Source: Thermoanaerobacter pseudethanolicus ATCC 33223
Lineage (GTDB): Bacteria > Bacillota > Thermoanaerobacteria > Thermoanaerobacterales > Thermoanaerobacteraceae
Assembly: GCF_000019085.1 (NCBI RefSeq)
Contig: NC_010321.1
Coordinates: forward strand, 2,270,001 to 2,334,000
Direction of reading: 5' to 3'
Length of the DNA: 64,000 nucleotides
The notes below the pieces were generated by a model that was given only the letters and a program-made list of their open reading frames with translations, was not told the origin of the DNA and ran no database searches. Below are positions 1 through 64,000 of the stretch, in pieces. How positions within the stretch are numbered: the first letter of the stretch is position 1; each line of letters opens with the position of its first letter. Position numbers and translations under genes: made by a program.

Positions 1-56
1 TGCACGTCAAGGGCCAAAGATAAAGCAGACAGCAGATTATTATAATTCAAATTCAC
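1..56 (-). CDS. Start of an unidentified gene, truncated by the window edge
   Basis: Only the first 18 or so codons are present, reading leftward out of the window. A clear AGGAGG ribosome binding site lies 8 nt before a GTG codon at 54-56. The in-frame ATG just upstream is followed at once by a stop, so GTG is the start. The peptide begins MNLNYNNLLSALSLALDV. A short amphipathic LLxALSxALD-like opening occurs at the start of many HD-type phosphohydrolase and GAF-HD proteins, but this is too little to assign a family. It follows the two FluC genes on the same strand, 55 nt after the second. Confidence 0.55.
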   Translation of the reverse strand, partial: MNLNYNNLLSALSLALDV

Positions 57-110
57 ATTTTATTCCTCCTAACTGATATTTATTTTCAACTAATATATAT
101 TATACACTAA

Positions 111-494
111 CTAAATTAAATTTCCTATATAAAATCCGACATAATATCCCAATATTCCCCCTATTAGTCCAAATATAATTGTCAATGACATGTATATAAA
201 AGCATGAAAATATTTTTTATCCTTGATTAAGTATACTGTCTCATGTGAAAAAGTTGAATATGTTGTAAAAGCACCTAGAAATCCCGTTGTCAGAAAAAGT
301 TTAACATCATAGCTTAAATTTACATTTATTTTAGGACTTGATAAGAAATTTAATAAAAACGCACCTAATACATTTATAATAAAAGTTTCGATGGGAATAA
401 TTATCTCTCGGTTTTCCTTTATATGCCGCGACATTTCATATCTCAATATTGCTCCAAAAATTCCTCCAATCCCCACATACAGTATATTTTTCAC
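111..494 (-). CDS. crcB: Fluoride channel FluC/CrcB, second copy
   Basis: This is a 127-residue, four-helix membrane protein of the CrcB/Fluc family, which exports fluoride passively through a dual-topology dimer. The family's opening GIGGIFGAILRY is at residues 8-19, and the TTGFLGAFTTYSTFSHE segment, with the phenylalanine/threonine track that lines the pore, is at about 70-86. The start overlaps the stop of the upstream crcB by 4 nt (ATGA), so the two are translationally coupled. The pairing suggests a heterodimeric channel, as in other Firmicutes with tandem fluC genes. Expression should follow the fluoride riboswitch upstream of the first copy. Confidence 0.93.
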   Translation of the reverse strand: MKNILYVGIGGIFGAILRYEMSRHIKENREIIIPIETFIINVLGAFLLNFLSSPKINVNLSYDVKLFLTTGFLGAFTTYSTFSHETVYLIKDKKYFHAFIYMSLTIIFGLIGGILGYYVGFYIGNLI

Positions 495-895
495 TGTTCT
501 TCCTCCCGTTTCTTTAATAAGTCAAAAATTTTGTCAGCAAATTCAAATCCTAAATAAGACATCAAAAGGCCTCCCATTATCGATAAAATCATATAACTTA
601 GAGCAATATAATCTTTCCCTGCTTTTAATAAATTTATTGTTTCCATACTAAACGTGGAAAATGTTGTAAAAGCTCCAATAAATCCTGTTGTTATCGCTAA
701 CCTCAAATTAGTATTTACCTTGTACTCATCCATAGCAAAATTAGCAATAAAACTTAACAAAAAGGAACCTAAAATGTTTATTATAAAAGTTTCAAAGGGA
801 AATACAGTGTGATACATTTTTGTAAAGTAAATTGTTATTAAATATCTCAGTACTGCTCCAAAAAATCCTCCAATCCCTATATAGATGTATTCCAT
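491..895 (-). CDS. crcB: Fluoride channel FluC/CrcB, first copy
   Basis: A 134-residue CrcB/Fluc fluoride channel. I place the start at the ATG at 895 (protein beginning MEYIYIGIGGFFGAVLRY) because AAGGAGA lies just upstream. A longer in-frame ATG at 928 would run into the riboswitch leader and lacks such a site. Family hallmarks are GGFFGAVLRY near residue 8 and TTGFIGAFTTFSTFSME near 75-92, with four hydrophobic segments. It is the first gene behind the fluoride riboswitch and is followed, with a 4-nt overlap, by a second crcB. Together they would lower cytoplasmic fluoride. Confidence 0.95.
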   Translation of the reverse strand: MEYIYIGIGGFFGAVLRYLITIYFTKMYHTVFPFETFIINILGSFLLSFIANFAMDEYKVNTNLRLAITTGFIGAFTTFSTFSMETINLLKAGKDYIALSYMILSIMGGLLMSYLGFEFADKIFDLLKKREEEQ

Positions 896-929
896 GAAAA
901 TCTCCTTTCCGTTTACATTTTGGGGCAAT

Positions 930-951
930 AAAAAGGCCCCTATTAGGCCTT
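930..951 (-). terminator. Riboswitch-controlled intrinsic terminator
   Basis: On the minus strand AAGGCC, a 7-nt loop and GGCCTT are followed by a short U-run. The loop and 3' arm (CCTAATAGGGG) can instead pair with CTCCTATTAGG at the 3' end of the fluoride aptamer. That provides mutually exclusive terminator and antiterminator structures just upstream of the first crcB start. Confidence 0.8.
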
Positions 952-961
952 ATATCCTCCT

Positions 962-1010
962 AATAGGAGCCATCAGCGTTTCCGCATTTATGGCGAGCTC
1001 CATCACCTTA
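962..1010 (-). ncRNA. Fluoride riboswitch (crcB motif) aptamer
   Basis: The minus strand reads GGTGATGGAGCTCGCC, then ATAAATGCGG, then CGCTGATGGCTCCTA. This matches the crcB-motif pattern (GGnGAUGG...CGCC ... GAUGGCUCCU) and its pseudoknotted fold. Its 3' end overlaps the antiterminator half of the expression platform at 930-960. It precedes two fluC genes, the classic regulon of this riboswitch. Fluoride binding is expected to prevent termination and turn the channels on. Confidence 0.93.
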
Positions 1011-1029
1011 TGGTATTTATCACAAATTT

Positions 1030-1058
1030 ATTATAATAAACTACAAATGAAAATGCAA
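1030..1058 (-). promoter_or_regulatory. Sigma-A-type promoter of the fluC operon
   Basis: On the minus strand there is TTGCAT, a 17-nt spacer and TATAAT, ending about 20 nt before the fluoride aptamer. Position and spacing fit a vegetative promoter for the riboswitch leader. Confidence 0.7.
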
Positions 1059-1064
1059 TACCTT

Positions 1065-1664
1065 TTACAATTCCCTTCTACCTTCAAGAGCCCTTGAAAG
1101 AGTTACAACATCGGTGTATTCCAAGTCACCACCTACCGGCACCCCATGAGCAATCCTTGTGACTTTTATTCCTAACGGTTTTAATAGCTTAGCAATGTAC
1201 ATTGCTGTCGCTTCTCCTTCTATGTCAGGATTTGTAGCAAGTATGACTTCTTTTACATTTCCATTTTTTACTCTGTCTAAAAGTTCTTTAATTTTTATAT
1301 CTTCAGGGCCAACGCCCTCTATAGGAGAAATAACACCATGAAGTACATGATACACTCCTTTATACTCTCGTATTTTCTCCATTGCAACAACATCCATAGG
1401 ATGAGAAACAACACATATAAGAGAATGATCTCTTTCTTTATCACTACATATGTTACAAACCTCTGTGTCAGTTATGTTATAACAAATTCTACAATACTTT
1501 ATCTTTTCTTTTGCATCAATAATCGCTTGAGACAAGCTTTTTACCTCTTCCAAAGGCATATTTATTATGAAAAAAGCAAGCCTTTGTGCTGTTTTAGGAC
1601 CTATACCGGGCAACTTTGACAGTTCTTCTATAAGCTTCGCTATAGAAGTAGAATAATAGTTCAT
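1065..1664 (-). CDS. recR: Recombination protein RecR
   Basis: A 199-residue RecR, the usual length, which acts with RecF/RecO in loading RecA at gaps. Visible features are the N-terminal helix-hairpin-helix ([15 protein letters not shown], about 18-32), a four-cysteine zinc module ([16 protein letters not shown], about 57-72) and a Toprim domain ([14 protein letters not shown], then [19 protein letters not shown]). GAGGTG precedes the ATG with good spacing. It directly follows ebfC and dnaX, the conserved dnaX-ebfC-recR order of Firmicutes. Confidence 0.97.
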
Positions 1665-1673
1665 TTTTTCACC

Positions 1674-2009
1674 TCAAAACAGTCCAGGAATGTTTAATCC
1701 TCCGGTTATCTTTGCCATTTCAGAAGCAATCATTTCTTCTGCATTCCTTAACGCTTGATTAACCGCAGCTAATACAAGGTCTTCTAACGTTTCTACATCA
1801 TCTTTATCTACAACATCAGGATTTATTTCAATACTTACAAGTTCTTTTCTGCCATTAGCAACTGCTTTTACCATCCCACCACCAGCAGTAGCTTCTACAG
1901 TCTTTTGCATTAGCTCTTCTTGCATTTTCTTTATTTCTTCTTGCATCTGTTGGGCTTGTTTAATCATGTTATTTATATTAAACCCGCCCGGAAATCCGCC
2001 TTTTGCCAT
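1674..2009 (-). CDS. ebfC: YbaB/EbfC family nucleoid-associated protein
   Basis: A 111-residue EbfC/YbaB protein, a small dimeric DNA-binding protein nearly always found between dnaX and recR. It has the family features: a glycine-rich start, a long charged and Gln-rich helix ([20 protein letters not shown]), then [16 protein letters not shown] and the conserved IEINPDVVD strand. AGGAGG lies upstream of the ATG. It is probably co-transcribed with recR, which starts 10 nt beyond its stop. Confidence 0.95.
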
Positions 2010-2075
2010 AACACTATAACCTCCTAAATTTTATTCTAAAAATATTTATATGCTTTTTTGAATTATTTGTGAAAA

Positions 2076-3632
2076 TTATATTATCTCTATATCTTCACCA
2101 AAAAACTCCTTAACTTGCTGTACAAGTAATTCCTCTTCATTTTTTCTTAATTCAAACTTCAAAGGAATTGCCTTCCCAACTAGTTCTTTTAATATTCCTT
2201 CAATAAAACTTTTGTTTTCCGCTTTGCTCAATTCCTCCTTTAATAAAGCATACTCTTCAGGATATTCTACCACAATTGTTCCTTTTTTTAAATAAGGAAT
2301 CCCTTTTTCTATAAAGGCATACAAAGCTATTCTTTCTTTTTTTATCATTTCTTTTACTTCAGCCCACACCTTTTCTAGATCTATATCCTCTTGCTGTACT
2401 ATTTGCGATGCCACGTTTTCTTCTTTTCCTTCTTCTGGCGAATTTATTTTTTTATTTTTCTCTTCTTTTTCTTCCCTCAAAAAAAATTGTCCTTTTTCTA
2501 ATTTGTCTTCTATTTGTTCTACTCTTGCTAACAAACTCATCATATCGTAAGAAATTTCCGGCTTTATCAACCTCAAAATAGTCACTTCTAAAAGGGTTAA
2601 CGGAGATATAGCATATCTAACTTCTTTTTGTAGATTTATAAATTTTTCTAAAGCGTTAGTCAAAAAAGCTGTACCAAAGTTTTGCACTCTTTCTTTTACA
2701 GTTTCTACATCGCTATACAAAATTTCTTTTAATTCTTCTCCTCCTGTTTTGTAAAGCACCATATCTCTCAAAATATAAGTTAAGGACTTTAAAAAATTCC
2801 CCACGTCTATTCCATAAGACAAAATTTTATCTAATTGTTTCAATGAAGCTGCTACATCTTTAGCATTCATGTAATCTAAAAGAGAAAATAACATTTCATC
2901 ATTAGCTACACCCAACATTTCGCATACATCTTCATAGGTTATAAGGCCTTCTTTGTAAGAAGCACATTGTTCTAGTAGACTTATCGCATCTCTCATAGAA
3001 CCATTTCCATAGATGGCAATAGTTTTAAGTCCCTTTTCTTCGATTTTTATTCCACTGTCATTGCAAATTCTATCAAGATTTTGAGCAATTAACCGCGTAG
3101 GTATTCTTTTAAAGTCAAACCTTTGACACCTTGATAAAATAGTATCAGGCAATTTGTCCGGTTCAGTAGTAGCAAGAATAAAAATCACATGAGGAGGAGG
3201 TTCTTCCAACGTTTTTAAAAGAGCATTAAAAGCCCCTGTAGAAAGCATATGCACTTCATCAATTATATATACTTTGTACTTAGCTTGAGAAGGAGCGTAA
3301 ATTACAGACTCTCTCAATTCTCTTACATCATTTACACTGTTATTAGACGCAGCATCAATCTCTAAAACATCCATCGTAGTGTTGTTATTTATAGCTTGAC
3401 AAATCTCACAAGAATTACAAGGCTCTCCATCTTTATTATTTAAACAATTAACTGCTTTTGCAAAAATCTTAGCTACACTGGTTTTTCCTGTTCCTCTTGT
3501 ACCTGTAAAGAGATAAGCATGTCCTATCTTTTTTAACTTTATTTGGTTTTTTAAAGTTCTTACAATATGTTCTTGCCCCACCACTTCTTTAAAACTTCTT
3601 GGCCTATACTTTCTATACAAAGACTGATACAT
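2076..3632 (-). CDS. dnaX: DNA polymerase III subunits gamma/tau
   Basis: A clamp-loader ATPase subunit of about 518 residues. It begins MYQSLYRKYRPRSF, has Walker A GTRGTGKTSVAKI (about 44-56), a zinc module of four cysteines in CLNNKDGEPCNSCEIC, and Walker B DEVHMLS. The C-terminal third is charged and poorly conserved, as expected for the tau region. I chose the ATG at 3632 because GAGG lies 8 nt before it. A GTG three codons upstream overlaps the ribosome binding site. It is the first gene of the dnaX-ebfC-recR cluster. Confidence 0.96.
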   Translation of the reverse strand: MYQSLYRKYRPRSFKEVVGQEHIVRTLKNQIKLKKIGHAYLFTGTRGTGKTSVAKIFAKAVNCLNNKDGEPCNSCEICQAINNNTTMDVLEIDAASNNSVNDVRELRESVIYAPSQAKYKVYIIDEVHMLSTGAFNALLKTLEEPPPHVIFILATTEPDKLPDTILSRCQRFDFKRIPTRLIAQNLDRICNDSGIKIEEKGLKTIAIYGNGSMRDAISLLEQCASYKEGLITYEDVCEMLGVANDEMLFSLLDYMNAKDVAASLKQLDKILSYGIDVGNFLKSLTYILRDMVLYKTGGEELKEILYSDVETVKERVQNFGTAFLTNALEKFINLQKEVRYAISPLTLLEVTILRLIKPEISYDMMSLLARVEQIEDKLEKGQFFLREEKEEKNKKINSPEEGKEENVASQIVQQEDIDLEKVWAEVKEMIKKERIALYAFIEKGIPYLKKGTIVVEYPEEYALLKEELSKAENKSFIEGILKELVGKAIPLKFELRKNEEELLVQQVKEFFGEDIEII

Positions 3633-3694
3633 GTTTAACACCTCGTTATTTTCAATTGTAACAAAAAAAAAGATATATTTCTACATCTAAAATT

Positions 3695-5593
3695 TTAAGA
3701 AACACTTTCAAATATCTGATTTTTTACTTCCTCTAGCTTTTGCCTCGCATTCATGTAAATTGAGATAAATACATCTACTATTTCAGGATGAAATTGAGTA
3801 CCTTTATGTCTTAAAATTTCATTTACTGCTTCTTCAATAGTCATTCCTTTTCTATAAGCTCTATCAGAAGTCATTGCATCAAAGGCATCAGCCACACCAA
3901 GAATTGCTGCTTCTATAGGGATTTCTTCGCCTTTTAAACCATAAGGATAGCCTTTCCCATCATATCGTTCATGGTGTTTGGAAATAGCTTCTAATATTTC
4001 TTTCGGCAGATCTATAGGCATTAAAATTTTTCTTGATATCTCTGGATGACTTTTTATAACGTTATACTCTTCTTCCGAGAGTTTGCCTTTCTTTAGAAGA
4101 ATAGTATCAGATATACCTATCTTTCCTATATCATGTAATATCCCTGCAATCCTTAATTGTTCTATTTTTTCCCTTGAAAAGCCCATATATTCCCCTATTA
4201 AAACAGCATATTGAGATACTCTCATAGAATGTCCTTTCGTATATAAATCCTTTGCTTCCATTGCATAAGCTAAAGCTTCTATAGTCTTTATATAGACTTT
4301 TTTAATCTCGTCATACAGTTTGGAATTTTCAATTGCCACAGACACTGCGCTGGCAATAGATCTCAATAAACTCATATTTTTGACCGTATTTGCTGCAGTC
4401 CAAACTGTTAAAATTCCCTTAGTTTCATTTCTAAAAATTAAAGGCACTATCACAACTGAATAAACATCTTTAGCTGCAAAAATAGGTGTTATTTTTTCAC
4501 TATGAGAAAACTCTTCTACATCTTTTATTTTTATTTCTTTTTGATTTACTAATTCATTTATGTCCTCTTCTGATAATTTAATTTCTTCATAGACAGGATA
4601 ATCTTTTAATTCTCCCCCTTTTACAAGTAAAACAAACTTATGAAAATACGGATTATATTCTCTTATAGTGCACAAAGGTGAATTTAACAATTCAGCAACT
4701 TTTTCTACTATGTTATTCAATACCTCTTTTATGTCACTTCCCGATGTAAGTAGCCTTCCTACATCACTAATAGCCAATATTTCATTATTCTTTTCAGCTA
4801 TCTGTTTTTTTACATAATACATTTCTGTAATATCTCGAGAAATGCCTTGAATGCCTACCACTTTTTCATCAATTTTTAGCCTTTTAACATGGGTTTCTGT
4901 TATAACCAATAAGCCTTCTTTGTTTTTAAAATTGATTTCTGAAAAATTAATTTTACCTTCCATCATGTTTTTCAAGATTTCTCTGCTGTCTTCATCTACA
5001 ATTTCAAAAATGCTTTTTCCTATCAATTCGTGAGGAGTATAATTTAAATACCTTATAACTCGTGAATTGACAAATTCAATAATAAAATTTTTATCAGTCA
5101 CCCACAAAATATCCCGAATATTTTCTACTAACAATCGATACTTTCTTTCAGAAATTTCTAATTCATGAGTCAAAGCCTCTAATTGCTCGTAGGAAGCTTC
5201 TAATTCCGCGTTAAACTCCTGTAATTCTTCATTTTGTTGTATTAAACTTTCTGTTTGTTCTTTTAATTTTTTATAACTTTGAGATAAGTCTCTAGCCATG
5301 GAATTAAAATTCTCTGAAAGTTCCCTAAGCTCTTTTGAATCAGTAATATTTAACTGATAATCAAAATCCCCCCGAGAAATCCTTTTAACAGCTTCGTTTA
5401 ATTTTTCAATAGGTTCAGACAATTTTTTAGATAAAAAACTCGATAACCCCAGCGAAATTAATAAAATTATTCCCCCTATAAAAACTCTATTTTCAAACCC
5501 TGACAAAAAATAAGCTAATGACAATGAGTAAACAATTACAGAAATTCCAAATAAAGTAAAAAATATCCGTGTATTATAATATCCTTTAAACAT
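3695..5593 (-). CDS. Membrane sensor with HAMP, PAS, GAF and HD-GYP domains
   Basis: This protein of about 632 residues is a probable cyclic-di-GMP phosphodiesterase sensor. Two N-terminal membrane helices (about 6-50) are followed by a HAMP-like linker, a coiled coil (about 105-150), a PAS domain with its PAC motif (about 150-270), a GAF domain (about 280-425) and a C-terminal HD-GYP domain (about 430-620). The HD-GYP domain shows HDIGKIGI and HHERYDGKGYPYGLKG. The start is the ATG at 5593, since GGAGG sits 5 nt before it. An ATG four codons upstream has no such site. The signal it senses cannot be told from the sequence. Confidence 0.9.
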   Translation of the reverse strand: MFKGYYNTRIFFTLFGISVIVYSLSLAYFLSGFENRVFIGGIILLISLGLSSFLSKKLSEPIEKLNEAVKRISRGDFDYQLNITDSKELRELSENFNSMARDLSQSYKKLKEQTESLIQQNEELQEFNAELEASYEQLEALTHELEISERKYRLLVENIRDILWVTDKNFIIEFVNSRVIRYLNYTPHELIGKSIFEIVDEDSREILKNMMEGKINFSEINFKNKEGLLVITETHVKRLKIDEKVVGIQGISRDITEMYYVKKQIAEKNNEILAISDVGRLLTSGSDIKEVLNNIVEKVAELLNSPLCTIREYNPYFHKFVLLVKGGELKDYPVYEEIKLSEEDINELVNQKEIKIKDVEEFSHSEKITPIFAAKDVYSVVIVPLIFRNETKGILTVWTAANTVKNMSLLRSIASAVSVAIENSKLYDEIKKVYIKTIEALAYAMEAKDLYTKGHSMRVSQYAVLIGEYMGFSREKIEQLRIAGILHDIGKIGISDTILLKKGKLSEEEYNVIKSHPEISRKILMPIDLPKEILEAISKHHERYDGKGYPYGLKGEEIPIEAAILGVADAFDAMTSDRAYRKGMTIEEAVNEILRHKGTQFHPEIVDVFISIYMNARQKLEEVKNQIFESVS

Positions 5594-5724
5594 ACTATCC
5601 TCCATCTCTTTTCTTTTGTAAGAATAAGTTCCCTATATTTATTTCGGCTAAAAGCCTTCAAATTTTAAGTAAAAGTTATAAAAAATAATAAGAAATATTT
5701 TCCAGTAAAAGAGCAAAAATAAAA

Positions 5725-5996
5725 GGCCGTACACCCAGCTTCGACCTGCCACCATAAGCGTTACATAAGCAGTTAGCTCCACTCAAGCTCCCCTGCGGCA
5801 CACGGAAGTGTTTGCTTACCGCTGCTTCCTTCCGGACCTGACGGGGTTCGCAAATTTCCGTTGCGCAGGACTCAAGTATCAACGCCACTTACTTATGCCA
5901 GACCTTACAATGGTCAGGCCTCAGCCTGGGAATTCGACCCTGCTATAGCGGGTTGCAGGTTATAGGGCACCGCTACCTCCCCATCTAGTACGGCCA
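5725..5996 (-). ncRNA. ffs: Signal recognition particle RNA, large Bacillus type
   Basis: About 270 nt on the minus strand. The apical domain contains GTCAGGTCCGGAAGGAAGCA, the near-invariant SRP RNA helix 8 with its GGAA tetraloop, and an Alu-like 5' domain is present. The 5' and 3' ends pair (GGCCGTAC with GTACGGCC) and a U-rich stretch follows the 3' end near 5712-5724, consistent with termination. It sits just downstream of two tRNA-Ser genes, a common Firmicute arrangement. Confidence 0.95.
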
Positions 5997-6012
5997 AGAA
6001 TTACCTTTTTCA

Positions 6013-6106
6013 TGGCGGAGAGAGAGGGATTCGAACCCTCGGTACCCCTTTTAAAGGGTACACACGATTTCCAGTCGTGCACCTTCGTCCACTCGGTCAT
6101 CTCTCC
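6013..6106 (-). tRNA. tRNA-Ser (anticodon GGA)
   Basis: A class II tRNA of 94 nt with a long variable arm. The acceptor stem is GGAGAGA/TCTCTCC, the anticodon loop CTGGAAA gives GGA, the T-loop is GGTTCGAATCC-like, and the terminal CCA is encoded. It follows tRNA-Ser(CGA) with a 14-nt spacer and probably shares its transcript. Confidence 0.95.
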
Positions 6107-6120
6107 ACATTTATTTTTCA

Positions 6121-6211
6121 TGGCGGAGAGAGTGAGATTCGAACTCACGAGGCGAAAAATTCGCCCACTCGCTTTCGAGGCGAGCGCTTTCGACCACTCA
6201 GCCATCTCTCC
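6121..6211 (-). tRNA. tRNA-Ser (anticodon CGA)
   Basis: A class II tRNA of 91 nt with the same GGAGAGA acceptor stem as its neighbour. The anticodon stem-loop is CTCGC-CTCGAAA-GCGAG, giving anticodon CGA. It has a long variable arm and an encoded CCA. It starts 4 nt after the tadA stop codon. Confidence 0.95.
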
Positions 6212-6215
6212 GCAC

Positions 6216-6662
6216 CTATTCCCTTAAATTTTCAAAGAAGTCTTTTAAAAGAGTTTTGCATTCTTCTTCCATTATTCCAAAATACACTTCTGTTTTACTT
6301 CCTAAATAGCTGTTATTTAAAATATCAACTACTGTACCTGCAGCACCAGATTTATCACTTTCTGCCCCTATATACACTCTTTTTATGCGAGCTTCTAAAA
6401 TAGCTCCCGCACACATGGGACAAGGCTCTAAAGTCACATACATGCTACAGTCATCAAGTCTCCAACTGCCAAGAGTTTTACAAGCTTCCTTTATCGCTAT
6501 AATCTCTGCATGGGCTGTAGCATCATTTGTAGACTCTTTTTGATTAAATCCTCTTCCAATTATTTGTCCCTCTTTTACAATGACAGCTCCAACAGGTACT
6601 TCACCTAATTGGTAACTTTTTTTCGCCTCTAAAAGAGCTGCCTCCATAAACTTATTAATCAT
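6216..6662 (-). CDS. tadA: tRNA-specific adenosine deaminase TadA
   Basis: A 148-residue zinc-dependent deaminase that converts A34 to inosine in tRNA-Arg(ACG). It shows the catalytic HAEI motif (TAHAEIIAIKEAC) and PCPMCAGAI, which supplies the two zinc-binding cysteines. Length fits the family. I take the ATG at 6662, preceded by GGTGG. An in-frame TTG 18 nt upstream is less likely. The gene is unrelated to the Tad pilus genes farther along. It lies immediately upstream of the tRNA-Ser pair. Confidence 0.95.
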   Translation of the reverse strand: MINKFMEAALLEAKKSYQLGEVPVGAVIVKEGQIIGRGFNQKESTNDATAHAEIIAIKEACKTLGSWRLDDCSMYVTLEPCPMCAGAILEARIKRVYIGAESDKSGAAGTVVDILNNSYLGSKTEVYFGIMEEECKTLLKDFFENLRE

Positions 6663-6780
6663 ATACTCCACCGCAAGCAAAAGTAACTACACTCTTATTT
6701 TTGCTTTTTATTTGTCCTCTGCATAAAGGTATTTTATCAGAGAATTATTTAAGTGTCAAGTATGCTCCTCCTTGACTTAT

Positions 6781-6972
6781 TTAAATCACAAACAATACAA
6801 TATAATACACTATCAAAAGTATTGCACCTAGAGGAACAGCAATTCGTGCCCTTTCAGTACTTTTTATTTTTAATTTGCCCGCTGAAATGATGTTTGGGAT
6901 ATTACCTTGAATTAACATTCCTCCACTAATAAGCATTCCCATTAAAATAGCCCTTATCTGTTCCGGCGTCAT
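6781..6972 (-). CDS. Small hypothetical membrane protein
   Basis: A 63-residue protein with two hydrophobic segments (about 8-28 and 46-63) separated by a basic stretch (KLKIKSTERAR). I do not recognise the family. No strong ribosome binding site is visible before the ATG. Supporting it as a gene are its position 33 nt beyond the SGNH hydrolase on the same strand and its membrane-protein composition. Function unknown. Confidence 0.6.
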   Translation of the reverse strand: MTPEQIRAILMGMLISGGMLIQGNIPNIISAGKLKIKSTERARIAVPLGAILLIVYYIVLFVI

Positions 6973-7005
6973 TGAGGAAAAAATTTCGGCTTAATCTTTA
7001 TATGC

Positions 7006-7731
7006 TCACTCTTTTAAAAGATATGCATAATTTCTTTGCAGATATTCATATATCTTATGTGCTATTATTTTATGTCCCTTCTCATTAGGATGAATACCAT
7101 CAGTGCAAATAAATTGCCTAAAATCGGGATAATCTAAAAAAGCGCTCCTTATATCAATAAGCCTTGTCTTTGTTTCTTCTGCTATACTTAATATAGCTGA
7201 GTTATACTTTTCCTGCCACCAATATATTTTAGTAACACTGCCTAACCACTTTAAAATGTTTTTGCCCATCTCTTCACTGTTTTTGCTTATCCATTTAAAA
7301 TATCTGTCAGCATCCAAAGGAGGTAATGTCATTAACACAGGAATTATGTTTGCATCCTCTAAGGATTTTATCAATTCTTTGAGCTTTTCTTTAAAAATAT
7401 AAAAATCTGTTTTGGGGCTATGCTCATCATAAGGATTCTTCGCAATTTCTTCCCAATCGAAATCACAGTCATTTCCTCCAAATTCTATCAGAACTATATC
7501 AGGTTTATCTTTTAACAAATACCTCTTTAAAATGTCAATACCTTTTAAAAGAGTATTTCCAAACTTAGCAATATTTTTTACTGTTCCTTTTATGTTGTCC
7601 TTTAGTAAATTTACATAATTTACGTCTGATATAACGTATTTACTTTTTTCCTTACTATATACTACACCCTTTGAAATAGAATCCCCTGCTACAACGATAT
7701 CATAATAATTTTCCAATGTCATGCCGGCCAT
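7006..7731 (-). CDS. SGNH/GDSL-type hydrolase
   Basis: A cytoplasmic esterase/lipase-type protein of about 241 residues. The SGNH catalytic blocks are visible: block I AGDSISKG with the nucleophilic serine (about 16-20), block III with GGND (about 85-90), and block V DGIHPNEKGH with the Asp/His pair near the C-terminus. No signal peptide is present. I chose the ATG at 7731, 8 nt after GGGGAAG. A GTG three codons upstream is possible. Its substrate (acyl ester, acetylated sugar or lipid) cannot be inferred. Confidence 0.85.
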   Translation of the reverse strand: MAGMTLENYYDIVVAGDSISKGVVYSKEKSKYVISDVNYVNLLKDNIKGTVKNIAKFGNTLLKGIDILKRYLLKDKPDIVLIEFGGNDCDFDWEEIAKNPYDEHSPKTDFYIFKEKLKELIKSLEDANIIPVLMTLPPLDADRYFKWISKNSEEMGKNILKWLGSVTKIYWWQEKYNSAILSIAEETKTRLIDIRSAFLDYPDFRQFICTDGIHPNEKGHKIIAHKIYEYLQRNYAYLLKE

Positions 7732-7740
7732 TTTTATCAC

Positions 7741-7958
7741 TTCCCCATAAATTTTTTATTTACCAAAACATTAATGGGCATCAACCTACTTGTAAGCAAA
7801 AATTAGTTTTTAACTAAATTTCATCATCATTATACCACTAATAATCTTTTACACAAATAGAAAAAATTTTTACCAAAATATCAATTTACATTAATACTCA
7901 GCCTTCACGTTAAAAAACAATAAAAAATTAAGTTAAATTAGAGCTTTTTATAGTAAAA
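7741..7958. other. AT-rich intergenic stretch and 3' exon of the intron array
   Basis: Apart from the ribosome binding site of the SGNH gene at its left end, I see no gene, tRNA remnant or clear terminator in these 218 nt. Its right end abuts the 3' end of group II intron A. Before intron insertion it adjoined the terminator now at 15004. Confidence 0.6.
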
Positions 7959-8037
7959 ATCGAGTAGGAGCTGAATAATTATTTTATTCAGCGTCCTCTC
8001 ACACCACCGTACGTACCGTTCGGTATACGGCGGTTCA

Positions 8038-8652
8038 TTAGGAATTGTGTACAATTAGATATCTTTGGGATAAACTCTTATAACCTATGCTTTCAAAGTA
8101 TTTATTTGTAAGAGTCTTATTTAGGATTGGGCTATTGGATATTCTCCAGTAGCCTTTCCTTGTATTGGCGTATTCCCAGGCTTTTTGTTCTTCTACTCCT
8201 AGTTTTACTAGGTTATCATGCTTCGTTTTTATCTTCTTCCATTGTTTCCATATACATGCCCTTAGTCTTCGCCTTATCCATTCGTCAAGGGTTTTCATTA
8301 TGCTTTTTGCGTCTGCTAATCCAAAATAGTTGACCCATCCTGTTGTTATTTGATTTAGTCTTTTTATTCTGTTTTCCATGCTTATTCCCTTGTTCCGATT
8401 GGTTATTTCTCTTACTTTTTCCTTAAACCTTTTGATGGATTTTTCATGGATTCTTATTCTTACTTCGTTTTCTTTTGTGTAGAATGAAAATCCAAGAAAT
8501 TTTCTTCTCCATGGTCTATCTACAGCACTTTTTGCTTCATTGATTTTTAATTTTAATTTGCTTTCTATGAATTTCTTTATGCTCTTCATTACTCTGTTTC
8601 CTGCAGACCTGCTTTTTACATATATGTTGCAGTCATCTGTGTCAATTCTCAA
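8038..8652 (-). pseudogene. C-terminal half of the broken intron A reverse transcriptase/maturase
   Basis: This segment encodes the thumb/maturase part of a group II intron protein. From DDCNIYVKSRSAGNR to the C-terminal LSQRYLIVHNS it is nearly identical to residues about 270-470 of the intact protein in copy B. The open frame runs into the transposon at 8640 and so gains a few foreign residues. True homology ends at 8639. It has no ribosome binding site of its own and is a remnant. Confidence 0.9.
8632..8639. repeat. Target-site duplication, left copy (GTCATCTG)
   Basis: GTCATCTG at 8632-8639 is repeated at 11854-11861, on either side of the three-gene transposon. In the intact intron copy B the site occurs once in the homologous stretch. 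This 8-bp duplication marks a genuine transposition event. Confidence 0.9.
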
Positions 8653-8820
8653 ATTAAATCTCCAAAGATTTTCAAATTATAATGGCATTTTTTAAGTGCA
8701 TAAAAGTATTTTTTCTCAAATTATCACAGCCTGATTAAAAATTTTTTTCACTTTTTAAGAGCATAACCGCCAAAATATGTTAATATCTGTTATTGGCAAT
8801 TTGGGTTAATTGAAGTATAA

Positions 8821-8855
8821 TAAAAAATGAGAGTAGCGAAAGCTACTACTCTCAT
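8821..8855 (-). terminator. Terminator after the transposon ATPase gene
   Basis: On the minus strand ATGAGAGTAG and CTACTCTCAT pair, and TTTTTTATT follows. The stop codon of the ATPase gene lies in the 5' arm. Confidence 0.85.
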
Positions 8856-9652
8856 AAACTGATTTCATTTTGTGCCTGGTATATTACTTCTTCATCTATT
8901 TCTCTTAGCCTTTTAGAATACGCATAGAGAAGAGAAGCCGTTACCAGGTTATTTATTATCCTTGGCAGCCCTTTTGTTAGAGAATATATTGCTTCATATG
9001 CCGATGGTGTAAATATATCATCCATCACTCCAGCTATTTTCATTCTTGTTTTTATATAATCTTGAATTTCTTCTTTTTTTAGCCCTTGCATTACATACTT
9101 TATAGAAATTCTTTGCCTTAGTGCACTGTTTACATTCAAGGCTAGTTTGTTTCTTATGTGTGGTTGTCCTGAAAGTATCAATATATACGGGTTTTGAGAA
9201 TCCATATTAAAGTTAAATATTATTCTCAAATCTTCAAGAACATCATTAGAAACCAGTTGTATTTCATCTAATATTATGACAGGAGTTATCTTCTGGCTGT
9301 AATAAAGTTCTGTTATCGCTCTTTGTATCTGGTGAAAGAGCGTTACTTTTTTGTATGAGGGGGTTTCGCCTAAAATCATAGCCAATGCTTGATAGAATTC
9401 TCTCACTGTGAGTGTAGAAAGGGCAAAGTAACATGGTTTAAATGTAGAACGATTGAGGCTTTCAGCATATTTTCTTAATGCGGTAGATTTGCCTGAACCC
9501 GCCTCCCCAACGACAAGTCCTATACCCCTTGTTTCTTGTAAATATTTTAGCCTGGCATTTAATTCAGCAATGTCTTCACTTATGTAAAGGTCGTTTACAC
9601 TTATCTCTTTAGAAAATGGATTAAATTTCATTCCAAAATATTGGGTAAACAT
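8852..9652 (-). CDS. Transposon AAA ATPase (TniB/ExeA-like)
   Basis: This protein of about 266 residues is a AAA+ ATPase like the ExeA and TniB/TnsC helpers of DDE transposons, which select target DNA and activate the transposase. It starts MFTQYFGMKFNPFSKE, typical of ExeA-like proteins. Walker A is GEAGSGKST (about 45-53), Walker B is VIILDEIQLVS, and an arginine-rich sensor region follows (SALRQRISIKY). GAGGTG lies 6 nt before the ATG at 9652. The gene follows the transposase by 17 nt and is the last of the transposon. Confidence 0.88.
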   Translation of the reverse strand: MFTQYFGMKFNPFSKEISVNDLYISEDIAELNARLKYLQETRGIGLVVGEAGSGKSTALRKYAESLNRSTFKPCYFALSTLTVREFYQALAMILGETPSYKKVTLFHQIQRAITELYYSQKITPVIILDEIQLVSNDVLEDLRIIFNFNMDSQNPYILILSGQPHIRNKLALNVNSALRQRISIKYVMQGLKKEEIQDYIKTRMKIAGVMDDIFTPSAYEAIYSLTKGLPRIINNLVTASLLYAYSKRLREIDEEVIYQAQNEISL

Positions 9653-9669
9653 TGTAAACACCTCTTTTT

Positions 9670-10995
9670 TTAATCAATGATATCATTAAAGGATATTACT
9701 GGGGAATTAGGTTTTGCCGCAAAATCCACAGTATCTTCATTTTCGCTTACAACCTTTCTGTCTTCGATATATTCTACAGGAATTTTAGCATTATCATGAA
9801 AATTTACCTTATACGCTTCCCCTACTTTTTTGCCTTCATGAAAAAGTAAAAGGGGTGTATTATCCTTAAGCCACTGCGGGTCATATCTGACTTCTAAGCG
9901 CATACCTTTAAACTTTTCTTCTGTTTCGTAAAGTATATTTTCCACTTTAAGTGTGGCATCTTTGTTTACTTTACGATTTACTCTTATGAGAAAACATTCA
10001 TTCAACATATCTATGTCACCACACATATTTACCCTTGATATTTGAGACATGAAAAAATCTAAAGGACTCATGCCAATACTGCTATGTTCTTTTCGGTTGT
10101 AATCCTCCTCCAGCCATTTAAAAAACATCATATTGAGCTCATCTATACTCTTTATGGATGTAGGATCTATTGTGCTTAAAAATCTCATTCTCACCGTATG
10201 AAAGAATCTTTCTATTTTCCCTTTTGAATGAGGTGAAAAGGGCTCAGCATGAATAAGAGATGTACCTAATGATGCACATATATATTCAAATTGAGTGCTT
10301 CTATATATCTTTCCATTGTCAGTGTAGAGCATTTTGGGTATTCCCCTTCTTAGCACTGCTTCTTTAAATGAGTCTCTTAAAGCTAAAAAATTCTGGGTAT
10401 AGTAAAAGCGAGCATAGGTACACAGCCTGGAAGCATCATCTATATATGCAATAAGGTACGTTTGTCTCTTTGTTTTACCTTCTTTAATATATGGCCCATA
10501 CATGACATCAGTCTGCCACAGTTCATTGATGAATTCATGGGAAAATCTCTTTGTTTTACCCTCTTTTTCTTTATCTAAAGATTTTACAGGAATGTTTTTC
10601 AAAAACCTATAGAATGTCGAAAGGGATACTTTATCCGGTGAGATTATTCCTTCTCCTATCAATGTCTCATAAAGAAGTTTGTTTGGCATTTCAGGATGTT
10701 CAAGCTTTTTTTGCTTTATTTTCTCTGAAAGTTCAAAGTTTATCTTTCTGTATTTGCCTCTGTCGCTTCGATAACCCGGCTTTAACGCTTCTATACCGCC
10801 TCTTAAATACTGATATAGCCACCCTCTAAGTGTCTTGGGAGTATATCTTCTCATTCCAAGATAAGGTATCTCAATAGGTTTATCGGAAAGAGCATCAAAA
10901 TATTCTTTCTGATTTTTTACCTGTCCGTTTAGCACCGGACTTATCAGTGAAAATCTCTTTAATGCTATAGCTTCTCTCGCTTTTTCATCAAGCAT
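9670..10995 (-). CDS. DDE transposase of the Mu/Tn552/IS481-like superfamily
   Basis: A 441-residue transposase. Residues about 1-140 hold helix-turn-helix DNA-binding domains. The rve-type catalytic core spans about 150-310, with Asp in LWQTDVMYG, Asp in MLYTDNGKIY and Glu in SKGKIERFFHTVRMRF forming the DDE triad. A C-terminal beta-rich Mu-type domain follows (about 330-420). AAGGGGG precedes the ATG by about 8 nt. It lies between the zinc-ribbon gene and the ATPase helper. The protein looks intact, so the element may still be active. Confidence 0.9.
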   Translation of the reverse strand: MLDEKAREAIALKRFSLISPVLNGQVKNQKEYFDALSDKPIEIPYLGMRRYTPKTLRGWLYQYLRGGIEALKPGYRSDRGKYRKINFELSEKIKQKKLEHPEMPNKLLYETLIGEGIISPDKVSLSTFYRFLKNIPVKSLDKEKEGKTKRFSHEFINELWQTDVMYGPYIKEGKTKRQTYLIAYIDDASRLCTYARFYYTQNFLALRDSFKEAVLRRGIPKMLYTDNGKIYRSTQFEYICASLGTSLIHAEPFSPHSKGKIERFFHTVRMRFLSTIDPTSIKSIDELNMMFFKWLEEDYNRKEHSSIGMSPLDFFMSQISRVNMCGDIDMLNECFLIRVNRKVNKDATLKVENILYETEEKFKGMRLEVRYDPQWLKDNTPLLLFHEGKKVGEAYKVNFHDNAKIPVEYIEDRKVVSENEDTVDFAAKPNSPVISFNDIID

Positions 10996-11131
10996 TTATA
11001 TGTTCCCCCTTCACTTTTTTGATTTCTTAATCGTAATTTTAGCTCATACCTGGGGGACATTAAAGGAAAAAGTTATGTTGCTAAGAAAAAATCAAAATTT
11101 TTATTTAAATCTTTCGGATTTAATGCTAAAA

Positions 11132-11713
11132 TTATGTGAGAGAGGCCAGAAATGATTTTTGGCAATGAGCATAAAACCGTTGGGAGAAGAGTGGTACAAT
11201 GCTTATTATGTCCAAAATCTCTCTGGCCCTCTCTCTTTGTGAGTCAGTCTCAGATAACTTTATGTAAGGGTCTATTTGCCTTAATCCGTATATGATAAAA
11301 CTTAAATTATTCATTATCCTTTTGGTGTAAAAATATATATGCTGTCTTGAAAATAGTATGGTGGGAAAGTTTCTTTTTAAGTCACTTATGAAAGAACTGA
11401 GAGTTTTTTCTCTTGTAAGTGTCTCTTTTAAAGACTTTACAATCATATTGAAAGAATACTGAAAATGGGGAAGACAGAAATCAGGAAGGTAGGAAAGAGT
11501 TCTTTTACACACAGGACATATATATCTTCTTATGGCTATTTTTATACAGTTAGGTCCATCTAAATAGTAACGGTAATAAAACCCGTGCTTTTTTAGTTTT
11601 ACTCTACACTTGCAATCGGGATAAGGACATCTATCTGGTGGGTCAGGAAAATTGTAATCTTTACCTTTATGTAAATATTCTTCAATGTTATCAACATGGA
11701 AAATTATTTGCAT
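11132..11713 (-). CDS. Zinc-ribbon protein of the transposon (DUF6431-like)
   Basis: About 193 residues. Near the N-terminus it has two CxxC-like pairs (CPYPDCKC at about 30-37 and CPVCKR at about 66-71), separated by a beta-rich stretch, forming a zinc ribbon. The remainder is helical with a basic patch. I take the ATG at 11713, since GGAGAGG lies 6 nt upstream. It is the first gene of the transposon, 136 nt before the transposase. The architecture resembles DUF6431 proteins known from memory next to transposases. A DNA-binding or target-selection role is inference only. Confidence 0.75.
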   Translation of the reverse strand: MQIIFHVDNIEEYLHKGKDYNFPDPPDRCPYPDCKCRVKLKKHGFYYRYYLDGPNCIKIAIRRYICPVCKRTLSYLPDFCLPHFQYSFNMIVKSLKETLTREKTLSSFISDLKRNFPTILFSRQHIYFYTKRIMNNLSFIIYGLRQIDPYIKLSETDSQRERAREILDIISIVPLFSQRFYAHCQKSFLASLT

Positions 11714-11730
11714 AAGTAACCTCTCCAATT

Positions 11731-11788
11731 AAAATTAATGCTAAAGGAATCTGAAAAAAATTTATCAAATTCCTTTAGCATTAATTTT
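11731..11788 (-). repeat. Perfect 20-bp inverted repeat in the transposon leader
   Basis: AAAATTAATGCTAAAGGAAT at 11731-11750 and its exact reverse complement at 11769-11788 enclose an 18-nt loop. It sits between the transposon end and the ribosome binding site of the first gene, where a hairpin could block read-through transcription or translation from outside. Confidence 0.85.
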
Positions 11789-11853
11789 ATCACAAGATTA
11801 TTTAATCTGAAAAATTTTATCGGTTTTGGGCTAAATTAATTTGAGAAATGACA

Positions 11854-11861
11854 GTCATCTG
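11854..11861. repeat. Target-site duplication, right copy (GTCATCTG)
   Basis: Second copy of the 8-bp direct repeat that flanks the transposon. It is immediately continuous with the remaining intron A reverse transcriptase sequence. Confidence 0.9.
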
Positions 11862-12671
11862 CGTACCGACAGAATTTGTGTCCTCTCTTTTCAAGTTCTT
11901 TGTCTAGTTCGTCCAACATTATGTTTGCTAATAGGGGACTTAATGGCCCTCCTTGGGGTGTCCCTTCTTCTGTTGATACTTTGACTCCGTTTATCATTAC
12001 TCCTGATTCTAAGTATCTTCTTATTAACTTTAGTACTCTTTTGTCTCCTATCCGCTTTTCTAGTTTGGACATTATTATGTTGTGGTTTACTCTGTCAAAG
12101 AACTTTTCTAAGTCCATATCTACAACCCATGTATATCCTTCATTTATATATGCTTCTGCGGCTTTTATTGCGTCTTTTGCACTGCGTCCTGGTCTAAATC
12201 CATAACTGCTATCAGAAAATGTATGGTTGTAGACTCTATTTAGTATTTGGGCTATTGCTTGTTGTATTAGCCTATCTAGTGCTGTAGGTATTCCTAGTAG
12301 TCTTACTCCTCCATCTGGTTTGGAAATTTCTACTCTTCGCACTGGTTGTGGTTTGTATTTCCCCTCCAGCAGTTGTTGTTTTATGGTTTAAAGTTTTCTT
12401 TGAGATACGGTAGAAGTTCATCTACTTCCATCCCATCGACTCCATGGCTTCCTTTATTTGCAACAACGCGCTTGTATGCTGCTCTCATGTTTCCTCGTTC
12501 TACTATCATTTCAAGCATCTTGCTGGTATATCTTTGTACATCGTTTCTTCTATCTTTTGACGCCGATGATATACTATGCACTTCCGTTGTCTTTTGAAAT
12601 TCCATTTCTCTATTCAACGGATAGCCTCTTTGTTGAGTTGTCTGCAGTCTCTGCATATCTTTCGAGTCCAT
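11854..12671 (-). pseudogene. N-terminal half of the broken intron A reverse transcriptase
   Basis: This encodes residues about 1-270 of the intron protein: the N-terminal region, RT motifs and the YADD box at the transposon junction. Near 12385-12393 one base has been lost relative to copy B. The frame of the first 96 residues therefore runs to an early stop after LPYLKEN, and the rest continues in another frame. Frameshift and transposon insertion together inactivate it. A few substitutions (for example N for D near residue 20) separate it from copy B. Confidence 0.9.
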
Positions 12672-13091
12672 AAGATTTCCAAAACCTCCTAACGTTCGGC
12701 CCTTCCTTATCTATTCATGACTAGATAAGTACTATGACCTCTGCTGACTTCTCAAGGTTCAACCATACATCACTGTATGGGTTGTCACTTCAGAGTTCAC
12801 TTTAGTGACTTATCCTTGAGACCTCCCCGGGTAAGAACGATAACTTTCATCTCATATATCTGCCAGATTTACTGTATGGGATTCGGGTAGTGTTGGACTT
12901 CGTTTTGTTACGCAAACTCATCCATCCCAATTCAGCCTCTTATCTGGTTCTTGTTCATCAGACCGAGATTTTGCCTTAAGCTTCCTTCAGATTCCACCTC
13001 ACGATGGACACCCTTGCTCTTGGCTAGTGGTTCCCACTACCAAGCCCACAGCGGACTTTCACCGCCTAGCTATCGCCCATGCCGGGCGCAC

Positions 13092-15003
13092 ATCGAGTAG
13101 GAGCTGAATAATTATTTTATTCAGCGTCCTCTCACACCACCGTACGTACCGTTCGGTATACGGCGGTTCATTAGGAATTGTGTACAATTAGATATCTTTG
13201 GGATAAACTCTTATAACCTATGCTTTCAAAGTATTTATTTGTAAGAGTCTTATTTAGGATTGGGCTATTGGATATTCTCCAGTAGCCTTTCCTTGTATTG
13301 GCGTATTCCCAGGCTTTTTGTTCTTCTACTCCTAGTTTTACTAAGTTATCATGCTTCGTTTTTATCTTCTTCCATTGTTTCCATATACATGCCCTTAGTC
13401 TTCGCCTTATCCATTCGTCAAGGGTTTTCATTATGCTTTTCGCGTCTGCTAATCCAAAATAGTTGACCCATCCTGTTGTTATTTGATTTAGTCTTTTTAT
13501 TCTGTTTTCCATGCTTATTCCCTTGTTCCGATTGGTTATTTCTCTTACTTTTTCCTTAAACCTTTTGATGGATTTTTCATGGATTCTTATTCTTACTTCG
13601 TTTTCTTTTGTGTAGAATGAAAATCCAAGAAATTTTCTTCTCCATGGTCTATCTACAGCACTTTTTGCTTCGTTGACTTTTAGTTTTAATTTGCTTTCTA
13701 TGAATTTCTTTATGCTCTTCATTACTCTGTTTCCTGCAGACCTGCTTTTTACATATATGTTGCAGTCATCTGCATATCGGCAGAATTTATGCCCTCGTTT
13801 CTCAAGTTCTTTGTCTAGTTCGTCCAACATTATGTTTGCTAATAGGGGACTTAATGGCCCTCCTTGGGGTGTCCCTTCTTCTGTTGATACTTTGACTCCG
13901 TTTATCATTACTCCTGATTCTAAGTATCTTCGTATTAACTTTAGTACCCTTTTGTCTCCTATCCGCTTTTCTAGTTTGGACATTATTATGTCGTGGTTTA
14001 CTCTGTCAAAGAACTTTTCTAAGTCCATATCTACAACCCATGTATATCCTTCATTTATATATGCTTCTGCGGCTTTTATTGCGTCTTTTGCACTGCGTCC
14101 TGGTCTAAATCCATAACTGCTATCAGAAAATGTATGGTTGTAGACTCTATTTAGTATTTGGGCTATTGCTTGTTGTATTAGCCTATCTAGTGCTGTAGGT
14201 ATTCCTAGTAGTCTTACTCCTCCATCTGGTTTGGAAATTTCTACTCTTCGCACTGGTTGTGGTTTGTATTTCCCCTCCAGCAGTTGTTGTTTTATGGTTG
14301 CCCAGTTTTCTTTGAGATACGGTAGAAGTTCATCTACTTCCATCCCATCGACTCCATGGCTTCCTTTATTTGCAACAACGCGCTTGTATGCTGCTCTCAT
14401 GTTTCCTCGTTCTACTATCATTTCAAGCATCTTGCTGGTATATCTTTGTACCTCGTTTCTTCCATCTCTTGACGCCGATGATATACTATGCACTTCCGTT
14501 GTCTTTTGAAATTCCATTTCTCTATCCAACGGATAGCCTCTTTGTTGAGTTGTCTGCAGTCTTTGCATATCTTTCGAGTCCATAAGATTTCCAAAACCTC
14601 CTAACGTTCGGTCCTTCCTTATCTATTCATGTCTAGATAAGTACTATGACCTCTGCTGACTTCTCAAGGTTCAGCCATACATCACTGCATGGGTTGTCAC
14701 TTCAGATTTTACTCCCATGACTTATCCTTGAGACCTCCCCGGGTAAGAACGATAACTTTCATCTCATATATCTGCCAGATTTACTATATGGGATTCGGGT
14801 AGTGTTGGACTTCGTTTTGTTACGCAAACTCATCCATCCCAATTCAGCCTCTTATCTGGTTCTTGTTCATCAGACCGAGATTTTGCCTTAAGCTTCCTTC
14901 AGATTCCACCTCACGATGGACACCCTTGCTCTTGGCTAGTGGTTCCCACTACCAAGCCCACAGCGGACTTTCACCGCCTAGTTATCGCCCATGCCGGGCG
15001 CAC
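13092..15003 (-). mobile_element. Intact group IIC intron, copy B
   Basis: A 1,912-nt intron on the minus strand. It runs from GTGCGCCCGGC at 15003 to the domain VI hairpin and CTACTCGAT at 13092. The first 420 nt are ribozyme domains I-III plus the start of IV, the protein gene occupies 13171-14583, and domain V lies near 13137-13169. The 5' exon is the intrinsic terminator of the Rpn-family gene, the known preferred target of class C introns. The 3' neighbour is intron A itself. Confidence 0.93.
13171..14583 (-). CDS. ltrA: Group II intron reverse transcriptase/maturase, class C
   Basis: A 470-residue intact intron-encoded protein. The RT domain spans about 60-330 with GIPTALDRLIQQAI, SYGFRPGRSAKDAI, the VVDMDLEKFFDRVNH active-site strand, EGTPQGGPLSPLLANI and the catalytic RYADD box. 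The maturase X domain follows (about 340-420). There is no H-N-H endonuclease domain, consistent with class C. AGGAGG lies about 14 nt before the ATG. It is needed for intron splicing and retrohoming. Length and frame are undamaged, so the intron may be mobile. Confidence 0.95.
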   Translation of the reverse strand: MDSKDMQRLQTTQQRGYPLDREMEFQKTTEVHSISSASRDGRNEVQRYTSKMLEMIVERGNMRAAYKRVVANKGSHGVDGMEVDELLPYLKENWATIKQQLLEGKYKPQPVRRVEISKPDGGVRLLGIPTALDRLIQQAIAQILNRVYNHTFSDSSYGFRPGRSAKDAIKAAEAYINEGYTWVVDMDLEKFFDRVNHDIIMSKLEKRIGDKRVLKLIRRYLESGVMINGVKVSTEEGTPQGGPLSPLLANIMLDELDKELEKRGHKFCRYADDCNIYVKSRSAGNRVMKSIKKFIESKLKLKVNEAKSAVDRPWRRKFLGFSFYTKENEVRIRIHEKSIKRFKEKVREITNRNKGISMENRIKRLNQITTGWVNYFGLADAKSIMKTLDEWIRRRLRACIWKQWKKIKTKHDNLVKLGVEEQKAWEYANTRKGYWRISNSPILNKTLTNKYFESIGYKSLSQRYLIVHNS

Positions 15004-15034
15004 ATAAATAAAAAGAGCCTTTTGTGGCTCTTTA
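15004..15034 (-). terminator. Terminator of the Rpn-family gene and intron insertion site
   Basis: On the minus strand AAAGAGCC, a short loop and GGCTCTTT are followed by TTATTTAT. The 5' arm reaches the stop codon of the gene at 15032. Group II intron B begins immediately after the U-rich tail, as class C introns prefer. Confidence 0.9.
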
Positions 15035-15835
15035 ATTTAACAACTTCTTTATTTCTTCTACAGATAACTTTGTAATTTGGGCAATCTTATTAATATCCAT
15101 TCCTTCTTTTAGAAGTTCTCTGGCTATTTCTATACTTTTTTCTTTTTTACCCTTTTCTAAAATATTTTTATATACCTTTGATTCCTCAAGTATTGACATA
15201 CCTATCACCTCTGAAAAAATTTTCTCTATGACTTCCTCATCATAGATTATTCCTGCCAGAATTTCGGCTGTTGTGACTATATAACTTTTCTTTGCTTTAT
15301 CCACTGGCATATCTCTTATTACCTCAGCACATTTTCTAAGATATGCTTCTTTTTCTTTTTGTCTTTTATCTTTATCAGCCACGGGTAAAAAAGTGTATAA
15401 ATCGTAATATTTAGTTTTAACAATATCCTCAAATTTTATTTTCCCTACATCTATTATTCTATAGCGAAAGTTTAACAAATTTTCTTCTCCTAAATGATAG
15501 TTCAAATTATTTTCCATTTTTAACTCATTTTTACTGCAATAAACTACCACTTGGTAAGGTAGTAAATTATGCTTTTCCATTATTTCTGTAGCGTATCTTA
15601 GCATTCTATAAGGCATTTTGCTGTCATTATAAGTTTGAAATTCTATATGTAGAGCTATATCTCTATTTTCAGTAGTACACTTAAATACCATATCACTTTC
15701 TCTGCTTTCAATCGTGGTAAATTCAATGTTTAGTTCATCAAGCTTTGTAAATTTAAGACCCAAAAAATATGATGCTATGTCATCGGCAAGATTTGAAAAA
15801 ATATTTTTAGCTGTAATGTCGTATTCTTGTGACAT
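15032..15835 (-). CDS. Rpn family PD-(D/E)XK nuclease (recombination-promoting type)
   Basis: A 267-residue Rpn/transposase_31-like protein. The nuclease core lies in residues about 1-110 with ESDMVFK and, after a strand, ALHIEFQT, giving the D...ExQ form of the PD-(D/E)XK site. The C-terminus is a helical, Lys/Glu-rich tail (KGKKEKSIEIARELLKEGM, then IAQITKLSVEEIKKLL) common in this family. Such proteins are DNA endonucleases linked to RecA-independent gene transfer or to phage defence. It is preceded by AGGAGG and is a single-gene unit ending at the terminator used by the introns. Confidence 0.85.
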   Translation of the reverse strand: MSQEYDITAKNIFSNLADDIASYFLGLKFTKLDELNIEFTTIESRESDMVFKCTTENRDIALHIEFQTYNDSKMPYRMLRYATEIMEKHNLLPYQVVVYCSKNELKMENNLNYHLGEENLLNFRYRIIDVGKIKFEDIVKTKYYDLYTFLPVADKDKRQKEKEAYLRKCAEVIRDMPVDKAKKSYIVTTAEILAGIIYDEEVIEKIFSEVIGMSILEESKVYKNILEKGKKEKSIEIARELLKEGMDINKIAQITKLSVEEIKKLLN

Positions 15836-15900
15836 ATGAAAATCCTCCTTTTACTTCTACTGTAATTATAGCATTTTTGAAAGCTGTAAAACAGGTCTTT

Positions 15901-16296
15901 TTAAAAATTTACAAAAAAACTTATTATTGTTCCAGCAACAACGGCAGGCATAAAAGGTATCTTTGCTTTGAATTTACGAAGAGCAAGGGAGTACAGGAGA
16001 AAAATTAAAGAAGAAAATAAAAGGATATCCCATATCTTAAAACCTGCATAGAAAGCCAGAGCAGTCAAAATTTTTACGTCCCCTCCGCCTATTCCTCCTA
16101 AAAGCCAGAAAAGAAAAAGAACAATGAATATTAAAAGAGAATTAAGCAGCATAAAATTTAGATTTATATAAGGATTTAATAATACATTTATAAAAGAAAG
16201 AATTAAGATGGAGGCAGGGTAGATGTATCCTACCTCCATCTTTTTTATGTCTTCTACAGCTGCAAAAAATAGAATTAGTAAGATTAGTATTTTCAT
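15901..16296 (-). CDS. Prepilin peptidase, TadV/CpaA type (A24)
   Basis: A 131-residue membrane aspartyl peptidase with the two catalytic aspartates of A24B proteases: AAVEDIKKMEVG near residue 16 and the GGGDVK box near residue 73. It has about four to five membrane helices and lacks the methylase domain of PilD, as TadV does. It should cleave the leader of the Flp-like pilin and pseudopilins encoded at 22829-23854. It overlaps the upstream 1,089-residue gene by 4 nt, so the two share an operon, separated from the other pilus genes by the toxin-antitoxin locus. Confidence 0.9.
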   Translation of the reverse strand: MKILILLILFFAAVEDIKKMEVGYIYPASILILSFINVLLNPYINLNFMLLNSLLIFIVLFLFWLLGGIGGGDVKILTALAFYAGFKIWDILLFSSLIFLLYSLALRKFKAKIPFMPAVVAGTIISFFVNF

Positions 16297-19200
16297 TTAA
16301 AAATCACCGTCCAGTTATCTTGCTCTGACTTTTTCCACTGTGGATCAGGAAGATTAAATTTTGAGTCTGCATAAAAGCCATTTACAGGGATTTTAAGCTG
16401 TACTTCGGCTGTTTTTCCATCTTCAGCAGTGAAGTAAATATACAGTGTTGAATTCTCATCTCCTGGTTTATCATACTGGAACTTCATTACTGCGCTTCCT
16501 GTAACGTCACCTATATTTTTTATAACCGAATAAGGCTCTACATAAAGTACACCCTTATTTTGATACCTGTTTATCACGTGTACTGCTCTTATGCTGGTGA
16601 TTTTTTTGTTAAAGGTGTATGAAATGTTCAGAGTCATATCGCAGACAGAGCCGTCTTCTCTCGTGTGCTTGTTAGTAAACACATATTGAGGTGTTTTTGA
16701 TATTGTTACAGTACCTCTTAGCTTATCCATTTCTGACGAATAAGGCACTGTAACTTCCTTTTTGTTGTTGCTTAAGTCTAAATCATATTTATTTGTATCT
16801 GTTAATTGTATTTCAGCTACCAGAGTAATGTCAGTATTTTTTCCAGGATAGCTGAAGCTGAATGTCTGTGTGGAGTTACTGTTAAACTGCACAGATTTTG
16901 TTAAAAACACAGAAGAATCAGCTTTGTCATAAACTTTTACAACACCATTAACAGGGAATGCATAGCTTTTCTGCAGTCCCACTGTTACAGAGCCTGTGTA
17001 GGTTTCATCAGGGACTACATAGGTAGTTCCCGGATTTATGCTTGCAATATATAAATCCACTCCATTGTTCGCTTTAACAAGTGTTTGTATCTTATTATTG
17101 GAAAGGTTAGTCTCATAATATTTATCAGCACTTGCTAATGATATTTCTGCTACTAGTATCATATCAGACGATTTTCCTGTGTAGTTAAAACTGACTGTCT
17201 GTGTAGTATTGCTTGTAAATGACACTGTTTGAGTTTTGAATGGCGAAGATGGATTAGCTGCATCATATATCTTTAATGTTCCCGTAACTGGATATCCTGA
17301 TATAAAAGAAGCATTTTGGAGTCCTACTACTACTGAACCTGTGTAGGTGTGCCCTCCTACCATGTTTGAAGTTCCTGCATTAAGATTAGTGACATATAAA
17401 TCCACCAACCTTTTTGCAGGTGCAGTAAACTGCCTTGTATTGTTTGTTTGATTATAATCCCAGTACTGCAAATAAGAGTCTGGATTTGATGGTGGATTGG
17501 GCTGTACTACTGCTATTAAGTTTCTATCTGAACTTGTCCCTGTAAAGCTTAAATTGACTGTTTGAGAACTGTTGGGACTTAAAGTGATTTGTGCACTTGC
17601 TACAGCATTTGCAGTATTGAGTCTTACAGGGTCTCCGGTTATAACTGTATTGAAATTAAAACTTCCTGCATCATATAAGGCTACTGTTGCAGGAATACTT
17701 GTTGAACTATTACCTAAACTTACTGTGACCTGCACAGTGTAATTTTTATTTGGCTCCATATAGCCTATTGGATTTACGTTTGTAATTGCCAAATCTATAC
17801 CATTTTTCGCAAGGTAATATACGTATATTCCATCAGAAGTTTCTGTTGCAACTAAACCGTGTGCTATAGAAACTTCTCCTGTAGCTGGAGCATTTAATTG
17901 TATTGTTCCATCTCCATCTATTGTCCAGTCAGATTTTTTGATCGTGACAAAATAATTTCCTACATTAGCATATATTCTGTCTGCTCCGACAGAAACAGCA
18001 GAATATACGATATAGTTTGGAGAATTAGGTAGTTGAGATTTTAAACTGGAGGAAGAAAAATCTATTTGTTTTATAACATTTAAATTATTTTTATCTAAAA
18101 CAACAATTTTTCCGTGTTGTTTTGAACTATCTGAATAATAATATGGAATGTATAAATATCTATCGTCTACAGCTGGGGAATGGTTAACAAGGTTGTTTGT
18201 ATTCCTAAGGTTTCCGTTTACTGTAAGATTTAAGGTGCTGCTGAAGATATTATTTATTTTGTAGATACCACCAAGCACATCAGTGAAGTAGGCGTTTGAG
18301 CCGTCTACTGAAAAACTTGCTGGAATACCTATGCCTGCACCAGCATAGGCTTTTGAAATATTTATTCCCCATGCATAGTTCCATTGATATACAGGTCTTA
18401 TATAAGTTCTTGTTAATTTACTCCCAAGCTTTTGCCACGTTTGTGGTCCGACTATTCCATCTACCGTAAGCCCATTTTTACTTTGAAAATCTCTGACTGC
18501 TGCTTCAGTTCCTGAACCAAATTGTCCATCTTCAACAAGAGAATAGCCTATAATATTAAGCGTTTCTTGAAGTATCTTAACTCCATTTCCTGTGCTGCCT
18601 AATTTTAAGATGTCTGTTCTTGAAGATATTGTTGAAGATGAAATGACATTGAATAAATCACTAAATCTAATTCTGTAAAGATAGCCATCTGCGGTTTTGT
18701 TAGGCTCATGTGTTGTACCGATTATAAAGCCTGTTTCAGGTGATGTTTCTCCTGCGTTTACTGGTGCTGCTGATGAGCTTATACGTGTATAAGTGGTGCC
18801 TAATGCGATATCTGTAATTCCAACATCGCTAAAATCATCGGTAAAATAGCCTATTGAAACATGTCCTCCGTTCCCATCTCCTACCACCACAATATTATAT
18901 CCCTGCCATCTCATCATAAGTGGAGCAGAAACTATATCAGTACCGCCTCCCGTTGTTGTATTGATTCTTACTTTTAAAACAGGCGAGCCATTTATTATTT
19001 GGTATATAAAAACATATCCATCCTTTGAACCTGCTGCAATGTACTTGTTACCGTTTGGTGATACATAATAGGTTGGATGGCTGCCAGATGGATTGGCTGG
19101 TACTGTGGAAGACCCATATACAGGCAAAGGCCCCCATTTTTTATTGCTGTTTGGAACAATTTTGGGTGTAAATGTGTAGGGACTTGTGCTTGTATTAAAA

Positions 19201-19562
19201 TCGTATAAACTTTTTGAGTATGGAGATATACTTTCATAAGCATACAAATTATTGCCATTGAACGCTATAACTATTGGCTGAGAAGCATTGATACCTAATT
19301 CTTTTGGGCTTATTATCAAAGGCTGGCTTAAGCTTTGCCCTAAGCCAGTAACATACCATCCCAGCTTAGCCCTTGTTGTGCTTGTGACCTGTGTTGCTGC
19401 TATTCCACCGTACATCTCATAATTATATCTCGTTCGGTTTTGATTGAAACCGAAAGATATAATATCCATATATGCCAAGCCTTTTAGTATAAAGGCTAAT
19501 AATAAAATTCCTATAACAGTAAAAACAATTATTTTGCGTTTGTTTACTTTAATTTTTGACAC
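16293..19562 (-). CDS. Large surface protein with peptidoglycan-binding and CARDB-like domains
   Basis: A 1,089-residue protein that begins at GTG (GGAGGTG lies 8 nt upstream) with a basic N-terminus and one membrane helix (about 11-31). The rest is predicted outside the cell. Residues about 60-315 and 385-580 look like beta-propeller repeats, interrupted by a PG_binding_1 domain (about 318-383, with NGVKILQ and DGQFGSGTEAAVRDFQ). Three CARDB-like beta domains follow (about 584-945), each starting near VDLYxxxxxPG. A unique domain ends the protein. Its operon with the prepilin peptidase suggests a pilus-linked adhesin or anchor. That role is inferred. Confidence 0.8.
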   Translation of the reverse strand: MSKIKVNKRKIIVFTVIGILLLAFILKGLAYMDIISFGFNQNRTRYNYEMYGGIAATQVTSTTRAKLGWYVTGLGQSLSQPLIISPKELGINASQPIVIAFNGNNLYAYESISPYSKSLYDFNTSTSPYTFTPKIVPNSNKKWGPLPVYGSSTVPANPSGSHPTYYVSPNGNKYIAAGSKDGYVFIYQIINGSPVLKVRINTTTGGGTDIVSAPLMMRWQGYNIVVVGDGNGGHVSIGYFTDDFSDVGITDIALGTTYTRISSSAAPVNAGETSPETGFIIGTTHEPNKTADGYLYRIRFSDLFNVISSSTISSRTDILKLGSTGNGVKILQETLNIIGYSLVEDGQFGSGTEAAVRDFQSKNGLTVDGIVGPQTWQKLGSKLTRTYIRPVYQWNYAWGINISKAYAGAGIGIPASFSVDGSNAYFTDVLGGIYKINNIFSSTLNLTVNGNLRNTNNLVNHSPAVDDRYLYIPYYYSDSSKQHGKIVVLDKNNLNVIKQIDFSSSSLKSQLPNSPNYIVYSAVSVGADRIYANVGNYFVTIKKSDWTIDGDGTIQLNAPATGEVSIAHGLVATETSDGIYVYYLAKNGIDLAITNVNPIGYMEPNKNYTVQVTVSLGNSSTSIPATVALYDAGSFNFNTVITGDPVRLNTANAVASAQITLSPNSSQTVNLSFTGTSSDRNLIAVVQPNPPSNPDSYLQYWDYNQTNNTRQFTAPAKRLVDLYVTNLNAGTSNMVGGHTYTGSVVVGLQNASFISGYPVTGTLKIYDAANPSSPFKTQTVSFTSNTTQTVSFNYTGKSSDMILVAEISLASADKYYETNLSNNKIQTLVKANNGVDLYIASINPGTTYVVPDETYTGSVTVGLQKSYAFPVNGVVKVYDKADSSVFLTKSVQFNSNSTQTFSFSYPGKNTDITLVAEIQLTDTNKYDLDLSNNKKEVTVPYSSEMDKLRGTVTISKTPQYVFTNKHTREDGSVCDMTLNISYTFNKKITSIRAVHVINRYQNKGVLYVEPYSVIKNIGDVTGSAVMKFQYDKPGDENSTLYIYFTAEDGKTAEVQLKIPVNGFYADSKFNLPDPQWKKSEQDNWTVIFK

Positions 19563-19653
19563 AGAAAAATCACCTCCAAAAAAATAATAAAAAAAGAGAT
19601 GCGGATAACATCTCTTTCTGTTATTCTATATTAAGTTTTACCTTATTTATTAT

Positions 19654-20319
19654 TTATGGCGGTGGTGGAGGACCGGGTATATGTCCATGATATTCAGATT
19701 CTTTTACACCATCATCTGAAGTATTTGAACTACCACTACCCGAACTACTTCCACTTGAACTGCTTCCGCTACTTGAAGTTGTTCCACTGGATGTAGTTGT
19801 TCCACTTGAAGTTGTATTTTCTGATGATGTAGTAGTGCCTGATGACGTCGTATTAGACGTTGTATTAGACGTTATAGTTGTAGTTGTCGGTGTCGTTGTT
19901 TCCGTTGTGGTTGTTGATGTTGTTGTTTTGGTTGTAGTCGTTGATTTTGTACTTGTAGTTGTGCTGTTCTTAGTTGTTGTATTAGTTGTTGTAGTCGTTT
20001 TTGTATTTGTTACTGCTGTTTTGTTTTGCTCTTGCTGTTGTTTTTGTTCCTGCTGTTGTACTTGTTCTTGATTTTGTACCTGCTCCTGTTGTTGCTGCTG
20101 TACTTCCTCTTGAGTTTGTTCTTGTTTTTGCTCTTCTTGTTGTATTTGTTCTTGTTGTTCTTGCTGCTGTTGTGTCTCTTTCTGCTCCTGCACTTGTTCC
20201 TGTACCGCAGCAGCTTTCTTTTCTTTGTATGTCTCTATTAATTTCGGCGCTGCTATTGTAGCAGAGCCTACCAATAAGCCTATGCCTACTATTGCTATTG
20301 TTCTTTTTATGTCTATCAT
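19654..20319 (-). CDS. Secreted low-complexity Gln/Thr/Ser-rich protein
   Basis: A 221-residue protein with one hydrophobic N-terminal segment (TIAIVGIGLLVGSATIAAP, about 8-26). A stretch very rich in Gln and Glu (about 35-100), a Thr/Asn-rich stretch (about 100-165), a Ser/Gly-rich stretch and a short tail ending in five prolines follow. It has no recognisable fold. AAGGAGATG precedes the ATG. The composition fits an extracellular spacer or wall-spanning protein. It lies just upstream of the large surface protein and may be transcribed with it. The repetitive DNA makes length variation between strains likely. Confidence 0.75.
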   Translation of the reverse strand: MIDIKRTIAIVGIGLLVGSATIAAPKLIETYKEKKAAAVQEQVQEQKETQQQQEQQEQIQQEEQKQEQTQEEVQQQQQEQVQNQEQVQQQEQKQQQEQNKTAVTNTKTTTTTNTTTKNSTTTSTKSTTTTKTTTSTTTTETTTPTTTTITSNTTSNTTSSGTTTSSENTTSSGTTTSSGTTSSSGSSSSGSSSGSGSSNTSDDGVKESEYHGHIPGPPPPP

Positions 20320-20398
20320 GGAATCATCTCCTTTCCGTTAATATAATTATAACATAAATTAGAAAAATATATGGAAAATTATATCAACTTCATTCTAT

Positions 20399-20980
20399 TT
20401 AAATCACTTTAATTAAAATCTCTTCAACAAATTTATCGGTAGTTTTTCCTTCTCTTTTAGCTTTCTCTTTCAGTAATTTATAGAGCTCTTCAGAAATTTT
20501 AAGAGTATTTTCTCTCTCTTCTTTCATCTCTTCTATCCTCCGTATCAGTCTTGCTTTTTCTCTCTGGCTTAAAACATCTTCATTTTTCTCAAGAAGTTTT
20601 TCCATGTTTTTTGGGTCTTTTAAGAGCATTAGCAAGTTACTTAAAGACTTTTCAGGTAAAGCTCCGGTCTCATACCTTGCAATAGAAGCTTCGCCTATGC
20701 CCAAAAGTTTCGCAAAAGCCCTTTGACTTAAGCCGTAATTTTCTCTAATATTTCTTATTTCCTTTGTTGAAAGTATGCCGTGCTTTTCCCTATATATGTC
20801 GTAAACTCTCTTTATGTTTCCTTCCTCTAATTCCTCATCAAACAGCTCCTCACCACACACACTGCATACCCTTATTCTTGCTAAAGCCTTTATTTCATCT
20901 CCTCTGACGTTCGATGCTTCTTCTTTTTCAATTATCTCTGTTTCTTGCTCTATCCCGCAAACAGGGCAAAACTTTTTCAC
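20399..20980 (-). CDS. MqsA-like antitoxin with YgiT-type zinc finger and HTH
   Basis: This protein of about 193 residues has an N-terminal zinc finger with two CxxC pairs (CPVCG near residue 5 and CSVCGEE near 39). A helix-turn-helix follows (about 75-125, RENYGLSQRAFAKLLGIGEASIARYETG), the architecture of MqsA antitoxins. A Lys/Glu-rich C-terminal extension (about 130-193) is longer than in the E. coli protein. The start is GTG at 20980, 8 nt after AGGAGG. It lies 13 nt after the MqsR-like gene. It should bind the toxin and repress its own promoter. Confidence 0.85.
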   Translation of the reverse strand: MKKFCPVCGIEQETEIIEKEEASNVRGDEIKALARIRVCSVCGEELFDEELEEGNIKRVYDIYREKHGILSTKEIRNIRENYGLSQRAFAKLLGIGEASIARYETGALPEKSLSNLLMLLKDPKNMEKLLEKNEDVLSQREKARLIRRIEEMKEERENTLKISEELYKLLKEKAKREGKTTDKFVEEILIKVI

Positions 20981-20993
20981 ACTTTCCACCTCC

Positions 20994-21347
20994 TCATTTA
21001 TATGGATAAATTAACGGATATTCTGCTATATGGAAAGAAAGACACACCAAACATTCTTTTTCTCCCCTTTGTTCAATTTTAAGTTTTATGTAAAAGTCCG
21101 TTCCTTCAATATCATACCCAAATTCCCATATAGAACCCTGTCTATTACTGCCTACATCTACACTAGGACCTCTATAATAATTTTTGTACGTTAAATCCAT
21201 AATAATCTCTTTAACATGTTTAATTGTTAGGCCAGCTTCTTTAATTGAATCCATATTTTTCTTTCGTGGGACAAAGTCGAAAGTACCTGCTTTCATCAAT
21301 TCTTTAGCATCATTGAGGAATTTTTTAATTTCCTCAATTTGGGCCAT
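20994..21347 (-). CDS. MqsR-like toxin (ribosome-independent mRNA interferase family)
   Basis: A 117-residue protein resembling the Gram-positive branch of the MqsR family (RelE-like fold). Examples are IKKFLNDAKELMKAGTFDFVPRKKN at the N-terminus, LTYKNYYRGPSVDVG in the middle and FYIKLKI followed by LSFHIAEYPL near the end. The ATG at 21347 lies 8 nt after AAAGGAG. It precedes the zinc-finger/HTH antitoxin, the toxin-first order of mqsRA. Toxicity is not shown by sequence. The assignment rests on pattern and gene pairing. Confidence 0.78.
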   Translation of the reverse strand: MAQIEEIKKFLNDAKELMKAGTFDFVPRKKNMDSIKEAGLTIKHVKEIIMDLTYKNYYRGPSVDVGSNRQGSIWEFGYDIEGTDFYIKLKIEQRGEKECLVCLSFHIAEYPLIYPYK

Positions 21348-21370
21348 AGTATATACTCCTTTCATTTAAT

Positions 21371-21399
21371 ATTTTATCATATCTTAAATAATTTTACAA
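21371..21399 (-). promoter_or_regulatory. Promoter of the mqsRA-like pair
   Basis: On the minus strand there is TTGTAA, a 17-nt spacer and TAAAAT, about 24 nt upstream of the toxin gene start. Confidence 0.5.
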
Positions 21400-21432
21400 T
21401 CATTTGATAGTATTTTTTATAAAATTCTCTAA

Positions 21433-21627
21433 TTATTTTTCATCTCCAAACCAGTAGTCCACTTTATCTTTTTTAAAGTCGTAAAAAAACAGCATACTTT
21501 TGCCCTCTCTATCCTTCACAAAAACACCTCCCGGCATAAAATTACAGTCTTCTAAAGTAAACTCATCAATCTCCAAATGTTCCCTCAAAAACTCCATAAC
21601 TTTGTCTCTCATCTCTTTCATGCTCAC
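21433..21627 (-). CDS. Small hypothetical protein
   Basis: A 64-residue acidic protein starting at GTG, 7 nt after GGAGGTG, so translation is well supported. It has an N-terminal helix (MKEMRDKVMEFLREHLEI) and a strand-rich rest (GGVFVKDREGKSMLFFYDFKKDKVDYWFG). I do not recognise the family. The gene lies 30 nt beyond a long inverted-repeat structure at 21658-21818 on the same strand, which could be its leader. Function unknown. Confidence 0.65.
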   Translation of the reverse strand: MSMKEMRDKVMEFLREHLEIDEFTLEDCNFMPGGVFVKDREGKSMLFFYDFKKDKVDYWFGDEK

Positions 21628-21657
21628 TTACAAGCACCTCCCTAAAAATTCAAAATC

Positions 21658-21818
21658 AAATTTGCCTCCCGGCAGTAAACAGGAAAAACAGCCTGCGAAT
21701 TGGAGGTCAAGGTGGAGTCGAGGGATACCGGACCGAGTGCAGCGAGGGAGGATATGCTCGAAGGCACCTTAACCGGAAACAGAGCAGGCGTATAATCTTA
21801 AAAGCGGGAGGCAAATTT
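21658..21818. ncRNA. Candidate structured RNA or miniature element with four nested stems
   Basis: Four pairings nest in order. AAATTTGCCTCCCG (21658) pairs with CGGGAGGCAAATTT (21805). GCCTGC (21691) pairs with GCAGGC (21784). GGTCAAGGTG (21705) pairs with CACCTTAACC (21765) with one mismatch. TCGAG (21718) pairs with CTCGA (21757). The stretch is much GC-richer than its surroundings and has no credible ORF. It could be a non-coding RNA on either strand, a leader of the small gene at 21433, or a 161-bp MITE whose terminal repeats form the outer stem. Confidence 0.5.
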
Positions 21819-21850
21819 TAAATATACTTACAAGAAAAGACCCGAAAATA

Positions 21851-21896
21851 TAAAAAAAGCACGACCGCTGCGGCGTATGCCGTCTGCGGTGGTGCT
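21851..21896 (-). terminator. Strong terminator at the end of the T4SS-Tad operon
   Basis: On the minus strand a GC-rich hairpin with outer arms AGCAC and GTGCT and inner arms around GCGG/CCGC is followed by TTTTTTTATATTTT. A second hairpin (arms near 21904-21914 and 21935-21945, CGGATTTTT type) precedes it. It lies 115 nt after the stop of the last operon gene. Confidence 0.85.
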
Positions 21897-22010
21897 CTAT
21901 TAATTCGGATTTTTGTTTTGAGCAAAGCGAAAATGAAAAATCCGGACCGCTAAGGAAGATAAGAAAAAATAGTCCGAACAAAAAATAAGCAATTTTTTTC
22001 TTGCATTTTA

Positions 22011-22829
22011 CTACAATAATATAAAATCATATACTCTGTCTATCTCTTTTTTAATATTATCAATAATTTCATATTTTAAATTAAGCATTTTTGCATACTT
22101 TCCAAACCCTTTTTCAGGCTTTATAAAAAGTGTTAGATACTCATAAGGAAACTCCTTCATCCTTGCCAATTCTCCTTTTGTACCTTGAGATAATACAATT
22201 ATTTTTGAAGCATTATCAAGCGCAGCCTTAACAATTTCGTTAAATTCATCCGGGAGGTCAAAAATTATCACATCAAACTTACTTCTTGCAAATTTCACAA
22301 TTGTATCAATATCATTTCCGCTAATATCTTTTACAAGACTCACTTTAGGAGGGGACTGAAGTATAAATACATTTGGACTATACTCAATTAAATTTTCAAA
22401 AAAACTCTCTTTTATTCTTTCTCTAAGCCACATTCCGATATGAGGAAGTACAGGAAGGTCCAAAGCAAAACTTAAATCAGAACCTCCATCCTGAAAATTC
22501 AAATCTACTATAAGGACTTTTACATCTTTATTGAAGTTTTCAAAAAGTGTTTTCACAAGCGTAGTTTTCCCTACCCCACCTTTGAAAGAATAAACAGCAA
22601 TAACTTCCTGCTTTGTAGTTATAAAATTTTTACTTTTATACTCTTCTATATCTTTTACTTCTATATTGTTAAATTTCTTACCTAACATATTACTTACAAT
22701 AAAATCATATCTATTTTTTCTAACAATAATTTCTGCGCTCTCTGTAGAGAAAACTACATCAGCATCTACATAATTTTTTTTTGCTCTTTTAATATATTCC
22801 CTATCATTTGATATAATTAATACCTTCAT
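22011..22829 (-). CDS. TadZ/CpaE-like ParA-family ATPase
   Basis: A 272-residue protein with a short receiver-like N-terminal domain (about 1-60) and a MinD/ParA-type ATPase domain. The ATPase domain has the deviant Walker A YSFKGGVGKTTLVK (about 83-96) and VIIFDLPDEF in the Walker B position. This is the organisation of TadZ/CpaE, which positions the Tad pilus at the cell envelope. The second of two adjacent ATGs (22829) has better spacing from GAGGG. It overlaps the stop of the pseudopilin gene and is the last gene of the operon. Confidence 0.82.
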   Translation of the reverse strand: MKVLIISNDREYIKRAKKNYVDADVVFSTESAEIIVRKNRYDFIVSNMLGKKFNNIEVKDIEEYKSKNFITTKQEVIAVYSFKGGVGKTTLVKTLFENFNKDVKVLIVDLNFQDGGSDLSFALDLPVLPHIGMWLRERIKESFFENLIEYSPNVFILQSPPKVSLVKDISGNDIDTIVKFARSKFDVIIFDLPDEFNEIVKAALDNASKIIVLSQGTKGELARMKEFPYEYLTLFIKPEKGFGKYAKMLNLKYEIIDNIKKEIDRVYDFILL

Positions 22830-23236
22830 CATATATCCCTCACTTTAGCCATTCCTGTTATAACAAAATCAGTTGTGGTTTTGTAATAGCTTCCATCGAC
22901 AACAATAGTTACATAAACGTAATTGTTTTTTATTTCTACAATTATATTTTTTGTAGGTATATTTAAGTTTTTAAATGTATCTTCTGCGTATTTATTAGCT
23001 TTTGTAATATCAATAACTACTTCTCCTTTTTCTGCACTATTTATATCAAGGGCATTTAAAGAGATATTGTAGGCTATTTCATCACATACCTTGACAAGGT
23101 ATTCCCTTGCACTTATACCATTTGTGACATAGTAGACTACCTGCATAAAAAGAAGTGATAAAAAGACTAAGAAAATTAAAAAAAGAAGGACAGCATCTCC
23201 TCTTTTGTCCTGAAAAAATCTTTTTAGAATACTCAC
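22829..23236 (-). CDS. TadE/TadG-like pseudopilin
   Basis: A 135-residue protein with a short basic leader (MSILKRFFQDKRG), one hydrophobic helix (about 15-38) and an extracytoplasmic domain rich in beta strands. A glycine right before the hydrophobic segment fits a prepilin peptidase cleavage site. It starts at GTG, 7 nt after AGGTG, and overlaps its neighbours on both sides by 4 nt or less. In Tad systems such minor pilins prime assembly of the Flp pilus. I cannot tell TadE from TadG by sequence alone. Confidence 0.75.
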   Translation of the reverse strand: MSILKRFFQDKRGDAVLLFLIFLVFLSLLFMQVVYYVTNGISAREYLVKVCDEIAYNISLNALDINSAEKGEVVIDITKANKYAEDTFKNLNIPTKNIIVEIKNNYVYVTIVVDGSYYKTTTDFVITGMAKVRDI

Positions 23237-23616
23237 GGCGTATCACCTATCCTTAAAGAGCTTCTTCCCACAAGAGTCTTCTGCTGCCCTCCTAAAAGGT
23301 AAAAAGTATATCTAACTTCTACTGTGAGCATGTCATTTTTTAGTGATGTACTAACAGCAAGCCTGTCTCCCATTTTCCATCCAGTTATTCCATCCCCAAA
23401 ATTAAGTACAGCCATCTGAGCAGTCTGCTCTGGAGTGTCTGACTTTATTCCTATCCTCGCTCCTTCAAAGGCTGCTTCATTGACCAATGTCTGCATGTTG
23501 CTTACAACAGAAATATTAACTATAGAAGCCATGATAAAAAGGAGGATAGGGAGCAGGGCAGCTGTAGAAATAAGCTGCGAAGCTCCCCTGTTGTCTTTTA
23601 AAAATCTTCTTATCAT
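23233..23616 (-). CDS. TadE-like pseudopilin
   Basis: About 127 residues, starting at the ATG at 23616 (MIRRFLKDNRGASQLISTAA). The NRG/ASQL junction followed by a hydrophobic helix is the typical TadE processing region (RGAxxxEF-like, though here without the Glu). The mature part contains a beta-rich domain with GGQQKTLVGRSS near the end. A longer reading to 23706 would run through the pilin gene next door and lacks a leader-like start. The ribosome binding site is weak, so coupling to the upstream pilin gene is likely. Confidence 0.75.
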   Translation of the reverse strand: MIRRFLKDNRGASQLISTAALLPILLFIMASIVNISVVSNMQTLVNEAAFEGARIGIKSDTPEQTAQMAVLNFGDGITGWKMGDRLAVSTSLKNDMLTVEVRYTFYLLGGQQKTLVGRSSLRIGDTP

Positions 23617-23632
23617 CTTTATCACTTGTTTA

Positions 23633-23854
23633 TCACTTGCCTTGAACGGCATTGGAGAAGAAGCCAGAAGCAGTATTGAGAGCATTTGTAACCATATTTG
23701 AAACATTTGTCCTTATAGTAGGTGATACCACAACAAGTATTCCTACAACTATTGCTATCATCCCTATAACAGACAAAAGATGACTCTCACCCTTTCTGTC
23801 TTTTAAAAATTTTCTCACCATGTTTTGAACTTTCATTAACATATTTCTAATCAT
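23633..23854 (-). CDS. Flp-like major pilin
   Basis: A 73-residue prepilin: a basic leader ending in FLKDRKG, then a hydrophobic stretch (about 26-45, SHLLSVIGMIAIVVGILVVV) and a short polar tail with many Asn/Ser residues. Size and layout match Flp/Fap pilins of Tad systems. AAGGAGGT lies 8 nt before the ATG. It is the smallest gene of the pilus block and is followed by two pseudopilin genes sharing the FLKD-x-x-G leader motif. It is presumably cleaved by the TadV-like peptidase at 15901. Confidence 0.8.
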   Translation of the reverse strand: MIRNMLMKVQNMVRKFLKDRKGESHLLSVIGMIAIVVGILVVVSPTIRTNVSNMVTNALNTASGFFSNAVQGK

Positions 23855-23910
23855 TAAAATCTACCTCCTTGAAATTTTTGTTATTTTTTAAAACAAATTA
23901 AAAAAGCCTT

Positions 23911-24636
23911 TTAAGACAGAACAAAAGGCAGTGCAAAGATTATTAAAATTGGGATAAAGTACCCTAAGAAAATAGGGAAGAATAAGCTGTTGTCAAGCAC
24001 AGATGCACTTTCCGTCTTTTTATTGTAATTTATTTCTCTTACTTCATCTAAAAGTTCTTCTAAATTTTCTTTAATATCTTGTTCAGATGCAAATTCTCCT
24101 GTAATAATTTTTACAAATCTTTTAAAGTGGTCATTTAAACTTTTAGAAGCTGCATAAGTGAGTGCATCTTTTAAAGAGCTTCCTGTGTCGAGCCTTACCT
24201 GTGCCTCATGTAATAAATCTCTTACCACCCCCTCTCTAGTTCTAACAATGTAGCTGATAATATTTTCTTTATTCATTCCCACCTCCAAACCATTTATAAA
24301 GATTTCTATAGCAGCAGGGAGCTCTTCTTCTTTATAGAAGCTCTCCCTGTAGCTGTCTATTGGTTTTTTCCAGTATTGATAGAACATAATAATTGAACCT
24401 GTAACTACAGATAAAAGAGCAAAAATATTTGCCCCGTTTACTGTTCCTACTACTGACAAAACTATAAGGCCTCCCAAAATTAGAACTCCAAAAGAAAAAA
24501 GCTCAAGTACATCATGAGCTTTAAAAAAAAATATTTTCACTCCTCCGACTGCTTTAATTTCCTTATCCCACTTTTCTATCATGTCCTGTCTTATTCCAAG
24601 TTTTTGAAGGTGTTTTTCTGAAACAATCTTTCTCAT
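23911..24636 (-). CDS. TadC-like type II/IV pilus membrane protein
   Basis: A 241-residue T2SSF-domain protein. Two hydrophobic segments near 48-85, a cytoplasmic helical domain (about 105-205) with GSSLKDALTYAASKS and a final membrane helix form the platform topology. It overlaps TadB by 4 nt. TadB and TadC together form the inner-membrane platform of the Tad machine on which the TadA ATPase acts. Sequence similarity outside the fold is low, so the TadC label rests mainly on its place after TadB. Confidence 0.82.
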   Translation of the reverse strand: MRKIVSEKHLQKLGIRQDMIEKWDKEIKAVGGVKIFFFKAHDVLELFSFGVLILGGLIVLSVVGTVNGANIFALLSVVTGSIIMFYQYWKKPIDSYRESFYKEEELPAAIEIFINGLEVGMNKENIISYIVRTREGVVRDLLHEAQVRLDTGSSLKDALTYAASKSLNDHFKRFVKIITGEFASEQDIKENLEELLDEVREINYNKKTESASVLDNSLFFPIFLGYFIPILIIFALPFVLS

Positions 24637-25538
24637 AGTTCCATCTCCCTGTCTATTCTTTTTAGAATATAAAGTGTTGATATAAAGTAGCTCAAAGCAG
24701 CATAAGCAATTACTAATTTCCCTATAGGAGAAGAAAAAGTCCTGATAAAATCAGGGCTAACTGACACTGTTGAAACAATCATAAAAGCCATAATGCCTAC
24801 CAGAGAAACCATTAAAGATTTTGCCTGCACAGTCATGGCAGCAATTCTGTTTGACATTTTTATTCTCTCATAAAGTTTTTTAGCTGTCCTCTCACACACT
24901 CTCGATAAATCAGATTTCATCCTCACTGCAAAAATAATGCTGTCAATCCATACTTTTATATATGTGCTTTCTATATTTTTAAATTCTTTTAATGCTTCTT
25001 CTAAATCTTCTCCTAACTGAAATCTCCTTAGAACTCTGTCTGTGTGCTCTTTTAAAGGATTTTCAGCTTCCTCAGCTGCCTTTATAAAAGCTCCAGCAAA
25101 GCTTGGTACCATTTTAAGATATGCTCCTAGCATTTTAACAAAATCTCTAAACTGCTCTTCAGTTTTTCTTATTTTTCTTCTCCCTAAATAGTCTAAAATA
25201 TAGTCTATAAGATAATAAAGCATAACAGGAAGTGTAAAACCTAATAAAGTAAAACCTTTAAAGCTCAAAAATACAAGTATCACAATAGTAAAAAGTATAA
25301 ACCACAAAAACACTTCCTCTGCATCTACCTTAATACCGCTTTTTTTAAGCTTTTTCTCTAACTTCTCAATAAAGCTTCCTAAACCAAATAAATCCACTAT
25401 ACTAAACTCATTCTTTTGTGATATCACTAAATGCCTCTCCAGCCTTCTTTTAAGTTTGAGCCTTTTATTTTCCCTAATACTGTACAAAAGAACTACCACC
25501 ATAAAAACAGCTGCGCCGAATAAAAAAGAGACTGCCAC
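24633..25538 (-). CDS. TadB-like type II/IV pilus membrane protein
   Basis: About 301 residues with the T2SSF fold: N-terminal membrane helix, cytoplasmic linker, two central helices (about 80-125), the conserved cytoplasmic FVKMLGAYLKMVPSFAGAFIKAAE region and two C-terminal helices. I prefer the GTG at 25538, 6 nt after AGGTG, over one three codons upstream. It overlaps or abuts TadA/CpaF and TadC with no spacer. With TadC it forms the membrane platform of the pilus. Confidence 0.85.
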   Translation of the reverse strand: MAVSFLFGAAVFMVVVLLYSIRENKRLKLKRRLERHLVISQKNEFSIVDLFGLGSFIEKLEKKLKKSGIKVDAEEVFLWFILFTIVILVFLSFKGFTLLGFTLPVMLYYLIDYILDYLGRRKIRKTEEQFRDFVKMLGAYLKMVPSFAGAFIKAAEEAENPLKEHTDRVLRRFQLGEDLEEALKEFKNIESTYIKVWIDSIIFAVRMKSDLSRVCERTAKKLYERIKMSNRIAAMTVQAKSLMVSLVGIMAFMIVSTVSVSPDFIRTFSSPIGKLVIAYAALSYFISTLYILKRIDREMEL

Positions 25539-25539
25539 A

Positions 25540-26697
25540 TTAATCACCTACCACATGCTTTAAAATGTAGTCTCCGTTTTCATCTATGCCCTCAATTTCA
25601 ATAACTTCAGCAAGCTCTCTGCCTTTTAAATTTCCTTTTTCATCCTCCGTAAGCCTCAAAAACACGACAATGTCGACTGCTCTTGAGATGAGCTTTCTTA
25701 TGATTCTGTAGTCAAGGTTTTTAAACTCCTGAATTAGCATTTCAAGCCTTAACAAAGCATCTAAGCAGGAATTTGCATGTATTGTTGTCATAGAGCCTCT
25801 GTGGCCTGAATTTAAAACGTGGATAAGCTCATAGGCGCTTTCAGGTGTTCTTATCTCAGTGAGAATTATTCTATCAGGGTCTGCTCTCAAGCAGTCGTTG
25901 AGTATGTCAGAGTAAGTTACGCTTCTTGCTTCAGCCGTTCCTTTTCTCGTTTTGAAGTAGTAGACATAGGGTATATGAAGTTTAATCTCTCTTGTATCCT
26001 CTAAAACTGCTACTACATGCTTTTCCTGAATCTCAAAGCCTAAAGAGTTGATAAAAGTCGTCTTTCCAGCGCCTGTTTCTCCTGCAACTATGATGTTTTT
26101 TCTGTCTTTTACCGCCTTTTTGAAGTACTCCTGCATTTCTTTCGTAAGACCTATTGTAGTTTTTACTAGTTCTTTTAAAGGTACATTTAAGAGATTGTGC
26201 TTTCTGATAATTATGACAGGCTTATCAGACTCTGGAGGTATAACTAAAAGAGCACGAGAGCCGTCATAAAGCTCTGCATCCTGTGAAGGATTTGCTATGT
26301 TGATTGATTTATTTAAAGGTGCAAGGATTCTGTCCTGTATAACCCTCACAGCCTGTTCGTTTGGAAACTCTTCTTCTGCGTCTATTTTTACTCCTGCTTT
26401 CTTGTACATTATTTTTGTGCCGTTCACATGTATGTCTGTAACTTCCGGGTCCTTAAGGTACTTCTCTATAATTCCCAATCCGTAAAGAGAAGAGTAGAGC
26501 ATTTCCGTGTATTCTATAAGTCTATCTAGTGCAAAAGGATATTTCTTTTTGAGATACTCTTTCACTTCTTCTCTCAGTATATCCTTGATGTTGGGCTTTC
26601 CGTGGTGCTTCATCATAATTTCCCTTATCTCATCTGTCATTTTCTCAACATCCACTGCTCCATCATTAATTCTTCTGCTTAACTCTCTTAAAGCCAT
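25540..26697 (-). CDS. cpaF: TadA/CpaF secretion ATPase (VirB11 superfamily)
   Basis: A 385-residue hexameric ATPase. It has an N-terminal domain with VTDIHVNGTKIMYKKAG, Walker A IIVAGETGAGKTTFINSL (about 203-220), an Asp box with VLEDTREIKL, Walker B region RADPDRIILTEIRTPE and the His box HRGSMTTIHANS. GGAGGAGG lies 7 nt before the ATG. It powers pilin assembly. As the only VirB11-superfamily member in the operon it might also serve the T4SS half. It overlaps the upstream ParA-like gene by 32 nt. Confidence 0.92.
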   Translation of the reverse strand: MALRELSRRINDGAVDVEKMTDEIREIMMKHHGKPNIKDILREEVKEYLKKKYPFALDRLIEYTEMLYSSLYGLGIIEKYLKDPEVTDIHVNGTKIMYKKAGVKIDAEEEFPNEQAVRVIQDRILAPLNKSINIANPSQDAELYDGSRALLVIPPESDKPVIIIRKHNLLNVPLKELVKTTIGLTKEMQEYFKKAVKDRKNIIVAGETGAGKTTFINSLGFEIQEKHVVAVLEDTREIKLHIPYVYYFKTRKGTAEARSVTYSDILNDCLRADPDRIILTEIRTPESAYELIHVLNSGHRGSMTTIHANSCLDALLRLEMLIQEFKNLDYRIIRKLISRAVDIVVFLRLTEDEKGNLKGRELAEVIEIEGIDENGDYILKHVVGD

Positions 26698-27382
26698 TCA
26701 CAAGCCTCCTCCACAAGGATTTTTCTTTTTTTACTCCAAAAAGAGCATCTTTTAAGTTTCTGGCATGCTTCAGCATTTTCTTATCTTTGTACTCATTTAA
26801 TTTTCGAAGATAGGGGATGTGGTAAATAACCGGTATCCCTAGGTCTACAGCAGTGATGTACTTCTTTTTCCCTCTCACTTTATTAACTACTGCACAGGTC
26901 CTGCCTGCATCTAAAAATCCATGCAGTCTTAAATACTCAAACATTCCAACTGTTCTTGAGACTGCGGATATATCATCTTCCATTACAAACAAAACTTTGT
27001 CAGCTTTTAAAAGTGCTGCGACAGTAACCTCAGAAATCTGAGGCTGTAAGTCTATCAGCACATAATCATATTCATTTGAAAGACTTTTAATAAGCTTTTC
27101 CATATCCGCATACTTTAAGTTTTCCTGCATGTCTGGAAAGCCGCCGACTATGACGTCAAATTTTTCTCCCTGAGGCCTCTGAAGGCAGGCTCTGTAGTCT
27201 CCTAAACATGCATTGACTATGTTTTTCTCTTTATCTAAATCAAGTAAAGACACAAAATCACCGGGAGAAAAATCACATTCTAAAACACATACTTTATTTG
27301 TTTCGCTTAAAGCTTTTGCAAGAGCTAACGCAAGTGTAGTCTTTCCCACACCGCCTTTGGGGCTGAATACTGTAATTACCAT
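26666..27382 (-). CDS. TadZ-like ParA/MinD ATPase without receiver domain
   Basis: About 238 residues, MVITVFSPKGGVGKTTLALALAKAL at the N-terminus with a deviant Walker A motif. It also has DYVLIDLQPQISEVTVAALLKAD, the Walker B region of Fe-NIF/ParA ATPases. The start is the ATG at 27382, 8 nt after AAGAAGG. Upstream in-frame ATG/GTG codons sit inside that ribosome binding site. It lacks the receiver domain of full-length TadZ, but a stand-alone receiver-like protein is encoded two genes upstream. It probably localises the pilus machine. Confidence 0.82.
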   Translation of the reverse strand: MVITVFSPKGGVGKTTLALALAKALSETNKVCVLECDFSPGDFVSLLDLDKEKNIVNACLGDYRACLQRPQGEKFDVIVGGFPDMQENLKYADMEKLIKSLSNEYDYVLIDLQPQISEVTVAALLKADKVLFVMEDDISAVSRTVGMFEYLRLHGFLDAGRTCAVVNKVRGKKKYITAVDLGIPVIYHIPYLRKLNEYKDKKMLKHARNLKDALFGVKKEKSLWRRLVNGFKRVKQKN

Positions 27383-27387
27383 TCTCA

Positions 27388-27933
27388 TCACCTTCTTACT
27401 ACTTTGAATGAATTAAGCTTCAAATACGGCACAAGCTCAGCAGCAGAGTTTAAATCTGCATTGAGAATTAAGCTTGCTTTATCAGAGTCTTCCTTCACAA
27501 CTGAGATTACCTTAAAGCCATCAAGAACTTTAGAGCCTGTCTGGTCAAAGACTATAAAGCTTACTGTATCTCCTGACTGAAGTGTCTTTGCTTCTACAGA
27601 AGTTACAGAAACTGTCATTACAGCATGGTCAGGGCCCAAGGGTTGAGAATCTTTTGAAGTTAAAATTTCAACTGGAATGAAGTCTCCTCTTACTCTTCCT
27701 TCCTTCACAACTTTCCCTACAACATTGGATAGGCTTCTGGCATAGTTAGGTTTAACTGCTGAAGCAGGTACATCAACAACCTTTACTGCATCCTCTGAGA
27801 TAACAGTGCCTGCAGGTATGTCTTTTTCCACAATGACCACTTTTTCTGTCTTCTGGATGTTCTGCATAAACACAAGCATAAAAGCTGCAGAAACAGCAGC
27901 TGTTATTAAGGCAATTTTAATAATCTTGCTCAT
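27388..27933 (-). CDS. cpaB: CpaB/RcpC-like pilus assembly protein (SAF domain)
   Basis: A 181-residue protein with one N-terminal membrane helix (about 5-24) and an external SAF domain. The domain starts VVIVEKDIPAGTVISEDAVKVVDVPASAVKP and is followed by the RcpC-like C-terminal region with VSFIVFDQTGSKVLDG. Such proteins are found in nearly all Tad loci and may interact with the wall or with glycans. AAAGGAGGT lies upstream of the ATG. Its stop overlaps the following ParA-like gene. Confidence 0.88.
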   Translation of the reverse strand: MSKIIKIALITAAVSAAFMLVFMQNIQKTEKVVIVEKDIPAGTVISEDAVKVVDVPASAVKPNYARSLSNVVGKVVKEGRVRGDFIPVEILTSKDSQPLGPDHAVMTVSVTSVEAKTLQSGDTVSFIVFDQTGSKVLDGFKVISVVKEDSDKASLILNADLNSAAELVPYLKLNSFKVVRR

Positions 27934-28450
27934 AAAGGACCTCCTTTACTAGAAGTTTTTCAATCTCTAAAAGGCCTTCATTTAAATCGGTACACCGGTA
28001 GCTTTCGCCTAAAAATTTAATTATGCCCTCTATCTGCTTTTTTGCGGTTTCTATACTTTTTGCAAAGCTTTCAATTTTCAGTTCACTGATAGTTAAATCC
28101 GTCAGCAGATAGCTTACATCTCCAAAGTTTCTGGGCTTTTCAAGGACCTCTTTTACTTTCTCAGCTGTTACAGGCTCAAATACTAAGTCATATATTCCCA
28201 TTATGAAAAGTTTGGCTGTGAGGTCTTTATTAATGCTTTCTCCTGCAAGGAAAATAACCCTCCTTCCTCTTTTTCTCACCTCAAAAAGCAGATTTTCTGC
28301 TGGTAAGCTGCCTGTAAGAGCCTCGGAAAAAATCAGGGTGTCAAAATTAAAATTAAAAACAGCTTCCCTGTAGTACACCGCTGCAGTATTAGGAAGTACA
28401 TCAGAAAGCTTTTTGTCCAGCGCTTCGATTCCGGTTGCAAGAAGTATCAC
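27917..28450 (-). CDS. Receiver-like pilus protein (split TadZ N-terminal domain?)
   Basis: About 177 residues. The first 100 look like an atypical response-regulator fold: alternating strands and helices with FDTLIFSEAL, RRVIFLAGESIN and the terminal FMGIYDLVFEPVTAEKVKEVLEKP. The phosphorylation Asp pocket is not convincing. A helical tail follows. The GTG at 28450 is 8 nt from AAGGAGG and is favoured over ATGs at 28456 or 28468. I read it as the partner domain of the receiver-less TadZ at 26666, an inference from fold pattern and gene order. Confidence 0.6.
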   Translation of the reverse strand: MILLATGIEALDKKLSDVLPNTAAVYYREAVFNFNFDTLIFSEALTGSLPAENLLFEVRKRGRRVIFLAGESINKDLTAKLFIMGIYDLVFEPVTAEKVKEVLEKPRNFGDVSYLLTDLTISELKIESFAKSIETAKKQIEGIIKFLGESYRCTDLNEGLLEIEKLLVKEVLYEQDY

Positions 28451-28464
28451 ACTCATCTCCTCCT

Positions 28465-29529
28465 TCATCCATCGTCTTCTCTTTTCATTGACCGCTCCAG
28501 CAGTTTTTTCTCCAGTTCTTCTACGTCATATTTTCTCTGTGAGTAGCTGTTAAAGTAGTTTTTAGGTACAGAAAAGGTACTGCTGTCTCTATCTGCCTTT
28601 TTTACAGCATCTATTACCGATTTTTCTTTGATATAGTTTTCAATTGTTTTCTCTAAAAAATTAACAGGGCTTCGTATGTTCCGCCCTTTCATTTTCCTTA
28701 AACAGACTTTTATATCTTCATCTGTTAGCATGTACTTTTCTTTAAGTTCCTTTATAACCTCACTGTCAAAATCATCTGACTGATTGACTGACCGATTTAA
28801 AGTCTGTCCGTCAGTCAGTCCATCCTGCTCCATCTCCATATTTTTTGACTGACTGACTGATGTAATCTTATGATGTAATCTACTGATGTAATCTATTGAT
28901 ATAGGGAGGTCGGGATTTACCATCTCGGGAGATGGACTTTCCCTATCTCCAGAGATAGACTTTCCCCATCTCGGGAGATTGGGATTTCCCATCTCTGGAG
29001 ATTGACCACCCTCCTTTTTCACTAAAATATCAGTATACACAGCCTTTTCATTTTTTATCTCCGGCTTTATAAACTGAGGTTCTCCTTCTACTTCTTTGTG
29101 AGTGAGTTCGTCCAGCAGTCTATCCACCACCTCATTGTTTCTTACATAGTAGGTTACATTTTTCTGCTTGTCTATAAAGCTGCAGTACAGCTTTTCTTCT
29201 CCGTTTTTGATGAAAAGCCTTCCCTCCTCCTGGGCTTTTAAAAACTCTGTCTTTGAATTGTACCTTACACCAATCTTATCAAAAGCAGTTCTAAACTCCT
29301 CAACAGAAAATCCCAGCTCTTCTACCCAGCTATCGCCGGGAGCATAAGAAGGATGGTCTGGTGCTGGCTCAAGAAATTTATAAAAGCTGTTGTAGTTATA
29401 CCTGTCAAACCAGTACTCCAGCTGCTCAAATAAAATTGCGGCTGTTACAGAACCCGTTATTTTTCTGTATTCCGGATGATAAGGAATTATCCTGCTCGCT
29501 AAAGCAGCAGCTCTATTTCTCCTCTCCAT
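28465..29529 (-). CDS. Replication-initiator-like protein
   Basis: A 354-residue protein starting MERRNRAAALASRIIPYHPEYRKITGSVTAAILFEQLEYWF. That opening is typical of phage and plasmid replication proteins with an N-terminal winged-helix module. The middle (about 170-260) is low-complexity and encoded by the repeat array at 28777-29013. The C-terminal third (LKEKYMLTDEDIKVCLRKMKGR, then NFLEKTIENYI) is helical, like DnaD-type initiators. GAGGTG lies 6 nt before the ATG. Its position between T4SS and Tad genes in one operon is odd. Function is inferred from pattern only. Confidence 0.65.
   Translation of the reverse strand: MERRNRAAALASRIIPYHPEYRKITGSVTAAILFEQLEYWFDRYNYNSFYKFLEPAPDHPSYAPGDSWVEELGFSVEEFRTAFDKIGVRYNSKTEFLKAQEEGRLFIKNGEEKLYCSFIDKQKNVTYYVRNNEVVDRLLDELTHKEVEGEPQFIKPEIKNEKAVYTDILVKKEGGQSPEMGNPNLPRWGKSISGDRESPSPEMVNPDLPISIDYISRLHHKITSVSQSKNMEMEQDGLTDGQTLNRSVNQSDDFDSEVIKELKEKYMLTDEDIKVCLRKMKGRNIRSPVNFLEKTIENYIKEKSVIDAVKKADRDSSTFSVPKNYFNSYSQRKYDVEELEKKLLERSMKREDDG
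28777..29013. repeat. Iteron-like repeat array inside the initiator gene
   Basis: Three arrays lie side by side. Four 12-bp palindromes ATCTCnnGAGAT start at 28922, 28945, 28968 and 28991, exactly 23 bp apart. Three copies of GATGTAATCT start at 28859, 28872 and 28885, exactly 13 bp apart. GACTGA-type repeats at 28778-28860 include an imperfect 15-bp inverted repeat (28778-28792 with 28806-28820). Neither 23 nor 13 is a multiple of three, so DNA rather than protein periodicity is conserved. The layout resembles an origin embedded in its initiator gene. Confidence 0.8.
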
Positions 29530-29539
29530 AAAAAACACC

Positions 29540-31165
29540 TCACGGGTAATTATTTTTATACTTTTCTCCAATAGCCATTACCTGGTCTACATACCACCAT
29601 GCGTGATTGTAGTGCCATACCGCATATCTTAAAGCCTCATCTTCATTAAACCCTTTCCTTAAATAAACATCTCTATTTGCCGCTAAATATCTCGCAGCAG
29701 TGAAAACTGCATCTTCGGGCTCAAAAGGACTTTTTGTTCCATTGTTGTTGCCGTCTACAGCATACTCGTCAAATGTACTTTGCAGGAACTGCATCATACC
29801 CACAGCCCTTGTTTTCAGCTCAGGCAAATATGGACCTATTGCGTTTGGATTAAAACTTGATTCTCTAAAAGCTATTGCTGCAAGCACATACCACGGAATA
29901 CCGTATTCTCTTCCTGCTTCTTTAAACACAGGGAGCAAATTTTCCGGTATTCTGCCGGGTTTTGCCGCATATTCTTTGCTCGCACCAATGCCCAGCAGCC
30001 ACTCCAAGTTTTGATCACCTTTCATAAAAGCAATTCCCGTCTCCAGAATAAACTTTCTGTCAATACTGTCATTTACTGCAACACTCCCTGCCGGCACATT
30101 TATATCTCCTAAAGGATTTACAGGAGTTCCGCTTACTCTCACCTCAAAGTGAAGGTGAGACCCTGTAGCAATACCTGTGCTTCCTGCCAGTGCTATCTTC
30201 TGTCCCTTCTTTACAACATCTCCAACCTTAACAAGCACCTGTGAGTTGTGTGCATACAAGGTTGAAATGCCTCCGCTGTGGTCTATCACCACTGTATTCC
30301 CATACCCTCCATAAGGCCCTGATGTTGTCACGACACCGTCAGCTGCTGCAACTATTTCATCTCTTGTGTTTGCCGCTATGTCTATTCCCGTGTGCATTTT
30401 GTATGTTCCTGTCACTGGATGAAACCTCATGCCAAAAGGCGATGTTACTGTATGACTTGAAGGAACAGGCCACAAAAGCTTTCCTCCAGAAAGCTCAATG
30501 GTTTTAGTTTCTCGTTTATAACTACTGTAAAAGCTTGTTTTAATTTCTCCTGCTATTACTGCATCCAGTTTAGAATAGTCCTCATAAAACTCCATCCCTT
30601 TTAAAGCCATATATGTGCGTGATTCATTTCCTTTTACATCGGTCACTTCTTGATACTCAAACACATAAATCCCTTCATAAGTTCTTACCTGAGTAAGCAG
30701 TTTAACAGGCACATAAGCAACTTCCTCCTTAGCAGTCACATTTCCCTCAGCATTAACTTCAAATCTAACTGTTACAATCTTCTCCGTATAGTCCATATAC
30801 TCAAACTCCGGCTTAAGCCCTTCAGCTATTCTTCTGACTCTTGTCATATCAACATCTTTGCTCCAGCCGTTTGCATACTCCTCAACTGCATAAACTATAC
30901 CCCACGGCAGCTGAAAATTTTCTTCCTGCCTGTACTTTGATATTACTTCCGGCTTAATGCTTTCCACATACTTCTTCACCTTTTCTTTTCCTTCAGCCAT
31001 CTGTTTAGGAGCTGCACCAAAAATTGAAAGAAGTATAAGTATTACCAGACCCATTATTATCAAGTAGGGCAAAAAAGTGAGGAGCACAGGTTTTACAGCT
31101 TTCCACAGGTATCTTGATATTATGTTTTTAACTCTGTTTTTAAGAATCATAACCTGGTTATCCAT
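29540..31165 (-). CDS. VirB1-like peptidoglycan hydrolase (M23 peptidase plus lytic transglycosylase)
   Basis: A protein of about 541 residues with one membrane helix (about 22-48) and a predicted external part. An M23 endopeptidase domain (about 240-355) shows HTGIDIAA, the central zinc site and GSHLHFEVR. A C-terminal SLT/lytic transglycosylase domain (about 400-535) shows IAFRESSFNPNAIGP with the catalytic Glu and GMMQFLQSTFDEY. GGTGAGG lies 6 nt before the ATG at 31165. Bifunctional hydrolases of this type open the wall for Gram-positive conjugation machines. Confidence 0.9.
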   Translation of the reverse strand: MDNQVMILKNRVKNIISRYLWKAVKPVLLTFLPYLIIMGLVILILLSIFGAAPKQMAEGKEKVKKYVESIKPEVISKYRQEENFQLPWGIVYAVEEYANGWSKDVDMTRVRRIAEGLKPEFEYMDYTEKIVTVRFEVNAEGNVTAKEEVAYVPVKLLTQVRTYEGIYVFEYQEVTDVKGNESRTYMALKGMEFYEDYSKLDAVIAGEIKTSFYSSYKRETKTIELSGGKLLWPVPSSHTVTSPFGMRFHPVTGTYKMHTGIDIAANTRDEIVAAADGVVTTSGPYGGYGNTVVIDHSGGISTLYAHNSQVLVKVGDVVKKGQKIALAGSTGIATGSHLHFEVRVSGTPVNPLGDINVPAGSVAVNDSIDRKFILETGIAFMKGDQNLEWLLGIGASKEYAAKPGRIPENLLPVFKEAGREYGIPWYVLAAIAFRESSFNPNAIGPYLPELKTRAVGMMQFLQSTFDEYAVDGNNNGTKSPFEPEDAVFTAARYLAANRDVYLRKGFNEDEALRYAVWHYNHAWWYVDQVMAIGEKYKNNYP

Positions 31166-31217
31166 ATATATCCTCACCTAAAGCTATATTTTTATTTAAA
31201 ATTCCATAAGATTTACG

Positions 31218-31270
31218 CCTGAAAAATTCCTGATAGGTTCCCGAAGGGGTTCTATCGGGAATTTTTCAGG
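31218..31270 (-). repeat. Long hairpin between T4SS genes
   Basis: CCTGAAAAATTCCTGATAG at 31218 pairs with CTATCGGGAATTTTTCAGG at 31252, with one mismatch, around a smaller inner hairpin. The stop codon of the preceding small gene lies in one arm. There is no U-run, so it is not a typical terminator and may serve mRNA processing or stability within the operon. Confidence 0.75.
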
Positions 31271-31541
31271 ACAAGTTAAACAAATGAATGTATCCTAACA
31301 CCCAGTTCAAAAAAGACATAAGCTCTTTAAAATAGGGCCTTATCACCATCTCTGCTTTAATTAAAAAATTCACTACTTTGTCGAGCAGATAAAAAATTGC
31401 TAAAAAACCAATAATACCAAAGCCAGCTCCTTCATATACTTCTGCATTTTGAAATGATATGGGTTCCTCCCACTCCTCAGCAGCTCTCATAATAACTGCT
31501 TTTTTAAAGTATTCTCCATATTCATCTCTTTCATCAAGCAC
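31266..31541 (-). CDS. Small T4SS-operon membrane protein
   Basis: About 91 residues. An acidic N-terminal part (LDERDEYGEYFKKAVIMRAAEEWEEP) is followed by a hydrophobic segment (GAGFGIIGFLAIFYLLDKVV) and a second weaker one near the end. I place the start at GTG 31541, 6 nt after GGGAGGG. An ATG five codons upstream has poor spacing. It lies between the TrbL/VirB6-like and VirB1-like genes on the same strand. I do not recognise a family. A structural role in the secretion channel is plausible only by context. Confidence 0.65.
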   Translation of the reverse strand: MLDERDEYGEYFKKAVIMRAAEEWEEPISFQNAEVYEGAGFGIIGFLAIFYLLDKVVNFLIKAEMVIRPYFKELMSFLNWVLGYIHLFNLS

Positions 31542-31637
31542 ATTAAACCCTCCCATATTCCCTTTTTAGCGTCTAAAAAAACAGGCAGGAAGATATATCC
31601 CCTGCCTTTTTTCAAAACTTAAAAAGCCTTTTAAAGC

Positions 31638-33176
31638 CTAGTTTCTCCACCTGAACATATCAGTATTTGACGTCAGGACAGTCGGAGCAATGAAGGAGGC
31701 CATATGAAATCCATATCTTCCAATTGCTCCTCCTATTTTTTTACCTACCTCACTTCCTTTGTATCCATAGGCAGAGCCCAAAATCATTCCTCCAGCTCTC
31801 CCTACTGCTTCCGCTGCATCCTTCTCATTTAAAATTCTTTCTATTCCAACAGACTGTGAAAGGCCTCCAATAAAGCCAGTACCGGTATCTCTGCCTTTGT
31901 CATATGCCTCTTTTATTAAGGCAACAGCTGTTGCAGCAGGAGCTGCTGTGCTCCTGCCTATTACGCCACCGGCACTCCTGAAGTGCTCTGTCACATCCAC
32001 ACCCATAGTCCTTAAAGGAATAGAAGCTGCAGAGCCTATAAGGCTGCCAACAGCACTTCCTATTGTGCCTGCAACTGATCCTGCTTTAACACCCGCTGAT
32101 ACAGCACCTGTTCCTGCAGGTCCAGATGGAAGGGTCCCCGAAAAAGTGCTTGAAGGAAAAGAAGCTTTTGGAGCTGCTGTAGTCTTTGCAATATTTGCAA
32201 GCCCCAAAAGGCCAGTAAGACCCAAAGTTGCTGCTCCTGCCCACTTCTCTTCATTGACTCCCAAGAATTTGAGCCAGCCCTGAAGCAGGTCTCTAATAAC
32301 ATTTGCAGTAGGTATTAAGCACACCATGCCGAATATCTGCGCCCACCAGGGAGAAAAATCCGTTGAAACCCCAGCCTTTATGAGCACCAGATACAGTGAT
32401 AAAACCAATGAATGGGCTGCCTGCATGAAAGCGTTGGAAGCAGTTTCACCTATTATAACGCCTATTCCTTCTTTTCTTCCTGATATTGTCCAGCTCCATG
32501 CTACAATGGGTGTCAGTATAAACATTGAGGTCAAAACAAATTTTCTTATCAGGTACAGAAAATTAAAATAAAGCAAAATCCCAATGTAGCCCAGCTTGAC
32601 AATTGCTGTAGCAAGCACATTTCCCGTTTTTATATCATTTATATCAAAAGTACTTCCCACTGCTCCCATGCTTTGCGCAATACTGTGAAACAGATCCACA
32701 AGAGCATTGTTCGCCTGAAACATAATCCTCATAAAGTACGGCATAAACAGAATTATGAAAAAGGCATATATCACACTTGAAACACTCTGCATGAAGTTTA
32801 TCCTTTTTGATGGATTGACACTGGATGTCATAAACCTGTATCCCTGTGCCGCTACTGCAATTAAAAGGAGCACCCACACAGCATCTCTTATTCTTCTATA
32901 CCACGTCATCACAATATCCCACTCCTGCGGGCTGTAAGGTGCCAGATCACCGTAGGAGGTGTTGAATATAAGCTCATCAAAGTTTTTAAGCCCTAAAATC
33001 TGAATTGCCGAATAAAGCCCATTGATTGGTGCGGCAATAAGCTCTTCAATAAGACTGCCCTGGTCCTCCTGCGGCTGCGGAGAATTACTTGGGCTTGTAA
33101 CAGAAGGTGTTTCAGCAAAAGCAGTTATACTGAATAAAAGAGCCAAAGCCACAGCAAAAATAATCAGCCTACTCAT
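31638..33176 (-). CDS. TrbL/VirB6-like conjugal transfer membrane protein
   Basis: A protein of about 512 residues with a signal peptide (MSRLIIFAVALALLFSITAFAE). Five to seven membrane helices lie between about 85 and 330 (for example IRDAVWVLLLIAVAAQGY and ILLYFNFLYLIRKFVLTSMFILTP). A long Gly/Ala-rich C-terminal tail follows. This is the layout of TrbL/VirB6 inner-membrane channel proteins of Gram-positive T4SS. The ATG at 33176 overlaps the end of the VirB4 gene by 8 nt and has no strong ribosome binding site, pointing to translational coupling. Confidence 0.82.
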   Translation of the reverse strand: MSRLIIFAVALALLFSITAFAETPSVTSPSNSPQPQEDQGSLIEELIAAPINGLYSAIQILGLKNFDELIFNTSYGDLAPYSPQEWDIVMTWYRRIRDAVWVLLLIAVAAQGYRFMTSSVNPSKRINFMQSVSSVIYAFFIILFMPYFMRIMFQANNALVDLFHSIAQSMGAVGSTFDINDIKTGNVLATAIVKLGYIGILLYFNFLYLIRKFVLTSMFILTPIVAWSWTISGRKEGIGVIIGETASNAFMQAAHSLVLSLYLVLIKAGVSTDFSPWWAQIFGMVCLIPTANVIRDLLQGWLKFLGVNEEKWAGAATLGLTGLLGLANIAKTTAAPKASFPSSTFSGTLPSGPAGTGAVSAGVKAGSVAGTIGSAVGSLIGSAASIPLRTMGVDVTEHFRSAGGVIGRSTAAPAATAVALIKEAYDKGRDTGTGFIGGLSQSVGIERILNEKDAAEAVGRAGGMILGSAYGYKGSEVGKKIGGAIGRYGFHMASFIAPTVLTSNTDMFRWRN

Positions 33177-35004
33177 TCGGATTTGTAGAAATGAGCTTCT
33201 TCTCATAATCACTTGCCACCACCTTAATGGCAGTCTTGTTCCTGCCGACTAAAAATAAAGCCTCACCAACCCCACAGGAGGTTAAAAAATCTCTTTCACC
33301 CTGTGAAAGGTGAAACACCTCCTGAACAGAATCTATATCTGTAGCAGCCTGCTTCATTAAAAACACTGCTGCAGAATTTGTAAGCACTGCTTTTCCTTCC
33401 TGTGAATTTGAAAACTCAATAAAGGACTGACTAGCAACAGTAAGGGAGGTGTTTCTTTTTCTTGCCCTTCTCGATAAATTCTCAAGAAAGTAAGCTGTGT
33501 CTTTGTACTTCATAAACATCCACGCCTCATCCACTACAACCCTCTTTTTCTGCTTAACATCCTTCTTAACGAACTTCTCCCATATCCAGTTTGTTATGAC
33601 ATACATTGCATACGTCCTCAAAAACCTATCCCTTATCTCTGATACATCAAAATTAACTAAGTAAGAGTCTTCTAATGAAACATTTGTCTGTCCGTCAAAT
33701 ATACCTAAAGTACCTCCTTTTAAAAAAGGCTTCATAACTGCAGCAATTCTCTCTCCCCTTGGATTTTTCTTTAGCCTTTCTACAAAGCTTGACAGTGTGG
33801 GCATTTCTTTTTTCTTTTTAAAATAAAACTCTTCACTGTCTGCAATATTCTTCTCATATAAAGACTCCGGGCTTTTGTTTATTCCTCTTGCCTCATACTC
33901 ATCTCTTACCGCTTCTTCCACAGCAGCTAATTCTTCTGCTGAAATTTTGTCCTTCATAACTCCTTCCACTATCATCCCGACCAAAGCTTTTATCTCGGCT
34001 ATTTTCTGAACTATGTCCACATACCTTATTTCATTCTCATCTTCCTCTTCTTCCACATCAAAGGGATTAATTATGTTCTCAGTCTCTGTGCTTATCTTAA
34101 CAACGCTTCCTCCCATCTTCTGAACCATGCGGTTGTACTCGCCGTCGGGGTCCACAAAAACCGTTTTTATGCCCAAAAGCGCTCCCCTCATGGACAAAAG
34201 CTTTATGAGAAACGACTTTCCTGCTCCCGATGTAGCAAATATACCTAAGTTGTAGTTTGTCATAAAAGGTGGACCTATGAAGTTGTCAAAAATTACAGGG
34301 CTTCCGGTAAAAAGATTTATTCCAAGCGGTATGCCTTTCTTGTGCGAAAACTCCGGAGATGCAAAAGGAAAAAGTGATGCAGCAGCACCGCTGTTGAAAT
34401 TTCTTGATAAATCCTCACAGTGATTTTCTAAAATCGGCACAAAGCTTTTAAAAGCTTCGCTCTGCCTCAGAAACATTCTTCTTGCTCTTATGCTTTTACC
34501 TGCTAAAACCTCTTCCAGAATTTTTGAGCTTCTTTCAAGCTCTTCTACTGAGTCTGCAGAAACTGAAACAACCGCTGTAACATAATAAAGCTTATCTCTG
34601 TTCATCTGTATGCTTTCTCTCAGCCTTTCAAGGTCCTCCACCGCCTTTCTCAAAATTCCCAGCTCATATATGTTTCCTCTCTGGTCGTCCAGCATATACT
34701 GCGACTGGTACTGAGTTATCTTCCTTGTAAGCTGATTTACAGCATCTCTTGCATCTACAGGCGTAAGATGGACTGACACATCCACATTGCCAAGAAGCTT
34801 AATATCCTCCAGCCACCCTACGTAAACGGCCTGAGGGAAATCTGTAAGCACATAAAGCCTGTAAAATTTCTTCCCAACCCTTATATAATCTTTCTCTATC
34901 AAGTATCCGTCAGGTGAGATTACTTCCACTACAGTAGGAACCTTTTCAAAAAGCTCCGGCTCTTCTTTAACAGCTTCTTCTTTATTCTTTTTAAGCTTCA
35001 GCAC
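33169..35004 (-). CDS. VirB4-like T4SS ATPase, C-terminal part of a split protein
   Basis: A 611-residue ATPase of the VirB4/TraC family. Walker A is FATSGAGKSFLIKLLSM (about 250-266), Walker B KKRVVVDEAWMFM (about 495-507), and further motifs RKRNTSLTVASQS and TNSAAVFLMKQ follow. It starts at GTG 35004, 9 nt after a GGGGG stretch, and overlaps the upstream gene by 14 nt. The N-terminal VirB4 domain is carried by that gene, so together they make a protein of about 813 residues, the normal VirB4 size. Confidence 0.9.
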   Translation of the reverse strand: MLKLKKNKEEAVKEEPELFEKVPTVVEVISPDGYLIEKDYIRVGKKFYRLYVLTDFPQAVYVGWLEDIKLLGNVDVSVHLTPVDARDAVNQLTRKITQYQSQYMLDDQRGNIYELGILRKAVEDLERLRESIQMNRDKLYYVTAVVSVSADSVEELERSSKILEEVLAGKSIRARRMFLRQSEAFKSFVPILENHCEDLSRNFNSGAAASLFPFASPEFSHKKGIPLGINLFTGSPVIFDNFIGPPFMTNYNLGIFATSGAGKSFLIKLLSMRGALLGIKTVFVDPDGEYNRMVQKMGGSVVKISTETENIINPFDVEEEEDENEIRYVDIVQKIAEIKALVGMIVEGVMKDKISAEELAAVEEAVRDEYEARGINKSPESLYEKNIADSEEFYFKKKKEMPTLSSFVERLKKNPRGERIAAVMKPFLKGGTLGIFDGQTNVSLEDSYLVNFDVSEIRDRFLRTYAMYVITNWIWEKFVKKDVKQKKRVVVDEAWMFMKYKDTAYFLENLSRRARKRNTSLTVASQSFIEFSNSQEGKAVLTNSAAVFLMKQAATDIDSVQEVFHLSQGERDFLTSCGVGEALFLVGRNKTAIKVVASDYEKKLISTNPNE

Positions 35005-35599
35005 CTAGTTTAACCCCCTTTTTATAAAGCTCAAAGGCTCCAGCTTTAATAAGATTGTTCACTCTTATGTTTCCGTCTCTGTTCAGCACAAAAAACATAA
35101 GCTCCAAAAGCTCATCAGTACCCAAAATTCTCGGCATGAGTCCGCATTTGGCAAGCCCCTCTACAATCATGTGGACTCGCCTCATTATTTCACTTCTCGC
35201 CCTGTCATATCCTCCTGCAGTGTCATCATAAGGAACAACCACATAAGACTCTGTCGTAATAGTTTGCTTTGAAAAATATCCAAGAAACTCTTCTAGCTCT
35301 TTTTCATACTCTCTCATTCCTTCAGGAAGAAACTGAAGCCTTTCTCTAAATTCCTCTATTGATTCAGAAACATCTACAGGCTTAACTATTGTGAAAAACT
35401 GAAGCGGAAAAGACAGAGATAAAAGAAGGCTTATAAAAGCTGCCTCAACCGCCCCCTGCTCTTCTTCTGAAAGAAGAGAAAAATTTACAGGGTCGGCTGT
35501 TACAACCGCCCTGTACCTATTACCTTTTAAAATCAAAAGCCCATCTTTTATATCTTCAATGCTTAAAAAATCTATGCTGCTGTTCTTTTTAAAAAGCAC
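34991..35599 (-). CDS. VirB4 N-terminal domain protein (split VirB4)
   Basis: A 202-residue protein that resembles the N-terminal domain of VirB4/TraC-type ATPases: DFLSIEDIKDGLLILKGNRYRAVV at the start, a strand-rich middle and a helical segment with RSEIMRRVHMIVEGLAKCGL. It starts at GTG 35599 behind GGAGGTGG. It ends inside the following ATPase gene in another frame (14-nt overlap). The split could be a fixed two-protein form or an ancestral frameshift. The good ribosome binding site of the second gene favours the former. Confidence 0.75.
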   Translation of the reverse strand: MLFKKNSSIDFLSIEDIKDGLLILKGNRYRAVVTADPVNFSLLSEEEQGAVEAAFISLLLSLSFPLQFFTIVKPVDVSESIEEFRERLQFLPEGMREYEKELEEFLGYFSKQTITTESYVVVPYDDTAGGYDRARSEIMRRVHMIVEGLAKCGLMPRILGTDELLELMFFVLNRDGNIRVNNLIKAGAFELYKKGVKLGAEA

Positions 35600-35892
35600 T
35601 GCTTTCCACCTCCAATAAAAAGGTACTCCTTTGGAGAAACCAAAAACTTTAGGTACATCACAATATACTTATCTATTTCTATCTCGTCCTTTTTAAAAAA
35701 AGCCAGAAATGCTCCTGCAGCCGAAAAAGCTGCCCAAACCACTAAAGCAGTAAACAAATCTTTTGAAAAATATTTTGTAAAGAAAACTGCGCCAATTCCT
35801 ACACCAACAATAACAAATATCATCTGCCTAACAGAAAAATTCCCGCCGAATATCTTTTCTTCTCTTTCTAATTGAATAGGCACTTCAAACAT
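35572..35892 (-). CDS. PrgI/VirB3-like T4SS membrane protein
   Basis: About 106 residues beginning MFEVPIQLEREEKIFGGNFSVRQMIF, the usual opening of PrgI-family proteins. Two hydrophobic helices follow (about 28-44 and 50-68), then FKKDEIEIDKYIVMYLKFLVSPKEY. PrgI proteins take the VirB3 place in Gram-positive T4SS and work next to VirB4, whose first half starts 28 nt before the end of this gene. The ATG at 35892 is chosen over upstream GTG codons because it starts the conserved sequence. Confidence 0.88.
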   Translation of the reverse strand: MFEVPIQLEREEKIFGGNFSVRQMIFVIVGVGIGAVFFTKYFSKDLFTALVVWAAFSAAGAFLAFFKKDEIEIDKYIVMYLKFLVSPKEYLFIGGGKQCFLKRTAA

Positions 35893-35914
35893 TCTCACAC
35901 AAATCACATCCCTA

Positions 35915-36169
35915 TTACGGCTTAAAGCCGAGGATTACACCGGCGAAAAATTTTGCACCAACTACCACTATTCCTCCAAGTATAGACCAGAAAAGTCCCA
36001 TCATAGCTTCTGTTCTTCTTCCGGGGTTGTGGCCTGTAGTATAAAATCTGTACCCGTTTACTGCGATAAAAATCACAGCAACAACAATACCTACATCCAT
36101 CACAAAGTTTGCAATTTTCCACAAAAATGAGGTTATCTGAGCCTCACCAACAGGCGTAATGCCGTTCAT
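35915..36169 (-). CDS. TrbC/VirB2-like pilin or small T4SS membrane protein
   Basis: An 84-residue protein with two hydrophobic helices (about 18-42 and 62-80) joined by a short polar loop (RFYTTGHNPGRRTEA), the VirB2/TrbC pilin topology. There is no obvious cleavable signal peptide. GAGGAGGT precedes the ATG. It directly precedes the PrgI/VirB3-like gene, reproducing the virB2-virB3-virB4 order. It probably forms part of the channel or surface structure. Confidence 0.78.
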   Translation of the reverse strand: MNGITPVGEAQITSFLWKIANFVMDVGIVVAVIFIAVNGYRFYTTGHNPGRRTEAMMGLFWSILGGIVVVGAKFFAGVILGFKP

Positions 36170-36498
36170 AAACCTACCTCCTCATCATTAAAAAATCTCA
36201 CTTTAATTCCTTCATTCTCTGCTGTTTTTACTTCCAATCTGCAGCCTTCACTGCTCTGCCAGTTACCAAACACCCACACCTCGTCGCACCGCTTTAGAAC
36301 ATCAGTACACAGCTTTAAAACTTCCCTTCTATCCTCCTCCTTTCTGTCATCATAAAATTCGCCAAATGCATGAACAGGAGAAAATGGCACTACTTCTTTA
36401 AAGTTGTTCTTTATGAACCTAAAAATTTTGTAAAACTTAACCTTATTTGCTGAAGGATTAGCGCTGTAAGGATGACAAATATACACAAACTTACTCAA
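36166..36498 (-). CDS. DUF4406/nucleoside deoxyribosyltransferase-like protein
   Basis: A 110-residue soluble protein with a Rossmann-like start (VYICHPYSANPSANKVKFYKI) and FSPVHAFGEFYDD. CDEVWVFGNWQSSEGCRLEVKTAE resembles the active region of nucleoside 2-deoxyribosyltransferase-like and DUF4406 proteins often seen in phages. It starts at TTG, 7 nt after AGGAGG, and overlaps the VirB2-like gene by 4 nt. Why such a gene sits in a secretion operon is unclear. A nucleotide-related role is inferred from fold pattern only. Confidence 0.65.
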   Translation of the reverse strand: MSKFVYICHPYSANPSANKVKFYKIFRFIKNNFKEVVPFSPVHAFGEFYDDRKEEDRREVLKLCTDVLKRCDEVWVFGNWQSSEGCRLEVKTAENEGIKVRFFNDEEVGL

Positions 36499-36602
36499 TT
36501 TTGCACCTCCTTTAATATGCTTAAAATAAGTCCAATTAAAGCTCCCAAAACTATGCCAAAGAAAATACCGGCTGCTAGGCCGGCAGTGTAAAGCATATTC
36601 AA
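36495..36602 (-). CDS. Tiny single-helix membrane protein, first gene of the operon
   Basis: A 35-residue peptide, MNMLYTAGLAAGIFFGIVLG at its start, consisting of one Gly/Ala-rich membrane helix and a short basic/polar end. A TTG start at 36602 has GGAG 8 nt upstream. An ATG two codons later or at 36620 is also possible. Its stop overlaps the start of the next gene by 3 nt, which supports it as a real first cistron. Function unknown. Confidence 0.5.
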   Translation of the reverse strand: MNMLYTAGLAAGIFFGIVLGALIGLILSILKEVQN

Positions 36603-36640
36603 GTTTTCATCTCCTTCCATAAAAACACTCAATAAAATAG

Positions 36641-36672
36641 AAAAAACCGGGCTTATTAAACGCCCAGTTTTT
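36641..36672 (-). terminator. Terminator of the coiled-coil gene
   Basis: On the minus strand AAAAACTGGGC and GCCCGGTTTTTT pair around a loop that contains the stop codon of the coiled-coil gene. It separates that gene from the T4SS operon, whose own promoter must therefore lie near 36605-36640. Confidence 0.75.
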
Positions 36673-37090
36673 TGCTTAGCTCTTTTATGCGGTTATCGTG
36701 ATATACTGTCTTAACTGTTAGATTATTTACATCCAGCTGAAGCATGTCAATTTTTCCACTTATCTCATCAAGTTTTTCATGCAAAAGCTGTCTGTCATCG
36801 AATAATGCCCTTACTTTATCACTAATTTCGGTATCCATCTTAGTGCCTAACTTCTTTACATCGTCTTTTACTTCGTTTACTTCGCTTTTTAATCCGTGGA
36901 TTTCTTCTTCTACCACTTTTAGTTTTTCTTCTACAATGCCAATTCTCTTTTCTACTACAGTCATTCTCTCTTCTATGGTACCTATTCGTCCTTCTACAGC
37001 ACCTATTCTTTCTTCTACCACATCAAATCTGACATTAAAGTCATTATAAATTTTCTCTAAAAGTCCTAGAATTTTATCTTCATTATTCAT
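36656..37090 (-). CDS. Coiled-coil protein
   Basis: A 144-residue protein made almost entirely of heptad repeats (IGAVEGRIGTIEERMTVVEK and similar, about 25-130), predicted to form a long coiled coil. It has no membrane segment. GGTGGAGGA lies 7 nt before the ATG at 37090. It resembles the many short coiled-coil proteins found beside mobile-element genes, but I cannot assign a function. It is transcribed separately from the T4SS operon below it. Confidence 0.7.
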   Translation of the reverse strand: MNNEDKILGLLEKIYNDFNVRFDVVEERIGAVEGRIGTIEERMTVVEKRIGIVEEKLKVVEEEIHGLKSEVNEVKDDVKKLGTKMDTEISDKVRALFDDRQLLHEKLDEISGKIDMLQLDVNNLTVKTVYHDNRIKELSKKLGV

Positions 37091-37206
37091 AAATAATTCC
37101 TCCACCTGCTTTACATGGTTTTTAGATACGTTTTAACCATTAAAGTTTTATATTCTTGCTAACAGTTTTTATACACACTTTACTCGTTTTTTATGCTCTT
37201 GCTTTT

Positions 37207-37235
37207 ATTTTATGATATTTTTAAAGGCAATTCAA
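37207..37235 (-). promoter_or_regulatory. Promoter of the coiled-coil gene
   Basis: On the minus strand TTGAAT, a 17-nt spacer and TAAAAT lie about 115 nt upstream of the coiled-coil gene. The 37091-37342 gap between divergent genes shows nothing else I can name. Confidence 0.55.
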
Positions 37236-37342
37236 GGTTTGATTTAACAATTTTTGCATGATATTTTTGCTACTTTAATTCTCTAAGATATATACCGAAA
37301 ACACATATATGACAAAAAGTTACGTAAAGGAGGAACTACCAC

Positions 37343-38008
37343 ATGAAAGATTTGTGTACCCTTTTTAATCCGTTTCATCCATTCGAGCCAAAATACACCT
37401 ATTTCTCAACCCGCAGAAGAAAGCTATATGTTTTTACATTATTCTTACTCTTTGGAATAGAAATTGCCATTTTTATTTTAGGAGTTATAATTTTGGGCGG
37501 TATTTTGCACTCAGTCTTAAGTAATAAAATAATGATTACAATTGTAGTTTTTCTTTTAATACTTTTATTTGTTGCCATTCACAGACTCGAGAATTTTTCT
37601 AACTATTTAAAGGAACAAGATAAAAGAGAAATAAGGAAAAATCTAAAACGTAAAATTAAGAAGATAAAAACAGGTAAATTAAAAAATAATGATGTAATAC
37701 ATTTTCTCATAATGCTAAGAGAAGAAAATAAAATAGTAAAAGAGACATTGGAAAACAGCAAAGAACCCACTCTTACAATGAATCTTGTAAATACCTCATT
37801 AGGGGGTATAGTAGGATACTACCTAGCTGATATTAAAAGTTATGAAGAAGCAAGGATTTCACCACTGATCTTCCTGCTTATTATATTTGCGATTTTGTAC
37901 TCATATTTTATTTTAGATATTAATAAAGCGTCAAGATTGTATTTAATTGAACTATATAACTACCAAATCAGTTATGCTAATCGATTAATTAAAAGGTATT
38001 GGAAATAA
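37343..38008 (+). CDS. Hypothetical membrane protein
   Basis: A 221-residue protein, one of the few plus-strand genes. Two membrane helices lie near 30-75, a charged Lys-rich stretch at about 85-125, and two more hydrophobic segments at about 150-190. AAAGGAGG lies upstream of the ATG. I do not recognise the family. It converges on the gene at 37985-38533, overlapping its end by 24 nt. Its place in the accessory region suggests cargo. Confidence 0.6.
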   Translation: MKDLCTLFNPFHPFEPKYTYFSTRRRKLYVFTLFLLFGIEIAIFILGVIILGGILHSVLSNKIMITIVVFLLILLFVAIHRLENFSNYLKEQDKREIRKNLKRKIKKIKTGKLKNNDVIHFLIMLREENKIVKETLENSKEPTLTMNLVNTSLGGIVGYYLADIKSYEEARISPLIFLLIIFAILYSYFILDINKASRLYLIELYNYQISYANRLIKRYWK

Positions 38009-38533
38009 ATTGTGTCTTAATATTACTTCGTTTTTATTTGTTTCTATTTTTACTTTAAAAATTTTTTCTATATATTGTGTAGCTAAAAAAATTTCGTCAT
38101 CTCTTATTAATAAGGCACCGCCGAGGTGTATTTCCTCTTTAGCTGTTACAGCTATTTTCTTCTTTAAATCTAAACAGATATCATTATTTTTCTCAATTTT
38201 TATTCTTATCTTATCTTTTTCTTTTACAATATTTTCTTTTTTGATTCCGCTTGCCAATATTACAGCTTCAAGTGGTAAATAAATTTTTGAATCATAAATA
38301 AAAGGCGTTTCTTTGAGGTACACCCTTTTTGTAGATTGGCCTAAAATAAAATTTTCATTGCTGATAGGCCTTATTCCTATATCTGCAACATTAGAGTTAA
38401 GATAAAAGTAGCTTGGTGTAGGAGTAGTAAAAAAATACAACGTCCATATAACAAACAATAGAAAAGTAAGTGGAGCAACTATTATAGCAATAGGATCTGT
38501 AATATTAACATGCAATTTTTTTGCTTTTTTCAT
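37985..38533 (-). CDS. Membrane-anchored stalk-domain-like protein
   Basis: A 182-residue protein with one N-terminal membrane helix (about 13-36) and an outer domain. The segment YLKETPFIYDSKIYLPLEAVILASGIKKENIV and the later GGALLIRDDEIFLATQYIEKIF resemble copper-amine-oxidase N-terminal (stalk) domains, common on Clostridia surfaces. No catalytic residues are recognised. Overlap of its 3' end with the convergent neighbour is unusual but small. Confidence 0.6.
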   Translation of the reverse strand: MKKAKKLHVNITDPIAIIVAPLTFLLFVIWTLYFFTTPTPSYFYLNSNVADIGIRPISNENFILGQSTKRVYLKETPFIYDSKIYLPLEAVILASGIKKENIVKEKDKIRIKIEKNNDICLDLKKKIAVTAKEEIHLGGALLIRDDEIFLATQYIEKIFKVKIETNKNEVILRHNLFPIPFN

Positions 38534-38587
38534 ATGTTCACCTCTTTTTACTTTACTTGTAACGTCAAATTAAAGGGGAGATAAAGA

Positions 38588-38929
38588 TTAAAAAAATCTC
38601 ATAATAAGGAAAATAACAAAAGGTACTATAAAATACAAACCGGAAAATACTAAAAAATCTGTAACATTAACTATTTCAATCTCTTTTAAAGTAATTTTGT
38701 GCACTAGATAAGAAAATAGTTCCGATACAGGTTCAATTGTAAAAATTCCAATAAGGGAAATAGTTATATATGCAATGAATAAAAATCCCGTACCTTTTAT
38801 AAAAGATAAATTTGAAATTATCACCTTGTAATCAACAAGAATAAACATTACATGAGATAAAGTAAAAAGTCCAACTGAAACTAAAGCTATCATAAAGTCC
38901 CATATAGAATTACTAATTCTATTTAACAT
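38588..38929 (-). CDS. Hypothetical membrane protein
   Basis: A 113-residue protein with three hydrophobic segments (about 8-33, 43-66 and 92-113), connected by short polar loops. AGGAGG precedes the ATG. I do not recognise the family. It lies 55 nt upstream of the stalk-domain-like gene on the same strand and may form a small membrane operon with it. Confidence 0.6.
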   Translation of the reverse strand: MLNRISNSIWDFMIALVSVGLFTLSHVMFILVDYKVIISNLSFIKGTGFLFIAYITISLIGIFTIEPVSELFSYLVHKITLKEIEIVNVTDFLVFSGLYFIVPFVIFLIMRFF

Positions 38930-38973
38930 TTTATTGTCCTCCTAAATCTGCAAATTTTTAATATTACAGTGCA

Positions 38974-39414
38974 CTATACTCTAAACTGCTTCAAGATATT
39001 TTTATGAACATACACTGACCCAGGGAGATCCGCCGGCCTTTTGCCAGCACTTTCGTTGAAGATAAGACGTTCCTTCTTTTTATTATAATCGTAATGAATT
39101 ATACACAATTTTATAAGAACATCATTGCTGAGCTTGCCTTTTCTTGAAAGTGCTGCTGCAGCCTGTTCGTGGTCTCTTATTACTAGCTCGTATTCCTCAT
39201 CGTACTGCTCCCTTTTCTGCTTTTTATACTCATTTCTCCATTGTCTGGCCTTTTCTTGATTTTCTTTTTTTCTCTGTTCTTTTTCTTTATGGTATTCTGG
39301 GAACTGCTTTAACATTTTAGTAACAGCCGGTTGTGAAACACCAAGTTTTTTAGCTATTTCTATTATCTTATACCCTTGAAGGTATAACTCTATGGCTTTA
39401 CTTTTTCTATCCAC
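38974..39414 (-). CDS. Helix-turn-helix DNA-binding protein
   Basis: About 146 residues starting at GTG 39414, 7 nt after GAGGGG. The first 45 residues form a Hin/terminase-small-subunit-like helix-turn-helix (RKSKAIELYLQGYKIIEIAKKLGVSQPAVTKMLKQFP). A long, highly charged helical stretch (KEKEQRKKENQEKARQWRNEYK) and a helical C-terminus follow. An upstream reading to 39459 lacks a ribosome binding site. It probably regulates, or processes DNA of, the integrated element. Target unknown. Confidence 0.65.
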   Translation of the reverse strand: MDRKSKAIELYLQGYKIIEIAKKLGVSQPAVTKMLKQFPEYHKEKEQRKKENQEKARQWRNEYKKQKREQYDEEYELVIRDHEQAAAALSRKGKLSNDVLIKLCIIHYDYNKKKERLIFNESAGKRPADLPGSVYVHKNILKQFRV

Positions 39415-39473
39415 AATATCACCCCTCAGGTTATATTTTTTGTTCCGCATTTTGGGCATACTACGGCTATATA

Positions 39474-39602
39474 CTATGTTTTTATCATCAATTTCCAGCC
39501 TTCATCGGCTTTTTCTATTCTTATAGGTACTACTTTCATAAGCTCTTCAGCTATTCTAATAAGTAGATCTTTATTTTTCATGGGTTTAAATTCAATCCAC
39601 AT
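39474..39602 (-). CDS. Small hypothetical protein coupled to the excisionase-like gene
   Basis: A 42-residue peptide: MWIEFKPMKNKDLLIRIAEE at the start, then a short basic end. Its ATG overlaps the stop of the excisionase-like gene (TAATG), and GGGAGG lies 9 nt upstream inside that gene. Coupling and a good ribosome binding site support it. No function can be assigned. Confidence 0.5.
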   Translation of the reverse strand: MWIEFKPMKNKDLLIRIAEELMKVVPIRIEKADEGWKLMIKT

Positions 39603-39931
39603 TATTTTCTGCCTCCCATGGCAATTACTTTACCGCTGCCTTTCTCTTCTTCGAATTTCTTCTGCATCCACTCCTCTAAGCCTTTTTTAGGAATTATTAT
39701 TTTCTTGCCGTGTACTTTTAGTGAGGGGAAGTCTTTATGCTTTGCAAGCTCATACATATAGCTTCTGCTTACACCCAGCACTTTTGCTGCTTCATCTATT
39801 GTATAAGCATCAAGTAAGGATAAGGGTTTTTGCTCTTCTTTATCTTTTTCTACAGTACTGAGCGCCTGAATGATTTGATTTATAACGTCCGTAATGTCAA
39901 CTTCAAATTTTATGGTTATTCTGTTATCCAT
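39602..39931 (-). CDS. xis: Excisionase-like helix-turn-helix protein
   Basis: A 109-residue protein whose C-terminal half is a MerR/excisionase-type winged helix: AYTIDEAAKVLGVSRSYMYELAKHKDFPSLKVHGKKIIIPKKGLEEWM, the usual DNA-binding excisionase domain. The N-terminal half is helical and may dimerise. AAGGAGGGT precedes the ATG. With the integrase at 42043 and the repressors it forms the recombination module, in the place Xis occupies in ICEBs1-like elements. Confidence 0.75.
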   Translation of the reverse strand: MDNRITIKFEVDITDVINQIIQALSTVEKDKEEQKPLSLLDAYTIDEAAKVLGVSRSYMYELAKHKDFPSLKVHGKKIIIPKKGLEEWMQKKFEEEKGSGKVIAMGGRK

Positions 39932-40073
39932 GATTCTTTACCCTCCTTATGAAAATTAATATTGTGGTAGTTTTTACAATTACTATTTTCATGGGATTAC
40001 TTCCTTTTATTAAACTTTTAATTGCCAAAAGTTTGTTTTATAATAATTTTAGGGTAATAATCCATATCTTGGA

Positions 40074-40298
40074 CTAAAATGATTTGTTTTTTGCTCGCAA
40101 AGTGTGATTAATATCTCCAAAAAAAATTTTTTCTACAGGGACATTAAAAAATTTTGCAATTTTTTTAGCTCTACTTAAAGATGGCACCCTTTGGCCTGTT
40201 TCGTACATTGCGATAGAACTTTTACTTATTCCTAATAATTTGGATAACTGCTCTTGTGTTAATCTTCTGCTTTTTCTTAATTCAGCTAAAGAAAACAT
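40074..40298 (-). CDS. Cro-like XRE family regulator
   Basis: A 74-residue protein consisting of a single XRE helix-turn-helix (LRKSRRLTQEQLSKLLGISKSSIAMYETGQRVPSLSRAKKIAKFF) plus a short basic tail. It is divergent from the CI-like repressor gene and shares with it the operator array at 40314-40431. This lysogeny-switch-like layout suggests it opposes that repressor and turns on the leftward genes. Confidence 0.85.
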   Translation of the reverse strand: MFSLAELRKSRRLTQEQLSKLLGISKSSIAMYETGQRVPSLSRAKKIAKFFNVPVEKIFFGDINHTLRAKNKSF

Positions 40299-40313
40299 TG
40301 TTGAGTCCTCCGC

Positions 40314-40431
40314 TTACAATATGTGATATATTCTGATTTTATTTTATCACATTCTGTGAATTTGTCAACAGTTTTTAAAAATATTTTTCACTTTTCGTGA
40401 TAAATATTGTGCAAATTCACTCCTTGTGATA
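40314..40431. promoter_or_regulatory. Operator array between the divergent repressor genes
   Basis: Three imperfect palindromes share TTCAC-N5-GTGATA: TATCAC-ATTCT-GTGAAT at 40345-40361, TTCAC-TTTTC-GTGATA at 40387-40402 and TTCAC-TCCTT-GTGATA at 40416-40431. A degenerate fourth (TTAC-AATAT-GTGATA) lies at 40314-40328. They fill the gap between the two XRE regulator genes and are the probable binding sites of one or both. Confidence 0.75.
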
Positions 40432-40473
40432 TTTTAAAAACAACACAAATAACAACGATTAGGAAGTGATTCA

Positions 40474-40863
40474 ATGTTAAAAGATAGATTGAAAACACTT
40501 AGAAATGAAAAAAACTTGACGCAACGTGAGCTTGCTAGGTTACTAAACCTTTCACCCAGTACTATAGCCATGTATGAAACTGGGCAACGTTTTCCTGACC
40601 CAGAAACTCTCAAGAAGATAGCAGATTTTTTTAACGTTTCTATTGATTATCTTCTGGGTAGAACAGATATTCGCTCTCCAGTTGACGAGATTACTGAGGC
40701 TGTTTCTGATGACCCAGAGTTGTTTGAGTTTTGGAACACATTAAAAGAACGGGAGGATTTAAAGCTTTTATTCAAGCAAACAAAAAAACTGTCTCCTAAA
40801 GACATAAAGCAAATAATTCGAATAATAAAAGCAATAGAAGATGAAGAAGATAAGGGGGAATGA
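40474..40863 (+). CDS. CI/ImmR-like XRE repressor
   Basis: A 129-residue repressor with an N-terminal XRE helix-turn-helix (LRNEKNLTQRELARLLNLSPSTIAMYETGQRFPDPETLKKIADFFNV, about 6-55). DYLLGR and an acidic helical C-terminal region follow. It is followed within 5 nt by an ImmA-like metallopeptidase gene, the ImmR-ImmA arrangement of ICEBs1 and related phages. There the protease cleaves the repressor when the element is induced. The ATG is preceded by AGGAAGTG. Confidence 0.88.
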   Translation: MLKDRLKTLRNEKNLTQRELARLLNLSPSTIAMYETGQRFPDPETLKKIADFFNVSIDYLLGRTDIRSPVDEITEAVSDDPELFEFWNTLKEREDLKLLFKQTKKLSPKDIKQIIRIIKAIEDEEDKGE

Positions 40864-40868
40864 TTTAA

Positions 40869-41222
40869 TTGAGTAATATTAACTTGCTTGATACATCTCT
40901 TATGAGAGCTTTGATGGATGAAACAATCCCTTTTCACGATATTATGAATGCATTTGGTATAAGGACACATATAGTGTTTAATTTACCCGCATCGGTGCTG
41001 GGGTTTACATATGTAAGCAGAAGAGGAAACTATCATCTACTCCTTAACGGAAATATAAACTACAACACGCAGGTTAAAACTTTCCTCCATGAGATACAGC
41101 ATATACTGAATGACATGCCACGCTGTGGATACATTATAGGACTTAACATGGAGCATTTAAAATTGGAAGATGAAGCAGATAAAGTATCGAGACAACTGTT
41201 TAGATATTTAGTAAAGAGTTAA
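40869..41222 (+). CDS. ImmA/IrrE-type metallopeptidase
   Basis: A 117-residue protein with the zinc-binding motif TFLHEIQHILND (HExxH, about 74-85) of the ImmA/IrrE family. EDEADKVSRQLFRYL downstream may supply the third ligand. It starts at TTG, behind AAGGGGG. Its likely substrate is the repressor encoded immediately upstream, which would link induction to cell signals or DNA damage. It is shorter than IrrE and close to ICEBs1 ImmA in size. Confidence 0.85.
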   Translation: MSNINLLDTSLMRALMDETIPFHDIMNAFGIRTHIVFNLPASVLGFTYVSRRGNYHLLLNGNINYNTQVKTFLHEIQHILNDMPRCGYIIGLNMEHLKLEDEADKVSRQLFRYLVKS

Positions 41223-41247
41223 TCTTTGTAGAAAAAGGGGGGCTTCT

Positions 41248-42015
41248 ATGAATGGAAACTATATTAAACCTTTTATTAGTGACAATGTAAGTTGTTCACT
41301 TTACCTTGGAAGAAATGCAGGCGAAAGGATAAAAAATTATATTAAAAACGCAAAAAAGTCAATAAAAATTTTTTCTCCTTATTTTAGCGAGGAATTAATT
41401 GACTTATTATTAGAAAAAACAGAAAGTATAAAAGATATAAAGTTAATTTCTTCATTTAAAATTAGTGATTTATATAACCCTATGAATTCCAACTTATTGA
41501 GAAAGATAATTTTACAGAAGCGCCATATAGACGAAGATTCTGTAAATAAGCGAAAAAGCCTGTATTATTTTACAATGGCTATAGCTATTATACTTGTTCT
41601 CTATATTATAGTTTCTGCTGTTCTTTTAAGTACTAAAAATATTAATCTCTTTACTTCAACTCCATTAATTTATTTTTTACTTGCAATCATAATTTTATTT
41701 CTAAGAAAAAAAATTATTTCTACCAGAATATATACTTACACGTATTATACCCCTTTCTTTGTTAAATTTATAAATGATAGTAATATTTTCTTACACTATA
41801 AACTTTACATAATCGATGATTCATATGCCTTCTTGGGATCTTTAAATTTTACGTCTTCCGGATTTTTTAAAAATTATGAATCATGTATAACTATAAGCGA
41901 TGAAAATATAGTAAAAGCTCTTTCCGAATACTTCGAATATATAGCTAATAGTCAAATCAATGAAATTGATATTTCATCTTTAGGACACAGGCTTTACAAT
42001 GAACCTATTAATTAA
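41248..42015 (+). CDS. Phospholipase-D-like protein with two membrane helices
   Basis: A 255-residue protein. An N-terminal PLD-like part (KNAKKSIKIFSPYFSEELIDLLLEK) is separated from a C-terminal HKD motif (HYKLYIIDDSYAFLGSLNFTSSG, about 187-209) by two hydrophobic helices (about 105-152). Only one complete HKD motif is visible, so activity would need a dimer. PLD folds include phospholipases and nucleases. Its place between the ImmA-like protease and integrase suggests a cargo gene of the element. AAGGGGGG precedes the ATG. Confidence 0.75.
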   Translation: MNGNYIKPFISDNVSCSLYLGRNAGERIKNYIKNAKKSIKIFSPYFSEELIDLLLEKTESIKDIKLISSFKISDLYNPMNSNLLRKIILQKRHIDEDSVNKRKSLYYFTMAIAIILVLYIIVSAVLLSTKNINLFTSTPLIYFLLAIIILFLRKKIISTRIYTYTYYTPFFVKFINDSNIFLHYKLYIIDDSYAFLGSLNFTSSGFFKNYESCITISDENIVKALSEYFEYIANSQINEIDISSLGHRLYNEPIN

Positions 42016-42042
42016 ACTTTAAATCTATAGGGAGGTATTACC

Positions 42043-43161
42043 ATGAGGGGACATATAAGAAAAAGAGGATCTACATATTCAATTGTTGTAGATATAGGAA
42101 GAGATGAAAATGGAAAGAGGAAGCAGAAGTGGATAAGCGGGTTTAAAACAAAAAAAGAGGCTGAAAAAGCGCTAGCAGAAATTATAGCTAAAATTGAAAA
42201 AAACGAATTAGAACTTACGAATCTGACATTAGGACAGTTTTTGAATAAATGGTATGAAACGCATTGCGAACTAAAGCTTGCACCTAAAACTTTAAAATCG
42301 TATAAAGAGCTTATTGAGCTGTATTTTAAGCCTTATTTAGGAGATATAGAGCTTACTAAACTAAAGCCTGTAATGATCCAAAACTACTACAATAAACTAA
42401 AAGAGTTAGGACTATCTGACACCACAATTAATTATCACCATAGAGTTTTAAAATCCGCTTTAAAAAAAGCTGTAGTGTGGCAGCTTATCTCTAAAAATCC
42501 CTGCGACTATGTTGAACCTCCAAAAAAGAATAAAAACGAAATAACAGTATGGAGCATAAATGATGTAAAAAAAGCAAAAGAAATTTTTAAAGATACACCA
42601 ATTTATTTACACTTTATGCTAGCTCTATATACAGGAATGCGTATTGGTGAGATTTGCGGTTTGAAATGGGAAGATATTGATTTCAATAATAAAACGTGTA
42701 CTGTAAAAAGGCAGTACCAGCAAGTAGGGGGGAAAGAAATTATAAAAGAACCTAAAAGTGAAACAAGCATAAGAGTTATTCCACTGCACAGCGATGTCAT
42801 AGAAGTCTTAAAAGAAGAAAAGAAAAAGCAATTACAGAATCGAATGCTGTTAGGAGAAAAATATAATAAGAAGTACGAGGGTTATATTAGTGTATGGGAA
42901 GATGGAAGAATGAAAACACCCGAATATGTAAGCAAGAAATTTAGTAAAATACTAAAAGCATACCCTGAACTGCCTCAGATAAGATTTCACGACCTTAGAC
43001 ACAGCTGTGCAAGCTTTTTGGTACAGGCTGGCGTACCAATGAAAGTTGTATCTGAAATTTTGGGACATTCACAGATAGGGATTACAATGGATTTATACTC
43101 ACATGTTCTACTGGACAGTAAAAAAGAGGCAATAAAAAAATTGGAGGAATACCTCCAGTAA
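42043..43161 (+). CDS. int: Tyrosine recombinase, element integrase
   Basis: A 372-residue phage/ICE-type integrase. It has an N-terminal AP2-like arm-binding domain (RGSTYSIVVDIGRDENGKRK), a SAM-like core-binding domain (about 60-160) and a catalytic domain. The catalytic Arg is in TGMRIGEICGLKWEDIDF, the HxLRH in FHDLRHSCASF, the second His in LGHSQIGITMD and the Tyr nucleophile in LYSHV. GGGAGG precedes the ATG. It ends 75 nt from the 3' end of tRNA-Thr and points at it, the usual position for an integrase acting on that tRNA. Confidence 0.95.
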   Translation: MRGHIRKRGSTYSIVVDIGRDENGKRKQKWISGFKTKKEAEKALAEIIAKIEKNELELTNLTLGQFLNKWYETHCELKLAPKTLKSYKELIELYFKPYLGDIELTKLKPVMIQNYYNKLKELGLSDTTINYHHRVLKSALKKAVVWQLISKNPCDYVEPPKKNKNEITVWSINDVKKAKEIFKDTPIYLHFMLALYTGMRIGEICGLKWEDIDFNNKTCTVKRQYQQVGGKEIIKEPKSETSIRVIPLHSDVIEVLKEEKKKQLQNRMLLGEKYNKKYEGYISVWEDGRMKTPEYVSKKFSKILKAYPELPQIRFHDLRHSCASFLVQAGVPMKVVSEILGHSQIGITMDLYSHVLLDSKKEAIKKLEEYLQ

Positions 43162-43236
43162 TTTTTTTATTTACTTTCTTACATTTATTGGATGTTTGCA
43201 AAATGTTTGCAAATCACAGTATTAAGATTAAAAAAA

Positions 43237-43312
43237 TGGAGCTGGCGAAAGGACTTGAACCTTCAACCTGCTGATTACAAGTCAGCTGCTCTGCCTATTG
43301 AGCTACGCCAGC
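43237..43312 (-). tRNA. tRNA-Thr (anticodon TGT), likely integration site
   Basis: A 76-nt tRNA with acceptor stem GCTGGCG/CGCCAGC, anticodon loop CTTGTAA (anticodon TGT), T-loop GGTTCAAGTCC and an encoded CCA. Its 3' end faces the integrase gene, so its 3' half probably holds the attachment core. I did not find a second copy of that 3' end within the window. Confidence 0.95.
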
Positions 43313-43349
43313 ACCTTTATTAGCTATCCAATTGTCCTGACATTTATAT

Positions 43350-43378
43350 ATTATACTTAGAGCAACAGTATATGTCAA
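43350..43378 (-). promoter_or_regulatory. Consensus promoter of tRNA-Thr
   Basis: On the minus strand a perfect TTGACA, a 17-nt spacer and a perfect TATAAT lie about 38 nt upstream of the mature tRNA 5' end. Confidence 0.9.
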
Positions 43379-43403
43379 GCTTTTTAAAAAATTTTTTTGC
43401 CCT

Positions 43404-45197
43404 TTACTTATGGCGATCGAGAAAATCCAAAATAGCTGTGTACACCTTTATTTCATTAGCTTTTTTGGAAAAGCCATGGCCTTCATCTGGTAGTACAATG
43501 TACTCTACATCCCTACCCTTTGACCTTAAAGCTTCTACAATTTGGTCTGACTCTGCTTTCACTACACGAGGGTCATTAGCCCCCTGCACCACTAACATAG
43601 GTTTTGTCATGTTTTCTAAATAAGTGATGGGGGAATCTTTAATTAAACGTTCTTTGTCTTTTACAGGGTCTCCCAACCATCTTTCCATCATAGGCTTCCA
43701 ATGGGGTGGCACAGATTCTGCGAAAGTAATTAAATTGCTGACTCCAAAAATGTCAACAAAGGCTTTAAATTTGTCTGCATGCCTTCCGTGTAACAGAAGG
43801 GTCATATACCCTCCATAACTTCCCCCAACTACAAATATTTTATCTTTGTCAATTTTCCCTGTCTCAATAAGCCAATCTATCCCTGCAATTATATCCTTTC
43901 GTGGTCCTTCTCCCCAATCTCTTTCTACTAGTTGAGTAAAGGTTTTACCATATCCTGTGCTCCCTCTGAAATTTGGAGCAAATATGCGATACCCATAAGC
44001 TAATAAGAGTTGGAAAAATGGGCGGAAAAACTTTCTTTCAGCAGCTTGCGGTCCACCATGTGGCCAAAGAACTGTGTATCCATTGTCTATATCAGCTAGA
44101 GGTTTAAAAAACAATGCCTGTATCCTTTTGCCATCAAAACTTGTATATTCTAAAACTTCTGGCTCCACCAATAATTCTTTTGGGATACCGGGCAACCTAT
44201 TTTGGGTAATAGGTTCCCACTCTCTACCTTCTACCAGTCTGTATATGTTGTGAATGGTTGTGGCACTTCGGCCTAATACGTATATCGTGCCTTTTTTAGA
44301 AACCTCCAATTGGTCTATTACCGAAACTGGCAAGGGTATTTTTTCTAACCTTTGGTCATCTAAATAAAAGCGATACAAAAGGTCTTCAACACCTTTTTCT
44401 GCTTGAAGTATGATACTGCTACTTTCTCTGTGAAACTTTGCTTCCACAAAAGAGACATCGGGTATTTCTAAAATTTTGCGAAAAGCTTTGTCTTTTATTG
44501 AAAACATCGCAAGATATGTAAAATCAGACTCATAGTCTGTCAAAAAATATATTGTGTCCTTGTCTACAAAAAGAGGACTTCTGGTTATGTGAATTTTTTG
44601 TGGATCAGGAACAAGTGGCAAAGTTTCTGTCTCAGTCATCACCATTGCTACAGCATAGGTGTTGGCAAAACCTTTTATTATCACAAATCGGGTGTCGTCG
44701 TCAGACACTGCAGCAAGGTATGTAGCCCCTTCTGATCCTTCGTACAATCTTCTTTCTTGCTTTTTTTCAATATCGTATACATATCCATTCAAATAAGTAG
44801 GATTTTCCTTGCTTGAAACGTAATACAAAAGTTTTCCTTTTTCATTTAAATGTGAAAAATAGTATTTGTCCTGATCTTTAGATTCCTCAAACAAAGGCGT
44901 AAGTTCTCCCCCTATTAAAGGCAATGCGTATATTTTGTAGTTTTCATCCCCATCTTTATCAAATCCCGCAAGTATATATCTCCCTTTTGGGTCAAATTTA
45001 ATAAAGGAAGTGCTTTGCCCGATGCTCGTTAATGGATACGGATAATAGGAAGTTTCAAGGTCAATAGCCCACAAATTAAAAGCACCGTTTAAATTGGCAC
45101 TCATTACAAGCTTAGAATCGTCGGGCGAAACCTCAAAAGCTTGAATTATGTATGCCCCCAAATATTCCTTAGCAGTAGGCTTTTTAAACTCAAACAA
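43404..45197 (-). CDS. S9 family peptidase (acylaminoacyl-peptidase-like)
   Basis: A 597-residue serine peptidase. Residues about 1-340 form a beta-propeller (for example [15 protein letters not shown]) and about 350-597 the alpha/beta-hydrolase domain. The catalytic triad is in [13 protein letters not shown] (Ser), QGANDPRV (Asp) and PDEGHGF (His). It starts at TTG, 8 nt after AAGGGGG. No signal peptide is seen, so it probably trims peptides in the cytoplasm. It lies downstream of purA on the same strand, separated by a terminator. Confidence 0.93.
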
Positions 45198-45268
45198 TTT
45201 GCAATCCCCCTTTTAGTTAAACCTTTATATTTAAAATATACCATTTAAGGTTGTTACAGTCAACAAAC

Positions 45269-46589
<1,321 letters not shown>

Positions 46590-47972
46590 TTATTTAACTC
46601 TTTCCAATATTTCTCTTGCAACTACAACGCCAGATACAGAGGCTTGTGCCAGTCCCCGTGTAATGCCTGCTCCATCTCCCGCCGCAAATAGATTTTGAAT
46701 TTGCGTTTCAAATTTGTCAGTAAGCTTTACTCGTGAGGAATAAAACTTTACCTCAACACCGTATAAAAGTGTATGTTTAGAATATACCCCTGGAGATACT
46801 TTGTCCAAAGCTTGCAACATCTCAATAATTGACTGCAAAAATCTATAAGGTAACACCAAGCTTAAATCTCCTGGCGTTGCATCTTTTAAAGTTGGTTCCA
46901 CAAGGCCTCTCTTAATCCTTTCTGGAGTAGAACGCCTTCCCGCTAGTAAGTCCCCTAATCTTTGCACAATCACTCCATCTCCTAACATATTGGCAAGTTC
47001 TGCTATATAACGACCATATTCTATGGGTCTATTAAAAGGATGGGTAAATTCTTTGCTAACAAGTATTGCAAAATTTGTATTGTCTGTTTTTATATCTTTG
47101 TAGCTATGTCCATTTACTGTTTTAATTCCATTATTATTTTCTATCACAACTTTACCATAAGGATTCATACAAAAAGTCCTTACCCTGTCATCAAAAGACT
47201 TAGAATAATATATAAATTTCGATTCGTATATTTCCTTTGTTATATCTTCCATGACAACAGCAGGAATTTCTACTCTCACTCCTATATCAACAGCGTTATT
47301 TTTTGTTTCCAATCCGATTCTGTCAGCTTCTCTTTTGAACCATTCAGCACCTTCTCTTCCAGGTACAACAACTATATATTCCCCGTAATATTTTTCTCCT
47401 TTTTCTGTAACTACCCCTTTTGCCTTGCCATTTTCTACAATTATCTCAGCAACAGGTGTCTCTGTTTTAATCTCCACCTTTTGCCCAATATAATCTCTCA
47501 TGTTTTTTATAATGTCAAAGCATTTTTCTGTACCTAAATGTTTTATCACTGCAGGAATCAATTTTAAATCTGCAGCTTGAGCTCTTTTTTCTATTTCTCT
47601 GATTTTTTCTCTATCTGTACCGTGAACTTCTGTTGTCCCTCCAAATTTTACGTATATCCTGTCGACATAATTTATAAGGTCGTTAAGCTGCGACTTAGAC
47701 ATGTATTCATCTAAAACCCCACCAAACTCTGATGTCAAAGTCAGTTTCCCATCACTAAATGCCCCTGCGCCCCCTATTCCAGAAGTAATAGCGCAGGGTT
47801 TACAATTAGCACACTTTGAGCCATAGACATTAATAGGGCAAATTCTTTTTTGTATATCTTTCCCTTTTTCTAACAGCAATATATTTAATCCATCTTTTTT
47901 ATCGATTAGTTCTAAGGCAGTGAAAAGTCCCGCAGGACCTCCTCCAATGATAATGACGTCGTACACTCTCAT
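46590..47972 (-). CDS. FAD-dependent dehydrogenase (COG2509-like)
   Basis: A 460-residue flavoprotein with an N-terminal FAD-binding motif (DVIIIGGGPAGLFTALEL). A cysteine-rich stretch CPINVYGSKCANCKPC (about 45-60) follows and GIGGAGAFSDGKLTL comes next, a pattern typical of the COG2509 uncharacterised dehydrogenases. The C-terminus has the FAD-contacting LFAAGDGAGITRGLAQA. Physiological substrate unknown. AAAAGGGG lies before the ATG. The gene precedes purA by 16 nt. Confidence 0.88.
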   Translation of the reverse strand: MRVYDVIIIGGGPAGLFTALELIDKKDGLNILLLEKGKDIQKRICPINVYGSKCANCKPCAITSGIGGAGAFSDGKLTLTSEFGGVLDEYMSKSQLNDLINYVDRIYVKFGGTTEVHGTDREKIREIEKRAQAADLKLIPAVIKHLGTEKCFDIIKNMRDYIGQKVEIKTETPVAEIIVENGKAKGVVTEKGEKYYGEYIVVVPGREGAEWFKREADRIGLETKNNAVDIGVRVEIPAVVMEDITKEIYESKFIYYSKSFDDRVRTFCMNPYGKVVIENNNGIKTVNGHSYKDIKTDNTNFAILVSKEFTHPFNRPIEYGRYIAELANMLGDGVIVQRLGDLLAGRRSTPERIKRGLVEPTLKDATPGDLSLVLPYRFLQSIIEMLQALDKVSPGVYSKHTLLYGVEVKFYSSRVKLTDKFETQIQNLFAAGDGAGITRGLAQASVSGVVVAREILERVK

Positions 47973-48138
47973 AAAGATAACCCCTTTTACTTAGTATATG
48001 AAAAACAAAAGCCCGTAATATATATTACCAGAAAAAAAAGCACAAATCAATTAAAATGCGAATTTTATTTTTAAAATTATATTAAAAGTTCGCCTTTGTC
48101 CACAAAAATTTTTATATATTTTGTAAACAATAAAAAAT

Positions 48139-48168
48139 AAAAAGACAGGCTTTTTTAGCTCTGTCTTA
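48139..48168 (-). terminator. Terminator of the chemotaxis receptor gene
   Basis: On the minus strand AAGACAG pairs with CTGTCTT and TTTATTTTTT follows, 10 nt after the receptor stop codon. The 47973-48138 stretch holds nothing else I can name. Confidence 0.85.
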
Positions 48169-48177
48169 ATTTCATTT

Positions 48178-49425
48178 TTATAATGAGACAACAAATTTTG
48201 ACAATATATTTTCAAGAGCAGTAACTGACTTTAATAGATTTTCCGAACTTTCCTTTATCTCATTTATAAACTTCATGTGCTCTTCTGTAGATGCGGCAAC
48301 TTCTTCAGTGGACGCAGCAGTCTCTTCTGACACTGCTGTAATATTTGCTATAGATCCTATTATTTCATCTTTATACCCTGAAAGTTCCATCATCGCATTA
48401 TTTAACATATGTATATTTTCCGTAATAGTATCTATTGAACTCTTGATCTCATTAAAAGCAGCATATGTAGTTTCCACATGATGTGCTTGGTCCTCCGCAA
48501 TTTCCTTTACCAAATTTGCTTTTTCAACTGTCTTGTCTGTCTTTTGCTCTATTTCACTTATAATCTTGGCTATTTCACTTGCAGCTTGTCTTGATTGTTC
48601 TGCTAAATTTCGAACTTCTTCTGCAACAACTGCAAACCCACGACCTGCCTCACCAGCTCTTGCTGCCTCAATAGCAGCATTTAAGGCAAGCAAATTGGTC
48701 TGGTCTGCAATTCCCGTTATCACTTCTATAATCTTTTCAATATGGTGAGAATTTGCTTGCAATTCATTTATCGCACTAACAACTTCATCAATTGACTCTT
48801 TTGTAACATCAGTTTTTTCTTTCAAAGAATTTACTGTGTGCATGCCATTTTGACTAAGCTTATCAGCATTTATAGTAGACTCTTCTACGGCTTTGAAAAA
48901 TTTAGCGGAATTATCAATACTATTCCCAATATTCTGCACCATATCGGCTGCATTAGAAGTATCTTTTGCTTGTTCAGAAGCTCCATTTGCAATCTCTTCC
49001 ACTGCCTGAGAAATTTGTTCAAAAGTCATATTCCCTTGTTCAATAGACTTAAAAAGAGCATTTGCTGTATCTTTAGTGCTTTGAGCAAAAGTAGAGACGT
49101 CTTGTAAAATTGCTCTTACATTTTCCATCGTCCTATTAAAAGTCGTTAGTAATGTACCAATCTCATCTTTTCTCATTAAATCTACCTTAGCTGTAAAATC
49201 TCCTTCTTGTGCTTTTTTAAGTTCTTCAATTAATTTTTTAATAGGTCTTGTAATATTTAATGAAATAATTACTGATAAAATTAATGACAAAGCAAAACTA
49301 ACACTTGCTACTGTAACAAAGACATGCATAACTTTATCGTCAACCGCAAAATAATAAATAGCCCCCACCGGTATGGTCGCTACTATAAGAAATGAAATAA
49401 CAAGCCGCCAAAATATGCTTCTCAT
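48178..49425 (-). CDS. Methyl-accepting chemotaxis protein
   Basis: A 415-residue receptor with two closely spaced N-terminal membrane helices (about 8-28 and 33-52), hence almost no external ligand domain. A HAMP domain follows (about 53-105) and then a long cytoplasmic signalling coiled coil. The conserved tip is [31 protein letters not shown] (about 248-278). It would sense a cytoplasmic or membrane-energy signal and control CheA. AAAGGGGGG precedes the ATG. Confidence 0.94.
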
Positions 49426-49482
49426 ATGTGTTCCCCCCTTTATAGATTATATTTTCACCCCACCACCCTGCTACTTTACACC

Positions 49483-49653
49483 TCACCTACCAATCAATTT
49501 AAGGATGTATTCAAACAATACTCCTCCAAGGTAAATTCCTATAATGCCAGCTATTCCTGGTAATACATTTGGAGCAGGAAGTGGCAATTTCAAAGATGAA
49601 AAAATTAACCCTACAATCATTCCAGTAACTAATGCTAACAATGTTTCTTTCAC
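49483..49653 (-). CDS. XapX-like small membrane protein
   Basis: A 56-residue protein starting at GTG, 5 nt after GAGGTG. It contains two hydrophobic stretches around LKLPLPAPNVLPGIAGIIGI, the proline-rich hallmark of XapX (DUF1427) proteins. Function of the family is not established. It lies just upstream of the chemotaxis receptor gene on the same strand. Confidence 0.8.
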   Translation of the reverse strand: MKETLLALVTGMIVGLIFSSLKLPLPAPNVLPGIAGIIGIYLGGVLFEYILKLIGR

Positions 49654-49780
49654 ATTAACACCTCACTTTATTTTTATCGGTATTTTTATTATTTACTTTA
49701 ACCAATTTTATATTATATCACAATTTTTTGTTATTTGTCAGACGTCTAATCACTTTTTTAGTGAAAATAATATGATATAA

Positions 49781-49812
49781 TAAAAAGGCCTTACCGTTTA
49801 TTGTAAGGCCTT
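49781..49812 (-). terminator. Terminator of the disulfide reductase gene
   Basis: On the minus strand AAGGCCTTAC pairs with GTAAGGCCTT, followed by TTTATTATA. It lies 8 nt after the stop codon. Confidence 0.9.
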
Positions 49813-49819
49813 GGTGCTA

Positions 49820-51178
49820 TCATTCTTTCCCTCTTTGTACTACTGTTGCAGCTTGCTGGAGAGGATCCCACACTGAGTTATATGGAGGTGCATAGGCAAG
49901 GTCCAAAGCTTGAAGGTCATCAATAGTCATACCGTGGAAAAGAGCTGTAGCAAGAACATCAATTCTTTTGTCTACACCGCCACCCCCTGCAATCTGACCT
50001 CCCAAAAGCTTGCGATTATCTCTATGGAAGTGAAGGCGAAGAGTCAAAACTTCATCTTCCCAAGGATAATAATGGCTTATAGGTCGTGCTTTAATAGAAA
50101 CAGTCTGATATGGCACACCTAAAGCATCGCATTCCTTTTCACTTAAACCACTTCTAGCTATTGTGCGATCAAAAACTTTTACAATAGCCGTACCGACAAT
50201 GCCTGCAAATCTTGCATATCCACCCGCCATGTTCACACCGGCAATACGCCCTTGCTTATTAGCCGTAGTACCTAATGGCACATAATCTGGCGCATTTTTT
50301 ATGCGATGAAAATGAGTAGCGCAATCCCCTGCGGCAAAAATATCTGAAATATTTGTTTGTAGGCGTTCATTTACAAGAATCGCATTTCGAGGGCCTAACT
50401 CTATACCAGCTTCTCTGGCAAGCTCACTAACTGGGCGAACTCCTATAGAAATAATGACTAAATCGGCTGGGAAAGAACCATTTTTTGTCACAACTGCCCG
50501 TACTCCCTTTTCATCCCCTTCTAAACCTACAACTTCTTCATTTAAGTACACTTCCACGCCGTGTCGCTTAAGAGTATCCTGTACAATTTCAGCAATAGGA
50601 GCATCAAAAGTCGGAATAAGCTGAGGAGCTAAATCCAAAACTGTAACTTTAAATCCCCTTGTATGTAATGCTTCAGCTGTTTCTAAACCAATATATCCTC
50701 CACCAATGACTACTGCTTTTGTAGGAGTATGCTCTTCAAGCCAAGCTAAAAGCTTTTCTGCATCTCCCATAGTTTTCAATGTGAAAACTCCAGGCAAATC
50801 GCGCCCTTCCCAAGGTGGAACAATTGCTGCACTTCCGGTCCCAATAAGGAGAACATCATAGGGAACTATAATCTCTTCTTTTTCTTGCCTACGATATACA
50901 CGAACTTGTTTGTCTTGTGGCTTAAACTGCAAAACCTCATGATACAACCGCACATCAATATTGTAGCGAGAATGAAAATCCTCAGCAGTACGAGCGATAA
51001 GCTTCTTTTTCTCAGCTACTACTCCCCCTACAAAATAAGGAAGTCCACATTGGGCATAGGAAATAACTCCTTCTTTTTCAAAAACAATGATTTCCCCTTC
51101 CGGGTCTTGTCTTCTAATTTGTGAGGCAGCACTCATTCCAGCAGCATCGCCGCCCACAATTACATATCGTTTTGCCAT
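49820..51178 (-). CDS. CoA-disulfide reductase / NADH oxidase-like flavoprotein
   Basis: A 452-residue pyridine nucleotide-disulfide oxidoreductase. FAD binding is seen in YVIVGGDAAGMSAASQIRR, the single redox cysteine in SYAQCGLPYFVGG (about 40-52), NAD(P)H binding in AVVIGGGYIGLETAEAL, a second FAD contact in DIFAAGDCATH and a dimerisation domain at about 325-440. The single-cysteine motif fits CoA-disulfide reductases or NADH oxidases rather than thioredoxin reductases. Residues look GC-richer in codon use than its neighbours. GGAGGG precedes the ATG. Confidence 0.9.
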   Translation of the reverse strand: MAKRYVIVGGDAAGMSAASQIRRQDPEGEIIVFEKEGVISYAQCGLPYFVGGVVAEKKKLIARTAEDFHSRYNIDVRLYHEVLQFKPQDKQVRVYRRQEKEEIIVPYDVLLIGTGSAAIVPPWEGRDLPGVFTLKTMGDAEKLLAWLEEHTPTKAVVIGGGYIGLETAEALHTRGFKVTVLDLAPQLIPTFDAPIAEIVQDTLKRHGVEVYLNEEVVGLEGDEKGVRAVVTKNGSFPADLVIISIGVRPVSELAREAGIELGPRNAILVNERLQTNISDIFAAGDCATHFHRIKNAPDYVPLGTTANKQGRIAGVNMAGGYARFAGIVGTAIVKVFDRTIARSGLSEKECDALGVPYQTVSIKARPISHYYPWEDEVLTLRLHFHRDNRKLLGGQIAGGGGVDKRIDVLATALFHGMTIDDLQALDLAYAPPYNSVWDPLQQAATVVQRGKE

Positions 51179-51474
51179 GGTTTCCCTCCTTTTATGTACT
51201 CATGTCCACATCTTTATTATACTCTCATACCTTATATTTTTTCAAACTCTTTAAAATTGTGAACTATATCGCCAATAAATTGGCAAGCTTAGTGGTCCCG
51301 ATAAAACCATGTTGAAATTCCCATCATACGCAACTGGGGTGTCCAACCCCACTACTGCTGTGGCAGGTTCCCCTACCCTTTTATTTTAACTATCAAGAAT
51401 AAGTAGTTGTAAGTAATAACTTATGAGGAGGAATTGAGATGGATTACAGCATAAATTTTATTAATCTTAATCGG
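51179..51474. other. Intergenic stretch with an unidentified GC-richer patch
   Basis: At about 51285-51380 the sequence is GC-richer, with small inverted repeats (GGGGT-GTCCA-ACCCC near 51336). I do not recognise it. It could be a degraded insertion sequence. A 15-codon plus-strand reading frame at 51440 behind AGGAGG runs into the end of the peptidase gene and is probably meaningless. Confidence 0.4.
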
Positions 51475-53286
51475 CTACTTTCCTAACTCCTCTGTTAATT
51501 CAATTATTTCATCTATTACACTGCCAATATACTCAATTGTATCCAATAATGGCTTTTCTGTAGTTATGTCTACACCCGCCATTTTAGCCAGTTCAACTGG
51601 TGTCTTAGTTCCACCTGCTTTTAATACCTCTTTCCAGTCCTCCAATGCCTTTTGCCCTTCCTGCAAAAATCTCTTATTTACTTGAGTGGCTATAGTAAGC
51701 CCTGCGCTGTAAGTGTAAGGATACAAACCCATGTAATAATGAGGCTGTCTCATCCAAGTAAGCTCTGCTCCTTCATTAATTTTTACTGCGTCTCCCCAGA
51801 ATTTTTCTAATACCTCTCTTTTTATTTTATTTAAAGTAGGAGCTTGAACAGAGCCACCTTTGTCGATTATTCTGTATACCTCTCTCTGATAGGCTGCTTC
51901 TAATAAGTGAGTTACAAAATTATGGTAATAGGTACGAGATATCAAAGTAAAAAGCACCCATCTTCTCATCCTTTTATCTTGTGTATTTTTCATTAGATAA
52001 TTAGCCATAAGCAATTCGTTCATAGTAGAAGGGGCTTCTATGAAATAGAGAGAAGGCCTTGAATCAAATATATTTTGGTACTGATGAGCTAAATAAAAAT
52101 GCCCTGCATGCCCTAATTCGTGAGACAGTACAAATACTTCTCTCATTCTATCAGTCCAATTAATCAATATAAAAGGATGAGCTCCATAGGGAGTAGAACA
52201 AAAGGCCCCTGTAGATTTGCCTTTGTTTTGAGGAAAATCTATCCACCTTTCCTCGAAGGCCCTTCTTACCATTTCTCTATAATCTTCTCCAAAAACCGAT
52301 AGTCCTTCTTCTATGTACTTTTTCGCCTCTTCAATCGTTATTTCCGGTTCAAACTCAGGGTCTACCTCTAATTTTAAATCTGCAAAAGTCATTTCCTCTA
52401 ATCCGTGTATTTTCTGCAAAAGTTTTGCAAACTTTCTCATATGAGGTGCCAAATGTTCCATTATCAAATCAATCTGCCTATCATATAATTCCCTATCTAC
52501 TTCTTGATGAAATAAAAGGCTGTCAATTACAGAATCAAATTTTCTCAAAGTCGCTATTGTCTTCTCCTTTTGCACTTGTGTCTGGTAAACCGCAGCTATA
52601 GTATGCTGATATTCTCTTAATTTTTTAGAAAAAGCCTCAAAAGCCGCTCTCCTAACTTTTGTATCGTTTTCATACTCCCATTTACCTTCAAATAGTGCAA
52701 AACTTAAGGGATAATCTTTTCCGTCAACTGTAAAGGTGCCAAAATCCATATCCGCTAATTTTGCCATATTGTAGATATGATAAGGTGCTTCTAAAACACT
52801 CGAAAGAGCAGATAAAGTTTTTTCTACTTCTGGAAGAAGAGCATGTTTTTTCTTTCTGATTATTTTTCTGAGGTAATTGGCATTCTCCTTTGATTCTTCT
52901 ATAGCTTGATTTATTATTTCTTCATCTAATTCTATAATTTCTGATTCTATAAAACTTATCCTGCTTTCAATATCAGAGGCTATGTTTGAAAGTATTGTCC
53001 GTCTTTGTAAATTTTCTGTATTAGTCTGGTCAACTGAAACAGCAAGATGTGCATAAGAACCTGCAAGAATCATTAGTTGAGCTAACTTTTTTAGCTTATC
53101 CAAGCAGTTGTTAATCATTTGAGGAGCATCAAGCTTTCCTTTAAACTCTTCTTCCAACTCTTTTGCGAGTTTTTGAGCCTCCTCTACTGCCTCCTCATAT
53201 TCCTTTTCCGTTTTAAAAATTCCCGACAAATCCCACGTCAACCTTTCATCTACGTCTTTTCTTTCTAACAATTGCGTACTCAACAA
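51475..53286 (-). CDS. pepF: Oligoendopeptidase F
   Basis: A 603-residue M3B zinc metallopeptidase. The active-site motif LSHELGHAGHFYLAHQ (HExxH, about 386-401) is present with the distal Glu in FIEAPSTMNELLMANYLM. The helical N-terminal domain fits the family, and length is typical. The start is TTG, behind AAGGGGG, with two adjacent TTG codons possible. It degrades oligopeptides in the cytoplasm. It stands alone as a transcription unit. Confidence 0.95.
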   Translation of the reverse strand: MLSTQLLERKDVDERLTWDLSGIFKTEKEYEEAVEEAQKLAKELEEEFKGKLDAPQMINNCLDKLKKLAQLMILAGSYAHLAVSVDQTNTENLQRRTILSNIASDIESRISFIESEIIELDEEIINQAIEESKENANYLRKIIRKKKHALLPEVEKTLSALSSVLEAPYHIYNMAKLADMDFGTFTVDGKDYPLSFALFEGKWEYENDTKVRRAAFEAFSKKLREYQHTIAAVYQTQVQKEKTIATLRKFDSVIDSLLFHQEVDRELYDRQIDLIMEHLAPHMRKFAKLLQKIHGLEEMTFADLKLEVDPEFEPEITIEEAKKYIEEGLSVFGEDYREMVRRAFEERWIDFPQNKGKSTGAFCSTPYGAHPFILINWTDRMREVFVLSHELGHAGHFYLAHQYQNIFDSRPSLYFIEAPSTMNELLMANYLMKNTQDKRMRRWVLFTLISRTYYHNFVTHLLEAAYQREVYRIIDKGGSVQAPTLNKIKREVLEKFWGDAVKINEGAELTWMRQPHYYMGLYPYTYSAGLTIATQVNKRFLQEGQKALEDWKEVLKAGGTKTPVELAKMAGVDITTEKPLLDTIEYIGSVIDEIIELTEELGK

Positions 53287-53458
53287 AATTTCCCCCTTCT
53301 AATATTTTTTTTACATCTAAACAAATTATAATATTCTTACAAAACTATTGCAATAAAACCTCCTAATCAGATAGCACTCTAAAGTGTTAAGGAGTTTTTA
53401 CCATATACAGTTTTATTTATTCTTTACTCATATAATATATGGTAAATAAAACAAATTC

Positions 53459-53478
53459 AACCCGAATTAATTCGGGTT
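53459..53478. terminator. Perfect palindrome at the end of the chrA pair
   Basis: AACCCGAATTAATTCGGGTT is a perfect 20-bp palindrome 8 nt beyond the second chrA stop. On the minus strand a T-rich stretch follows (TGAATTTGTTTT), compatible with a terminator. A separate hairpin (CTCCT...AGGAG, 53361-53395) lies between it and pepF. Confidence 0.6.
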
Positions 53479-53486
53479 GTGAGGTG

Positions 53487-54005
53487 TTAGTAGATGACAA
53501 TACCTAAAATCGCAGCCATAACTATTATTATGAGCGGGTTTATTTTCAACAGGTACAGCCCAACAAAGACCACCGCCGCCACCAGCATATCTTTAATGCC
53601 GGTAAAAGAGCTCTTTCCCACGGAATAAGCCGCCTGGACGATAAGGGCGATAACCGCCGGCCTGACTCCCTTAAAAAAGGCATCTAGCCAAGGTAAGTGA
53701 CGGTACCTAATTATCAAGAGGGCAAGGATGATTATAATCAGGAAAGAGGGGGACGTAACTCCAATGGTGGCCGCCGCCGATCCCCAGAATCCTCCTACTT
53801 TATACCCCACAAAGGTAGCCGCATTTATGGCTATGGGACCGGGGGTCATTTGCGAAATGGCTATTATATCTAGGAATTGGTCCACCGAGAGCCAGTGGTG
53901 GATGTCTATAATCTCTTTTTTAATGAGGGGAATCATCGCGTAACCACCGCCGAAGCTGAAGGCTCCCACTTTAAAAAACGCCCAGAAAAGGCTTAAATAT
54001 ATCAT
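53487..54005 (-). CDS. chrA: Chromate transporter half-protein ChrA (second)
   Basis: A 172-residue single-domain ChrA protein with about six membrane helices. It contains the family signature FWAFFKVGAFSFGGGYAMIPLI (about 7-28) and FLDIIAISQMTPGPIAINAATFVGYK. Such half-size proteins occur in pairs with opposite topology and together form a CHR transporter for chromate, perhaps sulfate-like anions. It overlaps the first half gene by 4 nt. Its GC content is clearly higher than the surrounding core genes. Confidence 0.93.
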   Translation of the reverse strand: MIYLSLFWAFFKVGAFSFGGGYAMIPLIKKEIIDIHHWLSVDQFLDIIAISQMTPGPIAINAATFVGYKVGGFWGSAAATIGVTSPSFLIIIILALLIIRYRHLPWLDAFFKGVRPAVIALIVQAAYSVGKSSFTGIKDMLVAAVVFVGLYLLKINPLIIIVMAAILGIVIY

Positions 54006-54586
54006 TTATCTCCACGCTCCTCCGGATCCCGAAGTCTGTTTTGCAAGAACATTCCGGATATTCCTGATGCTAGGATCACTATTATAGGATGAAGGTCAAA
54101 AATCAAGAGGGCTGCCAGAGAAAGGACTGCTATTATTACGCCCACAGGAGTTTTAAAAGCGGCTTTGCGAAGGTTAAAAGCAGACGCCAGTATGAGCACC
54201 ACTATGCCCGGGTATATCCCCTTGAAGGCTTTTTTCACGTAGATGCTGGATTTAATGTCGTCGTAGAACAAAGCAACAAATAGTATTATCAGAAACGACG
54301 GGAGTATGGTCCCCAGGACGGCTATGCAGGAGCCCAAAAACCCGTACAGTTTATAGCCTATGTATATGGAAGTATTTATGGCCACTGCCCCCGGGGCCGA
54401 CTGGGTCACAGCAATTATATCCAAAAATTCCTCTTCCTTTATCCATTTCTGCTTATCCACCATTTCTACCTTCATAAGGGGTATCATGGCAAACCCACCG
54501 CCTAGAGTAAAAGCACCGATTTTAAAAAAAGCCCAAAACATGAGCAAAAGTTCCCTCGGCTCCAGCTTTTTTATTTTCCCATTCAA
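54002..54586 (-). CDS. chrA: Chromate transporter half-protein ChrA (first)
   Basis: A 194-residue ChrA half-protein with FWAFFKIGAFTLGGGFAMIPLM (about 17-38) and FLDIIAVTQSAPGAVAINTSIYIGYKL. It starts at TTG, behind AAGGA. The pair of short ChrA genes acts as one two-domain transporter. GC-rich codons and two adjoining mobile-element remnants suggest acquisition by transfer. Real substrate is not proven. Confidence 0.93.
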   Translation of the reverse strand: MNGKIKKLEPRELLLMFWAFFKIGAFTLGGGFAMIPLMKVEMVDKQKWIKEEEFLDIIAVTQSAPGAVAINTSIYIGYKLYGFLGSCIAVLGTILPSFLIILFVALFYDDIKSSIYVKKAFKGIYPGIVVLILASAFNLRKAAFKTPVGVIIAVLSLAALLIFDLHPIIVILASGISGMFLQNRLRDPEERGDK

Positions 54587-54710
54587 TGGATATCACGTCC
54601 TTTTTTAAAATTTCTCTTTCAATCAATTATATCACGATTTTTTACCTTACCAGATGGTATACTTAATATAAAAAAGAGTATCAGTATATATCAGTATAAG
54701 TGTTAATTAT

Positions 54711-54745
54711 AAAATTTGAAAACCAAGGAAAGTATGAAAAATTAA
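54711..54745. repeat. 35-bp direct repeat, left of the ISL3 element
   Basis: A 35-bp sequence (starting AAAATTTGAAAACC) ends exactly where the IS begins and recurs without mismatch at 56255-56289, exactly where it ends. Confidence 0.9.
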
Positions 54746-56254
54746 GGTTCTATAATAAATGTTGGGGTGGGGAAAAAGAAATCTATAAAAAGAGAGCACT
54801 TATTCTGAATGCCTGCTATAATAGAAGTGGTTAAAATAACCCAACAAAAGGAGGCATCAGAATAAGTGCAAGGTAATTATATCACAAATTTCTTAAAATC
54901 TGAAGATACAATTTTGGAAGGTGTTGTAGAGAATGACAACAGGATAGAGCTTCATATTAAGATGAAACAGAAACCACATATTTGTCCAAGGTGCGGGGAA
55001 ATAACATCTAAGATTCATGATTATAGAGTACAAAGAATAAAAGATGTACCGCTATTCGGGAAACCAACAGTGATAGTACTAAAAAAGAGGAGATACGTTT
55101 GTAAACACTGTGGCAAGAAATTCTATGAACATGTAGACTATTTACCACGTTACCATAGAATGACCAACAGATTATCTATTTACATACTACAACAACTAAA
55201 AAAACAACAAAGCATGAAAGATATATCTGAAGTTACAGGGGTATCAATTACGACTGTGATGAGACTTTTAGACACAATAGGAGTAGAACCTGATTATAAA
55301 ACATTACCGGAAATTATCAGTATAGACGAATTCAAAGGGAACTCTGGAGGCAGGAAATATCATTGCATTATTGTAGACCCAAAAGAAAGAAAAATATTAG
55401 ATATTTTAAAAGACAGAAAACAAGAGAATCTAAGTGAATATTTCAAAAGATTTAAAGACAGGAATAAAGTAAAGTGGGTTATTATAGACATGTGGAGGCC
55501 TTTTTCAGATACAGTAAAAACATATTTCAAAGGAGCTAAAATAGCAATAGACAAATTTCATTTTACAAGATACATATATTGGGCGATAGAAAATGTAAGA
55601 AAGAGAATACAAAAAGAGCTACCAGACAATAAAAGAAAATATTTCAAAAGAAGCCGTAAGCTTCTTCTTGCAAAATATGATACTTTAACAACAGAACAAA
55701 AAGAAGAATTGGAAGTAATGTTCTGGTACAGCGACGACTTAAGAATAGCATACCTTTTAAAAGAAGAATTTAATGATAAAGTATTAAAATGCAAAAATTC
55801 AAAGGAAGCAAAAATAGAATTAAAAAGATGGATACAGTTAGCTAAAGAAAGCAAAATTGATGAATTTAAAAGATGTGTGCAAGTATTTAACCGTTGGTTT
55901 GAAGAAATAACAAATGCCTTTGATATACCATATACTAATTCTGTAACAGAAGGTTACAATAATAAAATTAAGGTGCTAAAAAGGCTTGCATATGGCTATA
56001 GAAATTTTCATCGATTTAGAAAGAGAATATTATATTGTAATGCTTAATGTTCTAACTTAATACTATTTTTAGTGATAAAGGATATTCAAGGATATTATAG
56101 AGCTTTGATGAAAAGGCATAGATAAATATCCACCCATACTTCTAGCTATATCTCTTATCACAACTAACAATTTACAAATATTACCATATTATGTGATAAG
56201 ATTTATAGGTGGGCATTCAGAAAAAATACCCACCCCAACTATTGACAAAGAGCC
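54746..56254 (+). mobile_element. ISL3-family insertion sequence
   Basis: A 1,509-bp element. The left end begins GGTTCTATAATAAATGTTGG and the right end, reverse-complemented, GGCTCTTTGTCAATAGTTGG, both followed by GGTGGG. These are imperfect inverted repeats of the ISL3 type. It carries one intact transposase gene. The element is flanked by 35-bp direct repeats in place of the 8-bp duplication typical of ISL3. Confidence 0.88.
54866..56047 (+). CDS. ISL3-family transposase
   Basis: A 393-residue transposase starting at GTG behind AAAGGAGG. It has an N-terminal zinc finger (CPRCGEITSKIHDYRVQRIKD, then CKHCGKKFYE), a helix-turn-helix (MKDISEVTGVSITTVMRLL) and a DDE core. The acidic residues are in ISIDEFKG, VIIDMWRPF and, near the end, YTNSVTEGYNNKIK. 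The N-terminal Cys/helical region and the SVTEGYNNKIK motif are characteristic of ISL3. The gene looks intact. Confidence 0.95.
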   Translation: MQGNYITNFLKSEDTILEGVVENDNRIELHIKMKQKPHICPRCGEITSKIHDYRVQRIKDVPLFGKPTVIVLKKRRYVCKHCGKKFYEHVDYLPRYHRMTNRLSIYILQQLKKQQSMKDISEVTGVSITTVMRLLDTIGVEPDYKTLPEIISIDEFKGNSGGRKYHCIIVDPKERKILDILKDRKQENLSEYFKRFKDRNKVKWVIIDMWRPFSDTVKTYFKGAKIAIDKFHFTRYIYWAIENVRKRIQKELPDNKRKYFKRSRKLLLAKYDTLTTEQKEELEVMFWYSDDLRIAYLLKEEFNDKVLKCKNSKEAKIELKRWIQLAKESKIDEFKRCVQVFNRWFEEITNAFDIPYTNSVTEGYNNKIKVLKRLAYGYRNFHRFRKRILYCNA

Positions 56255-56289
56255 AAAATTTGAAAACCAAGGAAAGTATGAAAAATTAA
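56255..56289. repeat. 35-bp direct repeat, right of the ISL3 element
   Basis: Perfect second copy of the 35-bp sequence at 54711-54745. Confidence 0.9.
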
Positions 56290-56293
56290 AATA

Positions 56294-56337
56294 AAGGGCG
56301 GGCATTCAAAAAATACCCACCCTAACTTTTAACAAAA
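56294..56337 (-). terminator. Terminator of the V-ATPase operon with an ISL3-end-like sequence
   Basis: On the minus strand GGGTGGGTA pairs with TGCCCGCCC, and TTTATTTTAA follows, 13 nt after the subunit D stop. The same stretch is nearly identical to the right end of the ISL3 element at 56213-56254 (GGGCATTCA, then AATACCCACCC), so the terminator may derive from an older IS end. Confidence 0.7.
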
Positions 56338-56349
56338 GAAACATGCACT

Positions 56350-56979
56350 TTATCCCTTCATCACCATTTCCTTTATCTTCATAAGTCTTGTGCGGCTTGA
56401 ACGTTCGTTTTCGTCCAACTTCATTGTGATGTACTTTATAGTATTTTCAAGCTGCGGTATTAAGACATATTCTAGGGCGTTTACCCTGCGGCGAGTTTTT
56501 TCAATCTCATCGGCCATGAGTTGACAAGCCTTTTCAAGCTCAGCCAATTTTAGCATCTTTGGAAGCATGGTCGCCAAAGTACGTATGGCTGCGTCCATTT
56601 CCGCTGACGTGTTCGCAAAACCGTAAGGGTAGAGATTTTTACTCTCCTCCTGTAATATCTCTAACTTTGGTACGTTGACGCTCATGATGTTCTCCTTTTT
56701 GACGTTTATACTGACCTTAGCAGAGGGAATCATGAGACTCTCTTCAACAACGTTGGCGGACATTTGGCTTCTTGCCATGGTGAAACTTTTAAAAGCACCG
56801 ATGAGTTCAGCCTCAACCTCCTCCCGCAGAGCTCTATTCTGTTTTACCATGTCCAAAAATTTCTTCACAAGCTCATCCTGCTTGTCTTTCAAAAGCTTGT
56901 GGCCACGCTTTGCGGTCACAAGCCTTTTTTTCAAGCTGGTAAGTTCCATTCGGGTAGGATTTACATGTATCATTGTCAT
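56350..56979 (-). CDS. atpD: V-type ATP synthase subunit D
   Basis: A 209-residue central-stalk subunit, predicted as two long helices with VNPTRMELTSLKKRLVTAKRGHKLLKDKQDEL at the start and RRVNALEYVLIPQLENTIKYI near the end. These are the conserved ends of subunit D, which rotates inside the A3B3 head. Its ATG overlaps the stop of subunit B (TAATG). It is the last gene of the I-K-E-C-F-A-B-D operon. Confidence 0.95.
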   Translation of the reverse strand: MTMIHVNPTRMELTSLKKRLVTAKRGHKLLKDKQDELVKKFLDMVKQNRALREEVEAELIGAFKSFTMARSQMSANVVEESLMIPSAKVSINVKKENIMSVNVPKLEILQEESKNLYPYGFANTSAEMDAAIRTLATMLPKMLKLAELEKACQLMADEIEKTRRRVNALEYVLIPQLENTIKYITMKLDENERSSRTRLMKIKEMVMKG

Positions 56980-58358
56980 TATTCTCCTTTTTCAGGAAGA
57001 TATTTGTCAATATATTCATCTCTTACTCTTTTAAGCTCGGCTCTCGGCAATATCGTCAATAGATCCCACCCTATCGCCAGAGTCTCCTCAATACTCCTAT
57101 CCTCGTCTTCTCTCTGGGCCACGTACCTGGCCTCAAACTCATCGGCGAATTTTGCATAAAGCTTATCGGTATCGGAAAGAGCGGCCTCACCCAGGATTAC
57201 CGCCAGCTCCTTCGCCTGCTTCCCACGTGCATAGGAGGCAAATAGCTGGTTCATAAGGTCAGCATGGTCTTCCCGAGTCTTGCCTTGGCCAATACCTTTA
57301 TCCTTAAGTCTTGACAGAGACGGAAGCACATCTATCGGCGGATAGATACCCTTCCTGTAGAGATCGCGACTTAAGATTATCTGACCTTCAGTAATATACC
57401 CGGTGAGGTCGGGTATCGGGTGGGTCTTGTCGTCTTCAGGCATGGTCAAAATGGGTATCTGAGTAATAGACCCTTTTCTCCCCTTTATTCGGCCTGCCCT
57501 CTCGTATATCGTTGCAAGGTCGGTATATAGGTAACCGGGATAGCCTCTTCGACCAGGAACTTCTTTCCTTGCAGCCGACACTTCTCGCAAAGCCTCGCAG
57601 TAATTGGTCATATCAGTCATGATAACAAGCACGTGCATCTCTTTTTCGTATGCCAAGAATTCCGCGCAAGTCAACGCCATACGAGGAGTAGCTATACGCT
57701 CAATAGCCGGGTCGTTAGCCAAGTTGATAAATAATACACTTCGGTCTATCGCACCGGTACGCCTGAAATCCGATATAAAGTAGTCAGCTTCCTCAAAAGT
57801 TATGCCCATCGCTGCAAATACTACAGCGAACTTACTGTCACTACCAAGTACCTTAGCCTGTCTTGCTATCTGCGCTGCTAGCTGGGCATGAGGCAGACCT
57901 GAACCCGAAAAGATCGGAAGTTTCTGTCCTCTTACCAAAGTATTCAGCCCATCGATGGCAGATATCCCTGTCTGGATGAACTCAGAAGGATAATCTCGGG
58001 CCGTCGGATTAATAGGATTACCGTTAATATCCAGCCGCTTTTCTGGTATGATCATTGGTCCTTTGTCCCTTGGACGACCCAAACCATCGAAAACCCTGCC
58101 CAACATATCGATAGAAACCCCGAGCTCGATGCTTTTTCCGACAAACCTTACTTTACAGTCGTTTATATTAAGCCCCGTAGAACCTTCAAACAGCTGAACA
58201 AGTGCTTTATCCCCGTTGACCTCAAGCACCTGTCCCCTACGAATTTCTCCCGTTCCAGTCTCAATTTCCACCAGCTCATTGTATTTGACACCTTCCACTT
58301 TTTCAACCAGCATTAACGGGCCGACAATTTCTCTAACGGTTTTATATTCTCTAAGCAT
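56979..58358 (-). CDS. atpB: V-type ATP synthase subunit B
   Basis: A 459-residue non-catalytic nucleotide-binding subunit. Conserved stretches are [20 protein letters not shown], the [19 protein letters not shown] region (in place of a full P-loop), and [36 protein letters not shown] take the ATG at 58358, 7 nt after GGGAGGTG. Its start overlaps the end of subunit A by 8 nt. Confidence 0.96.
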
Positions 58359-60123
58359 CGGCTGCACCTCCCTCGATGAGGCCTTGCATAGCCTTTTTTA
58401 TCTCCTTCTCTATTTCGTCGAAAACAGTCAACTTCGACTCTTCAACATATTTAGCACGGGCAATTTTCTCGCGTACTGGGTGCTTCTCTATTTCCGAAAA
58501 CGGGACACCTTTTTCAAGAGCTTTCTGCGCTTCTTGGTAGAATATCATTATAAGCTTAAGCATTCTGTACTGCTTTTCCATTGACGAGTATGTGTCCACC
58601 TCGTGAAAAGCGTTCTGGTGTAAGAAATCTTCCCTGATGGATCTGGCAACTTCTAGCACTAGGCGATCTCTGGTGGAAAGAGCGTCGATACCCACTAATC
58701 TTACGATTTCCTGGAGGCTTGCCTCTTCCTGTAGTAGCCTCATAGCCTCACTGCGCAGCTCTCCCCAGTCACTGCTCACGTTTTTGTTCATGTAGTCTTC
58801 CACAACATCGGAATACAACGAATAGCTCGTCAACCAGTTAATAGCCGGGAAATGGCGCGCATAGGCCAGCTCCGAATCCAGTGCCCAGAACACCTTCACC
58901 ACGCGAAGGGTTGCTTGAGTAACCGGCTCTGACAGGTCGCCCCCCGGTGGGGATACAGCACCTACTACCGTCAAAGCTCCCTCCCGATTGTCACTGCCCA
59001 GGCATATGACTCTGCCAGCTCTCTCATAAAACTCCGCAAGCCTCCTTGCAAGGTAGGCTGGATAACCTTCTTCCCCCGGCATTTCTTCAAGCCTTCCGGA
59101 CATTTCACGCAATGCCTCGGCCCAGCGGGACGTTGAGTCTGCCATCAAAGCCACGCTGTAGCCCATGTCCCTGAAGTATTCGGCGATGGTTATGCCAGTG
59201 TATATAGACGCTTCGCGCGCTGCCACAGGCATGTTAGAAGTGTTGGCAATAAGCACCGTTCGTTTCATGAGAGGTTCCTCTGTTTTGGGGTCCTTAAGTT
59301 CTGGGAATTCAAGGAGTACGTCGGTCATCTCGTTGCCCCGCTCACCGCAGCCGATATATACCACTATTTCAGCATCGGCCCACTTGGCTAGCTGGTGCTG
59401 AACCACAGTTTTGCCGCTACCAAAAGGTCCAGGTATGCACGCCGTACCTCCCTTAGTAACCGGAAAAAGGGTGTCAATGACCCTTTGTCCAGTGGGCATC
59501 GGAATTTCGGGGGGCAGCTTCTCTTTGTATGGCCTAGCCTTTCGAACCGGCCATTTCTGCATCATCGTGATTTCCACTATCTGTCCAGAATCGGTTTTTA
59601 TTCTGGCAATAGGCTCGGTTACTGTATATTCTCCTTCCCTGATGTCTTCGACAATACCTGAAATAGCAGGAGGAACCATTATGCGATGTTCAACTATAAC
59701 TGTCTCCTGCACTGTGCCGATAATATCGCCACCACTGACCTTGTCGCCAGACTTAACTTTAGGCGTAAATTTCCACTTTTTCTCGCGGTTCAGAGAAGGC
59801 ACATCTATGCCTCTTGTTATAAAGCTGCCGACTTTTTTTTCTATAACGTCAAGAGGTCTCTGGATTCCGTCAAAAATGCCTTCCAGCATTCCCGGTCCCA
59901 GTTCGACGCTGAGGGGTTCCCCTGTGGACACCACAGGGTCCCCAGGGCCCAGTCCAGAAGTTTCTTCGTATACCTGAATTGATACCCTCTCTCCGCGTAT
60001 TTCAATGATTTCACCTATAAGACCCTGATTACCCACCTTTACCACGTCGAACATCTTGGCTTCAGGAAGTCCCTCAGCTACCACAAGGGGGCCGGAAACT
60101 TTGGTTATTATACCCTGGCTCAT
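58351..60123 (-). CDS. atpA: V-type ATP synthase catalytic subunit A
   Basis: A 590-residue catalytic subunit, normal size, no intein. Walker A is [19 protein letters not shown] (about 231-249), the catalytic Glu is in [18 protein letters not shown], and the insertion domain unique to A-subunits lies at about 110-190. ATP hydrolysis or synthesis takes place here at the A/B interface. Its ATG overlaps the stop of subunit F (ATGA). GC content is higher than in the core genes of the left part. Confidence 0.97.
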
Positions 60124-60449
60124 TCCCTTCCCTCTCTTTCAAAAATGATATCTGCTCCAATAGCTTTTTCCACAGATTTTCTCACGTCATTTATACCGAT
60201 TCCCAGAGTACCTCGGTTGCTGGGAATCAAAGTAATGATTGGCAAGATTTTATTCCTGAAAAAGTCTATTTTATCCCTTATCTTTTCTGCTAGATGTTCA
60301 GTTATGAAGATAACGGCGTAATTCTCCCGAGCTAGTTTCATGAGTGTATCCGATGCTTCTACCTCATCAATGGCCCGGAAAGTATCAATACCCGTTGACT
60401 TAAACGAAAGCACTGTATCGTGGTCTCCAATTACTCCTATTTTATACAT
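60120..60449 (-). CDS. atpF: V-type ATP synthase subunit F
   Basis: A 109-residue subunit that starts [22 protein letters not shown] and has [14 protein letters not shown] and [17 protein letters not shown], the Rossmann-like fold of subunit F, which binds subunit D in the rotor. The second of two near ATGs (60449) has GAGGG 6 nt upstream. It overlaps both neighbours. Confidence 0.95.
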
Positions 60450-61446
60450 AGACATCCCTCAGCCTTTCCCTTATCATGTCTTGAGAAATTCCATTAATTT
60501 TCCCCACAATTAAAACCCTCAATATTTTGAGTTCGTTCTCTTTGGCCCCAAGATAACCCACAACGGTTTCTAAACCAAAAGGCTTATATAGCCCCCTTCT
60601 GAGCATATCAAGTAGGAAATCGTCGGCCAACTTCTCGTAGGCCGCTGGACTACCTGTTGACATCCAGTTTTCCAAGCCTTCTTTAACAACCATAAAATAC
60701 TTGGAAGATGCCAGTGCCTCAATTAGCACTGGCACTGGTTCTTGAAACATTTTCTCGAAAAACTCTGGATCAATACTGCCACCGGGCAGGAGAGATTTCT
60801 CCAGGGCCCTTAAATCGGCCTCCATATATTTCAACCTGACCATCGTTTTTATATTTGTGAGATCTACCATCGCGGCCAAATAACTTTTAAGAAAATCGTG
60901 GCTTATGTCTTGGACCAAAAGATTGAGTTCTTCATATAAAGCCCTGTCCAGTATGAGGTCCACCTGTTGCGGGTCCAGGGTTTCTTCGTAAACTTCGGCA
61001 GCCCTCTCAAAAGCGGCCCGCATCAACTTCGGGAGGGCTACATCCTTCTCTCCTTTATTCAACCTTAAAAGCTCATCGACAGGGACTTCTCCCAAGGTCG
61101 AAAGATTTTTCGGCACATCAATGCCGAGTATTCTACTTTTTAAAAGGACTTTTAGATTATGATAGTCGTACTTTAAGGTAAAAAACCTTACGGCCCTATG
61201 GTCTTTCAAAGAGCCTTTTATCATCTCCAAAGTTTTTTTCATGCTATTTTCTAAAGCCTTTTCGAAATCATATATATTTTCCAATTCTTCAAAATCTGAA
61301 GCATAATCTGTCTCGCTGAGGACCCTGATGACTGCATCCATGTCCTCTACCTCAAGAATCCTCTCGACAATGGCCCTGCTCAACAGCTTGTTTTCCAGAG
61401 ACCTTATTCTGCCCGATGCATATAAAAAGTCCTGTTCTACAACCAT
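60442..61446 (-). CDS. atpC: V-type ATP synthase subunit C
   Basis: A 334-residue, mainly helical subunit (DFLYASGRIRSLENKLLSR at the start). It forms the socket between central stalk and c-ring. The repeated YDYHNLKVLLKSRILG and VDLTNIKTMVRLKYME segments are typical of subunit C/d. The ATG at 61446 lies 8 nt after GAGGAG, which sits at the end of subunit E. Confidence 0.94.
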   Translation of the reverse strand: MVVEQDFLYASGRIRSLENKLLSRAIVERILEVEDMDAVIRVLSETDYASDFEELENIYDFEKALENSMKKTLEMIKGSLKDHRAVRFFTLKYDYHNLKVLLKSRILGIDVPKNLSTLGEVPVDELLRLNKGEKDVALPKLMRAAFERAAEVYEETLDPQQVDLILDRALYEELNLLVQDISHDFLKSYLAAMVDLTNIKTMVRLKYMEADLRALEKSLLPGGSIDPEFFEKMFQEPVPVLIEALASSKYFMVVKEGLENWMSTGSPAAYEKLADDFLLDMLRRGLYKPFGLETVVGYLGAKENELKILRVLIVGKINGISQDMIRERLRDVYV

Positions 61447-61451
61447 CGCAA

Positions 61452-62054
61452 TCACTCCTCAAAAAGTATTCGGGCCACTTCAGTCTCTAGTTCTTCCCTT
61501 TGAACCTTGAGCAGATAATCAAAGGTACAGTTTATCTCGACCGTCGCCGATTTTAATATGAATCCGCCTTTTATGGCTCTTTTTTCTCCCGAAAACCTAA
61601 TATTGCCTGCTTTCCCTTGCTTTTTCAGGGCTTCGTTAACTCTCTCAAGTAATTCAGGAGTTATCTTTTCCTTATCAGCCTCGGAAACAATAATTTCCTC
61701 ATTACCGTCAACGGCAGCGGCCAAAATCATGCGGTAAACCAGGTCCCTGTACTTTTCTGGTTCTAGATTTAGAAGTTTATTTTCCGCCCTGACGAAGGCT
61801 TCGTTTATCAAAGCCTGTTTCGCTTCCAAATAGCGCTTTCTCTCTTCCAGTTCGGCAATAGACAGGATTTTCCTCTTTTCCTCTCTGGCCACCTTCTTGG
61901 CCTTTTTCTCGGCTTCGGCTTCTAGTTGTACAGCTTGTTTCCTCGCCTTTTCCAGGATTTCAGCTGCTTCTTTTTTTGCTTTTTCGATTATCCGATTTTT
62001 TTGCTCTGTGGCCTCTTCAAAAATTTTTTCTTTAATCTTTGCAATACCCTGCAT
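61452..62054 (-). CDS. atpE: V-type ATP synthase subunit E
   Basis: A 200-residue peripheral-stalk subunit. The N-terminal half is a long charged helix ([20 protein letters not shown]) and the C-terminal half a mixed alpha/beta domain with [21 protein letters not shown] and [16 protein letters not shown] precedes the ATG at 62054 by 8 nt. It ties the A3B3 head to subunit I. Confidence 0.93.
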
Positions 62055-62066
62055 TATAAGCACTCC

Positions 62067-62549
<483 letters not shown>

Positions 62550-64000
62550 TTAAACTCCTCCTTCAAAAGTTTGATTTTTTAAATTAACTCTACCAATATC
62601 TTCTAGATCCACATATTTCGTGTCTATCCTCAAAGGTTGGAAGGGTTTGCCTCCACCCTCGTAGAACTTACCGAAAAATTCAATATACTGCAGTCGGCTG
62701 CTGTGGACATAAGCGCCCAAGGCATTTACTGCGACGTTGAAAAGGTGACCTCCTATCAACACCAGCAGCATCGCTATATACCCGAATATATTTACTCCTA
62801 GCATTCTTGCCATGGTATTGATGACAGTAGCTATAACGCCTGTTGCAAGGCCCAACGCCAGCAGACGGGAGTAAGAAAGCACGTCGCTTAAATAACTAGT
62901 GACATTGTAAAGGCTTAAAAGCCCCGACATGAACTTTTTTAAAATATTTTTCTGAGATCTCCCCTGCGTCAGCACAAGGCCTATTGCGCCGGCGGCAGTT
63001 ACATATTTTGCTATTCCTGCTAAATTCGGAAAAGCCATCATCACGAGCCCTGTCAGTAGCACCAGCCACAGTCCCTGATCCATGAAAGCATCGGCTACCC
63101 TTCCCTTTTTTATATTTTTATAGGCGCTCAAGATTATACCAGTGTATATCTGTATCAGACCAAAAGCAAAACTCAAAAACAAAACAGCCAACGGATTGTC
63201 AAGAGGATTCAGCCAGAGCGGCTTGACCTTAATAAGGTCACCAAACCAGCTACCAAAAATCATCCCCCAGATAAAAGTCGATATTCCTCCTAGGAACAAA
63301 AGCTCCGCCAGCTTTTTACCCATCCCTTTCAATTTGAGCTTCCAGAGAGCAAGGCCTGACAGCAGGGACAGCACCAGACCATAAGCCGCGTCACTAACCA
63401 TCATACCAAAGAACACAAAGTAGAAAGGCGCCATGAACACATTAGGGTCTATCTCCCTTGGATTTGGAAGACTGTAGAGCTCGGTTATTATCTCAAAAGG
63501 CTGCACTAACCTCGGGTTTGACAAAACCACCGGTATGTCATCATCTTCCGACGGTTCGGTAAAAACTATGTAGGCAGCACTGGTGACGGAGGTAATCGCT
63601 TCTTTTACGGCTCCCACCGAAGGCTCGGGAACCCAGGCTTTCATCAGGAAGACTTTTTCAGTACCTGCCATTTTCATGAAGTTCTCTTTTTTCTGTCTTT
63701 CCACAAACCAGTAATCGTAAAGAGCCTTTATGTCTAGTAGCCGATTCACTAGCGTAGAGATTTCTGCCTTTATTCTTTGCCTTTCGGTTTCGATGGCTTT
63801 TAACCTTTCCTGAAGCTCGGCAAGTATCTTCGCCGGAGTCCCTGTAAATCCCTCAAATCTCTCTGTATCAACGGAAAATTCCTTAAATACTTCTTGAATA
63901 TCCGATTTTGCCGAAACGTGATAGACTATTAATAAAAAGCCCTCTTCCCGACCTTCCTCTACCGGGATTATCTCCACGGCTAGTTCTTTTTCAGCCATTT
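62550..64000 (-). CDS. atpI: V-type ATP synthase subunit I, truncated at the window edge
   Basis: At least 482 residues are visible. The first ATG in the window (63998) aligns with an internal position of subunit I, since the family begins about 170 residues earlier, so the real start lies beyond 64000. The visible part has a coiled-coil cytoplasmic stretch (about 60-110), then VPEPSVGAVKEAI. Seven or eight membrane helices follow, with FFGMMVSDAAYGLVLSLLSG and the ion-pathway region SYLSDVLSYSRLLALGLATGVIA. It is the stator membrane subunit with the conserved Arg in SYSRLLALG. Confidence 0.93.
   Translation of the reverse strand, partial: MAEKELAVEIIPVEEGREEGFLLIVYHVSAKSDIQEVFKEFSVDTERFEGFTGTPAKILAELQERLKAIETERQRIKAEISTLVNRLLDIKALYDYWFVERQKKENFMKMAGTEKVFLMKAWVPEPSVGAVKEAITSVTSAAYIVFTEPSEDDDIPVVLSNPRLVQPFEIITELYSLPNPREIDPNVFMAPFYFVFFGMMVSDAAYGLVLSLLSGLALWKLKLKGMGKKLAELLFLGGISTFIWGMIFGSWFGDLIKVKPLWLNPLDNPLAVLFLSFAFGLIQIYTGIILSAYKNIKKGRVADAFMDQGLWLVLLTGLVMMAFPNLAGIAKYVTAAGAIGLVLTQGRSQKNILKKFMSGLLSLYNVTSYLSDVLSYSRLLALGLATGVIATVINTMARMLGVNIFGYIAMLLVLIGGHLFNVAVNALGAYVHSSRLQYIEFFGKFYEGGGKPFQPLRIDTKYVDLEDIGRVNLKNQTFEGGV

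Follow-up and report, generated by a model that had tools for sequence, protein, structure and literature searches.

A palindromic repeat array inside an initiator-like gene of a Thermoanaerobacter integrated element is probably a replication origin recognized by the gene's own product

In phage lambda, four 19-bp iterons are followed by an A+T-rich part, the initiator O has an N-terminal DNA-binding part and a C-terminal part directed at the helicase, and P serves as the helicase loader; phage SPP1 encodes a loader (gp39) and a helicase (gp40) of its own. The lambda origin lies within the initiator gene O (PMC6022878), where O dimers bind the iterons, which are near-perfect inverted repeats, next to an A+T-rich region that opens (PMC5043065). 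SPP1 gp38 binds the direct repeats of oriL inside its own gene 38, where they adjoin an A+T-rich unwinding element (PMC6316719). The Rep protein of pSK41, a member of the RepA_N family, has a winged-helix N-terminal domain, four binding boxes located centrally within rep (an experimentally defined origin), a dispensable linker and a genus-specific C-terminal domain that acts on host replication proteins and contacts DnaG (PMC5703833). SXT/R391 integrative and conjugative elements (ICEs) and SGI1, which are integrated mobile elements like the one described here, are reported to replicate when extrachromosomal (PMC4489591, PMC7433901).

Here we describe an in-gene repeat array in a 64-kb stretch of the Thermoanaerobacter pseudethanolicus ATCC 33223 chromosome (the window). 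The gene that contains it, rep, encodes a putative initiator (Rep) of 354 residues and occupies 28465-29529 on the minus strand when read from ATG 29529. The mechanically called frame (28465-29571, minus strand) starts at TTG 29571 and contains all of the arrays, and ATG 29529 is the likely start codon because the MERRNR encoded there is conserved in orthologues. A first-pass annotation had reported four palindromes spaced by 23 bp and three repeats spaced by 13 bp, and both proved exact in spacing and in position. The ATCTCnnGAGAT palindromes start at 28922, 28945, 28968 and 28991, with no others in the window, and a pair of them stepped by 23 bp is unique to the rep array in the 2.36-Mb genome (the reversed control pattern gave 0 matches). 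In gene order, these iterons are ATCTCTGGAGAT (iteron 1, 28991-29002), ATCTCGGGAGAT (iteron 2, 28968-28979), ATCTCCAGAGAT (iteron 3, 28945-28956) and again ATCTCGGGAGAT (iteron 4, 28922-28933). They are followed by three 13-bp direct repeats (GATGTAATCT + 3; 28858-28900), a proposed DNA unwinding element in which GATGTAATCT recurs in 13-bp steps at 28859, 28872 and 28885. Tandem Repeats Finder independently recovered both the 23-bp and the 13-bp array. A+T content is 72-75% in the 13-bp array (windows of 40 bp that begin at 28840 and at 28860) compared with ~50% in the adjoining iterons, a richness that is only modest against a region of the 65%-A+T type. The imperfect 15-bp inverted repeat built on GACTGA that had also been reported is present as one of several poorly conserved inverted repeats within 28776-28860, which pair 28776-28792 with 28802-28818 (17 nt, 82%), 28803-28817 with 28846-28860 (the 15-nt repeat, 87%) and 28807-28820 with 28847-28860 (14 nt, 93%); GACTGA itself occurs at 28778, 28786, 28847, 28851 and 28855 and TCAGTC at 28811 and 28815. 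These inverted repeats are the weakest component of the locus, and orthologues with 67-70% identity carry TCAATC repeats instead.

The locus resembles the lambda origin in its in-gene position, in its four proposed iterons followed by a modestly A+T-rich part and in a predicted protein layout with DNA binding at the N-terminus and a helicase-directed C-terminus, and it resembles oriL of SPP1 in having repeats in the putative initiator's own gene beside a candidate unwinding element. It differs from lambda in its iterons (19 bp in lambda, stepped by 23 bp here), in its 13-bp repeats, in its conjugation-type carrier and in its DnaD-like tail; the helicase loader of lambda is P. Loader and helicase genes are encoded by SPP1, whereas the window element has no such genes adjoining rep.

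The palindromes lie in reading frames 2, 1, 0 and 2 and the 13-mers in frames 2, 0 and 1, so that all three frames are used. When synonymous codons drawn from neighboring genes were resampled with the protein sequence held fixed, 100,000 trials yielded at most two palindromes in the region, compared with four in the real gene. Furthermore, when codons for identical residues were compared between rep and its 90%-identical orthologue (L006), we found synonymous changes at 4 of 59 codons in the stretch encoding residues 159-224 and at 54 of 227 codons on its N- and C-terminal sides, so that residues 159-224 have fewer such changes (Fisher p = 0.0017). Because the frames differ, resampling fails to produce the array and synonymous changes are reduced, we conclude that the order of the repeats is kept at the DNA level, and the first-pass annotation was right to propose this. 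Chance and protein-level repeats were each considered as the source of the array and were ruled out by the frame analysis and the synonymous resampling.

The array is conserved together with the Rep family. Four full-length orthologues were found, one from a congeneric relative (90% identity) and three from another genus of the family (67-70%), and in all four the array is present as 3 to 5 copies stepped by 23 or 24 bp. The N-terminal 156 residues occur far more widely than full-length Rep. Relatives that are 40-54% identical in this part are found on plasmids of Methylovorus, Cupriavidus, Ilyobacter and Bealeia, on genome contigs with the labels Acidobacteria, Paraburkholderia, Brasilonema, Gallionella, Desulfuromonadales, Geobacteraceae and Legionellales, and on viral contigs. 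For 25 family genes (not independent, as some are closely related), we scored self-matches at lags of 14 to 40 in the 240 nt that lie 3' of the N-domain and compared them with 300 dinucleotide shuffles. Of the 25, 21 genes from several phyla matched themselves best at a lag of 23 or 24 bp; 19 of these were at the floor of the 300 shuffles, and the remaining two, L049 and L041, reached 0.033 and 0.070. In the same 240-nt test, four genes (L042, L043, L052 and L054) had a best lag other than 23 or 24 bp. Conserved spacing among relatives, on which the first-pass annotation had made its reading depend, was thus borne out. In distant members that hold the array pitch, the N-domain is merely 42-50% identical. 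The iteron sequences themselves differ among the family (ATCTCCnGAGAT, ATCTACnGGAGAT, ATTTACnGTAAAT, ACTTACGTAAGT and others) at constant pitch and position, and the arms of the palindromes are conserved despite the drift of the unit sequence. Additionally, several members, from several phyla, have direct repeats of 12-15 bp (type ACAGA-A-TAC) after the iterons, in the place that the 13-mers take here. In one family member, L060, the array (8471-8574) comes just after the stop codon that ends the initiator frame; either this gene carries a frameshift or its origin is noncoding.

These comparisons bear on whether the repeats have any function as DNA. The linker peptide is poorly conserved in sequence across the Rep family and copy number ranges from 3 to 5 among orthologues, as might be expected if the repeats were a by-product of a repetitive linker under low constraint or of a recent tandem duplication. 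However, the copies occupy different frames and do not arise when the protein is held fixed, the palindrome arms are kept while the unit drifts, the 23/24-bp spacing is held in distant relatives, and the L060 array is outside the frame altogether, which makes a by-product extremely unlikely.

We also compared the protein with known families and folds. The N-terminal domain of Rep (residues 1-158; 29056-29529, minus strand), which defines the cross-phylum family and is proposed to bind the iterons, is predicted to be winged-helix-like by its helix-strand order, and a confident AlphaFold model of it (18 sequences) had a mean pLDDT of 86.6 and a pTM of 0.77. Foldseek found no match to this model in the PDB at E up to 0.001. 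A second structural alignment against the PDB returned DNA-binding winged helices of a generic kind, with Z at most 7.1, and these single out no family for the domain. A viral structure library yielded two significant matches, both to uncharacterized phage proteins; proteins annotated for phage replication matched more weakly. At the sequence level, a profile search of the PDB with Rep gave non-significant matches only, tblastn of a phage collection found nothing, and Rep had no match in NCBIfam or in Pfam (at E up to 0.1). PHROG 9773, described as 'replication initiation O-like', matched residues 11-82 of Rep (E 6.7e-6) and, with E up to 0.01, 7 of a set of 18 family members. Rep differs from lambda O in that this O-like match is not accompanied by a Pfam match to a lambda O family. 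A gene for the replicative helicase DnaB overlaps or directly follows the family member in three phage-type contigs (L058, L061 and L064). With the PHROG 9773 match and these three helicase genes, the similarity to known initiators that the first-pass annotation had expected from profile searches was found.

The C-terminal region of Rep (residues 253-354; 28468-28773, minus strand) recurs in initiator-like genes of Thermoanaerobacteraceae-type relatives whose N-termini are unrelated. Its tail (PKNYFNSYSQRKYDVEELEKKLL; 28483-28593, minus strand) is also common to host DnaD and is a proposed helicase-loading contact; the likeness to DnaD is limited to this tail, and Rep has no match to a DnaD_N or DnaD domain. 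The C-terminus varies between lineages of the family, and that of L063 (7998-9089) resembles DnaA domain I with a score of 24.1 bits, just below the curated cut-off of 24.6. A conserved N-domain for which DNA binding is predicted, an origin-like array in the linker-coding part and an exchangeable C-terminus recall the layout that experiments demonstrated for pSK41 Rep. Rep differs from that protein in its palindromes, in the spread of its family well past Bacillota and in the absence of RepA_N (PF06970) from the Pfam matches of Rep itself and of 18 family members.

The same protein evidence bears on a transcriptional role. If the palindromes were operators and the winged-helix-like protein regulated its own or neighboring transcription instead of initiating replication, an array inside the gene could block or tune transcription, and the structural fold matches are indeed mostly to transcription regulators. 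We nevertheless consider this improbable, since a DnaB helicase gene lies directly downstream in three phage-type contigs, and the O-like PHROG match, the DnaA-domain-I-like C-terminus of one member and the DnaD-like tail of Rep point to replication; moreover, origin function and autoregulation can coexist.

Initiator-like genes with other N-domains carry in-gene arrays as well. L002, in the same genome (G000:C1 ~39.2-40.2 kb), combines an unrelated DnaD_N-type N-domain with a related DnaD-like tail and has five in-gene palindromes of type ACTGAAAAATTTTCAGT spaced by 22, 22, 22 and 23 bp, and L016, which has a third type of N-domain and a related tail, has a palindromic array at 23 bp. No significant array was found in genes that share the C-terminus and have different N-domains (L010, L012, L015, L025, L026, L028, L029 and L033), and the same repeat test detected none in host dnaD genes or in most control genes (TadB reached p = 0.04). 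The two co-resident elements have different initiator types and iterons, which suggests that they are compatible replicons in one chromosome.

Together, these data are best read as a theta origin, with dimer-binding iterons and a 13-mer unwinding element, embedded in its own initiator gene, and we regard this reading as very probable. We consider it equally probable that Rep recognizes the array in its own gene as an origin. The steps from binding through melting and helicase loading to replication are inferred as follows. The conserved winged-helix-like N-domain would bind as dimers, one to each palindrome of the 23-bp-stepped array, and the resulting Rep-iteron complex would open the adjoining A+T-rich 13-mer array. 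The C-terminus, with the tail it has in common with host DnaD, would then recruit the host helicase-loading machinery. In this scheme the linker-coding part of rep carries the origin, and the linker peptide would be tolerated because it merely joins two domains, so that selection would act mainly on the DNA. A broader proposal, which could as easily prove wrong as right, is that the N-domain and the iterons downstream of it form a portable origin cassette of ~0.7 kb, which would have passed across phyla between phages, plasmids and integrated elements. The C-terminus would have been swapped to suit the local helicase-loading route (a DnaD-like tail in Bacillota, a DnaA-domain-I-like part in one phage-type member, a cis-encoded DnaB in others), and the iteron sequence would drift with the N-domain while the 23/24-bp pitch is held.

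The element that carries rep has the features of an ICE, namely an integrase, an att site and type IV secretion genes. The tyrosine integrase lies at 42043-43161 (plus strand) and the 54-bp att site at 43230-43283, at the 3' end of a tRNA-Thr gene (43237-43312, minus strand); in the relatives G005 and G007, tRNA-Thr is present without the integrase-side sequence from ~43230 on. The type IV secretion module (31638-36169, minus strand) comprises VirB6-like, split VirB4, PrgI/VirB3 and VirB2-type pilin genes. The VirB4-like ATPase (33169-35599) is divided into overlapping frames at 34991-35599 and 33169-35004, and this split is not a sequencing error because G010 and the diverged L069 element show it too. 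No relaxase or coupling protein was recognized among the scanned open reading frames of the window. Candidates for these, picked by eye, are located at G000:C1 76461-78729, beyond the proposed inversion considered below, and a Thermoanaerobacterium element that carries a Rep orthologue (L069, 762-3837) has a relaxase-like and a VirD4-like coupling protein, also named by eye. Two further observations concern the rest of the window. A gene for an MqsA-type antitoxin and a small partner (20399-21365) are a likely toxin-antitoxin pair inside the element, and at 8038-14583 two near-identical reverse-transcriptase frames (group II intron-type) flank transposon-type ATPase and integrase-like genes, of which there are further copies at G000:C1 52-55 kb and 91-93 kb.

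Near rep lies a Tad-pilus block (15898-28041, minus strand) that encodes ParA/CpaE-type ATPases at 26666-27391 and 22011-22832. Centromeres are frequently repeat arrays, and the rep array might accordingly be a partition site, with a ParB-like protein bound to it and these nearby ATPases as partners. Both ATPases, however, lie within the Tad-pilus block, and CpaE homologues are usual in such blocks; in several phyla, moreover, elements without this neighborhood carry the array together with the N-domain. We therefore judge a centromere highly unlikely and retain the origin as our reading.

The 12.1-kb Tad-pilus block occurs again, inverted, at G000:C1 59232-71376 (98-99% identity) and is a candidate site of chromosomal inversion. 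No direct repeat of the tRNA-Thr end was found inside the window. Elsewhere in the chromosome, partial copies of 52 bp (G000:C1 80557-80608) and 54 bp (G000:C1 88351-88404) both run opposite to the att site of the window. An element of ~8 kb with tRNA-Thr repeats of 52-57 bp at its flanks (G000:C1:80557-88404; G007:C29:9149-17360) occupies the same site in several relatives and has its own integrase in G000. Judging from the coordinates, the arrangement is most simply explained by recombination of two integrated elements via the Tad block, which would have inverted the part of the chromosome that holds the chromosomal replication origin and separated the two ends of the element. Because the att copies are in opposite orientation, simple excision looks blocked in this chromosome; if the inversion account is correct, their recombination would invert rather than excise. 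Replication of the element after excision, as the first-pass annotation suggested, is plausible: it is a reasonable expectation for intact relatives and doubtful in the present chromosome. Rep relatives sit on circular plasmids, among them the 125-kb pRK1-3, for which the listed stretches of an incomplete gene table show no other annotated initiator.

The in-gene origin is already known as a kind of system. The Rep family, its cross-phylum spread and its place on a conjugation-type integrated element appear undescribed, and a literature search on named plasmids and Thermoanaerobacter ICEs, short of a full survey, found no paper on the family. One uncurated initiator family unites phages, integrated elements and plasmids that lack an annotated initiator (pRK1-3), with putative binding sites that can be read from the gene itself. 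The frame-rotated palindromes illustrate how a coding region can keep an origin while its peptide is free to vary. For the integrated conjugation-type elements of thermophilic Bacillota, the locus provides a probable origin and initiator at the level of sequence, and with them a testable handle on autonomous replication of such elements; a replicon of this kind would allow an integrative conjugation-type element to multiply or persist when extrachromosomal.
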